Shown here one piece after another: positions 1 to 64,000 of a stretch of DNA of 64,000 nt. The notes below the pieces were generated by a model. That model searched no databases, was not told the origin of the DNA, and saw only the letters and a program-made list of their open reading frames with translations. Each line of letters begins with the position of its first letter. The stretch's first letter is position 1. Origin of the DNA: Bacteroidales bacterium (GTDB lineage: Bacteria > Bacteroidota > Bacteroidia > Bacteroidales > JAADJA01); NCBI GenBank assembly GCA_021740645.1, contig JAIOZL010000007.1, positions 1-64,000 of the forward strand. The letters run 5' to 3'. Made by a program: the position numbers and the translations under genes.

Positions 1-195
1 TCCGCCCCTATTTCTCTTTTTACGAACAAACATATCGTAAAAATAGGGCAAGACACCCACTTTTACAATATAATTTTATCTAAAAAACTGATATTGTGGC
101 AAATAAAAATTTAACAAAAAATCAATCCGGAAAACAGGAGATTAAAAGAAGTTTTTAACTATTAAGAAGACAAGGCTTGATAGCTTTTAATGAAG

Positions 196-230
196 ACCTA
201 ACAGGCTTTAAAAACCTGTTAGGTTTTTTT
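196..230. terminator. Intrinsic terminator-like hairpin after envC
   Basis: A perfect 10-bp stem (acctaacagg / cctgttaggt) with a 9-nt loop sits within a few bases of the stop codon of the EnvC-like gene. The run of T follows the hairpin on the plus strand, so it would best stop rightward transcripts from outside the window. On the minus strand it has an A-run before it and only a weak T-rich tail. The remaining 195 bases at the left edge show no gene. Confidence 0.6.
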
Positions 231-1468
231 TATTTCGCCAACCAGTTTTCCGGATTCAATAAAGTTTTGCCTTTCCATAACTCAAAGTGCAATTCGGTTT
301 TCCCTTCCTTCTGATTAGTATAAACCGTGCCGATTATTTGCTTGGCTTCTACGATATCTCCTTTTTTCACCCGCACCGATCCCAGGTTAGAATAAACTGA
401 AAGGAATTCCCCGTGACGTATCATAATCACATAATTATAATTAGGGATCGACATGATACGGGTAACCTCCCCATCAAAAATTGCCCTGGCATCCATGTTT
501 TGATCCGTTAAAATATCAATCCCATTATTTTTGGTTTTTACCTGCTTAAGTATAGGATGTGGATGCTCACCAAAGGTAGCTGAAATAATGCCATTCTGTG
601 TAGGCCAGGGCAAGCCTCCCTTATTGTCCTGAAAATTGGCAGATAACTGCATTTCTTCAGGGGTAAGTGCAAATGTGCCAGTAGCCGTAGTACCCGATTT
701 TTTTGAGGCAAGTTTGATTTCTTCCGCAATAATTTTTTCTATTGCCTTTTGCAGTTTTTTAGCTGCTTTCTCCTTGTCCTTTATGGTATTTGCCAGTTCT
801 TTTTCCTTACGGTTAAGGCTGCGGTATATTGAGTTTTGCTGAGTTCGTGAATTTGCTAAACGATCCCGTTCTTCCTTCAGGGTAATAACCAATTCCATTT
901 TTTCAGCCTTATGTTTCTCAAGTTGGGCAATGGTTTGGTTAATTTCTTCCTGGGTATCAAATATCAACTGTACCTGTGTTTTTCGGTATACCGCATATTG
1001 CTGGTAATATTTCAAACGACGGTAAGCCTGGTTAAAATCTGAAGCTGAAAAAACAAACATCAACCGGTCGAATGAACTCCGGTTTTTATAGGCATAATAA
1101 ATTATATCTGCATATTCCTCATTCAAGTTTTGCAAGTCGTTATTCAGATCACTTAAAATCTGGTTATTTAAATCAATTTGCTGATCAGCAGTTTTAATTT
1201 GCTGGTTGATGGTTTCAATAAGTTTTTCTCTGGATAAAATCTGGTTTTTAAGAAGGATCAGCTGATTGAGTGTGGTCTTTTTTGTGTTTTGTGTTTCTTC
1301 CAGCAGTTGGGTATTGTATTTTATCTCTTCTTCTATTTTGATTTTATCCTGCTGCAACTTTTCTTTATCATCCTGGGCCATAAGCCTGAACTGAAACAGA
1401 ATAAACAACAGGAATATCCACATAAAACCCTTTCGGGAGGGGATTAATATTTTATCACTTTTTACCAC
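230..1468 (-). CDS. EnvC-like LytM/M23 domain protein, murein hydrolase activator
   Basis: This is an exported protein of about 412 residues. A hydrophobic signal segment (FMWIFLLFILFQF) is followed by a long coiled coil (about residues 32-250) and a C-terminal LytM/M23 domain (about 290-410). This is the architecture of EnvC-type proteins, which activate cell-wall amidases during division. The M23 zinc ligands look degenerate: where active LytM enzymes have HxGxD this has NNGID, and where they have HxH this has ELHFEL. A non-catalytic activator is therefore more likely than a peptidase. The longest start is GTG; an ATG 15 codons later would leave a signal peptide with no basic N-region, so I keep the GTG. 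It is the last gene of a minus-strand operon, 17 bp after the DUF4292 gene. The family call is firm; the activator role is inferred. Confidence 0.85.
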   Translation of the reverse strand: MVKSDKILIPSRKGFMWIFLLFILFQFRLMAQDDKEKLQQDKIKIEEEIKYNTQLLEETQNTKKTTLNQLILLKNQILSREKLIETINQQIKTADQQIDLNNQILSDLNNDLQNLNEEYADIIYYAYKNRSSFDRLMFVFSASDFNQAYRRLKYYQQYAVYRKTQVQLIFDTQEEINQTIAQLEKHKAEKMELVITLKEERDRLANSRTQQNSIYRSLNRKEKELANTIKDKEKAAKKLQKAIEKIIAEEIKLASKKSGTTATGTFALTPEEMQLSANFQDNKGGLPWPTQNGIISATFGEHPHPILKQVKTKNNGIDILTDQNMDARAIFDGEVTRIMSIPNYNYVIMIRHGEFLSVYSNLGSVRVKKGDIVEAKQIIGTVYTNQKEGKTELHFELWKGKTLLNPENWLAK

Positions 1469-1485
1469 AGGATAAAATTAGCATA

Positions 1486-2352
1486 TTATTGCATTGGCGA
1501 ATACTTCGAACTAATCTTAAATGGAAATTTCTGGGGTTGGTCTAATTCAATCCTGGAACAATTGAGGTCGACAAATATTTCAAAATCAGCCATAATTTCA
1601 TATTGAATCATGTATGGGAACAATTGGTCTCCAAGCAATTGGAAGTCAGAATAGTTTGCATTTAGCTTCTCCGTTTCCTTTCTGAGCTCCTTCATTTTCA
1701 AATGGGTAATTTTAAAGGTCTCCGGATCAAGGTAGATATTCTGTATATAAATACGCTCTGCATCATCTTGTGTCCGGATGTACTTTTTAAGTTTACTCCT
1801 TCCCGCTGTAACCAGATGATATTCCTTACTGTCGTAGCTTGCTCTGAATTTACCATCTTCGTAATAAGTGAGGTCATTCCCCAATAAAATGGATTGTAGC
1901 ACATCATAGTCAACATTAGTCTTCAACCAGTTGTTTACCACTCTGTAATCCCCCAGAAAGTAGGATTTGTTTAACCGGTTTATAAACTTTACGCTATCAG
2001 TAGTAATTAAAAGCCGGGCCATTTCAATTCCCATTGCCGGTGAAAAAGATACCCATATGGCACTATCTTTACGCATGCGTATTTGTCCTTTGAAGTTGGT
2101 TTTCTTTTGATCTATTATCAAGTCAATATTAAACCTGGCTTCTATCCAGTCAAACTTCAATTCATTTTCTTTCAGCTTAGTAAATAAATAGTCGGCTCCG
2201 TATTCTTTTAATGGCCCTTTAGCAATTTGACGGCTAGTTTTACAGCTATAGAGAATGGGAAAAATAATCAGGAAGAGCAAAAGCCATTTTTGAGTAGTTA
2301 CAGGAGTTTTCAACTTAATGATATTTGCTTTACAAGGAATAAGCCTATTCAT
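1486..2352 (-). CDS. DUF4292 family lipoprotein
   Basis: This is an envelope lipoprotein of about 288 residues. I chose the ATG at 2352, not the longer ORF start at 2472. It gives a proper lipoprotein signal (hydrophobic LLLFLIIFPI followed by lipobox LYSC) and overlaps the stop of the upstream TPR gene by only 8 bp, as expected for translational coupling. The mature part resembles the Bacteroidota DUF4292 family, which has a LolA/LolB-like beta fold, so a role in handling lipoproteins or lipids at the outer membrane is possible but unproven. It sits between the TPR lipoprotein and the EnvC-like gene, an order I recall as common in this phylum. No catalytic motif is visible. Confidence 0.8.
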   Translation of the reverse strand: MNRLIPCKANIIKLKTPVTTQKWLLLFLIIFPILYSCKTSRQIAKGPLKEYGADYLFTKLKENELKFDWIEARFNIDLIIDQKKTNFKGQIRMRKDSAIWVSFSPAMGIEMARLLITTDSVKFINRLNKSYFLGDYRVVNNWLKTNVDYDVLQSILLGNDLTYYEDGKFRASYDSKEYHLVTAGRSKLKKYIRTQDDAERIYIQNIYLDPETFKITHLKMKELRKETEKLNANYSDFQLLGDQLFPYMIQYEIMADFEIFVDLNCSRIELDQPQKFPFKISSKYSPMQ

Positions 2353-4069
2353 GGTATGTTTTTTCTTCCACTTTTTTATCCAATAAATCTGATCCTTTAC
2401 CTGATTCTTTTGCTTTAATCCAAAGCTCAACGGCTCTTTCTTGGTTGTCCATCTTCCACTCCACATCACCAAGATGTTCCAAAATTACCGCATTATCTTC
2501 TGCTCCGTTGGATATGGCTTTTTCAATCCAAAACTTAGCTTCCTCATAATAGCCCATTTTAAAAAGCACCCATCCATAAGTATCCTGGTTGCTAGAAGAA
2601 TTAGGGGTTATCTCGGTGGCCCGTTTAGCCATTTTTGCAGCTTTCTCAAGATTTTCACCCCTCAGGGAAAGATAATAGGCATAATTATTTAAAACATAAT
2701 CATGGTCAGGATTTAAGGTCAAAACATTGTCATATGACTTATCTGACTTTTTATCATCTCCAATCTGGTTATAAGCATCACCCAGGTAAGCATAAAACTG
2801 GGCGAGTAAAGCATCATTGTTTACCACATAAAACAATCCATTTTCAAGAACCTTTATGCATTCATCCCAATTTTTTTCCTGGTAATATGCTCCTCCAGCA
2901 AATAAATATGGAATAGGTTGTTCCGGAAATAATTCAATGGTTTTCTTACTTTCTTGCAATATCGCTTTATTGTCCTGAAGTTCGGATTCAGTAAATAATA
3001 ATTGTTCCCAAACCAGGTATTTGCTGCTATCCAACTCAATTACCTTTCGAAAGGCATCCCTTGCTTTTTCAAACTGCTTATCCTGGTACAAAAAATCACC
3101 CTGAATAGAATATGCTTTAGGATCATTGGGATGCGTGGAGATTAACAGGTCGGATAGGCTGAAAGCTTCGTGCTTAAAATCATCATAGATTTCATTAACT
3201 GTATAATATCTTATGAGTATCTGAACTTTAGTATCAATATCCAGGTTAGGGTTAGCAAACCCAAGTTGTAATTTTTCAAATGCTTTATCCATCTGGCCAT
3301 TCTTTTTATAATAGTCGGCCATGGAAATATTAATGTAGGGGTTATCAGGATCAATTTCTGTGATTTTATTGTATGCTTCAAGGGCTTTATCATCCATACC
3401 ATTATCAAGGCAGGTTTCTGCTAAAATCGCATAATATTTAGTTTCATTGGGGAAAAACTCAATTAATTTTTCAATCTCTTCCACTGCTTTATTAATTTTC
3501 CCTTCTTGAATATAAATACTTTGTTTTTTCATACTGTACTCTTCTGTCACCCCGGCCCTTTCTTCTATCCTGTCGTAAACCTTAACAGCTTCCATTGGTT
3601 CGCCTGCATAAAGATAAGCCACTGCTAACTGGTTGTAATATTCCGGGTTGTTGGGCTTTAGTTCCACAATTTTTTCATACTCTTTTGTGGCTTCTGAATA
3701 CATTTCGAGCGATTGCAACAAACTCCCATATAAAAGATGATAATAAACATTCTCAGGATCGGTTTCGGTGGATGCCCGGGAGAACTCCAGAGACTCATTA
3801 ATTTTATTTTGCCGTGCATAAAGTTTTGCCAATTCATACATACTGGCCGCATCATTTGGATCTAACTCAAGGGCTTTTTTGAATAGTCTTTGCGCTTCAT
3901 CGTAATTTCCAATCAGCTTTTCCTTATTGGCATCAATAAAAACGCCGGCATTATCTACTCCTGCCTTTTGGTTTCCCCTTGATGCCTTTGTACCTGTTTG
4001 AGTTGATTTACAGGAGACAAGTAAAAACCCAGCCAATAAAAGAAGAAGGCTTATATTTCTAATGATCAT
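2345..4069 (-). CDS. Tetratricopeptide-repeat lipoprotein
   Basis: This is a 574-residue protein with a lipoprotein signal (hydrophobic LLLLLAGFLL, lipobox LVSC), so it is probably anchored in the outer membrane facing the periplasm. The rest is a solenoid of TPR units from about residue 50 to 560. Typical signatures such as 'ALELDPNDAASMYELAKLY' and 'EYYNQLAVAYLYAG' recur every 34 residues or so. TPR proteins are scaffolds for protein assembly, and no enzymatic domain is present. It is the third gene of the flippase-dut-TPR-DUF4292-envC operon, starting about 25 bp after dut and overlapping the next gene by 8 bp. The partner is unknown; context suggests envelope assembly or cell-wall remodelling. 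Confidence 0.85.
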   Translation of the reverse strand: MIIRNISLLLLLAGFLLVSCKSTQTGTKASRGNQKAGVDNAGVFIDANKEKLIGNYDEAQRLFKKALELDPNDAASMYELAKLYARQNKINESLEFSRASTETDPENVYYHLLYGSLLQSLEMYSEATKEYEKIVELKPNNPEYYNQLAVAYLYAGEPMEAVKVYDRIEERAGVTEEYSMKKQSIYIQEGKINKAVEEIEKLIEFFPNETKYYAILAETCLDNGMDDKALEAYNKITEIDPDNPYINISMADYYKKNGQMDKAFEKLQLGFANPNLDIDTKVQILIRYYTVNEIYDDFKHEAFSLSDLLISTHPNDPKAYSIQGDFLYQDKQFEKARDAFRKVIELDSSKYLVWEQLLFTESELQDNKAILQESKKTIELFPEQPIPYLFAGGAYYQEKNWDECIKVLENGLFYVVNNDALLAQFYAYLGDAYNQIGDDKKSDKSYDNVLTLNPDHDYVLNNYAYYLSLRGENLEKAAKMAKRATEITPNSSSNQDTYGWVLFKMGYYEEAKFWIEKAISNGAEDNAVILEHLGDVEWKMDNQERAVELWIKAKESGKGSDLLDKKVEEKTYHE

Positions 4070-4094
4070 AAATTAAGTTTCAAATTTCTACTAA

Positions 4095-4529
4095 TTATTG
4101 GGTCCCGGTACTTCCAAATCCTCCAGCACCACGCTCCGAGATTGCAAGCTCTTCAACCTCAACCCACTCGGCCTGAACATGACTGGCAATAACCATCTGT
4201 GCGATCCGTTCTCCATCATTCACAACAAACTCCTCATTTGAAATGTTTGCCAAAATAATTTTTATTTCACCCCTGTAGTCCGCATCAATGGTTCCCGGTG
4301 TATTTAGCAAAGTGATCCCCTTTTTGATAGCCAGGCCGCTTCTAGGACGGATTTGAGCTTCATATCCTACCGGTAATTCAATAAACAATCCAGTGGGGAT
4401 AAGGCTCCGTTCCAATGGTTTTAATACAACGACCCCGTTAAGGTTTGCCCTGAGGTCCATTCCTGCAGATGCATTTGTTTCGTATGCAGGAAGATCATGT
4501 TTGCTTTGATTTACAATTTTAACTTTCAT
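4095..4529 (-). CDS. dut: Deoxyuridine 5'-triphosphate nucleotidohydrolase (dUTPase)
   Basis: It hydrolyses dUTP to dUMP and pyrophosphate, keeping uracil out of DNA and supplying dUMP for thymidylate synthesis. At 144 residues it has the usual size of the trimeric family. All five conserved motifs are visible in order: [34 protein letters not shown] and the glycine-rich C-terminal [11 protein letters not shown] that closes over the substrate. It starts with ATG and sits between the flippase and TPR genes on the same strand, 97 bp after the flippase stop. The link to the envelope genes around it is positional, not functional. Confidence 0.97.
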
Positions 4530-4626
4530 TTGATATAATATCCTGATTTAAAGGAACGCAAAAGTATATAAAAAAGTCCAGAAGAGGCGTTAAATGTTGT
4601 TAATAGCAAAGGCTCCCTCAAAAAAA

Positions 4627-6117
4627 TTACGAGGGTTTTATGTAGGTGATTTTTTTCTCAAAGTAATATACTATTCCCATAAAAATTATAAACAGCCCAC
4701 CGTTTAAAAGGATTTTGAATGGATATTCAGGTGAGATTAGTAGTTTGCTCATTACAAATAAACCGAATGCAAGCAAAGAATAAGAAAATATTTTTCTTAG
4801 ATCGTATGGAATTGGAAAGTATTTTCTTCCCCAAAAATAGGAAATGATCATCATCGCCAGATAACAACCAAGGTGTCCAAGTGATGCCCCCAGATAACTA
4901 AATTTAGGGACCAGTAATAGGTTCAATGTTATAGTAATGATCGATCCGATAACGGCTATTATGGCCCCAAATTTTGTTAGATCAGTTAATTTATACCAAA
5001 CTGAAAGATTATAAAATATTCCAAGGAATAAATTGGCCAATAATACGATTGGAACAATTCGCAAACCCACCCAATGCTCGGGGCCAATGAAGTATTTAAA
5101 CACATCAATAAACAAAGTAACTCCCAGGAAGATCAATAAACCAAAAATTACAAAATACTTCATCACATCCGCATACACTTGTTTTGCATTAATTTCCTTA
5201 GCCTGGGCGAAAAAGAAAGGTTCTGCGGCATACCTGAACATTTGGATAAAAAGGGTCATTAAAACTGCCAGTTTGAAGTTGGCACCATACACCCCAAGCT
5301 CACTCAATATGTAACGGTTCACGTCCTCCACACCTGCAGGGACAGGGGCCAGGTATTTAAAAATTATCTTATCGACCACTTCATTGATCATTCCTGAAAC
5401 ACCCACAATCAGCAAAGGCAAAGCATAAATCAGCATTTTTCGTAATAATTTTATACTTGGGCGAAGCTTTAGATGAAAAAGCTGGGGTAGGAGCATAAAA
5501 ATGCTTACAAGGCTGGCTATTAAGTTCGACACAAAAATATATCCCACTTTATATTCCGGATTGTAAAGGATCAACCAGGGAGAATCCGGGTTGTTTTTGT
5601 ACACCACATCACAGAACAATATGAAATATAAGTTCAATGCCACATTTACCGAAACTGTAATAATTTTCACAAAAGAGAACTTTATCGGCATTTTCAGATA
5701 ACGCAAATAGGCAAACTGAATGGCTGTGAAGGCATCGATACCAATTATTGCAGCCGCTAAAATAATATAGTCTTTATGTTCAGGGTATTTTAAAAAATCA
5801 GCAACTGGGCTGATAAAAATAACAACAAGTAAAATAAATAGCGCAGAAGTAGTAAAAATGCTTACCAGCGAAGTACTGAATACTTTGTTGGGTTCTTTAT
5901 CTTTTTCTGCAAATCTGAAAAAAGTAGTTTCCATCCCATACATCAACAGCACAAAGAAAAAGGCTATGTAGGCATACAATTCGGTTACTACACCATATTC
6001 CTCTCTCAATAATAACCGGGTATATAACGGAACAAGCAGGTAATTAAGAAGCCTGGGAACAATGGTTCCCAAACCATAAATTGCCGTTTGACCTGCCAGC
6101 TGCTTTATTGGATTCAA
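4627..6117 (-). CDS. Polysaccharide/oligosaccharide flippase (Wzx/MurJ-like, MATE superfamily)
   Basis: This is a 496-residue integral membrane protein with about 12-14 hydrophobic helices and little else. The N-terminus (NPIKQLAGQTAIYGLGTIVPRLLNYL) is characteristic of Bacteroidota 'polysaccharide biosynthesis protein' flippases, which move lipid-linked glycans across the inner membrane. The start codon is TTG at 6117. An in-frame TAA lies five codons upstream, so no ATG is available that keeps the conserved N-terminus. It heads the minus-strand operon continuing into dut and the TPR, DUF4292 and EnvC-like genes. Its exact glycan substrate (O-antigen, exopolysaccharide or lipid II) cannot be told from sequence. 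Confidence 0.85.
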   Translation of the reverse strand: MNPIKQLAGQTAIYGLGTIVPRLLNYLLVPLYTRLLLREEYGVVTELYAYIAFFFVLLMYGMETTFFRFAEKDKEPNKVFSTSLVSIFTTSALFILLVVIFISPVADFLKYPEHKDYIILAAAIIGIDAFTAIQFAYLRYLKMPIKFSFVKIITVSVNVALNLYFILFCDVVYKNNPDSPWLILYNPEYKVGYIFVSNLIASLVSIFMLLPQLFHLKLRPSIKLLRKMLIYALPLLIVGVSGMINEVVDKIIFKYLAPVPAGVEDVNRYILSELGVYGANFKLAVLMTLFIQMFRYAAEPFFFAQAKEINAKQVYADVMKYFVIFGLLIFLGVTLFIDVFKYFIGPEHWVGLRIVPIVLLANLFLGIFYNLSVWYKLTDLTKFGAIIAVIGSIITITLNLLLVPKFSYLGASLGHLGCYLAMMIISYFWGRKYFPIPYDLRKIFSYSLLAFGLFVMSKLLISPEYPFKILLNGGLFIIFMGIVYYFEKKITYIKPS

Positions 6118-6138
6118 ATTACTTATCTTTTACCATTA

Positions 6139-6146
6139 CAAATGTA
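6139..6146 (-). promoter_or_regulatory. Candidate -7 box for the flippase operon
   Basis: On the minus strand this reads TACATTTG, matching the Bacteroidota TAnnTTTG -7 consensus about 20 bp before the TTG start of the flippase. I see no good TTTG element at the -33 position, so support is partial. Confidence 0.4.
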
Positions 6147-6317
6147 AGTATTTTGGGATATCCATCTGGATTTCTTCAGCAAAGTGAACTACCAGCCTAT
6201 TTGTAATAAATATAAATTACGCTGATTTTTTGGCAAATCAGGATTTCCCTATAAATTTACCTACCAAAATTATTAGACATTTCGGTAAAATCAGGTCAAA
6301 CTAAATACAAAAAAAAG

Positions 6318-9300
6318 ATGTTATACAAATTACAGTTAGCTGTTATACTTGCCCTATTTTTTGCAGGTATACAAGGGACATCGCAGGTTGTTAAATATTC
6401 CGGCAATTGGGGAGCTGATGGCTTAACCCTAAAATCCCAACAAAACAATAAAGTACTTATCAATCATTCCACTACAGAATTTGCTTTGCAGGATGTAGAT
6501 GTAGATGGGATACCGATGAAAAGCATAAAAACACCTGGTGTTTTTCTTCCTAATGATGAAGGTGCACCCGACCTACCTGGTACAGGCAGGTATATTGCTA
6601 TCCCCCAGGGAGCTTCCGTTTCTGTTAATATTCTTGCACTTGAAAAGGAAGTTTTTAAGAATATCGAAGTGGCCCCTGCACCACGAATTCCATGGGATAC
6701 TGATAGTGGACCATTGTACTATGAAAAGAATAGTCAAATATACAGTAAGGATGAATTTTATCCGGCTAACACAGTTAATATTTCCGAAATTTCTCAAATA
6801 CGGGGAGTAGATGTTGTGATGCTTGGTGTTACCCCTTTCCAATATAATCCGATTACGAAAGAATTAATCGTGTATAAAAACATTGAAATCGAAGTCAATA
6901 TTGAAGGTGGTAATGGTCAGGTTGGCGACAACAGGTTAAGAAGTCGCTGGTGGGATCCTGTTGTGATGGATGCCGTGATCAATCCGGAAGCCATTCCTGA
7001 AATGGATTATTCAAAAAAAGGGAATTACTCAGATACCCCCGATTACGAATACCTGATCATTTGTCCTAATGATCCAACATTCCTGGCATGGGCTGATTCC
7101 ATCAAGGTATGGAGAACTCTTCAGGGGATCGTCACGGGTGTAGTTACCACAACGGAAGTAGGAGGCAATACTACTACAGCCATTGAATCCTATGTAAACA
7201 ATGCCTATAATACCTGGGCGGTACCCCCTGTTGCTGTTTTATTACTAGGGGATTATGGCACAAGTGGAAATACTGTTATTTCTCCAATTTATAACAGTTA
7301 TTGCGTTTCAGATAACATATTTTCAGATGTGGATGGCAACCATCTTCCTGAAATGGTTTTTGCAAGGATGACGGCCCAAAATGCTACCCATCTTGAAACA
7401 ATGATTACCAAGTTTTTGGATTACGAGCGCAATCCTCCCACTAACCCAAACTTTTACAACAACCCGATTACAGCTTGTGGATGGCAAACAGAAAGATGGT
7501 TCCAACTATGCTCAGAAGTGGTTGGTGGTTACTGGAAAGAAGTACAGGGAAAAACTCCCGTTAGAATCAATGAAGTATACAGTGGAACACCGGGTACTTC
7601 ATGGTCTACTGCAACCAATACGAGCACTGTAGTAAACTATTTTGGCCCTACGGGATTAGGATATATCCCGGCTACTCCTAATATACTGGGGGGATGGACC
7701 GGAGGTAATGCAACCGCTATAAATAATGCCATCAACAATGGTGCTTTCATGCTTCAGCATCGTGATCATGGTTACGAACAGGGATGGGGTGAGCCCTCTT
7801 ATTCATCTACCAATATCAACGGACTTACCAATACCGATTTGACATGGGTATTTTCAATTAACTGTTTAACCGGAAAATACAATTACAGTAGTGAGGTATT
7901 TACAGAAAAGTTCCATCGATACACCTATAATGGTCATAATTCAGGGGCATTAGGTTTAACTGCAGCCTCAGAAGTATCCTATTCATTTGTAAACGATGCT
8001 TTTGTGTGGGGAATATTCGATAATTTGTGGCCCGATTTTATGCCTGCATATGGCACTAATCCACCATCCAGGGATGTATTGCCGTCATTTGGGATGGCAG
8101 CAGGTAAATATTTTCTGGCACAGTCTTCATGGCCTTATAATACCAGCAATAAAGAAGTAACTTATAATCTCTTCCACCATCATGGAGATGCATTTACAAC
8201 TGTGTATTCTGAAGTGCCTCAATATTTATCGGTTTCCCATAGTTCAACCCTCTTAAGTGGTGCAACTTCATTTGTTGTAACTGCTAACAGTGGTTCATTC
8301 ATTGCATTAACTGTGAATGGAGAAATTATTGGTACTGCGAATGGAACCGGAAGCCCTGTTTCAATCAGCATTCCTGCGCAGAGTCCAGGCGATGAAATGA
8401 TTGTTACGGTTACCCGGCAAAACTATTACAGGTACTCATCAGATGTTTCAGTAATCCCTCCGAGTGGAGCATATGTGTCATATTTTAACCATACCATCAA
8501 TGATGCTTCAGGCAACAACAACGGACAAGCCGATTTCGGTGAAAATATTTTACTGAACATGACATTGAAAAATGAGGGAAGTTCTGCTGCTTATAACGTA
8601 AGTGCAAGCCTTGCTTCCACAGATCCCTATGTTACCATTACCGATACTTATCAAAGCTTTGGTACAATAGGAACAGGTGCAACCATCACGCAAAATAACG
8701 CCTATGCGATAAATATTTCTGATGATGTCCCCGACCAGCATACTGTTAGTTTTGAGTTACAAATTAGTGGTACAAGCGATGACACCTGGTTGTCCACCTT
8801 TAGTATTATACTAAATGCTCCCGAATTAGCCACAGGTTTATTAAGTATTGATGATGCTTCAGGTAACAATAATGGGAAACTGGACCCCGGTGAAACCGTG
8901 AATGTTATTATAGAAACCAGTAATTTGGGTCACAGTAATTCCCTAACTGCTATTGGGACATTAGCCTGTGCTCATCCCGATGTTAACATTAACTCAGGTA
9001 CATTCAATTTTGGAATTATCCCTACCGGAGCAAGTGAAAATGCTTCTTTCAGTGTTAGCATTGACCCGGGAGCATCCATTGGGACTTCTGTGAATTTTAT
9101 TTATGATGTTACTGCCGGTAATTATACAGCAAATGAAACGTATATGCAAGTGATTGGACAGATTCCTGTACTGATCCTTGACCTGGACCCAAATGCAAGT
9201 TCAGGTCCAATCATGGGGAATGCGATGGATGGATTATCTGTTCCCTTTGATTACCTCACATCATTTCCGCCTGATTTAAATATTTATACCTCTGTTTTTG

Positions 9301-11423
9301 TTTGTTTGGGTATTTATAGCTCTAACCATATACTAACAGCTACAGAAGGCCAGGAATTGGCTACATATCTTAATAATGGCGGACAGGTTTACATGGAAGG
9401 AGGCGATACCTGGTATTACGACGCTACAACAGTAGCGCATGGCATGTTTAATATTAATCCTATGGCAGATGGGTCAGGCGATATGGGAACAGTTATTGGT
9501 GCTTCAGGAACATTTACTGCAGGATTGACCTTTACCTATTCAGGTGAAAACAACTGGATGGATCACATTGATCCTATTTCTCCCGCTTTTTCCATTTTTT
9601 CAAATCAATCGCCTGTATATGGCTGCGCTGTGGCATACGATGCAGGTGCCTATAAAACAATTGGTGCTTCTTATGAATTTGGTGGGTTATCTGATGGGGC
9701 CAGCCCATCTACAAAAGAAAATCTGATGAATGAATATCTTACTTTCTTTGGTATTACCGGAACTCCTTTACTTCCTGCTGATATCAGCGTTAATCCTTTA
9801 AGCTTTGAGGTAAGCCTTGAACCTGATGCCACCCAAATTGAAACCTTATCCATAAGCAACACTGGCGAGGTGGGATTAAATTTCAATATAGCAGTAAGCG
9901 GTTCAGATGCTTTGCAAGGGAAGTTACCCCAACTACTTACTCAGCAGCAAAAGCAGGATTTAAGATACAAAACGGATTATTCCAATGCTTATAATGAGCT
10001 TAGCCCAGGTGTACCGAATCCAGAAAATTGGGTGCTTCCTGCCTTGCAAAATCCCGGACAGGATGAATCAAAAGGAATTGAAACCTTTGGAAGCTGGACA
10101 GGAGGAAGTTATTCAGGTAGTGTTCGCGACAGGGGAAATATTTTCCATGTTACTACAACTACCACACTTCAGGAAATCCAATTCTATCTGGATATAACAT
10201 CCTCAACACAATTATATTTCTTTGTATATGAAGGAAGTGCTGTATCAGGTACTTTTTCTAAAATCAATGAAGTATATATCGCCAGTTCAGGGACAGGTAC
10301 CGGATGGTATTCTTCCGGTGCAATGAATGTTACCCTTGATGCCGGAAATTATTATTATATCGGAACAAGTTGGAATGGAACAGCAACTTATGGGCGAGGA
10401 ACTGAAGCAGTACCCCTTACCACATCATTCGGAACTCTTGAAACAGGTGTTCCTGCAACAACAGCAGGATATCCACCCGCGGCTACCTGCACAAATGCTT
10501 ATACAACAACTAGCCCATATTATCAGACATTGGTTACCAGCTCAACACCAGTATATAACTGGCTCGTACCTTCTGTGACCAGTGGGAATGTTCCTGGTTT
10601 ATCTTCCACAAACATAGATATCCTATTTGATGCTACAGGATTGACAACAGGTACATATATCAAAGATCTCGAAATAACAAGTAATGACCCTGATCAACCC
10701 CTGATTATTGTACCATGTACTTTACATGTCAATGATATAGTATCAACCATGTTAAATGCAACAGCATTTTTGGAAGGGCCATTCGTATCCACCGAAATGG
10801 TACCTTTTTTAAACTATTTTGGTTTTATTCCATTAGCTCAACCCTACAATACTTCGCCATGGAATTATAATGGAACTGAAGTTGTAACTGCTATTCCTTC
10901 ACTTGATGTGGTGGATTGGGTACTGATTGAATTAAGGGAAACCCCCGGAGATGTAACCACAGCCACACCTTCTACCATGATTGCAAGGCAGGCGGGATTT
11001 ATACTTACAGATGGTAGTATTGTATCCTCAGATGGTACATCTCAACTGAGTTTTGGAGTTACCATCACGCAAAACCTTTTTGTGGTAGTTTATCACCGTA
11101 ATCACCTAGGTATTATTTCAGCGGACCCTGTTACCCTCAATGGGGGAATGTTTAGCATTGATTTTACCACAAGTGAAAGCAAAGTGTTTGGAGCCGTCAA
11201 CGGGCAAAAAGAAATTGAACCGGGAATTTGGGGAATGTGTGCCGGGGATGCAAGTGCTAATGGTGAAATTGATAATATAGATAAGGATGACTATTGGCAT
11301 GCACAATATAATGGATTTGGATACCTCCCGGGAGACTTTGATATGAATGGCCAGGTGGATAATACTGACAGAAATGTGAAATGGAAAGAAAATGCCGGAA
11401 GATGTTCCTTTATTGTTAAGTAA
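6318..11423 (+). CDS. Giant secreted C25 (gingipain-type) cysteine peptidase with dockerin-like C-terminus
   Basis: This is a 1701-residue secreted endopeptidase. After a signal peptide (about 1-23) comes a propeptide-like region, then a C25 peptidase domain (about 240-640). The catalytic dyad appears as the His of QHRDHG (about 483) and the Cys of SINCLTG (about 516), a spacing close to that of gingipains. Next come two related Ig/CARDB-like repeats, each beginning with a DDASGNNNG-type stretch (about 720 and 845), and an alpha/beta module (about 950-1150; ILDLD, VFVCLGIYSSNH, YMEGGDTWYYD). A choice-of-anchor-like beta region follows. The final 220 residues end in two dockerin/EF-hand-like calcium loops (GDASANGEIDN, GDFDMNGQVDN) and SFIVK. 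No canonical T9SS type A tail is visible. The M14 gene downstream shares these C-terminal modules. Likely role: extracellular protein breakdown; the export route is inferred. Confidence 0.88.
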   Translation: MLYKLQLAVILALFFAGIQGTSQVVKYSGNWGADGLTLKSQQNNKVLINHSTTEFALQDVDVDGIPMKSIKTPGVFLPNDEGAPDLPGTGRYIAIPQGASVSVNILALEKEVFKNIEVAPAPRIPWDTDSGPLYYEKNSQIYSKDEFYPANTVNISEISQIRGVDVVMLGVTPFQYNPITKELIVYKNIEIEVNIEGGNGQVGDNRLRSRWWDPVVMDAVINPEAIPEMDYSKKGNYSDTPDYEYLIICPNDPTFLAWADSIKVWRTLQGIVTGVVTTTEVGGNTTTAIESYVNNAYNTWAVPPVAVLLLGDYGTSGNTVISPIYNSYCVSDNIFSDVDGNHLPEMVFARMTAQNATHLETMITKFLDYERNPPTNPNFYNNPITACGWQTERWFQLCSEVVGGYWKEVQGKTPVRINEVYSGTPGTSWSTATNTSTVVNYFGPTGLGYIPATPNILGGWTGGNATAINNAINNGAFMLQHRDHGYEQGWGEPSYSSTNINGLTNTDLTWVFSINCLTGKYNYSSEVFTEKFHRYTYNGHNSGALGLTAASEVSYSFVNDAFVWGIFDNLWPDFMPAYGTNPPSRDVLPSFGMAAGKYFLAQSSWPYNTSNKEVTYNLFHHHGDAFTTVYSEVPQYLSVSHSSTLLSGATSFVVTANSGSFIALTVNGEIIGTANGTGSPVSISIPAQSPGDEMIVTVTRQNYYRYSSDVSVIPPSGAYVSYFNHTINDASGNNNGQADFGENILLNMTLKNEGSSAAYNVSASLASTDPYVTITDTYQSFGTIGTGATITQNNAYAINISDDVPDQHTVSFELQISGTSDDTWLSTFSIILNAPELATGLLSIDDASGNNNGKLDPGETVNVIIETSNLGHSNSLTAIGTLACAHPDVNINSGTFNFGIIPTGASENASFSVSIDPGASIGTSVNFIYDVTAGNYTANETYMQVIGQIPVLILDLDPNASSGPIMGNAMDGLSVPFDYLTSFPPDLNIYTSVFVCLGIYSSNHILTATEGQELATYLNNGGQVYMEGGDTWYYDATTVAHGMFNINPMADGSGDMGTVIGASGTFTAGLTFTYSGENNWMDHIDPISPAFSIFSNQSPVYGCAVAYDAGAYKTIGASYEFGGLSDGASPSTKENLMNEYLTFFGITGTPLLPADISVNPLSFEVSLEPDATQIETLSISNTGEVGLNFNIAVSGSDALQGKLPQLLTQQQKQDLRYKTDYSNAYNELSPGVPNPENWVLPALQNPGQDESKGIETFGSWTGGSYSGSVRDRGNIFHVTTTTTLQEIQFYLDITSSTQLYFFVYEGSAVSGTFSKINEVYIASSGTGTGWYSSGAMNVTLDAGNYYYIGTSWNGTATYGRGTEAVPLTTSFGTLETGVPATTAGYPPAATCTNAYTTTSPYYQTLVTSSTPVYNWLVPSVTSGNVPGLSSTNIDILFDATGLTTGTYIKDLEITSNDPDQPLIIVPCTLHVNDIVSTMLNATAFLEGPFVSTEMVPFLNYFGFIPLAQPYNTSPWNYNGTEVVTAIPSLDVVDWVLIELRETPGDVTTATPSTMIARQAGFILTDGSIVSSDGTSQLSFGVTITQNLFVVVYHRNHLGIISADPVTLNGGMFSIDFTTSESKVFGAVNGQKEIEPGIWGMCAGDASANGEIDNIDKDDYWHAQYNGFGYLPGDFDMNGQVDNTDRNVKWKENAGRCSFIVK

Positions 11424-11442
11424 ATTTTCTGAATTATAATTG

Positions 11443-11475
11443 AAAAGGTCAGTTGAAAACAACTGGCCTTTTTCA
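11443..11475 (+). terminator. Rho-independent terminator after the C25 peptidase
   Basis: The stem aaggtcagttg / caactggcctt (one G-U wobble) with an AAAA loop is followed by a T-run 20 bp after the stop codon. It lies between the two giant peptidase genes, so the M14 gene may have its own promoter or be expressed by readthrough. Confidence 0.8.
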
Positions 11476-11504
11476 ATTTTTAATGTACATTTAGCAAAAA
11501 AAAG

Positions 11505-14500
11505 ATGAGGAAAGTATTATTGCTTTTAGGGATGGGTTTATGGACCATTCATATGGGCTTCGCCCAGGGATGGCGCCCACAGGAACAACAGGTTTTAATT
11601 GAGATCAACTCAGAATCTGATACACAGTTGATCAGAGATATGAAAATAAGTTTGGATGTTGTTTCAGCCAATTTGATTCGGGCATATTTAATTCCCAAAG
11701 AACTTGATCAGATATCTTCCTCTGGCCTGATCTATGAAATAGAAATAAATGACCTGAATCAACATAGTAAAGAACTACAATTTGCAGAAGATTCATGGCA
11801 TTCATACCAGGACATCATCGACCTGGCAGACAGTCTTGAGCAAGAGTTTCCATCCATTTGTAAAAAATATATTTTCGGCACTTCACTGGGTGGACGACAG
11901 TGTGCCGCACTTAAAATAAGTGATAACGTTGCAGTCGACGAGCCAGAGGCAGAATTAATGTTCGATGGAGGTATCCATGGAGATGAATATCCGGGCGCTG
12001 AAAATGTCATACGTTTTGCTCGTTATCTTTGCGTGGAATACGGGAATGACCCGAACATTACTAACCTCGTTGATAATCGTGAAACATGGCTATATCTGAT
12101 GGTAAATCCTGATGGGCGAGTAAATGTTAGCCGGTATAACAATAACAATGTCGATTTAAACAGGGATTGGGCCTATATGTGGGATGCGTGGGGAAGCAGC
12201 ACAGGCCCTTGCTCTCAGATAGAGAGTAAAGCGCTTCGCGAATGTATGTACAATAATCAGTTTGTAGTCCACACAACCTACCATGCCGGCACTGAATACG
12301 TTTCCTTACCCTGGAGTTATCGGTCAAGCCAACCCGCAGATTGGAACCATATTTATCAGCTGGGAAGTATTTATTCCTCCACCTCTTTGTATCCAAATCT
12401 TGATTTCGGGCAGGGAAATACAGGAATGTATGCAATAAACGGGAGTACCAAAGATTCTAACTATGGAATGATGGGGAGCATCAGCTGGTCGATGGAGATT
12501 TCAAACAGCAAAATACCACCTACTTCTCAAATTCAATTATATTATAATAGAAATGTACCTGCCATGCTTGCAATGATGGAATATGCAGGATATGGACTGC
12601 AAGGAATAATTACAGATGCAAATACAGGTTTACCAGTGGAAGCCATTGTTTTTGTAAATGACTATTTTCCTGTCTATTCGGATGCAACAGCCGGAGATTT
12701 TCATAAATATGTATTACCGGGAACCTACAATATATCAGTAATGGCCAATGGATATCAAATCCAAACAATAAACAATGTGCTGGTTGCTCCAAACAGTTCA
12801 ACACCTACAAATTTTCAATTACAACCAGCTACAGGTCAATATGCTTTTAAGGTAGCTGCTTGTCAGATACCCGGTAATAATGAAGCAGATGAGGGCTGGA
12901 CGCCAGGGGCATTAGGAGCCCCCGATAATATTAATTATTCCATTGGGAAAAATGGATGGATAGTGGTTGATATGCAATCTCCAATATCTGATGGCCCAGG
13001 ATATGATCTTACTGTTTTTGAAGGTGACAGCAGTCCCGAAACGTTCATTTGTTATGCGGGTATTTCAATGGATGGCCCGTGGATTAACCTGGGAACAGGG
13101 AATGGCACATCGAGCTTTGATTTGAGTGGCAGCGGATTAATAAATCCTCAATATATTAAAATTTTAGATGATGGTGATGGTTTATCAACTGCAAATAATG
13201 CCGGATTTGATCTTGATGCAATTGCTGTTACCGAGCCTGTTACCGGTACCTTTTTAATTCTTGACAATTATTCTATTGACGATAGCTTTGGCAATAATAA
13301 TGGGAAAATAGATCCCGGCGAGTCGGTTAATATCCTGGTAAGTATTCAAAACATTGGAGACTTATCGGCCGAAAATTCAGAGATTAACCTTTCAACAGTA
13401 TCCCCTTATATAACTATCTTAAGTAATACGGCATCTTTAGGTACTATTTTACCGGGAGAAACCGGAACGGGATCCATACCTGTATTAGCCAGTTCTGGCT
13501 CCCCTATCGGTGAATCCGCTTTGTTCGATTTATCTGTAAGTGCTAACAGTGGGGCTTATACAAGTAATTTCAATCTGAATTTTGTTATAGGTCAAATTAA
13601 TATAGCCATTTTAGATTTGGATGAAAATAACAGCTCGGGTCCATCAATAAAAACAAGCATTGAAAATAACGGATTGTTAGTAGATTACTTTGCCAGTTTT
13701 CAATCCAATATCAGTCAATATGACGCCTTATTTGTTTGTCTTGGGGTATATACTCAAAACCATGTGTTAACCTCCTCAGAAGGCCAGGTCCTGGCCAATT
13801 TTTTGAACGCAGGCGGTAATTTATATATGGAAGGGGCCGATACCTGGTTTTATGACCCCCAAACAGCTGTACATCCGATGTTTAATATTCTTGGAAATGC
13901 GGATGGTAGTGCTGATTTGCAAGACATATTAGGAATTGCGGGGACATTTACCGAGGGAATGAGTTTTAGTTATTCTGGTGATAACAATTGGATAGATAGA
14001 ATTAGTGCCCAAAATTCTGCGGAATTGATCTTTGTGAATCAATCACCATCTTATGGGACAGGTGTAATTTTCGACGGTGGAACCTACAAAACTATCGGGG
14101 TTTCTCACGAGTTTGGTGGACTTGATAATGGGGTTTCCCCTTCTACTCAAACAGAACTCATGGAGAAATATCTCGACTATTTTGGTATGTTTCCTGAACC
14201 ACCCACCAATACAATATTGCAGGTTTCCTGTTTACTCGAAGGCCCATATTTTGGGGGTGAAATGTCAAATGGTTTAAACCTTTTTGGAATGCTTCCTTTA
14301 AATCAGCCTTATGACGTGGAGCCCTGGTTTTACTCGGGAACTGAAAACGTGGAATCCATCCCCCATACAAATATTGTGGATTGGGTTTTAGTTGAACTCA
14401 GGGAAACTGCAGGTGATGTTTTGAGTGCTATACCTATTACAAAAGTAGGGATGCAGGCCGGTTTTATTTTAAAAAACGGACAAATAGTATCTACTGATGG

Positions 14501-14888
14501 AGTTTCCCCATTAAATTTTAACCTTGATATTACAGCTAACCTTTTTGTAATTATATATCACAGAAACCATACTGCCATCATTTCTGCACTCCCTGTAAGC
14601 CATTCCAATGAAGTTTACTCCATTGATTTTAGCAGTAGTGGAGATATGGCTTTTGGCGGTAGCAACGGTCAAAAAGAAATTGCACCTGGATTATGGGCAA
14701 TGTTTTCAGGTGATGGAAACGCTGATGGAGAAATCAATAATCTGGATAAAGATGATATTTGGATAAACCATTTTGGAAATGCTGGTTATTTTTCTGGTGA
14801 TTTTAATCTGAATGGACAGGTCGACCAGATTGATCTCAACTTTCAGTGGCAATCCAATAGTGGAAAAACCTCCTATATTATTAAATAA
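11505..14888 (+). CDS. Secreted M14 zinc carboxypeptidase with CarboxypepD_reg and dockerin-like C-terminus
   Basis: This is a 1127-residue secreted metallopeptidase that would cleave residues from the C-termini of proteins. After the signal peptide (MRKVLLLLGMG...GFAQ) lies an M14 domain (about 95-365). The zinc ligands are in HGDEYPGAE (about 157-160) and VVHTTYH (about 255), a substrate-binding NPDGRVN...DLNRDW stretch is present, and the catalytic Glu is in SWSMEIS (about 330). A CarboxypepD regulatory-like beta domain (about 368-445) and beta-sandwich regions follow. The alpha/beta module (ILDLDENNSSG, FVCLGVYTQNH, GADTWFYD) and the C-terminal block with two dockerin-like loops (GDGNADGEINN, GDFNLNGQVDQ) closely match those of the C25 gene upstream. 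It ends SYIIK and has no T9SS type A tail. The pair probably act together on extracellular protein. Confidence 0.9.
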   Translation: MRKVLLLLGMGLWTIHMGFAQGWRPQEQQVLIEINSESDTQLIRDMKISLDVVSANLIRAYLIPKELDQISSSGLIYEIEINDLNQHSKELQFAEDSWHSYQDIIDLADSLEQEFPSICKKYIFGTSLGGRQCAALKISDNVAVDEPEAELMFDGGIHGDEYPGAENVIRFARYLCVEYGNDPNITNLVDNRETWLYLMVNPDGRVNVSRYNNNNVDLNRDWAYMWDAWGSSTGPCSQIESKALRECMYNNQFVVHTTYHAGTEYVSLPWSYRSSQPADWNHIYQLGSIYSSTSLYPNLDFGQGNTGMYAINGSTKDSNYGMMGSISWSMEISNSKIPPTSQIQLYYNRNVPAMLAMMEYAGYGLQGIITDANTGLPVEAIVFVNDYFPVYSDATAGDFHKYVLPGTYNISVMANGYQIQTINNVLVAPNSSTPTNFQLQPATGQYAFKVAACQIPGNNEADEGWTPGALGAPDNINYSIGKNGWIVVDMQSPISDGPGYDLTVFEGDSSPETFICYAGISMDGPWINLGTGNGTSSFDLSGSGLINPQYIKILDDGDGLSTANNAGFDLDAIAVTEPVTGTFLILDNYSIDDSFGNNNGKIDPGESVNILVSIQNIGDLSAENSEINLSTVSPYITILSNTASLGTILPGETGTGSIPVLASSGSPIGESALFDLSVSANSGAYTSNFNLNFVIGQINIAILDLDENNSSGPSIKTSIENNGLLVDYFASFQSNISQYDALFVCLGVYTQNHVLTSSEGQVLANFLNAGGNLYMEGADTWFYDPQTAVHPMFNILGNADGSADLQDILGIAGTFTEGMSFSYSGDNNWIDRISAQNSAELIFVNQSPSYGTGVIFDGGTYKTIGVSHEFGGLDNGVSPSTQTELMEKYLDYFGMFPEPPTNTILQVSCLLEGPYFGGEMSNGLNLFGMLPLNQPYDVEPWFYSGTENVESIPHTNIVDWVLVELRETAGDVLSAIPITKVGMQAGFILKNGQIVSTDGVSPLNFNLDITANLFVIIYHRNHTAIISALPVSHSNEVYSIDFSSSGDMAFGGSNGQKEIAPGLWAMFSGDGNADGEINNLDKDDIWINHFGNAGYFSGDFNLNGQVDQIDLNFQWQSNSGKTSYIIK

Positions 14889-14978
14889 GGGAAGCCTAAA
14901 TTTGAACTAATTCTGACAAGGTTAGCTTATTTCATTTAATTTTGATACTATAAATTCGATTAATATTTATTTGAAGAT

Positions 14979-15443
14979 ATGGCCATTGAAATCGAACGAA
15001 AGTTCCTGGTTAAAAACCATTCATTTAAAAAGTTAGCAAAAGGAGTTTTATATCAGCAAGGATTTTTATCCATTAACAAAGAAAGGATCGTCCGGATAAG
15101 GCTGGTTGGAAATCTGGCATGGATTACCATAAAAGGATTAAGCCATGGTGCAATGCGGAAAGAGTTTGAATATTCCATACCGGTGCATGATGCAAAAATT
15201 ATTTTAGAAGAAATGTGTCAAAAACCAATCATATCTAAATATCGCTATGAAATAAAATTTGAAGGATCTATATGGGAAGTAGACGAGTTTATGAATGAAA
15301 ATGATGGGCTGGTTATCGCAGAAATAGAACTTCAACATGAAGATGATGATTTCGAAAAACCTGATTGGATTGGTAATGAAGTGACAGGAGAGGAAAAGTA
15401 TTACAATTCAAACCTCATAAATAATCCCTTTAAGAACTGGTAA
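14979..15443 (+). CDS. CYTH domain protein (triphosphate tunnel metalloenzyme)
   Basis: A 154-residue soluble protein. It begins with the diagnostic EIERKFLV (ExExK motif) of CYTH/TTM proteins, followed by basic and acidic strands (RIRLVG, TIKG, KYRYEIKF, WEVDEF, VIAEIEL) that form the beta tunnel binding triphosphate and metal. Bacterial relatives hydrolyse inorganic triphosphate or nucleotides, and some have been annotated as class IV adenylate cyclases; the small size favours a tripolyphosphatase-like activity. It is 90 bp downstream of the M14 peptidase with no functional link visible. The fold is secure; the substrate is not. Confidence 0.9.
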   Translation: MAIEIERKFLVKNHSFKKLAKGVLYQQGFLSINKERIVRIRLVGNLAWITIKGLSHGAMRKEFEYSIPVHDAKIILEEMCQKPIISKYRYEIKFEGSIWEVDEFMNENDGLVIAEIELQHEDDDFEKPDWIGNEVTGEEKYYNSNLINNPFKNW

Positions 15444-15542
15444 ACGCTTTTAATGCTACTGTTAATTAAGCGTTAAAAACGTTATTTATAAAATATTTGT
15501 AACTATTTTGAGATATTTTTGTTAAAATCCTATCAGGTCTTT

Positions 15543-16442
15543 ATGAGGAAATTTATTGTTATAGTATTTTATTTTGTTAGCCTTCACGTATTTGGACAAC
15601 CAAATTATATCGTGAGAGGTGATGCTATTTGGAGTACACTTGAAACACATTGTATGCCTGGTGGCAACAATTATTCGACCTACCATATTAAATTTTCAGG
15701 CGATACATTAATTGAAGATTTGAGCTATACTCAAATTTTGAGGTGTGATGAAGAGGGGCAAACTGCATGGGAGCTCTATGGTTTTATCCGTGAAGACAGT
15801 GATGGAAGGGTTTTCCTTCGCCCAGCCGATTATATGGAAGGCCTGATTTATGACTTTGGAGTAGAAGTGGGTGATTCGGTTCGGGCAAAAAATATTTATT
15901 TAAACTCGGATACGCTCCATTATATTGTTACCAATATTGACTATGTTGAACTTGCCGGTGAGTATAAAAAGCGCATTTCATTATACGAATATATTAATGA
16001 AAAGGAAGAAATTTGGATTGAAGGTTTAGGATCCTATTTTGGAATTTTAAATAGTTGCAACAATTCGTATGGTGGCCTTTGTGGAAATTATGAAGCACTA
16101 TGTTTTGAGGAAAACGGAATACTTATATACCAACATCCAGACTATTCGGTTTGCCATTTTGAAGCAACTGTTGGAACCGGGGAACAAGCTTATAACCAAT
16201 CAGAGGTTAGTGTTTACCCAAACCCTGCAAAGGATTTCCTTCATATTGATTTTTCAGAAGACATTAATATCAATAATGGCGTGAGTATAAAGTTATTAAA
16301 AATTAATGGTGAAAAAATACTACAAAAAAATCTTGCAAATTCTAAAAATGTAGTATATTTGCATTCAGTCGATGCTGGAATTTACTTGTTAAAGATAGAT
16401 AATATAGGAGTGAAAACTCCAATTAAGATAATTTTTGATTAA
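15543..16442 (+). CDS. Secreted T9SS-tailed protein of unknown function
   Basis: About 299 residues. I use the ATG at 15543, not the TTG at 15519, because it gives a clean signal peptide (MRKFIVIVFYFVSLHVFGQ). The middle is a beta-rich domain with several tyrosines and four clustered cysteines (about residues 170-190: NSCNNSYGGLCGNYEALCF). I do not recognise it beyond a general resemblance to short Bacteroidota secreted proteins. The last 80 residues form a T9SS type A sorting domain: VYPNPAKDFLHIDF, a KLLKINGE strand, and DAGIYLLKID with a closing KIIFD. It should therefore be exported and fixed to, or released from, the cell surface. Confidence 0.75.
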   Translation: MRKFIVIVFYFVSLHVFGQPNYIVRGDAIWSTLETHCMPGGNNYSTYHIKFSGDTLIEDLSYTQILRCDEEGQTAWELYGFIREDSDGRVFLRPADYMEGLIYDFGVEVGDSVRAKNIYLNSDTLHYIVTNIDYVELAGEYKKRISLYEYINEKEEIWIEGLGSYFGILNSCNNSYGGLCGNYEALCFEENGILIYQHPDYSVCHFEATVGTGEQAYNQSEVSVYPNPAKDFLHIDFSEDININNGVSIKLLKINGEKILQKNLANSKNVVYLHSVDAGIYLLKIDNIGVKTPIKIIFD

Positions 16443-16471
16443 TTTTTTCATAATTCGATTCTTTTGGGTTT

Positions 16472-16508
16472 GGCGGGATTCACATTCGTGAATCCCGTTT
16501 CTTTTTTC
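16472..16508 (+). terminator. Rho-independent terminator
   Basis: A gggattcac / gtgaatccc stem (extended by cg pairs) with an ATTC loop is followed by TTTCTTTTTT. It lies 30 bp after the stop of the T9SS protein and before the MutS-like gene. Confidence 0.85.
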
Positions 16509-16554
16509 ACTCTCTGATCACGAAATATTAATACTTTCGTGCCAAATTTGAGGT

Positions 16555-18351
16555 ATGAATTATTCACTTAAAGACCATTACAGCAATCGCTGTGAAGCAT
16601 TTCAAATTAAGTTAAACCAGACAAAAACACATAGCCGGAACTTATCATTGTGGCGGCTTTTGGTCTTTATCCTGGCAATAATCCTTTTAATAATATTTGC
16701 TCAACACCGTTCATCTGAAGGAATGTTCTTAACAATATTTATTTCTGTTACTGTTTTTTTACTTCTTGTGAAAAAACATACGGAAGCATTAAGTCGAAAA
16801 AAGCTACTTGAAGCCTATGTTCAGATCAATCAAAATGAATTATCTGCGCTTGATGGAAATTTAAGCTTTAATGATGATGGGCTTAGTTATCTTAAATCTC
16901 AACATCGGTATGCTGAAGATCTGGACATATTTGGAGAAGGTTCACTTCTTCAATACATTAACAGATCAGCCACCAGAATTGGGAATGACCGCTTAGCTCT
17001 TATGATGGCTCAACCCGAAATGAATAGTGAAGAGATATTAAAAGCCCAGGCTCTGGTTTTAGAGCTTTCTCAAATGTCTGATTGGAGACAGGACTTTCAA
17101 GCTTTAGGCCTTTCTCATTCTGAAAATATTGACGATGACCAAAAAATTGTTGATTGGTCTAAAAAAGAACCGCTTTTTGCAAGAAATATTTTTCCTGTCC
17201 TGAGCATAATAATTCCTATCCTATCATTTACGATGGTGTTTTTACTTGCATTTGATGTCGTATCGGTCCAGCAATTTTTACTTTACCTTATCATACCCTG
17301 GGGTATTTCAGGATTTTCAATTGCAAAGGTTAACACCCGTCACATGATGGTAAGTCGCACCTCTAAAATGTTGGAAAAGTTTGCAAAATTGCTTCAACTG
17401 ATAGAAAAAATGGAGGTTAAATCCGGGAAACTTTCGTCCTTAAATACTGCCTTGGAGGCTGATAAGCAAAGTGCAGGTTTAAAGCTGAAAAAGCTTGCCT
17501 CTATTCTAACGGCCTTAGATAACAGGTTAAATTTTGTTTCATGGGGTATATTGAACGGCCTTTTGCTTTGGGATATATTACAAATGCTAAGACTTGAAAA
17601 ATGGCAATTAAAATACAAGGACGATGTTGCTGTGTGGTTTGATATCATTTCCGGGTTGGATGCCTATAATAGCATCGCGACCTTTGCTTTTAATCACCCT
17701 GATTTTATTTTCCCAGATATAAAAAATCACCCAATTTATTTAAAGGCAGAGAGTCTGGGTCACCCCCTAATCCCTAATAATAAAAGGTTATGCAATAATT
17801 TTGATCTCCAAAATGGTGAATTTATTATAATTACCGGGGCGAATATGGCAGGAAAAAGTACATTTTTAAGAACGATTGGGATAAACCTGATTCTTGGGAT
17901 GATGGGTGCCCCCGTTTGTGCAAAGGAAATGAGTTTTTCACCCATCACGGTTTTTACAAGTATTCGTACCAGCGATTCATTGCATAAAAATGAATCTTAT
18001 TTTTACGCTGAGCTTAAAAGGTTAAAAGCAATAATTGATGAATTAAAAAGTGGTACTGATCTTTTTATTATCCTTGATGAAATTCTTAAAGGAACAAACT
18101 CCAAAGACAAACATGCAGGTTCAGAAGCCCTTTTAAACCAACTGTTATCACTTAACGCAACAGGAATTGTGGCAACGCATGACGTAGCCCTTGGAAAGCT
18201 TGAGGCATCCTTTCCGCATAATATCAGAAATCTCTGCTTCGAAGTAGATATTGAAAGGGGCCAATTATTTTTTGATTATAAAATCAAAAAAGGGGTTTCA
18301 AAGAATATGAATGCTACTTTATTGATGCGTCAGATGGGAATTACTATTTAA
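16555..18351 (+). CDS. Membrane-anchored MutS-family ATPase
   Basis: 598 residues, shorter than true MutS (about 850). The N-terminus holds two adjacent transmembrane helices (about 35-75) and a second hydrophobic pair (about 215-262), then a helical lever region. The C-terminal MutS domain V ATPase has Walker A GANMAGKST (about 427-435), Walker B LFIILDE with the ILKGTNSKD signature (about 502-515), and a VATHD switch histidine. The N-terminal mismatch-recognition domain and its Phe-x-Glu motif are absent. Such membrane MutS paralogues are widespread in Bacteroidota and their role is unknown; canonical mismatch repair is unlikely. It starts with ATG and is convergent with the histidine kinase gene 26 bp away. 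Confidence 0.85.
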   Translation: MNYSLKDHYSNRCEAFQIKLNQTKTHSRNLSLWRLLVFILAIILLIIFAQHRSSEGMFLTIFISVTVFLLLVKKHTEALSRKKLLEAYVQINQNELSALDGNLSFNDDGLSYLKSQHRYAEDLDIFGEGSLLQYINRSATRIGNDRLALMMAQPEMNSEEILKAQALVLELSQMSDWRQDFQALGLSHSENIDDDQKIVDWSKKEPLFARNIFPVLSIIIPILSFTMVFLLAFDVVSVQQFLLYLIIPWGISGFSIAKVNTRHMMVSRTSKMLEKFAKLLQLIEKMEVKSGKLSSLNTALEADKQSAGLKLKKLASILTALDNRLNFVSWGILNGLLLWDILQMLRLEKWQLKYKDDVAVWFDIISGLDAYNSIATFAFNHPDFIFPDIKNHPIYLKAESLGHPLIPNNKRLCNNFDLQNGEFIIITGANMAGKSTFLRTIGINLILGMMGAPVCAKEMSFSPITVFTSIRTSDSLHKNESYFYAELKRLKAIIDELKSGTDLFIILDEILKGTNSKDKHAGSEALLNQLLSLNATGIVATHDVALGKLEASFPHNIRNLCFEVDIERGQLFFDYKIKKGVSKNMNATLLMRQMGITI

Positions 18352-18377
18352 GCAATCCATTGATTTTGGTTGATATG

Positions 18378-21300
18378 CTAACCATCAAACCTTGGAAATT
18401 CGATAGTAAATGTGGTTCCTTTTCCTTCTTTTGATTCAAAACTAATTTTTCCGCTTGAATTGGTAATAATGTTTTTCACCATTGCCAAGCCTAAACCCAT
18501 TCCTCCTGATTTTGTTGTAAAATTCGGAGAAAAAACCTTTGCCTTCTGATCATCAGGAATTCCTTTACCTGAATCGGTAAATGATATCAAATGGACTTTA
18601 TCATCAGAAACTATCTTGATGCTGATAAGACCATTGTCATTATTGCCGATAGCCTGGAGAGAGTTTTTAATAAGATTATTAAAAACCCTGAGTAATTGCT
18701 CTTTATCACCAAATATCATACAGGAATTTGTTTGCCTGAATTCGAATTCGATATTTGGGGAAATGTCTTTATACAAATCGATGGCATTAGAAATAACCTC
18801 GATTAAATTAACTTCGGCAAAATTAGACCTTGGCATTTTTGCAAAATCAGAGAATTCTGTAGCAATGATTGAAAGTGAGTTAATTTGTTCAACAATAGTT
18901 CTGGTAAATCTCTTCAGGCGATCGTCCCAATCAGGAGACTTTTCATCCCAGGCCTTTTGAAGATATTGCACACTTAATTTCATGGGAGTGAGTGGGTTTT
19001 TGATCTCATGTGCTATCTGTTTTGCCATTTCCCGCCAGGCACTTTCTCGTTCCGATTTTGCCAGTAACTGAACGCTTGAAGCTAATTCATCTACCATGCG
19101 ATTGTATTCAACAACCAGGCTACCTATTTCGTCATTCTTTGACCAGGCAATTTTTTCTTCCGATTTACCCAGTTTCAGTTGACTGATTTTTTCACGCAAC
19201 AATTGTAGTGGTTTGGTAATGTAATTCGAAATTATTAAAGCAATATAGATAGCCACCGCAATTAAAATCACATAAATATTTATAAATGCTACTAAAAAAT
19301 CAGAAATTTCCTTAGTCAATTCTTCTTGCTTGGCAAAATAGGGAAGATTAATATAGCCTATAAGGTTATTGTTTACGTTTATAAAAGGGAGATATGCAGA
19401 TAAAAATGGATACTCCGCAATTTTTTCTTCATGAATGAAAAGTGAAGCTTTTTTATAATTCAGATTTTGAAAAGCTTTAGGATCCATTTTATTTGACAAT
19501 AACCTCTTATTAAAAATTTCGCTACGGGATGAGGCCAATAAAGTACCTTCAGGGCTATACAGATTAATATCAGTAAAAAATACAAGTGAGAATTTATACA
19601 ATAAGTCTGATAAATAAAGCTCCATATCTGCAGTTAAAACTGGCTCCTCAGCTAATTTATGTTCGAGTTCAATGAGAACTGAATGTGCTTTCTCGCTGAG
19701 AATGGATTCATTTTTATCCTTATTCAAGGAGATTATATAATATACTGATGAAATCCCAATAAATATAAATGAAGCAAATATTAAGGCTACAATTGAAAAT
19801 TGCAGTCTTTTTTTTAGATTAATCTCTCTAATATTAAACTTATAAGGGGTTTTTAAAAACGACAAAAGGAAAACTGTAAACAACCCAAAAAATATTGAAA
19901 TGTAGGAGAAGGGTGAGACTATATCCAGAAAATTGGGGTTCTTATTACTAATAACCACCGTAAACTGTTCGTTAACTTTGTAAAATAAATGGCTATAATT
20001 GTCAATGCTTCTAAAGTTATCCTTACTACTTTCTTCAGATTGAAAAGCAATCTCCATTGGATAAAAATAGTTCCCATTCCTATAAATCAGTTCGCCATTT
20101 TTATAAAAAGCAAAGGCATACTCCTTCCAAATTGAACGGTCAGAATTTCTACTGTCAATTAAAAGCTCTGGATATCCGAGGCCTCTTGGAATATTTTTAG
20201 AATATAGTTCAACAAATATTTTGACATTTATATTATATGGAGTGAAATCAAAAACAGCAAGATAATTTCCAGTAATGTAGATATAGTCGATTATAAATAG
20301 ATTATTAACACTGGTTGTATTTCCATAATCATTCACCAGGGATTCAAAATATTCAAAACAGTTTACGTTGATATCGTCAGGTTGAACATCTAAAAAAAAC
20401 TTACTATCACATATTGTTATGTACTTATCGTAGTCTTCAAATCCATCGTTAAAATAGATCTCATTGATATAGTTTTTAATATCAGCATCAATTGAATCAG
20501 GTTTGAGTCTATTAATTATTTCCGGATTGGAAAAGATGTTTTCACGAATAAGTGAAATTTTATATTCAAGGAATGGGTCCTGCTGCTCCGATAAGGTTTG
20601 AGCATAAATGATTCGGTTTTCCTTTTCTTTATGGTTGTTTAAGACAAAAAGTAAATATGTGGTAAAGGCCGCAAATAAAAGAATTTGAATAATGCTGAAA
20701 CTAAAGCTTATTTGATCATATTGCGTATTCAATTTTTTTAAATTCCAAACACTTAGTAAAAAAACAAATAGAAAAATATAATTGTAAAGATCATTATCAA
20801 TAAGACAAAAATGCACTGTGGCAGCTGCCACTAAAAAAATGAAAACAATAATTGAATATTTACTGAATGATTTATAAAAGTCAATAATATTAATCATCGG
20901 TTTGAGGCTAGCGAAAATAAAGGAGGATATTAATAGGGAAATGCAAGCAAAAGCTATAAAGCTAAATTCGTTGATGTTGGAGATATAATTTAAATTAAAA
21001 TTTATAGATGAGTTGATTACCAGTGTTTTGACAAGATATATTAAGCCTTCAAATATAGCTAAAATCACAAATAATGTAATGACAGTAATCAGAAGTTTCT
21101 TAAGTTCAGTCTTACTCCCATAAAAAGTTTTTTCCCATTTGAATTTAAAAAATGCAATTGCGATTGAAATCAAGGAAATACTGTTTAACAGTAAATCACC
21201 CAGGGAGGGCAAATATGTTGTGCTTGCAAAGTACTCCGGGCTAAATAATTGCGTAGAATATATATGTTCAGGGTATCTGAAATAGAAAACAAGGGCTCTT

Positions 21301-22064
21301 ACAATAAATACATCCAGCACAAATACAAATACTAGCGACCATTTAAGATTATATACCAATAAAATATGTTTGTATATACAATATAGAAAAGCATGTATAA
21401 ATATGTAAGATAAAAGGAAAAGGAAAATAAAAATGAATTGCATCTTCTTCCCGGGGACTGGTTTAACAGGATAAATAAGTGAAAAAAGGTATTCGCCACC
21501 CTCATTTAGGATTTCATATCCATTTTCATCATAGTTTATTTCAACAACATCAGGCAGGCACTTACTTGATGGAAATTCACTTTTAAGATATTGATTTTGG
21601 TATTGATATTGCGATTTTACTAAATAGGTAACAATGATTTTGAATCCTTCTTTTTGGTTCGATTTAAACAAATAATGACCATTAGATAAAAAGCCTGCTT
21701 CACGAATAAAATTTTGTTCATCAATTAATTCTTCCGAATGAATAGAATTGTCAGACCAATATATTAGGCTATCAAAATAAAAGATGAACAAATTAAGATC
21801 ATTATATTTTTCAATGATGTGGTTTAAATTTTTAAAATAATTTACAGTATCCGAAATATTTTGAGTTTTAATTGCGCACTCATTTAATAATTTATCTAAT
21901 TGTTTTGATTGATAATAAATCTCTTTTTGAAATTTTTTGGTCAATTTTTCCGGAGTGTTTTGAATAAAGAAAAGTGATGAAAATAATAATTCTGTCAAAA
22001 TTGAAATTACCAGCAAAAAAAGGTAAAATTTTATCTTGTTTTTGAATATCAACCTTATAACCAT
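18378..22064 (-). CDS. Very large multi-pass sensor histidine kinase with HAMP domain (NtrY-like)
   Basis: A 1228-residue inner-membrane histidine kinase. An N-terminal membrane helix (about 12-30) and an extracytoplasmic loop are followed by about eight further helices (about 205-480) and a second large extracytoplasmic region (about 490-720). Another helix pair (about 725-780), a Cache-like sensor region (about 785-930), a last helix and a HAMP linker (about 960-1010) come next. The kinase core starts with the H-box IAHEIKNPLTPMKLS (His about 1017) and has N-box NNLIKNSLQAIG, G1 DSGKGIPDD and G2 GGMGLGLAMV. The H-box and HAMP arrangement is that of NtrY-type kinases. No response regulator gene lies in the window, so the partner is unknown. 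Confidence 0.9.
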   Translation of the reverse strand: MVIRLIFKNKIKFYLFLLVISILTELLFSSLFFIQNTPEKLTKKFQKEIYYQSKQLDKLLNECAIKTQNISDTVNYFKNLNHIIEKYNDLNLFIFYFDSLIYWSDNSIHSEELIDEQNFIREAGFLSNGHYLFKSNQKEGFKIIVTYLVKSQYQYQNQYLKSEFPSSKCLPDVVEINYDENGYEILNEGGEYLFSLIYPVKPVPGKKMQFIFIFLFLLSYIFIHAFLYCIYKHILLVYNLKWSLVFVFVLDVFIVRALVFYFRYPEHIYSTQLFSPEYFASTTYLPSLGDLLLNSISLISIAIAFFKFKWEKTFYGSKTELKKLLITVITLFVILAIFEGLIYLVKTLVINSSINFNLNYISNINEFSFIAFACISLLISSFIFASLKPMINIIDFYKSFSKYSIIVFIFLVAAATVHFCLIDNDLYNYIFLFVFLLSVWNLKKLNTQYDQISFSFSIIQILLFAAFTTYLLFVLNNHKEKENRIIYAQTLSEQQDPFLEYKISLIRENIFSNPEIINRLKPDSIDADIKNYINEIYFNDGFEDYDKYITICDSKFFLDVQPDDINVNCFEYFESLVNDYGNTTSVNNLFIIDYIYITGNYLAVFDFTPYNINVKIFVELYSKNIPRGLGYPELLIDSRNSDRSIWKEYAFAFYKNGELIYRNGNYFYPMEIAFQSEESSKDNFRSIDNYSHLFYKVNEQFTVVISNKNPNFLDIVSPFSYISIFFGLFTVFLLSFLKTPYKFNIREINLKKRLQFSIVALIFASFIFIGISSVYYIISLNKDKNESILSEKAHSVLIELEHKLAEEPVLTADMELYLSDLLYKFSLVFFTDINLYSPEGTLLASSRSEIFNKRLLSNKMDPKAFQNLNYKKASLFIHEEKIAEYPFLSAYLPFINVNNNLIGYINLPYFAKQEELTKEISDFLVAFINIYVILIAVAIYIALIISNYITKPLQLLREKISQLKLGKSEEKIAWSKNDEIGSLVVEYNRMVDELASSVQLLAKSERESAWREMAKQIAHEIKNPLTPMKLSVQYLQKAWDEKSPDWDDRLKRFTRTIVEQINSLSIIATEFSDFAKMPRSNFAEVNLIEVISNAIDLYKDISPNIEFEFRQTNSCMIFGDKEQLLRVFNNLIKNSLQAIGNNDNGLISIKIVSDDKVHLISFTDSGKGIPDDQKAKVFSPNFTTKSGGMGLGLAMVKNIITNSSGKISFESKEGKGTTFTIEFPRFDG

Positions 22065-22193
22065 GTTAAAGCGTATATTTCATTGTATATCTGATAATAA
22101 AAAAGAGCTATTTTAAACATTTCTAACGGTACAAAAGCATAAACCAAGCCATCTTTATCCAAACGGCTTAAAAGTTTATTATACGCTCTAAAA

Positions 22194-23084
22194 TTAGTCA
22201 ATTTCTTTCTTGAAGAGATAAGTTAGGCTAGAGTAATTATGTTTTGTAAATCTTGCAATAATATTTGAAACCAGGCCAGTTAAAATAGCCTTAATAATAT
22301 TTCCCTTTCCATTTTTGTATTTTTCACTCAATATACTTACATAAAATGAATCAAACTTCATAGGTACTCTTCTTTCTAATCGATAATGATGATCTTTAAA
22401 AAGCCGCCATATTTGCTTTGGAGAGAAATGGTATACGTGCCTTGGTAAATCATAAGCTGCCCAATGCTCACGATATTTTTTTGCATCATAAGAGGCAAAA
22501 TTAGGCACTGCAATAATTAGAGTCCCATTATCTTTGAGAAGTCTGGATATTTGTTTTATTCGGTCTTGTATATCGTAAACATGTTCTAATACATGCCACA
22601 TGGTAATAATATCAAAACTCTTAGGTGGTAGGATATTGAGTGAAGGTTCATCCAAAATATCTATTTTATATTTTTCTATAGATACTTTTCTGGCTAATTC
22701 ATTTGGTTCAACTCCTGTTACCTTGTAGCCATTTTGTGCGACAGCAAATAAAAACTCTCCGGAACCTGAACCAATATCTAAAATAGCTCCCTGGGTATTA
22801 ATCTTTTTTATGAGTTGAATTTTTCGAGTAATAGTATAAGTTCGTATAGCTTTATATAGTTTATTAATTATTCCTTTACTCGTATTCGTGTGAGAAATAT
22901 AATCAGGAGATGTATAATATTTATCAATGTTTGATCTTTCAGGTCGTGGATTCGTAAACCTTAATCCGCATTCCGCACACTCATCAATTTTAAATTCTTC
23001 TTGCGACAGAAAATAATCCTTGGTAATAATAAATTCTTTAAACTGTTTACTTCCGCAAACCTGACATTTATAAATATGCTCCAT
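22194..23084 (-). CDS. Class I SAM-dependent methyltransferase with N-terminal zinc ribbon
   Basis: 296 residues. The N-terminus has two Cys pairs (CQVCGS and ECAECGLRF, about residues 6-40) typical of the zinc-binding segment found in many Methyltransf_23-type enzymes that modify sugars or small molecules. The Rossmann methyltransferase core follows: motif I ILDIGSGSGEFLF, acidic GVEPN, and motif IV FDIITMWHVLEHV, with a C-terminal extension of hydrophobic character. The substrate cannot be predicted. It lies 29 bp after the stop of mnmG on the same strand, with one parS site between them. Confidence 0.85.
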   Translation of the reverse strand: MEHIYKCQVCGSKQFKEFIITKDYFLSQEEFKIDECAECGLRFTNPRPERSNIDKYYTSPDYISHTNTSKGIINKLYKAIRTYTITRKIQLIKKINTQGAILDIGSGSGEFLFAVAQNGYKVTGVEPNELARKVSIEKYKIDILDEPSLNILPPKSFDIITMWHVLEHVYDIQDRIKQISRLLKDNGTLIIAVPNFASYDAKKYREHWAAYDLPRHVYHFSPKQIWRLFKDHHYRLERRVPMKFDSFYVSILSEKYKNGKGNIIKAILTGLVSNIIARFTKHNYSSLTYLFKKEID

Positions 23085-23092
23085 TCTATGGT

Positions 23093-23108
23093 TGTTTCAC
23101 GTGAAACT
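23093..23108. other. parS-type centromere site, copy 1
   Basis: TGTTTCACGTGAAACT matches the bacterial ParB-binding consensus TGTTTCACGTGAAACA at 15 of 16 bases. Its 14-bp core GTTTCACGTGAAAC is a perfect palindrome. It lies in the 29-bp gap between mnmG and the methyltransferase gene. An identical 16-mer sits on the other side of mnmG. Confidence 0.85.
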
Positions 23109-23113
23109 GTAAT

Positions 23114-24988
23114 TTATTTTCCCAGATAAACTGTTAATACAGATATATCAGAAGGTGAAATTCCTGCTATTCTAGAAGCTTGACCAATAGTATCCGGTCT
23201 CAGTTTCGTAAGTTTTTCTCTGGCCTCATATGATAATGACTTTAGGGCAAAATAATCTAAATCTGGTTTCAGCTTGAATTGATCAAGTTTTCCAAGTTTA
23301 ACAGCTACTTCCTGCTCTTTTTCAATATATCCACCATACTTAATTCTAATTTCTGCCTCTTGCAGTACATCACTGATTATCGATTTATCAAAAGTTTGAA
23401 TAAATCGGTATAAGGGCTCATATTCAATTGAAATATCTTCAATTGAAACCTGAGGGCGCAAAATTAGATTTACCAGCCTGGTTTTTTGACTTAAGGGAGA
23501 AGTATTCGTTTTTTCAAGAATATTAAAAGCATCCTTTGGAGAAATACTTTCCATATTCAGGAATTTGATTAATTTCTCTATACTCTCAAGTTTCTTTTTA
23601 ACTATTTCAAAGCGATCATTTCCAGCCAGGCCAATATTCCCTGACCGCTCGGTCAATCTGATATCTGCATTGTTTTGTCTCAATAGTATACGATATTCAG
23701 CCCTTGAAGTAAACATACGGTACGGTTCATCAACTCCCTTATTTACCAAGTCATCAACCAAAACACCAATATATGCTTCAGATCGAGATAGCACAAATGA
23801 CTCCTTATCATTTATTTTCAAATGTGCATTAATTCCAGCTATTATTCCTTGTGCCGCGGCTTCCTCATAACCAGTAGTACCATTAATTTGTCCGGCAAAA
23901 TAAAGGCGCTCAATCCTTCTGGTCTCTAAGGTATTTTTTAACTGAACGGGATAAAAAAAGTCGTATTCAATTGCATATCCAGGTCTGAAAATCTTCGCAT
24001 TCTCAAACCCTTCTATATTCTGAAGCGCTTCATATTGGATGTAATCCGGTAAGGAAGATGAAAACCCATTTATGTAATATTCGATTGAGTCTCTTCCTTC
24101 AGGTTCAACAAATAACTGATGATAGTTTTTATCAGTAAACCTATCTATTTTATCTTCAATAGAGGGGCAGTATCTTGGTCCAATTCCTTCAATTCTACCA
24201 TTAAACATTGGTGAATCATTAAAGCCTTTTTTTAAGATATCATGCACTTTTTGACTAGTGTAAGCCATGTAACAATTTCGCTGATCTGTTAATCCTGGTG
24301 TATCTGTGAAACTAAACTTTCCGGGGTTTTCATCCCCTGGCTGTACAGCTAATTTAGAAAAGTCGATTGTTCGTCCATCAACTCTAACAGGAGTTCCGGT
24401 TTTCATTCTATCTGACTCAAACCCGAGTTTCTTGAGATTCTCAGTTAATCCCGTAACTGCTTTCTCAGCAATCCTGCCCCCACCAAATTGCTTTCTCCCT
24501 ATGTGTATAACGCCATTTAGAAAAGTTCCATTAGTTAAGATGACAGATTTAGATAAAATTTCATGGCCCATTTGCGTTTTAACTCCAATTATCCTTTTAT
24601 CTTTTACAAGTAAACCAATTACTACATCCTGCCAAAAGTCAAGGTTAGGAATTCCTTCCAAAATTTTTCTCCACTCCATCGAAAACAGCATCCTGTCGCT
24701 TTGCGCCCGAGGACTCCACATAGCAGGACCCTTTGACTTATTCAACATCCGGAACTGAATCATCGTTCTGTCGGTAACGATACCTGAATATCCTCCTAGC
24801 GCATCTATCTCACGAACCATTTGTCCCTTTGCTATTCCGCCCATGGCAGGATTACAAGACATCTGGGCAATATTAGCCATATTCATGGTAATGAGTAGTG
24901 TTGCGCTACTCATATTAGCGGCCGCTGCTGATGCTTCGCAACCAGCATGTCCACCACCCACAACTATAACATCATATGTTTTAAACAT
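23114..24988 (-). CDS. mnmG: tRNA uridine-5-carboxymethylaminomethyl(34) synthesis enzyme MnmG
   Basis: A FAD-dependent enzyme which, with MnmE, installs the carboxymethylaminomethyl group on the wobble uridine of certain tRNAs. I start it at the ATG at 24988; the track's start two codons earlier is a TTG. About 624 residues, the family's usual length. The N-terminal FAD-binding motif is DVIVVGGGHAGCEA. GIGPRYCPSIEDK (about 270-282) and the GYEEAAAQG flavin-binding motif (about 370) are both GidA signatures. A C-terminal helical GidA-associated domain for MnmE/tRNA binding is complete. The gene is bracketed by two parS sites, within 9 bp of its start and 6 bp of its stop. MnmE is not in the window. 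Confidence 0.97.
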   Translation of the reverse strand: MFKTYDVIVVGGGHAGCEASAAAANMSSATLLITMNMANIAQMSCNPAMGGIAKGQMVREIDALGGYSGIVTDRTMIQFRMLNKSKGPAMWSPRAQSDRMLFSMEWRKILEGIPNLDFWQDVVIGLLVKDKRIIGVKTQMGHEILSKSVILTNGTFLNGVIHIGRKQFGGGRIAEKAVTGLTENLKKLGFESDRMKTGTPVRVDGRTIDFSKLAVQPGDENPGKFSFTDTPGLTDQRNCYMAYTSQKVHDILKKGFNDSPMFNGRIEGIGPRYCPSIEDKIDRFTDKNYHQLFVEPEGRDSIEYYINGFSSSLPDYIQYEALQNIEGFENAKIFRPGYAIEYDFFYPVQLKNTLETRRIERLYFAGQINGTTGYEEAAAQGIIAGINAHLKINDKESFVLSRSEAYIGVLVDDLVNKGVDEPYRMFTSRAEYRILLRQNNADIRLTERSGNIGLAGNDRFEIVKKKLESIEKLIKFLNMESISPKDAFNILEKTNTSPLSQKTRLVNLILRPQVSIEDISIEYEPLYRFIQTFDKSIISDVLQEAEIRIKYGGYIEKEQEVAVKLGKLDQFKLKPDLDYFALKSLSYEAREKLTKLRPDTIGQASRIAGISPSDISVLTVYLGK

Positions 24989-24996
24989 TACCAATA

Positions 24997-25012
24997 TGTT
25001 TCACGTGAAACT
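24997..25012. other. parS-type centromere site, copy 2
   Basis: A second TGTTTCACGTGAAACT, identical over 16 bases to the copy at 23093, just upstream of the mnmG start and 1.9 kb away. The flanking bases differ, so the identity is confined to the site itself, as expected for a selected protein-binding site and not for a duplicated segment. Confidence 0.85.
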
Positions 25013-25034
25013 AACGAACTTTTCTGAGAATTTT

Positions 25035-25463
25035 TTACACGAGCAAAGATAGGTAATAATCTTCCTTTTTGCGCATCATTTCGGCCTCTTCCGCAGTTTT
25101 ATCATCATATCCCATAAGGTGCAAAATACCATGAATCATTACCCGATGCAGTTCGTTAACAAAAGTTGTGCGGAATTGTTTTGCGTTTTCTTTAACGCGA
25201 GGTATACTTATATAAATTTCGCCTGAGATTTCCTTTGTGTTCTCCGACTGTTCAAAAGTGATTACATCGGTCAAAGTTTTATGGCTTAAGTATCTGACAT
25301 TCAAATCATAAAGATATTTATCTGAGGAGAAAATAAAATTAATTTTTCTCAAATCTAGATTCTCTTTTGCAATTGAATCAGCAATCCAAGTACGAATTTT
25401 ATTTTTGTTTCTAAGAAGAAAATTAATCTCTTCAACAAAAAACAAGATATTCTTTCTATTCAC
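25035..25463 (-). CDS. ybeY: Endoribonuclease YbeY (rRNA maturation factor)
   Basis: A 142-residue zinc-dependent RNase involved in 16S rRNA 3'-end maturation and ribosome quality control. The metal-binding motif reads HGILHLMGYDDKT (about residues 110-122). The third ligand position, His in proteobacterial HGxLHLxGxDH, is Asp here. I recall this as the usual Bacteroidota form (GYxDKT) and not a defect. The start is a GTG giving MNRKNILFF. The gene is 46 bp upstream of mnmG with a parS site in between, and 15 bp after the RsbW-like gene, so all are probably co-transcribed. Confidence 0.92.
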   Translation of the reverse strand: MNRKNILFFVEEINFLLRNKNKIRTWIADSIAKENLDLRKINFIFSSDKYLYDLNVRYLSHKTLTDVITFEQSENTKEISGEIYISIPRVKENAKQFRTTFVNELHRVMIHGILHLMGYDDKTAEEAEMMRKKEDYYLSLLV

Positions 25464-25478
25464 TTGTTAATTAGTGGT

Positions 25479-25970
25479 TTACTGCTCTATTTTTTGTTGA
25501 GATTGCGGAGTACTATATTCCTTGAACTTTTCCATTCTATCAATAGAGGTTTCAATGTTAATGCTGGAAATCCTAAATCCAATTTTGATTTCATTTCCTT
25601 TTTCATTGAAACTAATATCATCAGCCAAAGACTTAATTAGAAAGAGTCCCCGTCCTGGAAATGTTTTTTCCTTTCCATCATCTTTCACATTAGGTATAAT
25701 TGAAGGGTTAAAACCTTCTCCTTCATCCCTAACACTAAAAGCAATGCCTGTTGCGGATCTTTCCATTTGAATGGTGATCTTTTTTTCAGGAACATTTTTA
25801 TTTCCGTGTATTAATGCATTATGGAAGGCTTCTGTTAATGACACAGTAACACAACCGATGTAGTTGTGATTTAATTTATACAAATCACACACATCTTCGA
25901 TCATTTGTTCAAGCTGGTTAATGCTTTCGGCAACCGATCGTAAACTTAAAATTTTTTGTTCGTTTTTCAT
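25479..25970 (-). CDS. RsbW-like ATP-binding protein (GHKL ATPase, anti-sigma/serine kinase type)
   Basis: 163 residues with a single HATPase_c_2-type domain: N-box SLTEAFHNALIHGN (about 45-58), G1 FSVRDEGEGFNPS (about 88-100) and G2 PGRGLFLIKSLAD (about 120-132). These are the features of RsbW/SpoIIAB-like proteins, which act as serine kinases and anti-sigma factors. No anti-anti-sigma (STAS) partner or PP2C phosphatase is in the window, so the target is unknown. Its ATG overlaps the stop of the DUF4175 gene by 4 bp (ATGA), indicating translational coupling. It lies in the operon before ybeY. Confidence 0.85.
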   Translation of the reverse strand: MKNEQKILSLRSVAESINQLEQMIEDVCDLYKLNHNYIGCVTVSLTEAFHNALIHGNKNVPEKKITIQMERSATGIAFSVRDEGEGFNPSIIPNVKDDGKEKTFPGRGLFLIKSLADDISFNEKGNEIKIGFRISSINIETSIDRMEKFKEYSTPQSQQKIEQ

Positions 25971-28900
25971 TGTCCTAATAATTCATCAAAGTTAAAAAAG
26001 TACTGGTCTACTTTCTTTTTGTAAAATGGTTGTAACGCTGGTGGAACCGTTCTTAAAAATTCCACTTCGTTTTTATGTACCCTCTTATACTTAAATATTT
26101 CTTCAGGGTTACGAGAAAAACTATTTTTTGATTCTACTGATTCACGCTTCTCATCCTTTTCACGCTCAAGCTCTGCTTTTTCTGATTTTAGTAGGCGTGT
26201 AAGTATCTGTTTTTGGCGATCCAATGTTTCCTTAGTAATTAATTTATTCACCAGGTCGGATTCAGACTTTTCCATTTCATTCATAATTCTTTTGAGCTCT
26301 TTGCTACTACCGAATTCTCCATCTTTCTCAAGCTGTTCAGACATTTCACGTAGTTGATTCCGTATATATTCCTGCTGGGCTGCCGAGCGGGCCAACTGTT
26401 CACTTAAAGATTGACCGCTTTTACCTTGTCCCTGTTGTTTCTTACCACCATCATTCTTTTTCCCAGACTTCATTTGATCTATTTGCTTATTCAGCTGTTC
26501 TTGCAATTTTCGCAAAGATTGTATTGAACCTTGACCCTGACCTGGTTTAGGCATACTGCTTTTACAAGAACCATTACTAGGCATGGCCATCATTTGCTGC
26601 ATTTGATTCAGGGTTTCTGATAGCATCAATGCTAAATTGTTAATGGATGTCATGCTATACTGTTGCTTAACAGAGGCTTGACCAGTCCTTCGGTTAGTTA
26701 AGGCTTCAATGCCTTCATTTAGATTTTTAGTTATTGTCGTCAGCTCTTGCGTTACGAAAGGTTGTATCATAATTTGCCGCTTACTAAGTGCATATAATGA
26801 ATCTTCTACGACCTTCAGATCATCCTTTAAGTTTTTCTGTTCCTGAATTAATCCCGTGTATTGAGGATTGTTAATATTAATCTCATTTGTTCGGTTAATT
26901 AACTCTTCCTGGTTAAATGATAATTGTATCAAGTTTTCAAGAATAGTTCTTAAAGCTACAATATCCTCTGCCATCCCTTCAGATATCAAATCTTGCTGCA
27001 TTTTTAATAAAGATTGAGCCATTTTACTCATCGATTCTGAAGTCTTTTTTTGAGATTCCGCGGCTTTATTTCGCTTTTCCTTTTCAAGTTGTTGTTGGCT
27101 ATCCTCCATTTCTTCACTAATTTGCTCCTGATCTTCCTTCAATTCATCAAAATCATTCGGTTGTTCCATCTCCTCATTCATCTTATTCAAGTCTTCCAGC
27201 TCTTTTTTCACATCATCGAATTCCTCAGCTATTTTTCCTTGTTCCTCTTTTATTTCTTCAAGTGGGTTATCCTTTTTCTGAGTATCTGTGCTCAACTCCT
27301 CCTGTTTCTTAGCCAATTCGTATAGTTTATCAATTGTTTCATCCAGTTTTTGCTCAAACTCAAGCTGTTTGAATAATTCCAGGTTTCGGTCCAGGGCTTT
27401 TTCTAACTCTTCATTGGTTAACTTCATATCATCCAACAGTTCATCCACCTTTTCTTTGTCTGCTTCTTCCATTAATTTTTGCAACTCATCAAATAACTTC
27501 TTTAATTCTTCATTTTGCACTAACTTTTCAAATAATTCTTCTAGTTGCTTTTGTTTCTCTAATATAGATTCATCAATTTCTTTATACTGTTGTTCCTTTT
27601 GTGATTTTGTGATATTTTCTTTCTGTATATCTTCAATTTTGTTCTCCAAAGCTTGCTGTTGTTGAAGCAAGTCGCGTATTTGCTCCTTATCCTCCCAATT
27701 CAATTCTTTTTTATCAATTAATTTTTTCTGAATTTTCTCAACTTTATTCTGTAAGTCTCTAATATCTTTAATGGTTTCTTCTATCTCATCCTTTATCTTG
27801 TCGTTTGACTTCTCTTTTTCCTCATTAACTTCTTTTAGATCAGGAATTTTAAGAACTTTGACATTCGACTTTGTCGCTTTAAATCCATTAATCTGATCGT
27901 TATCGAAAACTTCGAAATAATAGGATAAAGCTTTTGCAGCAGGAATTGCTAATGAAGTAAAATCGAAATGATAGAAAAACTCCTGAGATGTTCCAAATTT
28001 ATTCAATAAAATTGTTTCCTGCAAAACATTGGATTCGTTTTCCGTATTTATTACAAACCTTAAACTGGAAAAACCATAATCATCTTGAATTGCACCATTA
28101 AAATATAACTGGTTACTAAAAATTGAGTCTTGATACTCATCAATAAAAATTTGAGGATACCTATCAGGTAACACTCCCAAAGTATAAGACAATGAATCCG
28201 GACTATCGATAAACTGGTTGGAAGATGAAATAGAATAAACATAGTCTTTAAAGAATCGATCACTATAAGAAAATTTACCAATTTTACCTGGTTTTAAAAC
28301 AATGGTGCTATCAAAATGCAAATAAACTTTCTCTGTATTCTCTGTTGTAAAAATCCAGGTTACTTTGCTACCTTCTGGAACAATATGGTCACCAATATTA
28401 CGAATCACCTCATCCTGCTTACCTGTATATTCCGGGTAATCTAATTCCACCTCAAAATCAATGATAACGGGCTTAGGTAGAACTTTGAGGTTATAAACGC
28501 CTGAAGTATATGGCTCAGAAATAAGTTGGAAATTCGTCCCCTCTTGTACATTATTAAAAATATGCGAAAACTTATTATGACCTAGTTTATTAAGCTTGAT
28601 CATCATATTATCAAGCCGTAAAAATACTTTCTCAGGCAGCACCTCTCCTTTCGCCTTTACAGATAGTTCATAATCGCTGTACTGCATTACCTCCAGCTTT
28701 TCATTGGTGATGATCAAGTCAAATGGTAGCTCAACTTCATATTCCGATGCATAATGAATTAAGCGATCAGCTGGATCGGTAATAATCTTTGGACTTGCCA
28801 GAAAGATCACTAATAAAACCGAAACAGGTATGATTAAATACCTCAAGTACCTTTTATTAACCCGAAAATTTACAGCAGCCTGAAAAGGGATCGGTTTCAA

Positions 28901-29314
28901 TTCCTTAATTTTTTGATCAATGCTAGCAAGCAATAAATCATTTTCTTTATTGCTCTTTGAAAATTCTTGTAATTGCAAAGCATTAAGCAATTTATCGCTA
29001 ACATTTGAAAAATGCTTTCCAATAATAATGGCCGCTTCTTCATTGCTTATTATTTTTCCGATTTTAAATATTTTTATCAGTGGAATCATAATAAAACGTA
29101 TAATCAGAAGTACATTGATCAGTATGTATACAAAAAGTAGGATAGCTCTCGAGTTAGAACCAAATCTTCCAAAGTATTCTACCAAATTCACGATTAGAAA
29201 AAAAACAATAATCAGCGAAAGACAATAAATGAAGCCCCTAATAAGTTGACTTTTATAGTATTTCCTGATAAATTTATCTAGTTTTGCTAGCAATATGTTT
29301 TCTTGATCTTTCAA
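25967..29314 (-). CDS. DUF4175 family membrane/coiled-coil protein
   Basis: A very long (1115-residue) membrane protein. The N-terminus has two or three transmembrane helices (about 20-85 and 155-175). A periplasmic beta-rich region (about 180-500) follows, then an extreme Glu/Lys/Gln-rich coiled coil (about 505-800). A Gln/Gly/Lys-rich linker (about 930-1000) and a conserved C-terminal tail (EIFKYKRVHKNEVEFLRTVPPALQPFYKKKVDQYF) end the protein. This matches the Bacteroidota DUF4175 family; its function is not known. It is the first gene of the minus-strand group continuing to the RsbW-like gene, ybeY, mnmG and the methyltransferase. A minus-strand TACTTTTG at 29402-29395 may be its -7 box, about 80 bp before the ATG. 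Confidence 0.8.
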   Translation of the reverse strand: MKDQENILLAKLDKFIRKYYKSQLIRGFIYCLSLIIVFFLIVNLVEYFGRFGSNSRAILLFVYILINVLLIIRFIMIPLIKIFKIGKIISNEEAAIIIGKHFSNVSDKLLNALQLQEFSKSNKENDLLLASIDQKIKELKPIPFQAAVNFRVNKRYLRYLIIPVSVLLVIFLASPKIITDPADRLIHYASEYEVELPFDLIITNEKLEVMQYSDYELSVKAKGEVLPEKVFLRLDNMMIKLNKLGHNKFSHIFNNVQEGTNFQLISEPYTSGVYNLKVLPKPVIIDFEVELDYPEYTGKQDEVIRNIGDHIVPEGSKVTWIFTTENTEKVYLHFDSTIVLKPGKIGKFSYSDRFFKDYVYSISSSNQFIDSPDSLSYTLGVLPDRYPQIFIDEYQDSIFSNQLYFNGAIQDDYGFSSLRFVINTENESNVLQETILLNKFGTSQEFFYHFDFTSLAIPAAKALSYYFEVFDNDQINGFKATKSNVKVLKIPDLKEVNEEKEKSNDKIKDEIEETIKDIRDLQNKVEKIQKKLIDKKELNWEDKEQIRDLLQQQQALENKIEDIQKENITKSQKEQQYKEIDESILEKQKQLEELFEKLVQNEELKKLFDELQKLMEEADKEKVDELLDDMKLTNEELEKALDRNLELFKQLEFEQKLDETIDKLYELAKKQEELSTDTQKKDNPLEEIKEEQGKIAEEFDDVKKELEDLNKMNEEMEQPNDFDELKEDQEQISEEMEDSQQQLEKEKRNKAAESQKKTSESMSKMAQSLLKMQQDLISEGMAEDIVALRTILENLIQLSFNQEELINRTNEININNPQYTGLIQEQKNLKDDLKVVEDSLYALSKRQIMIQPFVTQELTTITKNLNEGIEALTNRRTGQASVKQQYSMTSINNLALMLSETLNQMQQMMAMPSNGSCKSSMPKPGQGQGSIQSLRKLQEQLNKQIDQMKSGKKNDGGKKQQGQGKSGQSLSEQLARSAAQQEYIRNQLREMSEQLEKDGEFGSSKELKRIMNEMEKSESDLVNKLITKETLDRQKQILTRLLKSEKAELEREKDEKRESVESKNSFSRNPEEIFKYKRVHKNEVEFLRTVPPALQPFYKKKVDQYFFNFDELLGQ

Positions 29315-29419
29315 GCTTATTTAGTGTGTCCTAGTTTAACGAATATTTAAAATTGTTATTTCAGAATAAGTAAAATTCAAAAGAAGTTATAGGACAAAAG
29401 TAATAATTCAAATCCATCT

Positions 29420-31393
29420 ATGTTATCAAAATATTACCTTCTGATCTTTAACATAATATGTGTTCTGCATTTAATTGGACAGGATCATTTACTTATCCCT
29501 TCTGAAAATTACTGCTCACATGTCCGAATGGCGCACAAATCTACCTTCCATTCGACCGATATTGATCAAACTCCACTCCTCTTTAATTACGATGTAAAAT
29601 TTTACCATTTAGATTTAAACGTAGAGAACAATACTACCTTTTTATCAGGCTCAGTAACGATACTGGCAGAAGTTACTTCCCAACAGCTTGATACATTTGC
29701 GGTTGAGCTAATCGATGAAATGATCATAGATTCGATTTATGTAAATTCGGTTATTCACCCTTTTTATAGAGAATCTGATGAAGTTTTTATTCCTTTAACA
29801 GAAACTTTGCCACAGTCTTCCAATCTGTCAGTAAAGTTTTATTACCATGGAAATCCACCAGTAGGAGGTTTTTTTAGTGGTGTTAATATCGATTATGATT
29901 CATTGTGGAATAAATCTGTTGTATGGACCCTTTCTGAGCCATTTAATGCACGCCAATGGTGGCCTGTCAAACAGGTTCTATATGATAAAGCCGATAGTGT
30001 ATGGGTTTTTCTGACTACGAGTAACGAGAATTTGGCCGGAACAAATGGTATTCTCGAAAATGTAGTCCCATTGCCAAACAATAAAACACGATTTGAATGG
30101 AAAAGTAATTCCCCAATAGCCTACTATTTAATTTCATATGCTGTGGCCGACTACCAGGATTATAGCATTTATGCCAAACCTAGCCAAATGAATGGGGATT
30201 CCATTTTAGTTCAGAATTTTATTTATGACGATCCTGGCTGTCTGAATATTTATAAAGAAAGGATAGACAGAACAGTGCCAATGATTGAGCTATTTTCTGA
30301 TCTGTATTCACTTTATCCCTTTTACGAAGAAAAATATGGCCATTGTTTAGCAAGCATTTCAGGAGGCATGGAACATCAAACCATGACCACCCTAAATGAT
30401 TTTGGACTGGGCCTGGTAGCCCACGAACTTGCCCATATGTGGTTCGGTGATAACGTTACCTGTGCTACTTGGAGTGATATATGGGTAAATGAGGGTTTTG
30501 CAACGTATAGCGATTACCTTGCTCATGAAATTATCGCTGGTGATCATTGGCCAGCATTGTGGATGAAACTGGCTCATAATTATGTCATTTCTGAACCGGG
30601 TGGTAGTATTTACGTTCCCCCCGAAGAAGTAGAATACGACAGTGTTTTAAGAATTTTTAGTAGCAGGCTAACCTATTATAAAGGAGCTATTATGCTTCAT
30701 ATGATCCGTTACGAGCTTAATGATGATGACCTCTTTTTTCAAGTGTTTAAAGACTATCAGCAAATTTTTAAAGATTCGGTAGCAACAAGTTTCGACTTTC
30801 TGAATGTGCTTAATGAAACTACCGGGAAGGATTTTAATTTATTCTTCGATCAATGGTTTTTTGGCGAAGGCTATCCAATTTATACCCTGGACTATAGCAT
30901 CAATGATGGAATCCTGGAGATTCATTCTACCCAAACAGCTTCAAAACCTGAAGCGACCCCATTTTTTGATATGAGATATCCGTTATTCATATACTTCAAC
31001 GATGAAAGTGATACAGTGATCCATATATCCCAAAAGCAACCTTTAGAAACTATAACTGTCAATGTTTCAAAGGGTGTTGACAGCATTCGTTTAGATCCAG
31101 GGAACTGGGTATTAAAAAAAGTGGACGGAATTAATAATATAACTTCTTCCATCTTGAAAGATAATATCATCATTGTTCCCAATCCTGCATCTGACTTTAT
31201 TACTATTTCAGGCTTGGAGTTATCCGGTACAGATCTAATTTCAATTTTTAATAATACTGGAACGCGAATTTCTAAAACAATGGCAGTTGTAGGTAAAAAC
31301 AAGATAAATATAACACATTTGAGTTCTGGGCTTTATTTTATTCAAGTAGAATTGCCCAAAAGAAAAATTTTAAAAAAATTCATTAAACATTAA
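29420..31393 (+). CDS. Secreted M1-family aminopeptidase with T9SS tail (copy 1)
   Basis: A 657-residue secreted zinc aminopeptidase. After the signal peptide, an M1 N-terminal beta domain (about 50-245) precedes the catalytic domain. Zinc ligands are in HELAHMWFGD (about 335-344) and the downstream Glu of WVNEGFATY (about 358). The exopeptidase loop reads SGGMEHQ, a variant of the canonical GxMEN. The C-terminal 75 residues are a T9SS type A domain: VPNPASDFITISGLEL, SIFNNTGTRIS, SSGLYFIQVE and closing KKFIKH. It is the first of two tandem paralogues, only 20 bp before the second, so they are probably one transcript. Role: releasing N-terminal residues from peptides outside the cell. Confidence 0.92.
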   Translation: MLSKYYLLIFNIICVLHLIGQDHLLIPSENYCSHVRMAHKSTFHSTDIDQTPLLFNYDVKFYHLDLNVENNTTFLSGSVTILAEVTSQQLDTFAVELIDEMIIDSIYVNSVIHPFYRESDEVFIPLTETLPQSSNLSVKFYYHGNPPVGGFFSGVNIDYDSLWNKSVVWTLSEPFNARQWWPVKQVLYDKADSVWVFLTTSNENLAGTNGILENVVPLPNNKTRFEWKSNSPIAYYLISYAVADYQDYSIYAKPSQMNGDSILVQNFIYDDPGCLNIYKERIDRTVPMIELFSDLYSLYPFYEEKYGHCLASISGGMEHQTMTTLNDFGLGLVAHELAHMWFGDNVTCATWSDIWVNEGFATYSDYLAHEIIAGDHWPALWMKLAHNYVISEPGGSIYVPPEEVEYDSVLRIFSSRLTYYKGAIMLHMIRYELNDDDLFFQVFKDYQQIFKDSVATSFDFLNVLNETTGKDFNLFFDQWFFGEGYPIYTLDYSINDGILEIHSTQTASKPEATPFFDMRYPLFIYFNDESDTVIHISQKQPLETITVNVSKGVDSIRLDPGNWVLKKVDGINNITSSILKDNIIIVPNPASDFITISGLELSGTDLISIFNNTGTRISKTMAVVGKNKINITHLSSGLYFIQVELPKRKILKKFIKH

Positions 31394-31413
31394 AAATCAA
31401 AAACAATTTTACC

Positions 31414-33390
31414 ATGAGAAAATCAATTTTACTTTCAATCCTGGGCATTTTCCTTATAAGCTTGCAAGTGTTCTCACAGCATCTACATGATGATCACGAA
31501 TTATATTGCAGTAAAGCCCGTTTTTATAAAGAATATTTTAAGAATTCAAAGGATGTAGTACAAACACCCCTCCTCCACAATTATGATGTTAAGCATTATT
31601 ACCTGGATATTGAGGTAGACAATTCTTCTACTTATGTTGCCGGTGAAGTTACTTTCTATTCAGAAGTGGTTACTGAAGTGCTTGACACATTTGCATTTGA
31701 ATTACTTGATGGGATGAATATTAACGATGTTTTGATCAACAATGAATCTCTTTCTTACCTTTTCGAAAATAGTGAATGTTTTGTTCCTTTAAATGTGCCT
31801 CTGGCCGAAGGGGAAATGTTTACTGCCAAAATTAGTTATGATGGCACTCCACCTTCTGGCGGATTTTTTTCAGGGATATCTAATTCAAACGACTGGAATA
31901 AGGACGTGACCTGGACCTTAAGTGAGCCCTTTGCTGCCCGCGACTGGTGGCCAACAAAACAAGTTCTAGAAGATAAAGCTGATTCAGTTTGGGTATTCTT
32001 AACCACCGCAAATACCAATATGGCAGGTTCAAACGGTCTTCTTACTAATGTGGTAAATTTACCTGACAATAAGGTCAGGTACGAATGGAAATCGAACTAT
32101 CCTATTGCCTATTATCTTATCTCTTTTGCCGTCTCAGAATACCAGGAGTATAACATCTATGCCCACCCCCAGGAAATGAATGGAGATTCTGTATTAATTC
32201 AAAACTTTATATACGATTCTCCCGGTTGCCTCGAAAATTATCAGACAGGGATTGATCAAACTGCAGAGTTTATCGAATTATTTTCAGATTTAATTACCCT
32301 TTACCCATTTCATGAAGAAAAATACGGACATTGCCTTACTGCTTTGGGTGGAGGTATGGAGCATCAAACTATGACTACAATCGGAGGCTTTTCCTTTGGC
32401 CTGGTTGCTCATGAACTGGGGCATATGTGGTTTGGCGACAATATTACCTGTGCAACATGGAGTGATATCTGGATCAATGAAGGCTTTGCAACGTATATGG
32501 ATTATCTGGCCAACGAGTACATCCTGGGTCAGTCAGCAGCTAATGCAAAAATGAACAGTATTCATAATTCTGTTAAATCACAACCTGATGGAAGCGTTTA
32601 TGTTCCTACGGATGAAGTGACTTATGACAATGTGTGGAGAATTTTTGATGGAAGACTATCCTACAATAAAGGGGCCGCTATCATTCATATGATTCGCTTT
32701 GAATTACAAGATGATGATTTATTTTTCCAGGTTTTAAAAGATTACCAGGAGATATATACGGATAGCACTGCCACCGGATTAGATTTTATGAATGTTTTGA
32801 ATGAAACATCCGGTATGGATTTTACCCAGTTTTTCGATCAATGGTATTTCGGAGAAGGATATCCAACCTTTAGTATCGACTACTCACAGGATGAAGGATA
32901 TACCTATTTTGAAATTACCCAAAATGTTTCAGCACCTTCAGTTACGCCAGTATTTAAAATGTTAATGGAATATAAATTGTTATTCTATGATGGAACTGAT
33001 ACCACGATACAATTGGTACAAACGGATAATGTAAACACCTTCATGCTTCCAATCACCAAAGATATCGGACTCATTCAAATTGATCCATCCAATTGGGTAA
33101 TTAATAGCGCAGGAGCTATTACTACCAATGTGTATGATGAATTCAATCCTGCGAGGTTCCATATGGGTCCAAATCCTGCCCTGGATATATTAAATATTAA
33201 TTTTATCCAATCGGAGACGGGGGATAAAATTATAACTATTTTCGACCTAAAAGGTAATGAAGTACTTACATTTGGTACCAGTGAAATATTTAATCCAATT
33301 GATGTTTCTGGAATTGCACCCGGAACCTATTTTATCCTGGCTGAAAGTGGTAATGAAACTTATTCGAAGAAATTTATCAAAGTAAATTAG
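31414..33390 (+). CDS. Secreted M1-family aminopeptidase with T9SS tail (copy 2)
   Basis: 658 residues and clearly paralogous to the gene before it over its whole length, sharing for example PSGGFFSG, WTLSEPFAAR and DKADSVWVFLTT. The signal peptide is MRKSILLSILGIFLISLQVFS. Zinc-binding residues are in HELGHMWFGD and INEGFATYMDY (about 335-360), and the exopeptidase loop is GGGMEHQ. The T9SS tail differs more than the rest: MGPNPALDILNINF, IFDLKGNE, APGTYFILAE and KKFIKVN. The tandem pair probably arose by duplication; differences in the substrate pocket could widen specificity, but that is inference. Confidence 0.92.
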   Translation: MRKSILLSILGIFLISLQVFSQHLHDDHELYCSKARFYKEYFKNSKDVVQTPLLHNYDVKHYYLDIEVDNSSTYVAGEVTFYSEVVTEVLDTFAFELLDGMNINDVLINNESLSYLFENSECFVPLNVPLAEGEMFTAKISYDGTPPSGGFFSGISNSNDWNKDVTWTLSEPFAARDWWPTKQVLEDKADSVWVFLTTANTNMAGSNGLLTNVVNLPDNKVRYEWKSNYPIAYYLISFAVSEYQEYNIYAHPQEMNGDSVLIQNFIYDSPGCLENYQTGIDQTAEFIELFSDLITLYPFHEEKYGHCLTALGGGMEHQTMTTIGGFSFGLVAHELGHMWFGDNITCATWSDIWINEGFATYMDYLANEYILGQSAANAKMNSIHNSVKSQPDGSVYVPTDEVTYDNVWRIFDGRLSYNKGAAIIHMIRFELQDDDLFFQVLKDYQEIYTDSTATGLDFMNVLNETSGMDFTQFFDQWYFGEGYPTFSIDYSQDEGYTYFEITQNVSAPSVTPVFKMLMEYKLLFYDGTDTTIQLVQTDNVNTFMLPITKDIGLIQIDPSNWVINSAGAITTNVYDEFNPARFHMGPNPALDILNINFIQSETGDKIITIFDLKGNEVLTFGTSEIFNPIDVSGIAPGTYFILAESGNETYSKKFIKVN

Positions 33391-33401
33391 GACTGATCCT
33401 G

Positions 33402-33432
33402 GCGCCATGAGGCAATTAATTCCTCATGGTGC
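33402..33432. terminator. Hairpin between convergent genes
   Basis: An 11-bp stem gcgccatgagg / cctcatggtgc (one wobble pair) with a 9-nt loop sits between the stop codons of the M1 copy 2 gene and the TonB receptor gene. No T-run follows on either strand, so it may act as a transcript-end stabiliser and not as a classic terminator. Confidence 0.5.
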
Positions 33433-33437
33433 AAGTT

Positions 33438-35825
33438 TCAAAATCTAAAACTATAGGAAACATAGGGAATCCCGGGAAATAAACTTACCTGCTTCAGCAC
33501 CTTTTTCTGGACACCGTTTTCATAATATTCATCAACATAAAGGAAAAATGCATTTTGCCTGAAATAGGCATTATATATTCCAAGGCTCCATGTACGCTCC
33601 CCCCATCGGGTTTCTTTATGGAAATTTATTCCTAGGTCTAACCGATGATAGGCCGGCATCCTATAATTGTTACGGCTTTCAACATTATCAATATAGGGCA
33701 GGTTAGCATAATAATTTTCATATCCACCTCCCGAATTAAGAAAACCATAATTATTTTGGTATGAAAGATATTTATCATAAGGCAGCGTAACCGCATTTCC
33801 TGTTCCAAATACCCAGGTAGCACCTATATCTACATTTTCTTTCACCTTCCACATGGCAACAATTGAAACATCGTGTCGTCGGTCGTATCGGTAGGGATAA
33901 ATATCATCACTAACTTCATCAAACTGCCTGTTCGACCAGGAAAGGGTGTACCCTATCCACCCCGTGACTTTTCCCAGGTTTTTCCGTAAAAGAAATTCAG
34001 CCCCATAGCTCCAGCCTTTGCCTGTAGTTATTAAACTTTGCCATGAATTATCGGTAAGAAAATAGGATGCTCCTGGCTTATAAGTAATCAAGCTGTTCAT
34101 CCATTTGTAAAACCCTTCCACATGTATTTCAAAAGTCTTACTCAAATTATAAACAGAACCAATCGCCACCTGGTCAGAGACCATTGGCTTTATGGTATCC
34201 GTAACCGGCACCCACAGATCAGTTGGTAAACCGATGGATGTATTGGATAAAAGGTGGACATACTGGTTCATTTTAGCATAGGATGCCTTTACTGATAACT
34301 TATCATTGATCAAATAACGGGCAGAAAACCGAGGTTGTATGGAGGTATAAAATTTCTTTTTAACGGAAAATCCTGAAGCATGTATCCCAGCGTTTGCCTT
34401 TATTCTTGAGCCCAACTTAAAATCATCTTCAATATAAATATCCAGTTCGTGGGCATAAATTTGGGAATTCCCGAAGGTTGTATCTATGGTAGAAGAATAA
34501 TCACCGCTCACCTCTTGTGAGAATGCATTTACCCCTGGATTGAAAGTGTGATAGATATTACTGAATCCAAACTTAATAGCGTGCTTAGGATTGGGTAAAA
34601 AATCAAAATCAATACCTGCGGCTAGATCATCAATACCTGATGAATAGGTAAACTCAAAATCTTCTGTTTCGTCGGGCGAAGTATATTTATACTGGTTGTT
34701 TACTAAAAACTTATACTTGCTATACGACAGCCTGGTATTTGCGAACAACTTTGGATTAAACATATAGTTCCAACGAAGGACTGTAGTAAAATTTCCCCAG
34801 CGAAGTTTAAATTTATCAAGGTCTTCTTCATTGCCGTAGGTATAGGTTTCTTTTGCATGGGCTTTATCATTTCCCAAATAAGCACTTAAATACAATCTGC
34901 TTTTATCCGAAAATTTATGATTCACTTTTGCATTGAGGTCATAAAAATAATAACCCCCACTGAATCTACTATCAGGGTCAGTATTGGATGCCGCAATTAT
35001 GGGGTAAGCTAAAATATCAATATAGGTTCTTCTTCCGGAAATAATAAAGGAAGACTTATCCTTCATAATAGGGCCTTCAAGAGTGAGTTTGCTTGCGATT
35101 AATCCAACAGAACCTTCCCCATGAAATTCTTTGGTATTTCCTTCTTTCATCCGTATATCAAGCACAGATGATAAGCGTCCCCCATATCTTGCCGGGAAAC
35201 CACCCTTAACAAGTTTTGTTGTATTTATAGCATCGGCATTGAATACGGAGAAAAATCCAAAAAGATGATTGGCATTATATACCGGCACACCATCCAACAA
35301 GATAAGGTTTTGATCAGGACCTCCTCCCCTTACGTACAAACCGCTTGTTCCTTCAGAACCTGACTGAACACCCGGCAGCAACTGAATTGTTTTCATTACA
35401 TCCACTTCACCAAAAAAGACTGGCAATGATTTCACCATATTCATTGGAAGCTCCGTAACGCTCATTTGAGAGCTTTTCAGGGCGTTCTCTTCACGCGAAC
35501 CCTCTATCACCACTTCCTCAAGTTCAAGCGCTGGCTGAAGCGAAATGTGTATCACAGTGTCTTTATTCAGATCAATATTGAGTGTTTGCGATTGATAGCC
35601 AATATAGGAATACCGGATTTGAACATCACCGGTTTTTTGGGTCAAGCTATAAAATCCATAGTTATTGGTAATGGTGCCCTCATAGTTTTGAGTATTGTAC
35701 ACATTGGCCCCAAGTAGTTTTTCACCATTAGACATATCTTCCACATAACCCGATATTGTATACTTTTGTGAAAGCAATAAAACCGGGCTTATCAGTAAAA
35801 ACAATATGGTAAGTTTCGTTTTCAT
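33438..35825 (-). CDS. TonB-dependent outer-membrane receptor with CarboxypepD_reg-like domain
   Basis: A 795-residue outer-membrane transporter. After the signal peptide (LFLLISPVLLLS) comes a CarboxypepD_reg-like beta domain (about 22-105; ISGYVEDMSNGEKLLGANVYN). A plug domain (about 115-230) follows, with SEGTSGLYVRGGGPDQNLILLDGVPVYN, then a 22-strand barrel region ending VSYSFRF with the aromatic C-terminus used by BAM. Such receptors take up large substrates with energy from TonB/ExbBD. It starts 9 bp after the stop of the DUF4249 lipoprotein, forming a pair known in Bacteroidota. The substrate cannot be read from sequence. Confidence 0.92.
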   Translation of the reverse strand: MKTKLTILFLLISPVLLLSQKYTISGYVEDMSNGEKLLGANVYNTQNYEGTITNNYGFYSLTQKTGDVQIRYSYIGYQSQTLNIDLNKDTVIHISLQPALELEEVVIEGSREENALKSSQMSVTELPMNMVKSLPVFFGEVDVMKTIQLLPGVQSGSEGTSGLYVRGGGPDQNLILLDGVPVYNANHLFGFFSVFNADAINTTKLVKGGFPARYGGRLSSVLDIRMKEGNTKEFHGEGSVGLIASKLTLEGPIMKDKSSFIISGRRTYIDILAYPIIAASNTDPDSRFSGGYYFYDLNAKVNHKFSDKSRLYLSAYLGNDKAHAKETYTYGNEEDLDKFKLRWGNFTTVLRWNYMFNPKLFANTRLSYSKYKFLVNNQYKYTSPDETEDFEFTYSSGIDDLAAGIDFDFLPNPKHAIKFGFSNIYHTFNPGVNAFSQEVSGDYSSTIDTTFGNSQIYAHELDIYIEDDFKLGSRIKANAGIHASGFSVKKKFYTSIQPRFSARYLINDKLSVKASYAKMNQYVHLLSNTSIGLPTDLWVPVTDTIKPMVSDQVAIGSVYNLSKTFEIHVEGFYKWMNSLITYKPGASYFLTDNSWQSLITTGKGWSYGAEFLLRKNLGKVTGWIGYTLSWSNRQFDEVSDDIYPYRYDRRHDVSIVAMWKVKENVDIGATWVFGTGNAVTLPYDKYLSYQNNYGFLNSGGGYENYYANLPYIDNVESRNNYRMPAYHRLDLGINFHKETRWGERTWSLGIYNAYFRQNAFFLYVDEYYENGVQKKVLKQVSLFPGIPYVSYSFRF

Positions 35826-35834
35826 TTTCCAGGT

Positions 35835-36755
35835 TTATTGAAGATCCATATTCAAAGTAAAATTCACACTTGAAGCACTTTCCGCTCCAAATATGCCATA
35901 ACCATTATGGATATTGGTATAAATAATCACAGGTTCAGAAAAAGGATTTTCTGATCCTCCCGATTCCAGGTAAAGATTGCGGGTTTTTTCATATAAAAAA
36001 TAATCCCTGTTAACGGATTTCAATAAAAACTTAAATGTAAAGGTTTCATAATTGGGATTGCCTTCATAATAATTTCCAAATTCCATAAATGTAAATTCTA
36101 CCGTAGTTTCATTGCCATTTATAAATTGATCATCCCATAATAAAGTCCCGTTTGCATTCGTGTATCTGTAATCATCAATATCATCCACATAAATGTATTG
36201 CCGATAACTAAGCGTATCCTGAAATTCATCATAATACTCCACATAACATTCCAGCATATAATAATTGTCTTCTTCAACCGGATCGGTGTAATGAAGAATG
36301 CCTCTTAAAGATGTGGTTTCATAATAAGGATCATTGTCTGAACGGCTTAGGGTATCGAATCCCGTAATAAGAACAGTTTCGGGTATATTTATTTCAACAT
36401 CCACAGCATCAAAGCCTTCAGCCTCTGCGGTTAGTTTGTAGGTTTTATTCTTGTCCGGGAAAAACCCTTTTAAAACATATTCACCTTCTTCAATGTAATT
36501 AAGTTCAGAAATAAAAGAACTATTTTCATAGAACTTAACTGTCGCAATCGAAATAAATGGTGAGTTATTGATATTTTCATTCTGAAATATATCGAAGCTA
36601 CGGCTAATATTCACCCTCACGGAGCTATCTGGATTTAATATTCCATTAACCACCAGCCTGGGATCAGGTTTTGGCAATTCATCATCAAGTTCCTTTACGC
36701 AGGAAGTAACAATGAGTGCGATCAAAATGGCAAGAAAAAACTTAGATTTTGTCAT
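35835..36755 (-). CDS. DUF4249 domain lipoprotein
   Basis: About 306 residues. The ATG at 36755 is preferred over the track's 36818 because it gives a lipoprotein signal (FFLAILIALIVTSC). The mature part starts with a beta-sandwich region (PRLVVNGILNPDSSVRVNISRSFDI) and a carboxypeptidase-regulatory-like stretch (GEYVLKGFFPDKNKTYKLTAEAEGFD). This is the usual form of DUF4249 proteins, surface lipoproteins encoded next to TonB receptors and thought to act as their partners, as SusD does for SusC. It lies directly before the receptor gene with a 9-bp gap. The ligand is unknown. Confidence 0.85.
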   Translation of the reverse strand: MTKSKFFLAILIALIVTSCVKELDDELPKPDPRLVVNGILNPDSSVRVNISRSFDIFQNENINNSPFISIATVKFYENSSFISELNYIEEGEYVLKGFFPDKNKTYKLTAEAEGFDAVDVEINIPETVLITGFDTLSRSDNDPYYETTSLRGILHYTDPVEEDNYYMLECYVEYYDEFQDTLSYRQYIYVDDIDDYRYTNANGTLLWDDQFINGNETTVEFTFMEFGNYYEGNPNYETFTFKFLLKSVNRDYFLYEKTRNLYLESGGSENPFSEPVIIYTNIHNGYGIFGAESASSVNFTLNMDLQ

Positions 36756-36906
36756 TCGGAAAAGATTAATTTTTTTGCGAAAGTAAAGGTTAATTTGTAA
36801 AAAAATGGATATCAACATTCCAATAATTCATTTATAACTGCCTTCGGGGAATATTATTATTGGAATAAACCAAAAATCCAAAAAGTACCCGACATGGAAA
36901 TATAAT

Positions 36907-36914
36907 TACTTTTG
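36907..36914 (+). promoter_or_regulatory. -7 promoter box for gltX
   Basis: TACTTTTG matches the Bacteroidota TAnnTTTG -7 element. It overlaps the TTG that the ORF track takes as the gltX start, which argues that translation begins at the ATG at 36936. No clear -33 TTTG is seen. Confidence 0.5.
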
Positions 36915-36935
36915 CAAAAATTTAGGAAGAATAAA

Positions 36936-38456
36936 ATGAAGAATGTAAGAGTAAGGTTTGCACCGTCCCCAACAGGCCCTTTGCATATTGGGGGTGTTCG
37001 TACAGCTTTGTATAATTTTCTATTTGCCCGAAAACACAGTGGAAGTATGGTCCTCAGAATTGAAGATACCGATCAGAAAAGATTTGTACACGGCGCTGAA
37101 GACTACATCCTGAAGTCATTGAAATGGTGTGGAATTGAATTTGATGAAGGAGTACACAAAGGGGGTGAATTCGGTCCATACCGTCAATCGGAACGGAAGG
37201 AAATTTATCAGAAATATGCCGAGCAACTTATAAAACAAGGTGCTGCATATTACGCTTTTGATACTCCCGCAGAATTAGAAAGCTTGAGGAAAAAACTGGA
37301 AGAAGAAAAAGCCAGTAATACAAGTTATTGCGCTGCTTCCCGCGGGAGTATGAAGAATTCACTGAATATGACGGCAGACGAAGTGCAGTTAAAAATTAGT
37401 GAGGGCGAGGCCTATGTTGTACGATTTAAAATGCCTGAAGATGAGTTGGTAAATTTCACCGATATTATCAGGGGTGATGTTTCCGTAAATACCGCCACAC
37501 TTGACGACAAGGTTCTTTTTAAATCGGATGGAATGCCAACCTATCATTTGGCCAACATTGTCGACGACCACCTGATGGAAATCTCCCATGTGATAAGAGG
37601 GGAGGAGTGGTTGCCTTCTTTGCCTTTACATATATTGTTATACAGGGCTTTTGATTGGGATGCACCTCAGTTTGCCCATATGCCTTTGACCTTAAAACCC
37701 GATGGCAAAGGAAAACTCAGTAAGCGGGATGGCGCCAGGCTAGGTTTTCCAGTATTTCCTTTGGAATGGAAAGATCCCAACTCTGGTGAAATTTATGCTG
37801 GCTATCTTGAATCAGGATATTTCCCGGAAGCCTTCATTAATATTCTGGCTTTCCTGGGCTGGAACCCTGGCACAGAAAAAGAAATATTTTCAATGGATGA
37901 GCTCATCGAGGAGTTTTCTTTGGAAAGGGTAGGGAAGGCAGGTTCCCGCTTCGACCCCGAAAAAGCTAAATGGTATAATCATCAATACCTTCAGGCCAGA
38001 GACATGAATGAAATCGTTCCATTGTTCCAGGAAATTTTAAAACAAAAGAATATTGCTGCCAGTGATGATTTTGTAGCTAAAGTTGTTGAAATGGTTAAGG
38101 ATAGGGCAGATTTTGTGAAAGATTTATGGGATCAATCTTTTTTCTTTTTTAATCAACCGGAAGAATATGATGCCCAGATGGTGAAAAAACGCTGGAAAGA
38201 AAATTCCCCTCAAGTATTAGGTAGCCTGCAAATTGAACTAGATAAACTCGAGGCTTACTCTGTTGAGATCATTGAAATCACCATAAAAAACTTCCTGGAA
38301 CAAAACCAGCTTGGAATGGGACAGGTCATGACCCCACTACGATTGGCTCTTGTTGGTTCAGGGATGGGACCAGGGGTAATGGATATCATGGCGCTACTGG
38401 GTAAAGATGAAGTGAACAAACGTATCGAAAATGTCTTGAACAGGATTAAAAGATAA
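36936..38456 (+). CDS. gltX: Glutamyl-tRNA synthetase
   Basis: A class I aminoacyl-tRNA synthetase charging tRNA-Glu. I use the ATG at 36936 (MKNVRVRFAPSPTG), which gives 506 residues, the usual length. The track's TTG lies inside a promoter box. An AGGAAG stretch 8 bp upstream could serve as a ribosome-binding site. The HIGH-type motif is in PSPTGPLHIGG (about 9-19) and the KMSKS-type motif is KLSKRDG (about 256-262), followed by the anticodon-binding helical domain. It is followed 35 bp later by folB on the same strand. Confidence 0.97.
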   Translation: MKNVRVRFAPSPTGPLHIGGVRTALYNFLFARKHSGSMVLRIEDTDQKRFVHGAEDYILKSLKWCGIEFDEGVHKGGEFGPYRQSERKEIYQKYAEQLIKQGAAYYAFDTPAELESLRKKLEEEKASNTSYCAASRGSMKNSLNMTADEVQLKISEGEAYVVRFKMPEDELVNFTDIIRGDVSVNTATLDDKVLFKSDGMPTYHLANIVDDHLMEISHVIRGEEWLPSLPLHILLYRAFDWDAPQFAHMPLTLKPDGKGKLSKRDGARLGFPVFPLEWKDPNSGEIYAGYLESGYFPEAFINILAFLGWNPGTEKEIFSMDELIEEFSLERVGKAGSRFDPEKAKWYNHQYLQARDMNEIVPLFQEILKQKNIAASDDFVAKVVEMVKDRADFVKDLWDQSFFFFNQPEEYDAQMVKKRWKENSPQVLGSLQIELDKLEAYSVEIIEITIKNFLEQNQLGMGQVMTPLRLALVGSGMGPGVMDIMALLGKDEVNKRIENVLNRIKR

Positions 38457-38491
38457 AACTTGGTTCAAAGAGATAAAATTTCTAATAAATT

Positions 38492-38851
38492 ATGGCAACA
38501 ATATCAATCGAAGGAATGGAATTCCATGCATATCATGGATGTTTTAAGGAAGAGCAGATTATCGGCAATACCTTTATTGTAGATATACATCTGGTAACGG
38601 ATACTACTGAATCGGAGCAGACTGATAAATTGGACCTTACTGTTAATTATGCAGATGTCTATGAAATAGCAAAGGAACAAATGGCCACTAAATCCAAACT
38701 TCTGGAGCATGTGGCCCGTAGGATAATGGATGTCACTCTCGACCAATTTCCTGAAATTGATTTTATAGAAATTAAAATTTCGAAGCTCAATCCACCGGTA
38801 GGAGGGAAAGTTCATAGTGTAAGTGTAACCATTGATAATATAGAAGAATGA
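38492..38851 (+). CDS. folB: Dihydroneopterin aldolase
   Basis: 119 residues, the family's usual size. It converts 7,8-dihydroneopterin to 6-hydroxymethyl-7,8-dihydropterin and glycolaldehyde in folate biosynthesis. Family features include the N-terminal EGMEFHAYHGCFKEEQIIGN (with the conserved GxxGxxxEE-type region), LTVNYADVYEIAKE around the pterin-binding Glu, LLEHVARRI, and the C-terminal ISKLNPPVGGKVHSVSVTI with the catalytic Lys. It lies 35 bp after gltX and its stop overlaps the next gene by 4 bp. GTP cyclohydrolase I, which supplies the pathway, is at 52.1 kb. Confidence 0.95.
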   Translation: MATISIEGMEFHAYHGCFKEEQIIGNTFIVDIHLVTDTTESEQTDKLDLTVNYADVYEIAKEQMATKSKLLEHVARRIMDVTLDQFPEIDFIEIKISKLNPPVGGKVHSVSVTIDNIEE

Positions 38852-39051
38852 ATACACCAAATGAGATCAGAATGAAATTAAAAATTACTGAACCCAGCAA
38901 ATGTCCTAAATGTGGCCATGAATTTCATTGTTCTACCTCATCCAAATGCTGGTGCTACGAATACGATGTACCGGCTAATACCATGGAACAATTGCAGGAG
39001 AAATATGACAGCTGTTTATGCCCCAAATGTTTAAAGGAATTTGCTAGGTAA
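38848..39051 (+). CDS. Small cysteine-rich CWC-type zinc protein
   Basis: 67 residues with a pattern of seven cysteines: CPKCGHEFHCSTSSKCWCYEYDV (about 19-41) and CLCPKCLKEFAR at the C-terminus. This matches the 'cysteine-rich CWC' small protein family, presumably a zinc-binding fold. It starts with ATGA overlapping the stop of folB, so the two are translationally coupled. No function is established for the family, and I infer none beyond metal binding. Confidence 0.8.
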   Translation: MNTPNEIRMKLKITEPSKCPKCGHEFHCSTSSKCWCYEYDVPANTMEQLQEKYDSCLCPKCLKEFAR

Positions 39052-39108
39052 ATATACCACCCAATTTGTGGTTCGATTACGTTAAGCATACCATACTCTA
39101 TAAATAAT

Positions 39109-39140
39109 TTTGTTTTTTGAAAGATTAAGCCATAATTTTG
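39109..39140 (+). promoter_or_regulatory. Consensus Bacteroidota promoter of tRNA-Cys
   Basis: TTTG at 39109-39112 and TAATTTTG at 39133-39140, separated by 20 bp, match the -33 TTTG / -7 TAnnTTTG consensus closely. The -7 box ends 16 bp before the mature tRNA 5' end, so transcription would start a few bases before the tRNA. This is the clearest promoter in the window. Confidence 0.75.
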
Positions 39141-39156
39141 CAGCACTAATCGAAAA

Positions 39157-39227
39157 GGTACCGTGGCCGAGCGGTTAGGCAGTGGTCTGCAAAACCATGT
39201 ACAGCGGTTCGAATCCGCTCGGTACCT
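39157..39227 (+). tRNA. tRNA-Cys (GCA)
   Basis: A 71-nt cloverleaf. The acceptor stem pairs ggtaccg with cggtacc, with T (U73) as discriminator as expected for Cys. The D arm is gccgagcggttaggc. The anticodon stem gtggt/accat carries the loop ctgcaaa with anticodon GCA at 39189-39191, and the T arm is agcgg-ttcgaat-ccgct. CCA is not encoded. It lies between the CWC gene and the convergent DUF5916 gene, whose stop is 10 bp away. Confidence 0.97.
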
Positions 39228-39237
39228 CTACTCCCTC

Positions 39238-41877
39238 CTAAAGACTTATCCTGTATGAAAATTTCACCTGGAAAATATTATGGGGTATGATGGAATACAA
39301 ATCTTTCATATCGTCCCTGAAATTAAACTGTCCATAAGAATTGTCACCGGAACGGCCCTGCGACCATACTACATACAGGGTTGATCCCGGGATATATTCC
39401 CATCGGAATACCAGGTTTGACCTGAACTCAAAAAAGTTGAAATTTTGATTTTCAATGTTATAATCCACCGTACCATCCAGGTTCTCATCAACTTCATACT
39501 CATCAATGTTTTCATTATATGAAATTTCATCTCCAGCTAAAATATGGAAGCGGTCAGTATAATTTTCATTCAAAGGATCAGTAATTCGCTTATAGTTGGA
39601 ATAATTGCCACTGAAAACGAATGGCTGGCCCCAGTATTGAAAGGTCATATCAGGGGTTATGTTCAGGTTTATCCTAAAGTCCAAACTTACCATATCCGAG
39701 TTTAAGGTAGATACGATATATCTTGGTTCGTCATTAAATTCCAGTTCATCCACAAATTGCATTTCCCTTCTACCATCTCTGTATGAAGGCTCAACAGAGA
39801 AGGACATTGCATCAATTGGCTGATAAGTAAATTCCATTCCGATGTCAAAAAAGCGGGAGCTGTTCAGATCACCCCAATTATTAAACATAAATAATCCTCC
39901 AACAACTTTTTTGCGTTCGTCACTCGAAATAAACATCCAGGAATTCCAATCGCCGGGATATTTCAGGGCAGGGCCACCCCTGAGCTCGGAACGATTGACA
40001 TTATACACGTCTCTGTTAAGTCCAGAGCCAACAGACCAGTAATTTTTGAATTGGGTATAAAAATTAATATTCCCACCAAGGTTAACCATAGTTCCAGCAA
40101 AGTCGTACATCGACCATTGATTGAAGTTGATATTCAAACTACGAAAGATGCTAAAGGGCTCCCATATTCGGTATTGGGCCCAGAGGACCTGCTGCACTAC
40201 ATCAGACTGCCGTAAATATCCCATATCGTTGAGCTCAAGACCTGGCGAACGCCAGGTTACCCACCCGACATATCGCCAATGTCCCCCTCCAATCTTCCCT
40301 GCAGATAGGCTTCCACCCTGCCCTGATAGTGCAGTTAGGTTGGTGTCCACACCCAGATGAGTTGCATCAGGCCGCTGATAATTTCTGCGTGATGATTCCT
40401 GCAGTTCAGTTATCGATTCTTTTGTACCATTTACCTGGCTGAAAACGCCACGAAAAGCAAAGAAATACTTTTTCTGACTCCAGTAATTCGTAAAATCAAG
40501 CCCGCCCGAATATGCTGAACCGGGTAAGAAAGAGATCGAGGTATCCGAGATGTTACGATGAGTAGCTGTAAACATTCCGCCCACAGTTGTATTTCCCTGT
40601 TCTATATCTTTTTGCACCCGGGCATTAAAATAATTGGTCAAGGGTTCAATCATAACATCCCGTCTGACCCCTTCATTATCAATCGTTGCAAATTCTCTTC
40701 CGGCCAGGCTTTCCATAATTCCCACTGACCATCCGTTCCTTGTTTTCCCGGAGAGTTTCGCTGCCCCCAGTATCCGGGTAAACTCAGGCATATCCATGTA
40801 TTCATCATCAGTAATTTCAGGCTCATGATGAGGCCTTCTCCCAATTCTTCGTGAATAAAACAGGTTATCTTGTGATAATCCACCATCTCCGTCGGTTAAA
40901 CTGTAGTCATAAATGTTGTTGCCTTCAACAAAAAATGGCCTCTTTTCCTGGAAATAAGACTCAAAAGCAGTGAGGTTGACTTCCGACGGATCGGCCTCCA
41001 CCTGGCCAAAGTCAGGATTTACTGTAAAGTTCAGGGTCAGGTCGTTGGTAACAGCTACCTTGCCATCAAGTCCGGCGGAATATCCATATTTTTTTCCATT
41101 GGCAAACGGATTTCCCTCCTCTTTTTCAAACCTCTCTGTATTGCCCATTACGTATGGAATTAGTTCTACTTCCTTTTTAGGTGTAATTCCATTAATTCCA
41201 TTCAATTGTCCATAGCCGCTAACCCACCTTGACGATTCCTGAGGTATATGCTGCCAGTTCGAAAATTCTTCACTCCGGAATAGCCAGCGCATAACTTGCA
41301 ATCCCCATTCATGTTGTTCCTTTTTTGCAAAACGTATTTGGGTAAGTGGAATTTTCATTTCTGCATTCCAGCCATCCTCTACAATGGCCGTTTTTACATA
41401 CCACACCGGATCCCATGTATCATCCTGCTGATCTTCATTGGTCACAATGAGGTCATTTTTTACCCCAGCTACGGTCACAGCAAAGGAAAATGCTGTGAGC
41501 TTATCGTTATAACTGTCAAAAGCTATACCTACCCAATCCCCGTCAAATGCATCTCTTCTGCTAAGGCGCTTTTCAATTTTATCAGCCTCTGTATCATAGG
41601 CTTTGATGGCTACATAAATGTGATGGTCATCGTATACTATTTTAAATGCTGTTTTCTGTGTTGGATCTATACCTTCATAAGGCTCTCTTTGAACAAAAGA
41701 ATTATCCCAGGGAACAGTATTCCATACCTCTTCATCGAACATTCCATCAATAGCCGGGGATTGTACTGTAACCCTCTGGGTACGATAATTTTTAGTTATT
41801 TCCTCTTGCGAAAATGCACTATTTGAAAAATAGCTAATCAAAAAAAGAACTAAAACTCTATTTACTAATAACCTCAT
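39238..41877 (-). CDS. DUF5916 outer-membrane protein with N-terminal CBM9-like domain
   Basis: 879 residues with a signal peptide (LVLFLISYFSNSAFSQ). The first domain (about 35-220) resembles carbohydrate-binding module family 9 (SPAIDGMFDEEVWNTVPW, FKIVYDDHHIYVAIKAYD). The remainder is the DUF5916 region, rich in alternating amphipathic strands with aromatic residues and ending FSYRISL, consistent with an outer-membrane beta-barrel. Such proteins are common in Bacteroidota; their function is unknown, and glycan binding or transport is only suggested by the CBM9-like part. It starts 8 bp after the permease gene, so the two are probably one transcript. Confidence 0.85.
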   Translation of the reverse strand: MRLLVNRVLVLFLISYFSNSAFSQEEITKNYRTQRVTVQSPAIDGMFDEEVWNTVPWDNSFVQREPYEGIDPTQKTAFKIVYDDHHIYVAIKAYDTEADKIEKRLSRRDAFDGDWVGIAFDSYNDKLTAFSFAVTVAGVKNDLIVTNEDQQDDTWDPVWYVKTAIVEDGWNAEMKIPLTQIRFAKKEQHEWGLQVMRWLFRSEEFSNWQHIPQESSRWVSGYGQLNGINGITPKKEVELIPYVMGNTERFEKEEGNPFANGKKYGYSAGLDGKVAVTNDLTLNFTVNPDFGQVEADPSEVNLTAFESYFQEKRPFFVEGNNIYDYSLTDGDGGLSQDNLFYSRRIGRRPHHEPEITDDEYMDMPEFTRILGAAKLSGKTRNGWSVGIMESLAGREFATIDNEGVRRDVMIEPLTNYFNARVQKDIEQGNTTVGGMFTATHRNISDTSISFLPGSAYSGGLDFTNYWSQKKYFFAFRGVFSQVNGTKESITELQESSRRNYQRPDATHLGVDTNLTALSGQGGSLSAGKIGGGHWRYVGWVTWRSPGLELNDMGYLRQSDVVQQVLWAQYRIWEPFSIFRSLNINFNQWSMYDFAGTMVNLGGNINFYTQFKNYWSVGSGLNRDVYNVNRSELRGGPALKYPGDWNSWMFISSDERKKVVGGLFMFNNWGDLNSSRFFDIGMEFTYQPIDAMSFSVEPSYRDGRREMQFVDELEFNDEPRYIVSTLNSDMVSLDFRINLNITPDMTFQYWGQPFVFSGNYSNYKRITDPLNENYTDRFHILAGDEISYNENIDEYEVDENLDGTVDYNIENQNFNFFEFRSNLVFRWEYIPGSTLYVVWSQGRSGDNSYGQFNFRDDMKDLYSIIPHNIFQVKFSYRISL

Positions 41878-41885
41878 ATTTTATT

Positions 41886-44297
41886 TTATTCATACTTTAA
41901 CGTTTCCACAGGGTCAGCTTGTGCTGCAATCCAACCGCGAATGCCTGAGATGACCAATGCAATCAACAGTGATACTAAAGTAGCAAGCACAAAAATAACC
42001 CAATTTAGTGTGGTTTGATATGGAAAATGATTTAACCAATCTGCCATTATTATATAAGCAAGTACCCATGCCAAAACACTCGCAATTAGTATTAGCCAAA
42101 CGAACTCCATACTTAATCGCTTAATAATACTAAGTGTGGTTGCCCCAAGAACTCTTCTTACACCTATTTCCTTTGTTTTTTGCTCAGCCATATAAGAAGC
42201 AAGGCCCACCAGTCCCAGGGCAGCAATAAACATAATTATAAGCGTAAAAAGTACGGATAGCTTACTTAAGTTTTCTTCGTCCTTATAAAGTTCTGCCAGT
42301 TCGTCTTCTAGGTAAAAATATTCAAAAGGCCTGTCAGGAGCCACTTCTCTCCATTTATCCTCAATTAAGCTTAAAGCTGTTTGATCCGAACCTTCACTTA
42401 TTTTGATGGCCATGTATTTCATGAAAAAGCGAATGGCACCCGGGGTTTCTTTCATATTCAAAACAAATGGCCCGGCCGCCTCATGCAATGAAGTTTGATG
42501 AAAGTCATTGAATACTCCAATCACCCTTTCCTCACCCTGTAGGGAGCGGAACTTTTTTCCCAGGGCAGCTTGAGGGTTCTCCCATCCCATATGATTAACC
42601 ATGGCTTCATTGATGAGTATCCCTTTTTCAGGATCTGTTCTATTGGCTTCATTATAATCCCGCCCTGCGATTATCTTTATGCCAAAAGTCTTTAGAAAAT
42701 CGTATTGAACGACCAGGGCCGGGTAAAACTGCCATTGGTCTTCAGGATAGCCTTCAGGTCTGAATTCATGCGTATTATGTGCAGCACCGAATATGTCGTC
42801 CATTATCGTAACACTCAAAATATTTGGATTTTGTAATAGTTCCTTTTTAAAACTTTCGTAGGTCCTTGCCACTGGCGTGTTATTGATAGGTAAAACAATA
42901 ATGTTATCCTTCTCGAATCCCAGGTCTGCATTACGCATAAAATCCAATTGGTCGCCAATAATGAGTGTTCCTATTATGAGTGTAATGGAAATAGCAAACT
43001 GTGTTATAACCAGTGCTTTTCGGGCCATACCACTTTTAGTGCCTTGTTTTATCTGGCTTTTTAACACCTGTACCGGGCTGAACGTCGACAAATAAAATGC
43101 TGGATACACCCCCGAAATAAAACCAATAAAAACACCCAAACCCAACATCATGGCCATATTCTCAATTGTTAGAAGGTCGGTAAAGCCTATATTTTTACCG
43201 GTAAAGTTATTGAAGACAGGCATAACAATCTCGATAATCAGGAGGGAGATTAAGAGTGCAATTAAGGTTAAAATAATCGACTCGCCGATAAACTGGATAA
43301 TGAGCTGTTGTTTGTTAGCTCCTGCAACTTTTTTTATTCCAATTTCTTTTGACCGGCCTGCTGATGTGGCAGTAGCCAGGTTCATATAATTGATAACTGC
43401 AATGATCAATAGAAAAATGGCTATTGCAGAAAGAACATAAATGGAAGTCAAATCATTATTTGGTGCCAGTTCATAGTCCAGTTTCGATTTGAGATGAATA
43501 TCCGTTAATGGCTGAAGATACATCGACACATTATCTTTTTCAGCATCATAAAAGTACTTTTGGACAAATTCAGGAAATTTCTCTTCAAGGATATTTGGAT
43601 CGGTATTTTCACCCAGCAAGAGATACGTCCAGCAAGGATTCCACACCCATGTCTTTGGAAGTTGGCCACCAAACATGTTCCTTAACGAGGACATAGAGCC
43701 CATAAAATCAAACTTAAAATGAGACTCTTCGGGTACATCTTCAATTACAGCAGTAACTACCAGGCTTAATCCTCCCTCAAATTTGACGCTTTTTCCTATT
43801 GGATCTTCATTTGCAAAGTATTTTTTTGCCATCGATTGGGTAATGACGAGAGAACCAATTTTATCCAAAGCATTTTTCGGATTGCCTTGAATAAAATGAT
43901 GATCGAAAATGCTAAAGTATGTTGAGTCGGCAAAAAAGAACCTTTTCTCATTGAATTTTTTCTCTTCATATTCTACAAAACTTCGAGGTGCCTGAAAATT
44001 GAATAACCTTACGACATTTCTTATCACTTCGGGAAAATCATTCTGCAGGGTAAACGCCACCGGGAAAGGGGCACTTGCTGAATTTTCACCTACCCCTTCA
44101 AAATCATAAATATTAACGAGGCGATAGATATTATCAGCGTTTTTATGGTGTTTATCATAACTTAACTCATCAGAAATGTAAAGGTATATTAGAAGAAAAC
44201 AAGCCATACCGATAGCCAGACCGAATATATTGATCAGGGAATATGTTTTACGCTTATATAAATTCCTGAGGGTGGATATAAGGTAGTTTTTAAACAT
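41886..44297 (-). CDS. MacB/FtsX-type ABC transporter permease
   Basis: 803 residues if it starts at the ATG at 44297 (MFKNYLISTLRNLYKRKTYSLINIFGLAIGM), the usual N-terminus for this family; the track's ATG adds 22 residues. The layout is one N-terminal helix (about 20-42), a MacB periplasmic core domain (about 45-260), three helices of an FtsX domain (about 280-430), a second periplasmic domain and a final FtsX block (about 680-800) ending RGWIAAQADPVETLKYE. Bacteroidota have many such permeases whose ATPase is encoded elsewhere; none is adjacent here. Likely role: mechanotransmission or export of a small molecule, lipoprotein or peptide. It is coupled to the DUF5916 gene. Confidence 0.9.
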   Translation of the reverse strand: MFKNYLISTLRNLYKRKTYSLINIFGLAIGMACFLLIYLYISDELSYDKHHKNADNIYRLVNIYDFEGVGENSASAPFPVAFTLQNDFPEVIRNVVRLFNFQAPRSFVEYEEKKFNEKRFFFADSTYFSIFDHHFIQGNPKNALDKIGSLVITQSMAKKYFANEDPIGKSVKFEGGLSLVVTAVIEDVPEESHFKFDFMGSMSSLRNMFGGQLPKTWVWNPCWTYLLLGENTDPNILEEKFPEFVQKYFYDAEKDNVSMYLQPLTDIHLKSKLDYELAPNNDLTSIYVLSAIAIFLLIIAVINYMNLATATSAGRSKEIGIKKVAGANKQQLIIQFIGESIILTLIALLISLLIIEIVMPVFNNFTGKNIGFTDLLTIENMAMMLGLGVFIGFISGVYPAFYLSTFSPVQVLKSQIKQGTKSGMARKALVITQFAISITLIIGTLIIGDQLDFMRNADLGFEKDNIIVLPINNTPVARTYESFKKELLQNPNILSVTIMDDIFGAAHNTHEFRPEGYPEDQWQFYPALVVQYDFLKTFGIKIIAGRDYNEANRTDPEKGILINEAMVNHMGWENPQAALGKKFRSLQGEERVIGVFNDFHQTSLHEAAGPFVLNMKETPGAIRFFMKYMAIKISEGSDQTALSLIEDKWREVAPDRPFEYFYLEDELAELYKDEENLSKLSVLFTLIIMFIAALGLVGLASYMAEQKTKEIGVRRVLGATTLSIIKRLSMEFVWLILIASVLAWVLAYIIMADWLNHFPYQTTLNWVIFVLATLVSLLIALVISGIRGWIAAQADPVETLKYE

Positions 44298-44454
44298 TTC
44301 AAACGATTTAACAAGCTGTTTTTTCACGTATTGTGCCAAAGAAATTAAGTGGCTGTTTAACATGAATTTACACCACCGATGATTTTGTCTGATCAGGGAA
44401 AGTGTTCGGCACTCAACATGCGATGTGCATTAGTGAACAGTAAGGAATGTATGT

Positions 44455-45420
44455 TTATTTATGCCATTCTTCTCCCACTACCACCTGTAAGCTCTTTGGG
44501 ATAATTTCAAATTCAAAAGGTGAGTGTCCCAGGGATTCTCCATCGGCCTCCAGCATAATTTCAGGAGTGGAAGTGATCTTAAAATGATCACCGGTGAATG
44601 TCTTTACCTTAGGGTGGTTAATAAAAGATCCATCAAAAAGGTTTTTAACCTCTTTCAGTACAGTGAACTTCCCTAATTTTTTGATAAGGGTCATATTAAA
44701 CAGGCCATCGTTGGGGATAGCATCAGGAAGCTGTTTCATTCCACCACCATTATATTTACAAATGCCCACACTCAGACTAAAGGTTTGACAATTGCAAGTA
44801 TCTTTTCCCTGGTTAACCGTAATTTCTGTATTGGTATGTTTGTAAAACAACAACGAAGTAAACAGGTTTTTCAGATAAACCAACGGCCCGCCACGACCAT
44901 GTTCTTTGTCTTTATTGGTTTTGGCAGCAACAACAGCATCATAGCCCATTCCGGCCACATTAATAAAATAACGGCGCTTGGGTGACCCTGAGTTAAAATA
45001 ATTGACCCTCCCGATATCCTGGGTAAATACTTCCTTCTTCACAATCAAATCGATGGCTTCTCTGTATTTAAAAGGAATATTAAACATCCTGCACCAGTCA
45101 TTACCCGTTCCCACCGGAACCATGGCCAGTAAAAAATCTTCAGTCGGTATATTCTTCTGAAAAAATATACCATTCACCACTTCATTTAGAGTGCCATCAC
45201 CTCCTACGACTATAAAATTTCTATAGCCTTTTTTTATGAACCTGGTGGTGATGGCAATCGCATGTTCTTTATGGGTGGTGAATATTTCCTTGTATTGAAT
45301 CCCCGATTGATGAAGGAGGCCTGATATGGTATGCCAGTCTTTTTCGCCTTTGCGGGTTCCTGCATTAGGGTTCACAATGACCAACCATTCAGCTGTTATT
45401 TTTATCTTAAGTTCAGGCAT
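44455..45420 (-). CDS. Diacylglycerol kinase-family lipid kinase (YegS/DagK type)
   Basis: 321 residues. The N-terminal ATP-binding domain has NPNAGTRKGEKDW and the family signature VVGGDGTLNEVVNG (about 70-84), then VPVGTGNDWCRMF (about 100-112). The C-terminal beta-sandwich has the conserved DGLFNMTLI and ADGESLGHSPFEFEI stretches. It phosphorylates a lipid such as diacylglycerol, returning it to phospholipid synthesis. It overlaps the stop of the glycosyltransferase gene upstream by 8 bp, so it is translated with the LPS-related genes; recycling of diacylglycerol from envelope glycan modification is a possible link (inference). Confidence 0.92.
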   Translation of the reverse strand: MPELKIKITAEWLVIVNPNAGTRKGEKDWHTISGLLHQSGIQYKEIFTTHKEHAIAITTRFIKKGYRNFIVVGGDGTLNEVVNGIFFQKNIPTEDFLLAMVPVGTGNDWCRMFNIPFKYREAIDLIVKKEVFTQDIGRVNYFNSGSPKRRYFINVAGMGYDAVVAAKTNKDKEHGRGGPLVYLKNLFTSLLFYKHTNTEITVNQGKDTCNCQTFSLSVGICKYNGGGMKQLPDAIPNDGLFNMTLIKKLGKFTVLKEVKNLFDGSFINHPKVKTFTGDHFKITSTPEIMLEADGESLGHSPFEFEIIPKSLQVVVGEEWHK

Positions 45421-46426
45421 AGGTAAAAGAGATCAGTTTATTTTTAACTTCCTTTGGGGTGATGCTTTCCAAACATTCGCATTCTTGTAATTTCCTGCAA
45501 ACACTGCAATTTTTATCCTTCACCAAATAGTGGGCATTTTCCCCTACCGGAGCCCATCGTCCGGGATGCATTGGCCGAATAGGCGGATAAAGGCCAAGGG
45601 CAAATTTGCCAAGAGCTGCTGCGATGTGCAAAGGACCAGTGCTGGCAGCAAGCAGTCCATCTGCAGCAGAGGTAAAACTGATGAGTTCTTTTAGGCTTAT
45701 TTTTCCAGTCAGATCATGAACATGCGCCTGATTGTTTTGGATTAAATCCTTTATTTGTTCCCCATCGTCTTTTGTACCTGTAATAAATATTTCAAACAGG
45801 TCTTGCGGTAAAATTTCTAATAAAGTTTTATAGTTTCTGTTTCCCCATTCACGGGCACTTCCTTTTGATTTGGGATGAACAATCAGGTTAAATTTATTTT
45901 TTGAAATAAGGCCTGAAATTTTCTCTGGAAGTGGATCGATTTTATTCAATCCATAATGAGGGGAAATATCACTTAATTCATATTTTTTCTGCCCTCCCAA
46001 AGGTTTTAGTAGCTTTAGGTTCAACTGGGATTCATGCAAATCAGAATTTTTTCTCGACAATGGAACCAAGCGGTTGCAGAAGGGATAATGGTAAATTCTG
46101 CCTGTCGAACCTATTCGCACCGGGATTTTTGCCCTCCATGCAGAAAAGGCAATTTCTTTACGGGGAAATACATGGATGATCGCGTCAGCTTTTATACTAT
46201 GAAAAATTTCAGCTTTAGTGCACCTGTCCTGCCCTGAAATTTCATCCCAATCTACAAAGCGATCAACATTACTGCAAGCTTCAATGATATCACGGGTATA
46301 CGAACGGCCCAGAAATATTATGATACAGTCAGGGTATAATTGCTTCAATATTCCGGCCATTGGCAGGGTAAGAATTACATCCCCAATTGAATCGGTACGG
46401 CTAATAAGTATTCTTTTAATATCCAA
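45413..46426 (-). CDS. Glycosyltransferase family 9 (heptosyltransferase-like)
   Basis: 337 residues. The N-terminus RILISRTDSIGDVILTLPMAGILKQLYP is the ADP-heptose:LPS heptosyltransferase signature. The C-terminal Rossmann domain has LIVHPKSKGSAREWGNRNY and the donor-binding AADGLLAASTGPLHIAAALG (about 254-273). The family adds heptose to the LPS core in the inner leaflet. A Cys-rich tail (CSVCRKLQECECLE) may bind metal. The start appears to be TTG at 46426, since no ATG precedes the conserved N-terminus. It lies 5 bp after the GT2 gene and overlaps the lipid kinase gene. Confidence 0.9.
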   Translation of the reverse strand: MDIKRILISRTDSIGDVILTLPMAGILKQLYPDCIIIFLGRSYTRDIIEACSNVDRFVDWDEISGQDRCTKAEIFHSIKADAIIHVFPRKEIAFSAWRAKIPVRIGSTGRIYHYPFCNRLVPLSRKNSDLHESQLNLKLLKPLGGQKKYELSDISPHYGLNKIDPLPEKISGLISKNKFNLIVHPKSKGSAREWGNRNYKTLLEILPQDLFEIFITGTKDDGEQIKDLIQNNQAHVHDLTGKISLKELISFTSAADGLLAASTGPLHIAAALGKFALGLYPPIRPMHPGRWAPVGENAHYLVKDKNCSVCRKLQECECLESITPKEVKNKLISFTYA

Positions 46427-46431
46427 ATGAA

Positions 46432-47193
46432 TTATTCTGTTTTATTCTTATTGAGTTGTTTGAGTTTTACATATTTCAGAAAGGTGGCATTGGCAGAAAT
46501 CTGGCAAATAATAAAACCATAATAACCATCCAAAAAGCCGAAATTAAAAACATAATTCCTAATAAACTTAAAAATAGGGTTAATGATAATTTTAAATAAA
46601 CTCGACTTTTGACCTGCCTCAAAGGCTACCTCTGAAGTTAAATCTGTAAATTTATTGGCTTGTTTAACATGGTCGGAAATCGACTTGAACGAATAATGAT
46701 ACAGGTCTCCTTTCAGATGTCCTGTAGTTGAGCCTTCGATAAGCCTGTATCGCTCATGAATTTTTTTCCCTACCCATTTTCCTTTTCTTCTATCGTAAAG
46801 CCGTAACTTTTTATCTGGATACCAACCTGAATGTTTAATCCACCTCCCGCAATAGTTTGTCATCCGGCTCATGAAATAACCATCGTTCTTCCAGTATTTT
46901 TTTACCACCAAAATGGAATTACTCAAATCCTCTGAAAGGCATTCATCCGCATCTACACTCAAAACATGGTCGAAGGTGGCCAATTTATCAGCATAATCAT
47001 GCTGCTTTACATAATCTTCAAATTTATTCTGATAAAACTTCGCTCCAAGGCTTTCAACAATTTTCTGTGTTTTATCCTCCGAAAAGGAATCCACCACAAT
47101 AATTTCATCGGCTACCCTTTTTACACTATTTATGCATCGTGCAATATTTTCTTCTTCATTCAGAGTAATAATGACCACGGAAAGTTTAGGCAT
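46432..47193 (-). CDS. Glycosyltransferase family 2 (LPS-core WaaE/KdtX-like)
   Basis: 253 residues. The GT-A fold N-terminus MPKLSVVIITLNEEENIARCINSVKRVADEIIVVDSFSEDKT is typical, and the metal/nucleotide-binding DxD appears as SVDADE (about 78-83). The C-terminal part (GDLYHYSFKSISDHVKQANKFTD) resembles the WaaE/KdtX beta-glucosyltransferases of LPS core synthesis. It is first in a three-gene operon with GT9 and the lipid kinase, which supports a role in lipid-anchored glycan assembly. The acceptor is not certain. Confidence 0.9.
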   Translation of the reverse strand: MPKLSVVIITLNEEENIARCINSVKRVADEIIVVDSFSEDKTQKIVESLGAKFYQNKFEDYVKQHDYADKLATFDHVLSVDADECLSEDLSNSILVVKKYWKNDGYFMSRMTNYCGRWIKHSGWYPDKKLRLYDRRKGKWVGKKIHERYRLIEGSTTGHLKGDLYHYSFKSISDHVKQANKFTDLTSEVAFEAGQKSSLFKIIINPIFKFIRNYVFNFGFLDGYYGFIICQISANATFLKYVKLKQLNKNKTE

Positions 47194-47611
47194 TTATCCC
47201 GATTTTAAAATTCTAAGGTGCAAATATACAAGTAAGTCAACAATAAAATATGCATATATCCATTTCATCTGCCATCTTCCAAAATTAGATAAAGTATTAA
47301 AAGAAGTTTAAAGGCTAAAATAAACAAACTCAGAGAATCAAATACTGGCGGTATATAGTTTGTCTACAATAGCCAGATAAAAAAATTATGCCGAGTTAAA
47401 TTGTACCACCGCAATATCAATAAGCAATGAAAGTCCAACAATATCACCACACAGAATAGGTATATTTTGCTTAGCCTATAAATCGCAGCAGTAATACCAG
47501 GTTTTTCTTTTCATTGAATTGTTCTATAATATTAAAAAATACTTAAACATTTTATCCCACTTTCTTGTTTATGATGAAAGATATTACAATATTTGACGCA
47601 AAATAGCAAAA
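47194..47611. other. AT-rich intergenic region between divergent genes
   Basis: 418 bp with no credible ORF on either strand. It separates the minus-strand GT2 operon from the plus-strand MerR gene and must hold promoters for both. A minus-strand -7 box is annotated at its left end; on the right a near match (AATATTTG) lies about 17 bp before the MerR start. I see no riboswitch-like or repeated structure. Confidence 0.6.
47221..47228 (-). promoter_or_regulatory. Candidate -7 box for the GT2-GT9-lipid kinase operon
   Basis: On the minus strand this reads TATATTTG (TAnnTTTG consensus), 28 bp before the GT2 ATG. The -33 element is not convincing. Confidence 0.4.
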
Positions 47612-48496
47612 ATGGCGAATTACTCTATTAAGGACCTTGAGAATTTTACCGGTATTAAAGCACATACCATCAGGATGTGGGAAAAAAGGTACAACATAGT
47701 TGAGCCAAAAAGAACTGAAACTAACATTCGGTTTTATGATGATGAAGATCTAAAGAAACTATTGAATGTTTCTATTCTGAACAGGAACGGTGTTAAAATC
47801 TCAAACATTGTTGGATTAAATGAAAAAGCGATCTGCGATAAAATCTTAACCCTTGCAATAACCGAAAGTGACGTCGAAAGCCAGATTGAAAGTTTAGTTA
47901 TTGCTATGATTGACCTGGATGAAAATAAATTCGACAAAGTATTTAATACCGCCATTATCAACCACGGTTTTGAAGAATCCATCGTAAAAGTAATTTATCC
48001 ATTTTTTGAAAAAATTGGTATCCTGTGGCAAATAGGGGCTATTAATCCTGCACAGGAACATTTTGTATCGAACCTGATCCGCCAAAAGCTAATCGTTGCT
48101 ACGGATGGAATTGTTTCAACCTTTAATGATCAAACGAAGTCTTTTCTCCTTTACCTGCCCGAAGGAGAATTTCATGAATTGGGATTGCTCTTTTATTATT
48201 ACCTGATCAAAAAGCATAACCACAAAGTATTCTACCTTGGTGAATCTGTACCTCACAAAGCGGTTATGGAAATAGGGCGGGCAAAAAAAATTGATTATGT
48301 TCTCACTTTTGTAATTACTCCTACAGATGAAGAAAAATTTCGTAAGGAAATTTATGAAATCATAGATAATTTCAGTGACCTTAGACACCTGTATATTTCA
48401 GGTTTAAATTCTCCAAGTGTTCAAAATAACCTTCCTCCCAGTGTCAGTGTAGTTAGAAATGTTGTCAACTTCAGGTCTATCCTGGAGGATTTATAA
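47612..48496 (+). CDS. MerR-family regulator with B12-binding domain (CarH/LitR-like photoreceptor)
   Basis: 294 residues. The N-terminal MerR helix-turn-helix (SIKDLENFTGIKAHTIRMWEKRYNIVEPKR, about 4-33) is followed by a four-helix cobalamin cap domain with the W-x9-EH motif seen in CarH (WQIGAINPAQEH, about 140-151). A Rossmann B12-binding domain then shows EFHELG (about 188-193), where the His would ligate cobalt, and GESVPHKAV. CarH-type proteins use adenosylcobalamin to repress genes in the dark and release DNA when light breaks the Co-C bond. In Bacteroidota they often neighbour an ECF sigma factor and carotenoid genes. Here the ECF gene is present 285 bp downstream, but no carotenoid gene is in the window. 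Confidence 0.9.
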   Translation: MANYSIKDLENFTGIKAHTIRMWEKRYNIVEPKRTETNIRFYDDEDLKKLLNVSILNRNGVKISNIVGLNEKAICDKILTLAITESDVESQIESLVIAMIDLDENKFDKVFNTAIINHGFEESIVKVIYPFFEKIGILWQIGAINPAQEHFVSNLIRQKLIVATDGIVSTFNDQTKSFLLYLPEGEFHELGLLFYYYLIKKHNHKVFYLGESVPHKAVMEIGRAKKIDYVLTFVITPTDEEKFRKEIYEIIDNFSDLRHLYISGLNSPSVQNNLPPSVSVVRNVVNFRSILEDL

Positions 48497-48702
48497 TTCA
48501 ACAATAGCGATTTTAAAAATATATCGGTTTCAGTGCAATTTGAAGCCAGATAATTTCATATTGTGAATTCAATAACCAATGCTTGTTTAACTTTAATTAA
48601 CCGAATTTAAACATTTAACAATTTTTTAACATATCGCATACTGCTGTTTTTCAATCTTTTAAGTGTTCTTTTATAATTTTTATTTATAATTATTCTAAAT
48701 AA

Positions 48703-48735
48703 CTTGCATATTCGAATCTTTTATGTTTATCTTTG
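48703..48735 (+). promoter_or_regulatory. Candidate promoter of the ECF sigma gene
   Basis: TATCTTTG at 48728-48735 matches TAnnTTTG, with CTTG at 48703-48706 as an imperfect -33 element 21 bp upstream. It lies 46 bp before the sigma factor ATG in the 285-bp AT-rich gap after the MerR gene, so the sigma gene can be expressed independently of the regulator. The downstream TAAACATT could be part of an operator (speculative). Confidence 0.5.
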
Positions 48736-48781
48736 CAACACGATAGTTAAACATTTTTTATCACTTTAAAATTCTTACATT

Positions 48782-49288
48782 ATGACAGCAGTAGAATTTA
48801 ACCATAAATTACTCGGTTTAAAAGACAACCTCAGATATTTTGCCTATTCACTAACATCTAACCATGATGATGCAGATGATTTGATACAGGACACCTTTTT
48901 GAAAGCTATTAGCAATAAAGATAAGTTTGATCCCGCGACAAATCTGAAAGCCTGGATCTACACCATTATGAAGAATACCTTCATTAATAAGTATAGGAAA
49001 GATTCGAAGGTAAGTACCATTATTGATAATACAAAAGACTTATATTATTTAAATACAACAAACAACACTGATAGTAACGCACCCGAAACCCGCTATAACC
49101 ACTCGGAACTGTTGAAAGTTGTAAATGCACTGCAAGATGACCACAGGGTACCTTTTCAAATGCATTTCCAGGGCTATAAATACAAGGAAATTGCAGAACA
49201 ACTTAATCTTTCAATTGGTACTGTAAAAAGCCGGATTTTCTTCAGCCGCAAAAAATTAATGGAAAAGCTGAAAGATTATCAGAACTAA
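48782..49288 (+). CDS. ECF RNA polymerase sigma factor
   Basis: 168 residues. Sigma-70 region 2 is visible as LRYFAYSLTSNHDDADDLIQDTFLKAISNKDKF (about 17-49), followed by LKAWIYTIMKNTFINKYRK. Region 4 is HRVPFQMHFQGYKYKEIAEQLNLSIGTVKSRIFFSRKKL (about 120-160). No dedicated anti-sigma gene follows. The position next to the CarH-like MerR regulator recalls the light-responsive sigma factors of other Bacteroidota. The gene ends 64 bp before a strong terminator, so it forms a single-gene transcript. Confidence 0.95.
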   Translation: MTAVEFNHKLLGLKDNLRYFAYSLTSNHDDADDLIQDTFLKAISNKDKFDPATNLKAWIYTIMKNTFINKYRKDSKVSTIIDNTKDLYYLNTTNNTDSNAPETRYNHSELLKVVNALQDDHRVPFQMHFQGYKYKEIAEQLNLSIGTVKSRIFFSRKKLMEKLKDYQN

Positions 49289-49351
49289 ATTATTTCTTTT
49301 TCGTTAAACTAACATCTCATAAACATAAATTTAGGTTAGTAACATTTTTAG

Positions 49352-49392
49352 AAGGCATTTGAAATTAAAACCCATTTCAGATGCCTTTTCTT
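49352..49392 (+). terminator. Rho-independent terminator of the ECF sigma gene
   Basis: A 14-bp stem aaggcatttgaaat / atttcagatgcctt with one G-U wobble and an 8-nt loop is followed by TTTTCTT. It lies 64 bp after the sigma factor stop. Confidence 0.88.
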
Positions 49393-49616
49393 ATTCATAT
49401 CACTTTTATCTATTTATATCTCCAATTGGCATTTTTGCATTATTAACTAACCAATGAGCAAATAACCCAATATTTTTGCTCATATTTCTGCTAGCTGTCC
49501 TCACACATCCAAAACAACAAAAGTAGTTGCACTAAAATGTGTAAATAAAGAAAACTTCAAATTACACTTTACCATCCTTTGGATTTCTAAGACATAATAT
49601 ATTTGTAAACACATTT

Positions 49617-49651
49617 TTTTTGTTTATTTTTTCTGCTTTTTTCTAAACATT
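49617..49651 (+). repeat. T-rich direct repeat, copy 1
   Basis: TTTTTGTTTATTTTTT, then CTG, CTTTT and TAAACATT, which recurs about 140 bp downstream with few changes. It may be a duplicated operator or simply low-complexity DNA. Confidence 0.45.
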
Positions 49652-49755
49652 CAAAATGAGCCTAAACCAAACTACACATCATATATTTCAATTATAGTAA
49701 GGTTTTTATAGCTATAGCTAATTTTTACTTTATTCAAAATGTGAAATAAAAAATC

Positions 49756-49791
49756 TTTTTGTTTATTTTTTTTGATCTTTTATTAAACATT
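49756..49791 (+). repeat. T-rich direct repeat, copy 2
   Basis: Shares TTTTTGTTTATTTTTT and the downstream TAAACATT with copy 1, ending 63 bp before the DUF4397 start codon. Confidence 0.45.
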
Positions 49792-49853
49792 ATAATTTAA
49801 CTTCTGTTATATTGGGGTATGACACGAATTGCTAACAAATAAATTTTACTATT

Positions 49854-51578
49854 ATGAAAACACTAAAAAACACATTATTTTTATTAATCGCGATGCTTAC
49901 AATAAATATTGGAGCATTTGCCACTGCCCGAGTGCAGGTAATTCACAATTCATCCGATAAAGCAGCCGAAATAGTTGATGTATGGTTGGATGATGTCTTA
50001 TTAATTGATGATTTCAAATTCAGAACAGCAACACCATTTATTGATGCACCGGCTGGTGAAGAGTTTACAATTTCAATTAAAGGCCCTGATAGCATGGATC
50101 CCAACAATCCAATCTGGTCGATGAACTACACCCTTGCCGAAGGCGAGACCTACGTACTTGTTGCTAATGGTATTGTAAGCGCTACAGGTTACGACCCCAT
50201 AAAACCTTTCGATATTTATGTTTATGGGCTCGGACGTGAAGGAGCAAGCATGGCTTCAAATACGGATGTATTGGTATTCCACGGATCTACTGATGCTCCT
50301 ACCGTTGATGTAAAAGAAATTGGTGCTGGTGCAGGAACTATTGTTGATGATTTAATGTATGGTGATTTCGCAGGATACCTGGAACTTCCGACAGCAGATT
50401 ATATTTTAGATATCCGCGATATGACAGGTGAAAACTCAGTAGTCAGTTACGCTGCACCCCTTTCAACCTTAGGCCTTGATGGTGCTTCATTAGTAGTTGT
50501 AGCCTCAGGCTTCCTGAATCCTGATAATAATAGCATGGGTGAAGGATTTGGATTATGGGTTGCTCTGCCAACTGGTGGTGAATTAGTAGAGCTTCCGGTT
50601 TTTGAAGCAGGAAATGCCAGGGTACAGGTTATCCACAACTCAGCAGATATGGCAGCAGAAACTGTAGACATTTGGTTGAATGAAACGCTTTTTCTTGACG
50701 ACTTTTCATTCCGTAACGCATCTCCTTATATCGATGCACCAACCGGAATAAACCTGAGGATTAATATTAAAGGCGCCGACAGCAGCACTCCTGATAATCC
50801 AATCTGGTCAAATAATTACAATTTGGAAGATGGTAAATCCTACATCCTTATTGCCAATGGTATTGTAAGTGCCAGTGGGTACGACCCAATTGAGCCTTTC
50901 GACATCTATGTTTATGATATGGGACGCGAAGAAGCTTCCAATACTTCTAACACTGATGTGTTGGTATTCCACGGATCAACAGATGCTCCTACAGTTGATG
51001 TAGTAGAGATAGGAGTAGGTGTAGGAACAATCGTTGACGACCTGATGTACGGAATGTATGCAGGGTACCTGGAATTACCTACAGATGATTACCGTTTAGC
51101 CATTAAAGACGAAACCGGAACTTCAACTGTAGTTACGTATGATGCTCCTTTAGCAATGCTGGGATTAGATGGTGCAGCAATTGCAGTAGTTGCCTCTGGA
51201 TTTTTAAATCCTGACAACAACAGCATGGGCGAAGGTTTTGGCTTATGGGTTGCTTTACCCTCGGGTGGCGAATTACTTCCCTTAACACAATTTACGAATG
51301 TTACAACCAATATCATTCAGGAACGTAACGTAAACGTTTATCCTAACCCGGCTGAAAGTTTCGTTAATGTGGAATATGCTATTGATAGTGAAGCGAATGT
51401 TTCAGTAGTAGTATTTGATTTGGTTGGAAGTAAAGTATTTGCCCAGGAGTATGACGGCAAAGCAAATCAATTAGAAAACCGCAGAATCGACCTGACTTCC
51501 TTGAACAATGGGATGTATTTTGTAACAATTAACGCTGGAGAATCAAGAATTACAAAGAAGATTCAAGTGGTTAATTAA
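49854..51578 (+). CDS. Secreted DUF4397 tandem-repeat protein with T9SS tail
   Basis: 574 residues. A signal peptide (LFLLIAMLTINIGAFA) is followed by two copies of a DUF4397-type unit, about 25-255 and 257-485. Each begins ARVQVIHNSxDxAAExVD and contains LVFHGSTDAPTVDV, DDLMYG and SGFLNPDNNSMGEGFGLWVALP. The copies are highly similar even at the DNA level, indicating a fairly recent internal duplication. The last 80 residues are a T9SS type A domain: NVYPNPAESFVNVEY, VFDLVGSKVF, NNGMYFVTI and TKKIQVVN. The function of DUF4397 is unknown; relatives are cell-surface beta-sandwich proteins. It is a single-gene transcript ending at a strong terminator. Confidence 0.9.
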   Translation: MKTLKNTLFLLIAMLTINIGAFATARVQVIHNSSDKAAEIVDVWLDDVLLIDDFKFRTATPFIDAPAGEEFTISIKGPDSMDPNNPIWSMNYTLAEGETYVLVANGIVSATGYDPIKPFDIYVYGLGREGASMASNTDVLVFHGSTDAPTVDVKEIGAGAGTIVDDLMYGDFAGYLELPTADYILDIRDMTGENSVVSYAAPLSTLGLDGASLVVVASGFLNPDNNSMGEGFGLWVALPTGGELVELPVFEAGNARVQVIHNSADMAAETVDIWLNETLFLDDFSFRNASPYIDAPTGINLRINIKGADSSTPDNPIWSNNYNLEDGKSYILIANGIVSASGYDPIEPFDIYVYDMGREEASNTSNTDVLVFHGSTDAPTVDVVEIGVGVGTIVDDLMYGMYAGYLELPTDDYRLAIKDETGTSTVVTYDAPLAMLGLDGAAIAVVASGFLNPDNNSMGEGFGLWVALPSGGELLPLTQFTNVTTNIIQERNVNVYPNPAESFVNVEYAIDSEANVSVVVFDLVGSKVFAQEYDGKANQLENRRIDLTSLNNGMYFVTINAGESRITKKIQVVN

Positions 51579-51607
51579 TTGGTTTGATTTTATGTTATCA
51601 TCTCGTG

Positions 51608-51637
51608 AAAAATCCCTCCTATTGAGGGATTTTTTTT
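51608..51637 (+). terminator. Rho-independent terminator of the DUF4397 gene
   Basis: The stem aaatccctc / gagggattt with a 5-nt loop is followed by eight T, 30 bp after the stop codon. The A-run before it makes it usable in both directions. Confidence 0.88.
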
Positions 51638-51667
51638 GAGATGATTTTTTTACTTCTTTTAAATTTG

Positions 51668-51675
51668 TACATTTG
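51668..51675 (+). promoter_or_regulatory. -7 box for queD-folE
   Basis: TACATTTG matches TAnnTTTG and lies 22 bp before the QueD/PTPS ATG, just after the DUF4397 terminator. The -33 region is only T-rich. Confidence 0.5.
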
Positions 51676-51697
51676 AATCCATAAACACCTTACCATA

Positions 51698-52108
51698 ATG
51701 TTAATCACAAGAAGAGAACGATTTAATGCAGCACACAGGCTTTTCAGGGAAGACTGGACGGATGAAAAAAATGAGGCTTTTTTCGGAAAATGTTCTAACC
51801 CCAACTGGCACGGCCATAACTACATTTTATTTGTTACTATAAAGGGTGATGTAAATCCGGATACGGGATTTGTCATCAACCTGAAAGATTTAAGTAAAAT
51901 TGTCAGGGAAAAAGTGATTGATAAAATTGACCATAAAAACCTGAACCTCGAAGTTGATTTTATGAAAAATCAAATCGTTTCGACCGAAAATGTAGCCATC
52001 GCCATTTGGAATGAACTGAAGGCTGATATTAAGAACCTTGGCGCTGAACTCTATTGCATAAAGCTGGTGGAAACTGAAAATAATTTTGTAGAATATTTTG
52101 GAAATTAA
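51698..52108 (+). CDS. queD: 6-carboxytetrahydropterin synthase / 6-pyruvoyl-tetrahydropterin synthase (QueD/PTPS family)
   Basis: 136 residues. It acts on the dihydroneopterin triphosphate made by GTP cyclohydrolase I. Zinc ligands are in FNAAHRL (about 8-14) and NWHGHNY (about 47-53), the catalytic Cys precedes in FGKCSNPNW, and the C-terminal LYCIKLVETENNFVEY carries the pterin-anchoring Glu. Together these fit QueD (queuosine pathway) or PTPS (biopterin). The C-x3-N-x-x-HGH arrangement alone does not decide between them. It lies 12 bp before folE, consistent with a shared pathway. Confidence 0.9.
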   Translation: MLITRRERFNAAHRLFREDWTDEKNEAFFGKCSNPNWHGHNYILFVTIKGDVNPDTGFVINLKDLSKIVREKVIDKIDHKNLNLEVDFMKNQIVSTENVAIAIWNELKADIKNLGAELYCIKLVETENNFVEYFGN

Positions 52109-52120
52109 ACCCACAAAACA

Positions 52121-52762
52121 ATGAACGACGACCGATTAAAAGAAATGTCAGAAATGAATGATGCAGATGGTTATGAAAAAATTGACCTGTATAATTATAA
52201 AAATGTGGATAAACTAGCCGATCATTATAAAAGCATATTAAATCTGATAGGAGAAGACCCACAGCGGGAAGGGCTACTTAAAACACCCGAAAGGGTAGCC
52301 AAGTCGATACAGTTTCTTACCCATGGCTACCAGCTCGATCCAGTCGCAATTCTGAACTCTGCTAAGTTCAAAGAAGACTACCGTGAGATGGTCATTGTAA
52401 AAGACATTGAAATTTACTCCATGTGCGAACATCATATGATCCCTTTTATCGGGAAGGCCCATGTGGCCTACATACCGAATGGTTATATTACCGGCCTGAG
52501 TAAAATTGCCCGCGTGGTAGATGCTTTTGCCCGCCGTTTGCAGGTGCAGGAAAGGTTAACCACCCAGATCAAGGAATGCATTCAGGATACCTTAAAACCA
52601 CTGGGTGTAGCGGTGGTTATAGAGGCCCAGCACTTGTGCATGATGATGCGGGGTATCCAGAAACAAAACTCTGTTACCACGACATCGGACTTTACCGGCG
52701 CATTCCGGAAAGATGAAACCCGGCAGGAATTCATTCATCTGATTGGTACTAACCTTCATTAG
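52121..52762 (+). CDS. folE: GTP cyclohydrolase I
   Basis: 213 residues. It converts GTP to 7,8-dihydroneopterin triphosphate, the first step of folate, biopterin and queuosine precursor synthesis. Conserved blocks: [18 protein letters not shown] (about 46-63), the zinc-binding and catalytic [20 protein letters not shown] (about 106-125), [23 protein letters not shown] (about 130-152) and [21 protein letters not shown] with the second zinc Cys. It is co-transcribed with queD and supplies substrate to it and, through further steps, to FolB encoded 14 kb away. Confidence 0.97.
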
Positions 52763-52819
52763 TCTTGAATATTAGTTTTTGAAAATTTATTTTAATGCCA
52801 TCAATTCACTCTAAGGCAT

Positions 52820-52827
52820 TATATTTG
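52820..52827 (+). promoter_or_regulatory. -7 box for the Bax-inhibitor-1 gene
   Basis: TATATTTG matches TAnnTTTG. Transcription would start near 52834, which excludes the ATG at 52830 used in the ORF track and supports the ATG at 52869. Confidence 0.5.
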
Positions 52828-52868
52828 TCATGGTGTATTTTCACAATAATTTTAAAACGGATACTGAC

Positions 52869-53597
52869 ATGTTATCAAGAAACAACTTTGGAGCAGGTGT
52901 TCAAACAAAAATTGAATCGACCGACCTTGCTAAAAATTTTATAGCCAATGTTTTTGCCTGGATGGGCATTGCACTGGCCATTTCGGCCTTTACGGCCTTT
53001 TATTTTGCTACCAACGAAAACCTGATCTTTTCGCTGATCAACCCCGAAACCGGCGGCATGACGGTATTGGGTTGGATTGTCATGTTGTCACCTTTTGGGT
53101 TTGTATTGGCTATGGGCATGGGATTTCAGAAATTTTCCGCCAGCACGCTTATTCTCTTGTTTGGGGCCTTTGCCATTTTAATGGGGGCCAGTTTGAGTTT
53201 TATCCTGCTGGTTTATACCTCCGCCTCTGTTTTTAAGACGTTTGTGGTAACGGCCGGGATGTTCGGAATTATGTCGTTTGTGGGCTATACCACCAAAACC
53301 GACCTGACCAAATTTGGCAGCCTGATGTTTATGGGCCTGATCGGGATCATCATTGCCAGTGTGATCAATATGTTTATGCAAAGTGGTACGTTTGATTATA
53401 TCATCAGCTTTATCGGTGTATTGGTATTTACCGGACTAACGGCCTATGATGTTCAAAAACTCAAGAGGATAGGGGCAGGCGTACAATACGGTACCGAATC
53501 CACCCGGAAACTGGTAATCATGGGCGCCCTTTCGCTCTACCTCGATTTTATTAACTTATTCCTGTTTTTATTGAGGTTTTTAGGGAACCGGAGGTAA
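52869..53597 (+). CDS. Bax inhibitor-1 / YccA family membrane protein
   Basis: 242 residues from the ATG at 52869 (MLSRNNFGAGVQTKI). Seven hydrophobic helices are spread from about residue 30 to 240, with the family signatures ANVFAWMGIALAISA near the start and GLTAYDVQKLKRIG near the end, followed by LYLDFINLFLFLLRFLG. Bacterial relatives are pH-sensitive calcium-leak channels or modulators of the membrane protease FtsH; which applies here is unknown. The local GC content is clearly higher than in the neighbouring genes. The gene ends at a strong bidirectional terminator. Confidence 0.92.
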   Translation: MLSRNNFGAGVQTKIESTDLAKNFIANVFAWMGIALAISAFTAFYFATNENLIFSLINPETGGMTVLGWIVMLSPFGFVLAMGMGFQKFSASTLILLFGAFAILMGASLSFILLVYTSASVFKTFVVTAGMFGIMSFVGYTTKTDLTKFGSLMFMGLIGIIIASVINMFMQSGTFDYIISFIGVLVFTGLTAYDVQKLKRIGAGVQYGTESTRKLVIMGALSLYLDFINLFLFLLRFLGNRR

Positions 53598-53631
53598 AAG
53601 CATCTAATCAGATTGTTCCAAAATAGAAAAC

Positions 53632-53668
53632 AAAAAGTTGCCAGGTTCATAGAGCCTGGCAACTTTTT
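53632..53668. terminator. Strong bidirectional terminator
   Basis: The stem aaaaagttgccaggt(t)c / gcctggcaacttttt is flanked by an A-run and a T-run, so it works in both directions. It lies between the Bax-inhibitor gene and the convergent T9SS fragment. Confidence 0.9.
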
Positions 53669-53706
53669 TTCAAATGTGGATATCAAAATGAAGTATATAG
53701 CCTGAA

Positions 53707-54282
53707 TTACTTCAATACGGTCATTTTTTTACTGTCACTTATTGTTCCATTTAATTCGAGCGTATAAAAATAAATTCCCGGGGCTAATCCACTTGCATTA
53801 AATTCAAATGAGTGATTACCTTCAGATTTTGTACCCTGGTTAATTGTTTTTAATGATCTGCCGGCACAATCATATATTGTTATAATTACCCGTGACTCAT
53901 TCTCAAGCTTATACCAAATATTAGTGGATGTTTTAAATGGATTAGGGGAATTCTGTAAAAGTTCACCATGTTTTAATCCGGATATTGTGCCTGGTGTACC
54001 TGGTGACTTTTTATCTCCGGGCAACAATGATATCAGGTAATGGGTATATTCCGCATGGGCCTTCATTGATTCGGGGATATATTGTGGCATTGAGCCAACA
54101 AACTGTGATGATTTGGCCCCTCCTTGCTGCATTAGTAAATAGGTGGCCTGTAAATCAATAATAGCATGAATAGAATCGGCAAAGGAAGGAGAATTAAGGA
54201 TCATATTTTCAAACCAGCTAATGGCATCCGGCCAGTTTGCAAGTTTGAGACAATCAGTTCTGGTAAGAGGGGTGGTATTCGA
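53707..54282 (-). pseudogene. Orphan C-terminal fragment of a T9SS protein
   Basis: An open frame without a convincing start. It reads SNTTPLTRTDCLKLANWPDAISWFE and continues into the tracked ORF (MILNSPSFADSIHAIIDL). I recall this as the segment preceding the sorting domain in larger Bacteroidota T9SS proteins. It ends in a T9SS type A domain: NSPNPFKTSTNIWYKL, YDCAGRSLKT, APGIYFYTLEL and SKKMTVLK. Upstream, in the same reading frame, three stop codons separate it from the end of the C13-like gene at 54313. It is best read as the 3' remnant of a larger gene that lost its 5' part, perhaps by the deletion that also truncated the C13-like gene. Confidence 0.75.
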
Positions 54283-54312
54283 TTAGGAAAGGACTGTTTA
54301 TATTTTTTGGCA

Positions 54313-55275
54313 TTAAACATCCGTTCCGTTTGCTGCTTCAAAACACCAGGAAACCTCAGAGGCTGAATTCAAGTCAAAAGTAAAGATCATCTGTGCACAA
54401 TCAATATCTTCCATAGGTTGTGAGATGCCGGAAACGGGATAATTGGCCATATTGTACTGATCCACGTGAAAAGCCATATAAGGTTCAGCACCCGTATTTT
54501 TGACCGGTACACCGGTAAAAAAAACAGCCAACTGGTCGCCGTGGCCGAGGGCTTTGAGTACATACTCCGGGTCTTGTATCTCACCTTTCATCTCTGCTAT
54601 TACCTGCTGTATGGTTGCGTAGGTGGCGGGGCCGTCAATGTCGTTGGATTGAATTTCAGGGCCATCTAAATCATCATTCCAATTATTTGAATAATTATGG
54701 CCATCATAACTGTATAAAACTATAATGTTCTCTTTTTTATAATTATAGTTATCAATCAGCACATTGAATATTAAGGACACGTTTGAAATATTACGTATAT
54801 CATCTAAAGCACATATTATCAAAGCATAATTATAGCTGCTTTCCACCTTTTCAGGAGTAGGTATAAATGCAGTACCTTCCATTGGGATCGGATCGGGACG
54901 ATTTGCAGTAGAAATTACCTCGTAATCAGTTGATAAATACTTTGGATAAATCTCTTTGCTAACTGTTGTATAATCACCGTTTGACGTGCTTACAAAAATA
55001 TAACGACATGGGTGGTACCATGCAGCGAAGGGTGAGTCATTTACATAAAACACCCAGGAATCAGCATTAGGGTTAGTTGCATTATCATTGTCTATTAACT
55101 CAACATCATCCGTAAAGCTGTTAAAAGAAGCATATATGTCAATTTTGTTTAGATCATCTGAAAGGACATCATTAAGGATCAGGTCAATGGCTTGCTGGCG
55201 TGTGAACTGAGCAAAAGTTGTCGTTGCCAAAAAGAAAGCAACTAACAAAAACAATAAAAATTTAAACTGTTTCAT
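54313..55275 (-). CDS. Exported caspase/C13-like protein, probably inactive and C-terminally truncated
   Basis: 320 residues with a signal peptide (FLLFLLVAFFLATTTFAQ). The core (about 150-260) has NYALIICALDDI, ENIIVLYSYDGHNYSN and DQLAVFFTGVP, which resemble the N-terminal half of a legumain/C13-like caspase fold. The expected catalytic His-Gly after the LxVFFT strand is replaced by GVP, and the region where the catalytic Cys should follow (CAQMIFTFDL) breaks off into SASEVSWCFEAANGTDV and a stop. No T9SS domain is attached, while an orphan one lies just downstream in the same frame. A 247-bp internal stretch is duplicated at 58557-58803. It lies 16 bp after the FG-GAP gene. The family assignment is from memory and moderate. 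Confidence 0.6.
   Translation of the reverse strand: MKQFKFLLFLLVAFFLATTTFAQFTRQQAIDLILNDVLSDDLNKIDIYASFNSFTDDVELIDNDNATNPNADSWVFYVNDSPFAAWYHPCRYIFVSTSNGDYTTVSKEIYPKYLSTDYEVISTANRPDPIPMEGTAFIPTPEKVESSYNYALIICALDDIRNISNVSLIFNVLIDNYNYKKENIIVLYSYDGHNYSNNWNDDLDGPEIQSNDIDGPATYATIQQVIAEMKGEIQDPEYVLKALGHGDQLAVFFTGVPVKNTGAEPYMAFHVDQYNMANYPVSGISQPMEDIDCAQMIFTFDLNSASEVSWCFEAANGTDV
54659..54905 (-). repeat. Segment duplicated at 58557-58803
   Basis: This stretch of the C13-like gene matches the fragment near 58.7 kb. By eye the central 200 bases differ at only about five positions, with divergence rising at both ends. The copies are direct repeats 3.9 kb apart and could recombine to delete the two FG-GAP genes between them. 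Confidence 0.85.
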
Positions 55276-55291
55276 AGTTTTACAAATTTTG

Positions 55292-56728
55292 TTAATGTTT
55301 GATTAGTTTAATTGATTTAAAAAATATCCCATCTGTTTGTACAACAGCAAAGTAAATTCCCGGCTTAACCTCGTTATTATTAAAATCACAGGCATTCCAG
55401 CTTAATAAATTTTTACCTCCTTTCTTAAAATTTGTGGTTAAACTGAAAACGTTTTTACCTCGTAAATCATAAATGGAAATATTTAATTTAGAGCATTGTA
55501 TTTTTGAAAAGTTAAAATTTATTTTTTCTGTAAATGGATTTGGAAAAGCCTTAATATCTGAAAGGCTTTCGGACTTTTCAGGTACGTTTGTTATTGGGTC
55601 AGGCACAAAGTTACCTTCCCCGTCATTGAACAGAATTATTACATTATAGGGCAGCGTCATTTGTGTACTGATAATTGTAACAATATCATTGAAACCGTTC
55701 CCGTCAAAATCATTACAATCCAGGCTTCCCAACTGGTAGCCAAGATTATTAATATCAATATTTTGATCATATTCCAGTTGAAAATCCCCCAGATTATTAT
55801 AAATTAATAATTCTGAATGGTCCCAGTCAATAAAGATCATATCTGGTAATGAGTCATTGTTAAAATCAGAAATTTGTCCATAAGCACAAAAAGGTGAAAA
55901 CTGGAAATAATCGTGCTCTAAAAACTGGTTGTTGCCATTGTTTTCAAACATATATACACGATGGTTAGGGTAAACAAAAGTTGTATGTGTTATTATATCG
56001 TTGTCACCATCATTGTCAAAATCGGAAATCGAAACATCATGGCTTAATGTGGTAGTTAATACAAGTTGTTGGAAACCGGTATCATTACTGAAATATATTT
56101 CAGTATCTGAACCGGAAATAACAACATCTGCCCTGCCGTCATCATTCAGGTCAGCACAAGCAATATCAATGGGTGGGAAAGTTAAATCAAAATATTCGGG
56201 AGCTGTAAAGTTGCCGGTTCCATCATTGTATATTATTCCCCAAAGAAAATCATTGTTTGATATAAAGGCAAAATCAATGGCATCATTACCAGAAATATCC
56301 CCATAAATAAAATCGGTTAAATGATTGCACATTGGAAAATAAGAAATATAATAATTGCCATTGTTTATTTCAATAATAGCAACATTTGTTTGCTGACCGT
56401 CATAAAACCTGCCTAATATTTCTGGGTATTCATTTCCAATAATATTAAATGAATAGATAATGTTTTGACCACCATACATGTATAGTGTATCTTTAATTTC
56501 GAATATTCCGTTCTCAATATTTTCAAAAAATGTTATACCACTCCAATTAGATATAGAACTATAATTATGGCCAAAAACAATATCAGCATCACCTTCTAAA
56601 TCCAGGTCATTTGAAATAACAGAAATAGCAGATATTGGTATTTGATACTCACTCTTACTATCTCCTATTTTTAAAGAAAGAAATAGAAAAGCGAAAATGG
56701 CGATTATAGTATATTTTAATTTTTTCAT
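55292..56728 (-). CDS. Secreted FG-GAP/VCBS-repeat protein with T9SS tail (copy 1)
   Basis: 478 residues with a signal peptide (MKKLKYTIIAIFAFLFLSLKIG). The body is a beta-propeller of FG-GAP/VCBS-type blades, marked by calcium-loop motifs such as DLNDDGRADVV (about 195), DFDNDGDNDII (about 235), DFNNDSLPDMIF and DFDGNGFNDIV. The T9SS tail begins AFPNPFTEKINFNF and ends KPGIYFAVVQ...KSIKLIKH. Such propellers bind calcium and usually mediate adhesion or ligand binding at the surface. The copy at 56788-58219 is a full-length paralogue; their middle blades are far more alike than their ends. It is probably co-transcribed with the C13-like gene. Confidence 0.85.
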   Translation of the reverse strand: MKKLKYTIIAIFAFLFLSLKIGDSKSEYQIPISAISVISNDLDLEGDADIVFGHNYSSISNWSGITFFENIENGIFEIKDTLYMYGGQNIIYSFNIIGNEYPEILGRFYDGQQTNVAIIEINNGNYYISYFPMCNHLTDFIYGDISGNDAIDFAFISNNDFLWGIIYNDGTGNFTAPEYFDLTFPPIDIACADLNDDGRADVVISGSDTEIYFSNDTGFQQLVLTTTLSHDVSISDFDNDGDNDIITHTTFVYPNHRVYMFENNGNNQFLEHDYFQFSPFCAYGQISDFNNDSLPDMIFIDWDHSELLIYNNLGDFQLEYDQNIDINNLGYQLGSLDCNDFDGNGFNDIVTIISTQMTLPYNVIILFNDGEGNFVPDPITNVPEKSESLSDIKAFPNPFTEKINFNFSKIQCSKLNISIYDLRGKNVFSLTTNFKKGGKNLLSWNACDFNNNEVKPGIYFAVVQTDGIFFKSIKLIKH

Positions 56729-56787
56729 AACGTTATGTTAATAAGGTTATTATTTTTGCAAAATGTTTCATAGTCTTACAAATACAG

Positions 56788-58219
56788 TTAAATTTTGAGC
56801 AGTTTAATTGTTTGTAGGGCTTTACCGTTTACCGCAAGGTAGGCAAAGTAAGGGCCGGGGTTGCAGGTGTGGTTACTGTTGTCAACCCCGTCCCATTTTA
56901 TGTTATAAATACCTCCTTCCATTTTTTTATTGACCAAATCAATTATCGGCTTACCTTGCACGTTATAAACGGCCAGCTCCACCCTGGCTGTTTCATTTAT
57001 TTTGATTTTAATATTTGTTTCGTGTTTCATTGGATTTGGGGAACATTCAATGTAAATGTTATTATCTGCTTTTTCAATGATCTTTGTAATTGGGTTTTCC
57101 TGAAAATTTCCTTCTCCATCATTAAATAAAATATTTAAATAGAATTCTATCTGCCCAAATCCACTTATAAAAGTTAAATCTTTATATCCGTTATTGTCAT
57201 AATCTTCACAATACAAACCTCCAAGTGTCAGATTATCATAAGAGATGAATTGTTGGAATTCTAATTCAAAATCTCCAGGATTATTATAAATATGTAGACC
57301 GGAATGGTCTGATGCTATAAAAACAATGTCAGGCAATGAATCTTTATTTAAATTAGCTATCTGTGCATAGGAGCAAAAAGGTGAGAACTGGAAATAATCG
57401 TGTTCAAAAAACTGGTTGTTACCGAGGTTTTCGAAAAAATATACTCTATGGTTTGGATAAATAAAAGTGGTATGAGTAATTACATCATTATCCCCATCAT
57501 TGTCAAAGTCAGAGATTAACACATCATGACTTAAGGTTGTTGTTAAAACAAGTTGTTGAAAACCTGTTTCAGTACTAAAATATATTTCTGTATCCGAACC
57601 GCAAACCACAATATCTGCCCGGCCATCATTGTTTAAGTCCGCACAGGTAATATCAACAGGAGGGAAACTTAAATCGTAATATTGGGGAGTTGAAAAGTTT
57701 CCTGTTCCGTCATTGTATATAATTCCCCAAAGTAAATCATTATTGCAGGTAAAAACTACATCATTATCATTATCATTGTCAACATCACCATCAGCAAAAT
57801 CATCAATAGCAGAATCATCATTTGTATAAAATATTTTTAAACTATCAAACTGGCTAATTCCATAATTGTAAATCATTGCAATATATTCAGTTGCCCCAAT
57901 TTGATGCCTGCTGTATAAATCAATATATTCATTGTTGTCAAAATAGTTACCATGAACAACAGGAAATCCATGATCAAAATAAATCGAATCAAATAAACCA
58001 TAATATCCTGATCCATCATTCATTAAGAATACCCCCCCCCCAAGAAGTTTGAGGAAAATAATTACTCCCTACAACAATATCAATGTAATTATCTAAATCT
58101 AAATCAGCACTAAAAACTGATACAGAGCCAGTGGGTACAAGGTATTCACTTTTACTATCCCCCAAAGTAAAAGCAAGTAAAACAAAAGATAAAATAATAA
58201 TATATTTTGAGGTTTTCAT
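56788..58219 (-). CDS. FG-GAP/VCBS-repeat T9SS protein (copy 2), frameshifted at a G10 tract
   Basis: The gene is split into two overlapping ORFs. 58219-58016 encodes the signal peptide and first strands (MKTSKYIIILSFVLLAFTLGDSKSEY...GSNYFPQTSWGGG), and 58023-56788 encodes the rest (MNDGSGYYGLF... to a T9SS tail ending QTIKLLKI). They join at ten consecutive G on the coding strand (C at 58032-58041). Removing one G gives SWGGVFLMNDGSG in a single frame and a 476-residue protein, matching the 478 residues of copy 1. Blade motifs include DLNNDGRADIV and DFDNDGDNDVI. As sequenced the product stops after 67 residues. Either the gene is phase-variable and OFF here, or the homopolymer length is a sequencing error. 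Confidence 0.85.
58032..58041 (-). repeat. Homopolymeric G10 tract inside a coding region (slippage site)
   Basis: Ten consecutive C on the plus strand. It is striking in otherwise AT-rich DNA and sits exactly where the reading frame of the FG-GAP gene shifts. Nine (or 6, or 12) G would restore the full protein. Confidence 0.9.
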
Positions 58220-58413
58220 ATTACAGCTTATTTAGTACAGTTATTACAAAAAATTTAATGGTTTTATTTTACCAAATTAGTTTATTAAGGTCTAAATCAA
58301 CAACGAAGGATTTTGATGCTATAAATATATAGAAATAAATTTTCATTTCAATAACAAATCAGTTTTCAGTTGGATTTTTTAAGTTAAATGTTTTAAATTG
58401 TAACAGATCCTTT

Positions 58414-58806
58414 TTAAACCTCAAAATACCATGGCACACCGGTAAAAAAAACGGCAAGCTGGTGGTCGTGGCCGAGGTCGTTGGTCAGCTGGGCTATGGT
58501 GCTCTGGATGTTGGCCCAGGTGGCGGGGCCGTCGATGTCGCCGTCGGGGTTTAATGGGCCATCTAAATTATCAAACCATCCATTTGAATAATTATGGCCA
58601 TCATAACTGTATAAAACTATAATATTCTCTTTTTTATAATTATAGTTATCAATCAGCACATTGAATATTAAGGATACGTTTGAAATTTTACGTATATCAT
58701 CTAAAGCACTTATTATCAAAGCATAATTATAGCTGCTTTCCACCTTTTCAGGAGCAGGTATAAATGCAGTACCTTCCATCGCTACCGGGTCAGGACGATC
58801 AGCCAT
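58414..58806 (-). pseudogene. Fragment of a second C13/caspase-like gene
   Basis: 130 residues homologous to the middle of the 54313-55275 protein (RPDPVAMEGTAFIPAPEKVESSYNYALI..., ENIIVLYSYDGHNYSN, DHQLAVFFTGVP). It lacks the signal peptide and N-terminal domain: an in-frame TAA lies about 12 codons upstream of the homologous part. It stops right after GVP with WYFEV. The 3' part is much richer in GC than the 5' part, so the fragment looks mosaic. I read it as a decayed or partially converted copy, probably not expressed as a secreted protein. Confidence 0.8.
58557..58803 (-). repeat. Segment duplicated at 54659-54905
   Basis: The second copy of the near-identical stretch, in the same orientation. 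See the entry at 54659 for the comparison. Confidence 0.85.
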
Positions 58807-59126
58807 TGATATTTCAACATAGACGAAAGATTCTTATGAATAAGACATATATAAGGTTCACCTGAATTTTTTTTATAATTGCATAATTATTCAATGATAC
58901 TTGAAATAGATGGAAAGACTTTTCAAAAAATATAATCCATGGCAAGGATTTACTTTTAACCTGGGCTTCATCCGAAAAGATTATCCCAATAAATAAGGAA
59001 AATATGCCCTCGCCCCCTCCGAATGTAAGCCTACAAAGTTATTCACAGGAATTCTCAGGCCAAAAAAAACCTGCCATATTAAATGACAGGTTCATATTTT
59101 ATTAGCTGAGATTTTTCTTAATAAAC
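58807..59126. other. Noncoding region between the C13-like fragment and tdh
   Basis: 320 bp with no ORF. It contains the tdh terminator and a single DnaA-box-like TTATTCACA at 59039. I see no recognisable remnant of the missing 5' end of the C13-like fragment beyond about 10 codons. Confidence 0.6.
59062..59090 (-). terminator. Rho-independent terminator of tdh
   Basis: On the minus strand, CCTGTCA / TGGCAGG (one wobble) with a 7-nt loop is followed by eight T. It lies about 37 bp after the tdh stop. Confidence 0.85.
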
Positions 59127-60089
59127 CTACTTATAGACAATCCCCAACTTAGCACTGATCTTTTCCAGCATATCAGCTACCATCACAGGAAGTGTGTATT
59201 TAGGATCCCAGCCCCACTCTGCACGAGCAGCTGAATCGTCCATATTATTCGGCCAGGTTGCAGCAATGCCTTCTTTTACCGGGTCCACATCATAGGTCAA
59301 TGTAAAATCGGGCATATGTTTTTTAACTTCTGCGGCCAGAATTTCAGGATCGAAACTCATCGCCGATACATTAAAGGCATTCCGGTGAATGAGTTTTGCA
59401 GGATCGGCTTCCATCAGGTCAATGGCTGCATCCAGGGCATCGGGCATATACATCATATCCAGGAAAGCCCCTTTTGGTAAAGGACAGGTAAACTTTTTGT
59501 TTTTAATAGCCTCGTAAAAAATCTCCACGGCATAATCGGTGGTACCGCCACCTGGTAAGGTCACCGATGAAATGATACCGGGATAACGTAAGCCACGGGT
59601 ATCCACTCCAAAACGTTTGAAATAATAATCGCTTAACAACTCACCGGCAACCTTGGTTACCCCATACATAGTCGTAGGTCGCTGGATAGTATCTTGTGGG
59701 GTATCATCCAGAGGGGTAGTGGGGCCAAAAGCACCTATGGAACTTGGGAAGAAAACAGCACAGCCATGTTCGCGGGCTACCTCCAATACATTGTAAACAC
59801 CATTTACACCCACATTCCATGCAGCCTGCGGTTTGGCCTCGGCAACTGCCGATAAGAGGGCGGCCAGGTTATAAATGGTATCAATCTTATATTTTTTAAC
59901 CACTTCGTTCAAACGTTCCACATCGGTAGCATCCACCCTTTCGAGGGGCCCGGAATTCGCTAATTCTTCCGAAGGTTGTGTGCTGCGGAATCCTGCCACT
60001 ACATGGTCGGCACCATAACGCCTGCGTAATTCCATGGTCAGCTCCGAACCAATTTGTCCGACAGAGCCAATAATGAGTATGTTTTTCAT
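59127..60089 (-). CDS. tdh: L-threonine 3-dehydrogenase, short-chain (epimerase-like) type
   Basis: 320 residues of the extended short-chain dehydrogenase fold. The NAD-binding Rossmann motif is IIGSVGQIGSEL (about 5-16), DATDVERL marks the acidic loop, NLAALLSAVAE follows, and the catalytic Tyr-x3-Lys is in MYGVTKVAGE (about 143-152). The GIISSVTLPGGGTTDYAVEIFYEAI stretch is typical of NAD-dependent threonine dehydrogenases of this class, which form 2-amino-3-oxobutyrate. The next enzyme of the pathway, Kbl, is divergently transcribed 404 bp away, which supports this call over UDP-glucose 4-epimerase. Confidence 0.92.
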   Translation of the reverse strand: MKNILIIGSVGQIGSELTMELRRRYGADHVVAGFRSTQPSEELANSGPLERVDATDVERLNEVVKKYKIDTIYNLAALLSAVAEAKPQAAWNVGVNGVYNVLEVAREHGCAVFFPSSIGAFGPTTPLDDTPQDTIQRPTTMYGVTKVAGELLSDYYFKRFGVDTRGLRYPGIISSVTLPGGGTTDYAVEIFYEAIKNKKFTCPLPKGAFLDMMYMPDALDAAIDLMEADPAKLIHRNAFNVSAMSFDPEILAAEVKKHMPDFTLTYDVDPVKEGIAATWPNNMDDSAARAEWGWDPKYTLPVMVADMLEKISAKLGIVYK

Positions 60090-60129
60090 TGTTTTATATT
60101 TTAATGTTAATTAATTCACAAGTTTGTGA

Positions 60130-60158
60130 CAAAAATAAATATTTTTGCGAACCGGCAA
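60130..60158 (-). promoter_or_regulatory. Promoter of tdh
   Basis: On the minus strand, TTTG (60158-60155) and TATTTTTG (60137-60130) with a 17-bp spacer fit the Bacteroidota -33/-7 pattern, the spacer being slightly short. The predicted start is about 35 bp before the ATG. Confidence 0.55.
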
Positions 60159-60211
60159 ATAGTTTGATTGCGATCGGCATTATTTATAATAAGTTTAAGG
60201 TCAAATTGGAT

Positions 60212-60219
60212 TATATTTG
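60212..60219 (+). promoter_or_regulatory. Possible -7 box for kbl, distant
   Basis: TATATTTG matches TAnnTTTG on the plus strand but lies 275 bp before kbl, upstream of the G-rich tract. If used, the kbl mRNA would carry that tract in a long leader. Confidence 0.3.
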
Positions 60220-60413
60220 TTCAGTGGATTGGGGAACAGGATGATGTTGAGGGGTGAATGGGTAAATAAGTTAATAAGTAGTTGTGGGTGTGGGTGGTGT
60301 TAGGTGAAGGAGGGTTAATCGGTATAGGGTATAATGGTATAAGGGAGATAGGGTATAAGGTATAGGGGGAGGTAGAATGAAAGATGGAAAGATCACATTA
60401 AGAATTGACTCAT

Positions 60414-60450
60414 TCTCAAATTTTCAAATTAACACATTAGCACATTAAAA
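60414..60450 (+). repeat. Short intergenic micro-repeat (tcaaatt / cacatta units)
   Basis: Reads tctcaaattttcaaatt followed by aacacattagcacatta: tandem near-copies of 7-9-base units. I recall similar strings in intergenic regions of other Bacteroidota, but the function is unknown. Confidence 0.5.
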
Positions 60451-60493
60451 AAATAAATTCAATTAATATAGTAGAACATTAAAATATAAAAAC

Positions 60494-61687
60494 ATGTACG
60501 GAAAAATTAAAGACCACCTTGCTGCAGAACTCAAGGGCATAAAGGAAGCCGGGTTATTTAAGCATGAGCGCATTATTACTTCTCCACAGGGAGCAGAAAT
60601 CAAATTAACCACAGGACAGGAAGTATTAAACTTTTGTGCCAACAACTACCTTGGCTTATCCAATCATCCCCGTTTGGTAAAAGCGGCAAAAGATACCCTC
60701 GATAGTCATGGTTTCGGGATGTCGTCAGTACGATTTATTTGCGGTTGCCAGGATATTCACAAAACCCTTGAAGCAAAAATTGCTGAATTTTTTGGAACAG
60801 AAGATACGATCTTATATGCTGCGGCTTTTGATGCCAATGGTGGTGTTTTTGAACCTATCCTTACCGATGAAGACGCCATCATCTCTGATTCATTAAACCA
60901 TGCATCCATCATCGATGGCGTGCGCCTTTGCAAAGCCCAGCGCTTCCGGTATCAAAATGCGGACATGGCCGACCTGGAAGTACAACTTAAAGAAGCTTCC
61001 AAAACCGCCAGGTTTAAAATCATTGTTACGGATGGTGTTTTCTCAATGGACGGGAATGTGGCCCCAATGGATAAAATTAACGAATTAGCCAAAAAATACG
61101 ATGCCATGATCATGGTAGATGAATGTCATTCAGCAGGTGTGGTCGGTAAGACCGGGCGTGGTGTAACTGAGCTGTTCAACATTCGCGGTGAAGTTGACAT
61201 TATTACAGGTACATTAGGCAAAGCTTTTGGTGGTGGAATTGGCGGATTTACTACCGGTAAAAAAGAGATCATCGAAATGTTGCGCCAGAAGTCACGTCCT
61301 TATTTATTCTCCAACTCTTTGATCCCTGCAGCCGTAGGCGCCGGAATCGAGATGTTTGATATGATGGCCCAAACCACCGAACTACAGGATAAATTACACT
61401 GGAATTCAGAATACTTTATCAAAAAAATGACAGAAGCAGGATTTGATATCAAACCTTCGAAATCTGCCATTTGTGCAGTGATGTTGTACGATGCAAAACT
61501 TTCGCAAGACATGGCTGCTAAACTATTGGATGAAGGAATTTATGTGATTGGTTTCTATTACCCGGTAGTACCTAAAGGACAGGCCCGTATTCGTGTTCAG
61601 CTTTCAGCCGGCCATGAGAAAGCCCACCTGGATAAAGCGATTGCTGCCTTTACTAAAGTAGGTAAAGAACTGGGTGTAATTAAATAA
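60494..61687 (+). CDS. kbl: Glycine C-acetyltransferase (2-amino-3-ketobutyrate CoA ligase)
   Basis: 397 residues, the usual size. A PLP-dependent alpha-oxoamine synthase family enzyme that cleaves 2-amino-3-oxobutyrate with CoA to glycine and acetyl-CoA. Family features: NFCANNYLGLSNHPRLV near the N-terminus, GMSSVRFICGCQDIHKTLE, the PLP-contacting MVDECHSAGVVGKTGRG (about 208-224) and the Schiff-base Lys in GTLGKAFGGGIGG (about 237-249). With the divergent tdh it forms the two-step threonine-to-glycine route. It ends at a terminator shared with the convergent small gene. Confidence 0.96.
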   Translation: MYGKIKDHLAAELKGIKEAGLFKHERIITSPQGAEIKLTTGQEVLNFCANNYLGLSNHPRLVKAAKDTLDSHGFGMSSVRFICGCQDIHKTLEAKIAEFFGTEDTILYAAAFDANGGVFEPILTDEDAIISDSLNHASIIDGVRLCKAQRFRYQNADMADLEVQLKEASKTARFKIIVTDGVFSMDGNVAPMDKINELAKKYDAMIMVDECHSAGVVGKTGRGVTELFNIRGEVDIITGTLGKAFGGGIGGFTTGKKEIIEMLRQKSRPYLFSNSLIPAAVGAGIEMFDMMAQTTELQDKLHWNSEYFIKKMTEAGFDIKPSKSAICAVMLYDAKLSQDMAAKLLDEGIYVIGFYYPVVPKGQARIRVQLSAGHEKAHLDKAIAAFTKVGKELGVIK

Positions 61688-61708
61688 AAGTAAAGACCAT
61701 ATATATAA

Positions 61709-61738
61709 ACGGCCTCCTTCTCAGGAAGCCGTTTTTTT
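61709..61738. terminator. Terminator between kbl and the convergent small gene
   Basis: acggc-ctcct / agga-agccgt with one internal mismatch and a 4-nt loop, followed by seven T on the plus strand. It touches the stop codon of the minus-strand gene at 61737. Confidence 0.8.
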
Positions 61739-62123
61739 ATTGATTATATTCCCGGATAATTCTTTCCAGGTCGTGGTAACGATAACCTTTTTTACCGATT
61801 TTTTGGACAATGGCGGGTTTGTCTGACATTAATTTTTTTAAGGTTTTCCTGTAATTCATCACCGTTAATTCACTCACCACGCTTTCATTTTCATTTCCCA
61901 AATAGTGAACGGTTTGTTTTTCAAAATAGGGCTGCATGGGATTTTCTAGCTGATTGCCTAATACGGTAACTTCATTCATATACAAACTAAAACTTCCGTT
62001 TACCAGTTCATATACTTTAACCATTTTACCTTTAGTAGTTTCTTTTACAACTGGGTTAGGAGAAGCAATAAGCTGGAAAGAAAAGAAAATTACAAGCAAC
62101 AGAAAAAGCATCATCGTTTTCAT
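61737..62123 (-). CDS. Small exported protein of unknown function
   Basis: 128 residues with a clear signal peptide (MMLFLLLVIFFSFQLIA). The mature part has a beta-rich half (VYELVNGSFSLYMNEVTVLG) and a basic, helical C-terminus (YRKTLKKLMSDKPAIVQKIGKKGYRYHDLERIIREYNQ). It lacks cysteines and a lipobox, so it should be periplasmic or secreted. I do not recognise the family. It stands alone, convergent with kbl and divergent from the glycosidase-like gene. Confidence 0.75.
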   Translation of the reverse strand: MKTMMLFLLLVIFFSFQLIASPNPVVKETTKGKMVKVYELVNGSFSLYMNEVTVLGNQLENPMQPYFEKQTVHYLGNENESVVSELTVMNYRKTLKKLMSDKPAIVQKIGKKGYRYHDLERIIREYNQ

Positions 62124-62309
62124 GACATAGAAATTTTAGTGAAACAAGTTATTATTTGTAGTGCGTTAGTGTAAGTATAACATGCAAACATTTATATTTG
62201 TTCAATTTACATGTTTACAACGAGTTAGGCTGATATTGATTTTCTTTTCACAAATCATCTAAAAGTCTGCATTCCTTTTTCATAATTTTGCTTAATAAAA
62301 CTTCAGTTC

Positions 62310-64000
62310 ATGCGATATTCACTCCATATAGTATCATTCATAATTTTCACAAATTTTCTGTGTGCTCAGGAATCCACTCCAAACCACCAGAATGAAATTT
62401 TCTGGGAAATAAACAGTCCGGGCACCATTAGCTGGAATCTCTCGGATGAAAAAAGATTACCTCATGCTGACAATATCGAAATGAGCGGACAGAAAGTAGC
62501 CGGGATAATTTATTATTCGATCAATGAACAAAAGGAATTAAGTCTCCGCCGGCAAATTATTTTTCCTCAACTTAGAACATTCATCGGATCCAATGAATCC
62601 CCCTGGAAAAAATACCGCGCCTATCTTACATACGATTATGAGGATAATATCCTACCCACAATAATTGCCAAAGCAAAAATACTTAAGCCTGGTCCATTAG
62701 ATTCAGTTTCCATTAGTGGAATGCTTCATTTTTATCATGCTGCGGTAGAAGGAATAAAGGTTCATCGCATATTATTTCCTTCAATGACTGAACGGCTTTT
62801 TGTAGAGCAATGGTCACTTTCCAATACAACAGATTCTACAATCAGCTTAAAAATCGGAAATACTTCCTTTTACCAGGAAGAAGAAGGAGTTTATGGATTA
62901 TACAAAAGGACTGTAACTTCAGATGCAGAAAAAATAATTGACTTAAAACCTGGGAAAGACTATTCTTTTTCAATCCGATTTACGGCAAGTTTAAACGATG
63001 AAGAAATAATTCAAATATCTTCTACTGAAAGCCTCACAACCCGAAAAGCCTTTTTGGATAGTATCCAACAAAACCTCATCCTTGAAACACCTGATCCCAT
63101 ATTGAATACCCTCTTTTATTTTTCCAAGATCAGGGCAGCTGAAAGTATTTTTAAAACCAAAATGGGTTTAGTACATTCTCCCGGAGGTGGAAGGTATTAT
63201 TGTGGAGTGTGGGCCAACGACCAGGCAGAATACTCTGGGCCGTTTTTCCCTTACCTGGGTCTGAAAACAGGTAACATTGCTGCTTTAAATGCATACCGCG
63301 TTTTTCTGAATAACATTCCGGAGGAGGATGGCCACTTCTGGTCTTCCTTTGAAATGAATGGGGATTTGACCTGTTGCGGGGGTGACCGTGGCGATGCGGC
63401 CATGATCGCCTATGGGTCAACTCATTACATAATGGCTTCAGGCAGCAAAGAAATAGCCGAAGAACTATGGCCTTTGATCAAATGGTGCCTCGACTATTGT
63501 GAAAGGCAAAAAAACGAATATGGGGTTATTAAATCAGATACGGATGAAATGGAGGGACGCATTCCAACAGGAGATGCCAACCTTTCTACCTCAAGCTTGT
63601 ATTATGGTGCTTTGCTGCATGCCGTAGACCTGGCAAAAGAAATTTATCCTGAAACAGATATTTCAGAAGATTACCGGAAACGTGCTTTTATCTTAAAAGT
63701 TGCCATTGAAAACTATTTTGGGACAAACATCGACGGAATTGAAACCTACCAGTATTTTGAGGGCCATGAATTTTTGCGCCATTGGATTTGCCTCCCCCTG
63801 GTCATGGGTATTGAAAAAAGGAGAGAAGGCACACTGGAGGCATTGTTCTCCAAACTCTGGACAAACAACGGGGTGAAGGTGGAAGTTAATCCGGGCCTTG
63901 AGGAGCCCGACCTGTTTTGGGATAGGGGAACCTTATATGCGTTTATCGGGGCTTTTAAGGCCGGGGCTTCAAACCAGGCATATCAAAAACTGCATGCCTA
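62310..64000 (+). CDS. Secreted six-hairpin glycosidase-like protein, partial (runs off the window)
   Basis: Not in the ORF track because no stop is reached. The frame is open from ATG 62310 to the window end (563 codons). A signal peptide (MRYSLHIVSFIIFTNFLCAQ) is followed by a beta-sandwich domain (about 25-250) and then an alpha/alpha-toroid region. Its features are YYCGVWANDQAEYSGPFFPYLG, CCGGDRGDAAMIAYG, LWPLIKWCLDYCERQ, GVIKSDTDEMEGRIPTGDANLSTSSLYYGAL and FEGHEFLRHW. These are typical of six-hairpin glycosidases (rhamnosidase or glucoamylase-like clans); acidic residues in the toroid (NDQAE, DEMEGR) could be catalytic. The exact family and substrate cannot be fixed from the partial sequence. 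A TAATTTTG -7 box lies at 62283-62290. Confidence 0.75.
   Translation, partial: MRYSLHIVSFIIFTNFLCAQESTPNHQNEIFWEINSPGTISWNLSDEKRLPHADNIEMSGQKVAGIIYYSINEQKELSLRRQIIFPQLRTFIGSNESPWKKYRAYLTYDYEDNILPTIIAKAKILKPGPLDSVSISGMLHFYHAAVEGIKVHRILFPSMTERLFVEQWSLSNTTDSTISLKIGNTSFYQEEEGVYGLYKRTVTSDAEKIIDLKPGKDYSFSIRFTASLNDEEIIQISSTESLTTRKAFLDSIQQNLILETPDPILNTLFYFSKIRAAESIFKTKMGLVHSPGGGRYYCGVWANDQAEYSGPFFPYLGLKTGNIAALNAYRVFLNNIPEEDGHFWSSFEMNGDLTCCGGDRGDAAMIAYGSTHYIMASGSKEIAEELWPLIKWCLDYCERQKNEYGVIKSDTDEMEGRIPTGDANLSTSSLYYGALLHAVDLAKEIYPETDISEDYRKRAFILKVAIENYFGTNIDGIETYQYFEGHEFLRHWICLPLVMGIEKRREGTLEALFSKLWTNNGVKVEVNPGLEEPDLFWDRGTLYAFIGAFKAGASNQAYQKLHA

Follow-up and report, generated by a model that had tools for sequence, protein, structure and literature searches.

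An X-dockerin-like module on peptidases of a Bacteroidales genus and its predicted docking to cohesin scaffolds with T9SS anchors

Two neighbouring peptidases of a Bacteroidales genome, one of family C25 and one of family M14, end in the same block, which we identify as an X-dockerin-like docking module that probably assembles the peptidases on T9SS-anchored cohesin scaffolds through predicted binding. Because the genome contains about 50 of these plugs together with matching sockets on scaffold proteins, members of the genus probably assemble on their surface a complex that resembles a cellulosome and is rich in peptidases. The window referred to below is the whole stretch of DNA that was analysed, 64,000 nucleotides long, and the genome that holds it comprises 5.06 Mb on 83 contigs (95.8% complete, 5.95% contamination).

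The shared block and its dockerin character

The final 226 residues of the C25 and M14 peptidases align with 54% identity and 0 gaps (pairwise alignment, E 7e-76), and a second region common to the two proteins, of about 310 residues and 48% identity, lies upstream of the module. The initial annotation of the window had described a common C-terminal block with two calcium loops, and both elements are borne out, its coordinates for the block being right to within a few bases (Table 1). Pfam and NCBIfam searches of the two peptidases matched the catalytic domains and no domain over the module of about 225 residues; the libraries tested had missed it because its scores fall short of the Pfam dockerin model.

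Table 1. Features of the two window peptidases (window coordinates) and of two cohesin gene pairs elsewhere in the same genome (contig coordinates)
Feature	Position	Strand	Details
C25 (gingipain-family) peptidase with C-terminal module	6318..11423	+	1701 aa; Pfam PF01364 (E 7.6e-45), PF08126, PF03785
Putative signal peptide, C25 peptidase	6318..6383	+	Hydrophobic N-terminus MLYKLQLAVILALFFAGIQGTSQ; predicted boundary, Q next
X-dockerin-like module, C25 peptidase	10746..11423	+	About 50 own-genome copies; AF2 pLDDT 97.6; Foldseek ranks 1-9 are XDoc
Beta-rich (X-module-like) part, C25 module	10746..11222	+	Model strands E2-6 to E154-158; approximate boundary
Dockerin calcium loop 1, C25 module	11247..11282	+	DASANGEIDNID; D1/D12 in 45/48 and 47/48 copies; then helix H177-187
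Dockerin calcium loop 2, C25 module	11334..11369	+	DFDMNGQVDNTD; D1/D12 in 47/48 and 47/48 copies; then helix H206-216
M14 zinc carboxypeptidase with C-terminal module	11505..14888	+	1127 aa; Pfam PF00246 (E 3.4e-43)
Putative signal peptide, M14 peptidase	11505..11564	+	MRKVLLLLGMGLWTIHMGFAQ; predicted boundary, Q next
X-dockerin-like module, M14 peptidase	14211..14888	+	54% identity with C25 module
Dockerin calcium loop 1, M14 module	14712..14747	+	DGNADGEINNLD; ungapped alignment with C25 module
Dockerin calcium loop 2, M14 module	14799..14834	+	DFNLNGQVDQID; ungapped alignment with C25 module
Anchor C13_80595	C13:80595-85796		1734 aa; one cohesin, then type A CTD
Scaffoldin C13_85781	C13:85781-89257		1159 aa; four cohesins, then module; directly behind anchor C13_80595
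Anchor on C5	C5_32456-39322		At least 2289 aa; cohesin, then type A CTD
Scaffoldin C5_29906	C5, pair C5:29906-39322		823-aa frame; four cohesins, then divergent module

Both loops of the window copies come close to the pattern D-x-[ND]-x-[DN]-[GN]-x-[IV]-[ND]-x-x-D. In 48 aligned copies of the module, positions 1 and 12 are nearly always Asp (Table 1), positions 3 and 5 are Asn or Asp and position 9 is mostly so; the module carries the two 12-residue calcium loops of a dockerin (D-x-[ND]-x-[DN]-G-x-[IVL]-[ND]-x-x-D), each with a helix behind it. A profile of the module, searched against the PDB, matched the dockerin of C. cellulolyticum endoglucanase A (Cel5A; 2vn5, E 0.006; 2vn6, E 0.026), and the match to 2vn5 reaches the last residues, with an SSQVP end opposite SSKLP. 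Pfam Dockerin_1 matched 12 of the 48 copies (best E 0.0027), and the window copies gave no match to it.

The AlphaFold2 model of the C25 module (225 residues, pTM 0.93) places a helix directly behind each loop and packs the beta domain and the dockerin as one unit, so that the predicted architecture is a beta-rich domain packed on a two-loop calcium-binding dockerin. In a Foldseek search of the PDB, the top nine matches are X-module-dockerin chains of C. thermocellum CipA/CipB (E 0.0055-0.12, probability 0.82-0.99), followed by a clear drop. We take the dockerin half of the predicted module to be secure; a relationship between the beta half and the clostridial X-module is only suggested, since the fold alignment to the clostridial X-dockerins is loose (rmsd 4-8 Å, 9-13% identity). 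The beta domain could alternatively be a carbohydrate- or surface-binding lectin that tethers the enzymes to their substrate or to envelope glycans, in which case the dockerin part would serve to stabilise it. Its beta-rich nature and distant, non-significant fold matches to carbohydrate-binding proteins (4iyk, 8wae) speak for such a role, but matches of this type have probabilities of 0.06-0.35, against 0.82-0.99 for the X-dockerins, and the cargo consists mostly of peptidases and mixed enzymes; we regard a lectin function as highly improbable.

Copies of the module and their cohesin partners

Recurrence of the module in its own genome is far beyond chance. With the C25 block as query, 52 matches were obtained on 21 contigs, or about 50 copies once broken ones are joined, and a single contig of 110 kb (C13) holds 14 of the 52; the figure of about 50 counts copies of this module. 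In-frame stops break the copies at L043:5651-6391 (own C18:83650-84390) and L035:5680-6636 (own C13), which are either pseudogenes or assembly errors, and the genome's SprA match on C50 also contains one TAG. A search of a plasmid collection yielded no relatives.

The module lies at most 20 residues from the stop codon in 44 of 50 near-complete copies, and 40 of these 44 proteins close with [VIL]P followed by one residue or none, SQVPQ being the typical end. The hydrophobic-basic ends singled out by the initial annotation, SFIVK and SYIIK, are present in the two window copies and are exceptions among their C-terminal counterparts in the genome. The remaining six of the 50 copies are internal or N-terminal, and five of them are followed by FISUMP domains (TIGR02145; L043, L032, L059, L052, L047). 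In the protein C23_10894 (L053:2895-4925, own contig C23), the module stands right behind the signal peptide and a glycoside-hydrolase-like domain occupies the C-terminus. By a simple hydrophobicity rule, 46 of 49 module proteins have a signal-peptide-like start, and the three that lack one include two cut by contig ends. The cargo comprises peptidases of families C25, M14, C10, S8, M28, C1 and M1 along with other enzymes, which suggests the breakdown of protein-rich material.

Cohesin-like partners, for which the initial annotation had advised a search, are encoded in the same genome: Pfam Cohesin gives six matches above its cut-off and six weaker ones, and cohesin and module often share one protein. 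The own-genome loci were read with cohesin, type A CTD and module profiles made for this work. Two of these loci pair an anchor gene, whose product has one cohesin and a type A CTD, with a scaffoldin gene, whose product has four cohesins and a module (Table 1). The C13 pair (C13:80595-89257) is immediately followed by two more module proteins, and a protein with one cohesin and a module (C5_26271) is encoded downstream of the C5 pair. Lone cohesins occur on C54 and C71, the latter adjoining a module gene. A single cohesin searched against PDB sequences returned no sensible match, but a fold search did: for the model of C5_26271 (pLDDT 93, pTM 0.84), the first match is 3kcp, a cohesin-X-dockerin fragment of CipA (E 2e-13), and type I cohesins come next (TM 0.7-0.8).

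The anchor-then-scaffoldin order recurs in seven further genomes (G300, G301, G302, G307, G311, G312, G317) and in a genome from another family of the order (G357). Conservation of the pair inside the genus does not amount to many independent cases, because G300, G301 and G302 belong to the genus of the window and are, by identical contig coordinates, the same as G314, G315 and G309. The loci L167 and L171 (G300) come from a MAG titled Chlorobiota bacterium that has the coordinates of G314 of the window genus, and the title looks wrong. In a genome of another class (G014), a variant is found in which a cohesin-CTD gene and a cohesin-module gene are adjacent, and G358 and G349 have anchor and multi-cohesin genes, these without a module. 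In a tree of the cohesins, those of anchors and those of scaffoldins separate with one change; in a tree of the modules, the scaffoldin-borne copies form no clade apart from the enzyme-borne ones (12 changes over 17). Two dockerin types, one for scaffoldins and one for enzymes, were thus sought by tree and not found, and the dockerins, unlike those of Clostridium, give no sign of a neat division into two tiers of specificity.

Across a sample of 297 genomes of the phylum, the module was found in 42, and cohesins accompany it in 27 of these 42 as opposed to 71 of the 255 module-negative genomes (Fisher P 1e-5; P 0.002 among SprA-positive genomes). All 17 sampled genomes of the genus, its own included, carry the module in 4 to at least 49 copies each (the counts being lower bounds); elsewhere in the order it was found in only 3 of 43 genomes. 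Among the genomes of the order searched for cohesins, these were present in 15 of 15 with the module and 2 of 11 without it, or 4 of 4 and 2 of 11 when counted by family. Many genomes of the phylum have the module as a single copy. At L076, L080, L084, L087, L088, L092 and other loci, from several families, a single protein of about 700-830 aa has a divergent terminal module, apparently one per genome.

Single copies of this kind, the very stable predicted fold and the 15 of 42 module-positive genomes in which the Pfam cohesin search found none would all fit a partnerless, calcium-stabilised cap or spacer that protects the ends of secreted proteins. We consider such a cap very unlikely, as cohesins are found in the same proteins as modules and in neighbouring genes in several families, both loops are intact, and the co-occurrence of cohesin and module has a P of 1e-5. 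The loops, the fold, the 2vn5 profile match, the cohesins and the scaffoldin gene pairs lend good support to the suggestion, made at the outset by analogy with dockerins, that the block takes part in complex assembly.

The module in relation to T9SS sorting domains

That the module stands in place of a T9SS domain is an apt description, as either of the two can be found on members of the same enzyme family. Among the 14 C25 peptidases of the genome, 12 have a type A CTD at their end, two have the module (the window protein and one on C57) and none has both. The contig C60 (1-6000, L291) encodes a paralogous C25-M14 pair in which both proteins have a terminal type A CTD and not the module; its C25 peptidase shares 54% identity with the window C25 over 1126 residues, and its M14 fragment shares 58% with the window M14 over 244. 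In the fetched loci of the genome, 51 module proteins and 36 CTD proteins were counted, with 0 having both, and in the wider set one protein (L267_802) has cohesins, module and CTD together. A hidden type A or type B sorting domain in the window peptidases was considered and rejected, since neither TIGR04183 nor TIGR04131 matched either protein up to E 1; the initial annotation had likewise found no type A domain in them. It had counted four other CTD proteins in the window, and the type A profile built here gives seven, the listed ranges being 15492-16439, 29393-33387, 49836-51575, 53710-54282 and 55295-58068.

This exchange of module for CTD across paralogous C25-M14 pairs, together with the largely C-terminal position, the signal peptides and the absence of any protein with both domains from the fetched loci, could be taken to mean that the module represents a T9SS sorting domain of a new class, read directly by the translocon or by a carrier protein. 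The distribution of T9SS points the same way: SprA is present in all 42 module-positive genomes of the phylum, compared with 187 of the 255 module-negative ones (P 1e-5, with lineage effects still included), and the module is therefore not one that occurs mainly in organisms without T9SS, a finding that the initial annotation would have held against its own proposal.

Against this reading stands a Candidatus Thermoplasmatota MAG of 1.5 Mb (G297), which has at least 10 module matches and two cohesins (L101, L112, L208-L212, L270) and in which searches for SprA and the type A CTD detected neither; the other module genomes searched alongside it have at least 105 type A CTDs each. The presence of the module in this MAG without a detected T9SS argues that it works without T9SS. 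The contigs concerned also encode an archaeal type IV pilin domain (PF07790), NFACT and a C25 peptidase with the module, and in one protein of the MAG two modules stand in tandem, while another has a probable membrane anchor behind its module. Mere binning contamination as the source of these copies was considered and rejected, given the archaeal type IV pilin N-terminal domain on the contigs and the lack of a type A CTD in the MAG. The occurrence of the module in this one MAG probably reflects lateral transfer.

The copy that sits right behind a signal peptide and ahead of an enzyme domain, the five copies that precede FISUMP domains and the single protein of one genome that combines cohesins, module and CTD are also at odds with a sorting domain, as are the tandem archaeal modules and a fold that is that of a dockerin and not the CTD sandwich. 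The module has no TIGR match, is not confined to organisms with T9SS and is not strictly C-terminal. Because at least 10 copies occur in an archaeal MAG in which no T9SS was detected, and because some copies stand inside a protein or at its N-terminus, the module itself is probably not a T9SS sorting signal, and the early suggestion that it might be one is unsupported; we judge a new sorting-domain class to be unlikely.

A putative surface complex and its relation to known systems

The genome encodes multi-cohesin scaffoldins, cohesin anchors with a surface-attachment domain, about 50 module proteins and many peptidases, as expected of a cellulosome-like system. Taking the module, its loops and fold, the cohesins, the anchor CTD, the gene order and the exchange of module for CTD as read from sequence and model, we infer the following scheme. 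Each peptidase would be exported by Sec, and its module would plug, with calcium, into a cohesin of a scaffold protein. The scaffoldin, with four cohesins and a module of its own, would in turn dock on the single cohesin of the anchor, whose type A CTD would direct it through T9SS to display on the cell surface. As a result, some enzymes would be bound to the surface by docking, and their paralogues would be surface-bound or released by means of their own CTD. The binding of module to cohesin, the preference for particular cohesins, the surface location and the outer-membrane route of CTD-less proteins are the predicted parts of this docking scheme. We tentatively raise the possibility, in our view a doubtful one, that docking doubles as an export ticket, whereby CTD-less peptidases and scaffoldins bind the anchor cohesin in the periplasm and ride T9SS as passengers, or the translocon reads the module itself. 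If the passengers do travel in this piggy-back manner, one CTD would export a preassembled complex.

Assembly of the cellulosome type has been described from Gram-positive anaerobes. In the Bacteroidota genus studied here, about 50 dockerin-like modules form a large set that is loaded with peptidases and accompanied by cohesin anchors with a T9SS domain, and it becomes testable whether Bacteroidota form cellulosome-like complexes, how CTD-less proteins pass the outer membrane and whether the kit moved into archaea. In the open-access literature that we covered, a rumen study states that cohesins and dockerins are lacking from the genomes of Bacteroidetes (PMC5831590), marginal dockerins are noted in cockroach Bacteroidota (PMC10266427), and a review of T9SS CTD types A, B and C mentions no dockerin (PMC10202324).

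Like those CTDs, the module occupies the C-terminal ends of Sec-exported Bacteroidota proteins and alternates with them on paralogues of the same enzymes; unlike them, it is matched by neither TIGR04183 nor TIGR04131 in the window peptidases, adopts another predicted fold and is found in an archaeal MAG. The type I dockerins (PF00404; C. cellulolyticum Cel5A) share its loop pattern, repeat spacing and C-terminal LP/VP end, but its Pfam scores are marginal and it has a beta domain in front. The closest fold is that of the type II X-module-dockerin of C. thermocellum CipA/CipB, in which a beta domain and a two-loop calcium dockerin likewise lie at the C-terminus behind the cohesins of scaffoldins; for the type II complexes of clostridia, a stabilising effect of the X-module on the dockerin has been proposed (PMC5141474). 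In contrast to CipA/CipB, the dyad described here is found on enzymes too and not on the scaffoldin alone, its beta domain is larger (about 160 residues versus 98, at 9-13% sequence identity), and the surface anchor is a T9SS domain. In overall architecture, the system resembles the complex predicted for Candidatus Stygibacter of the Cloacimonadota, with dockerin enzymes, among them a C25 peptidase, and a scaffoldin that combines cohesins with a CTD of the T9SS type (PMC8542988). There, one scaffoldin of 3,755 aa with CBMs bears the CTD itself, whereas the genus of the window, in another phylum, has a two-gene anchor and scaffoldin, about 50 clients and a genus-wide distribution.
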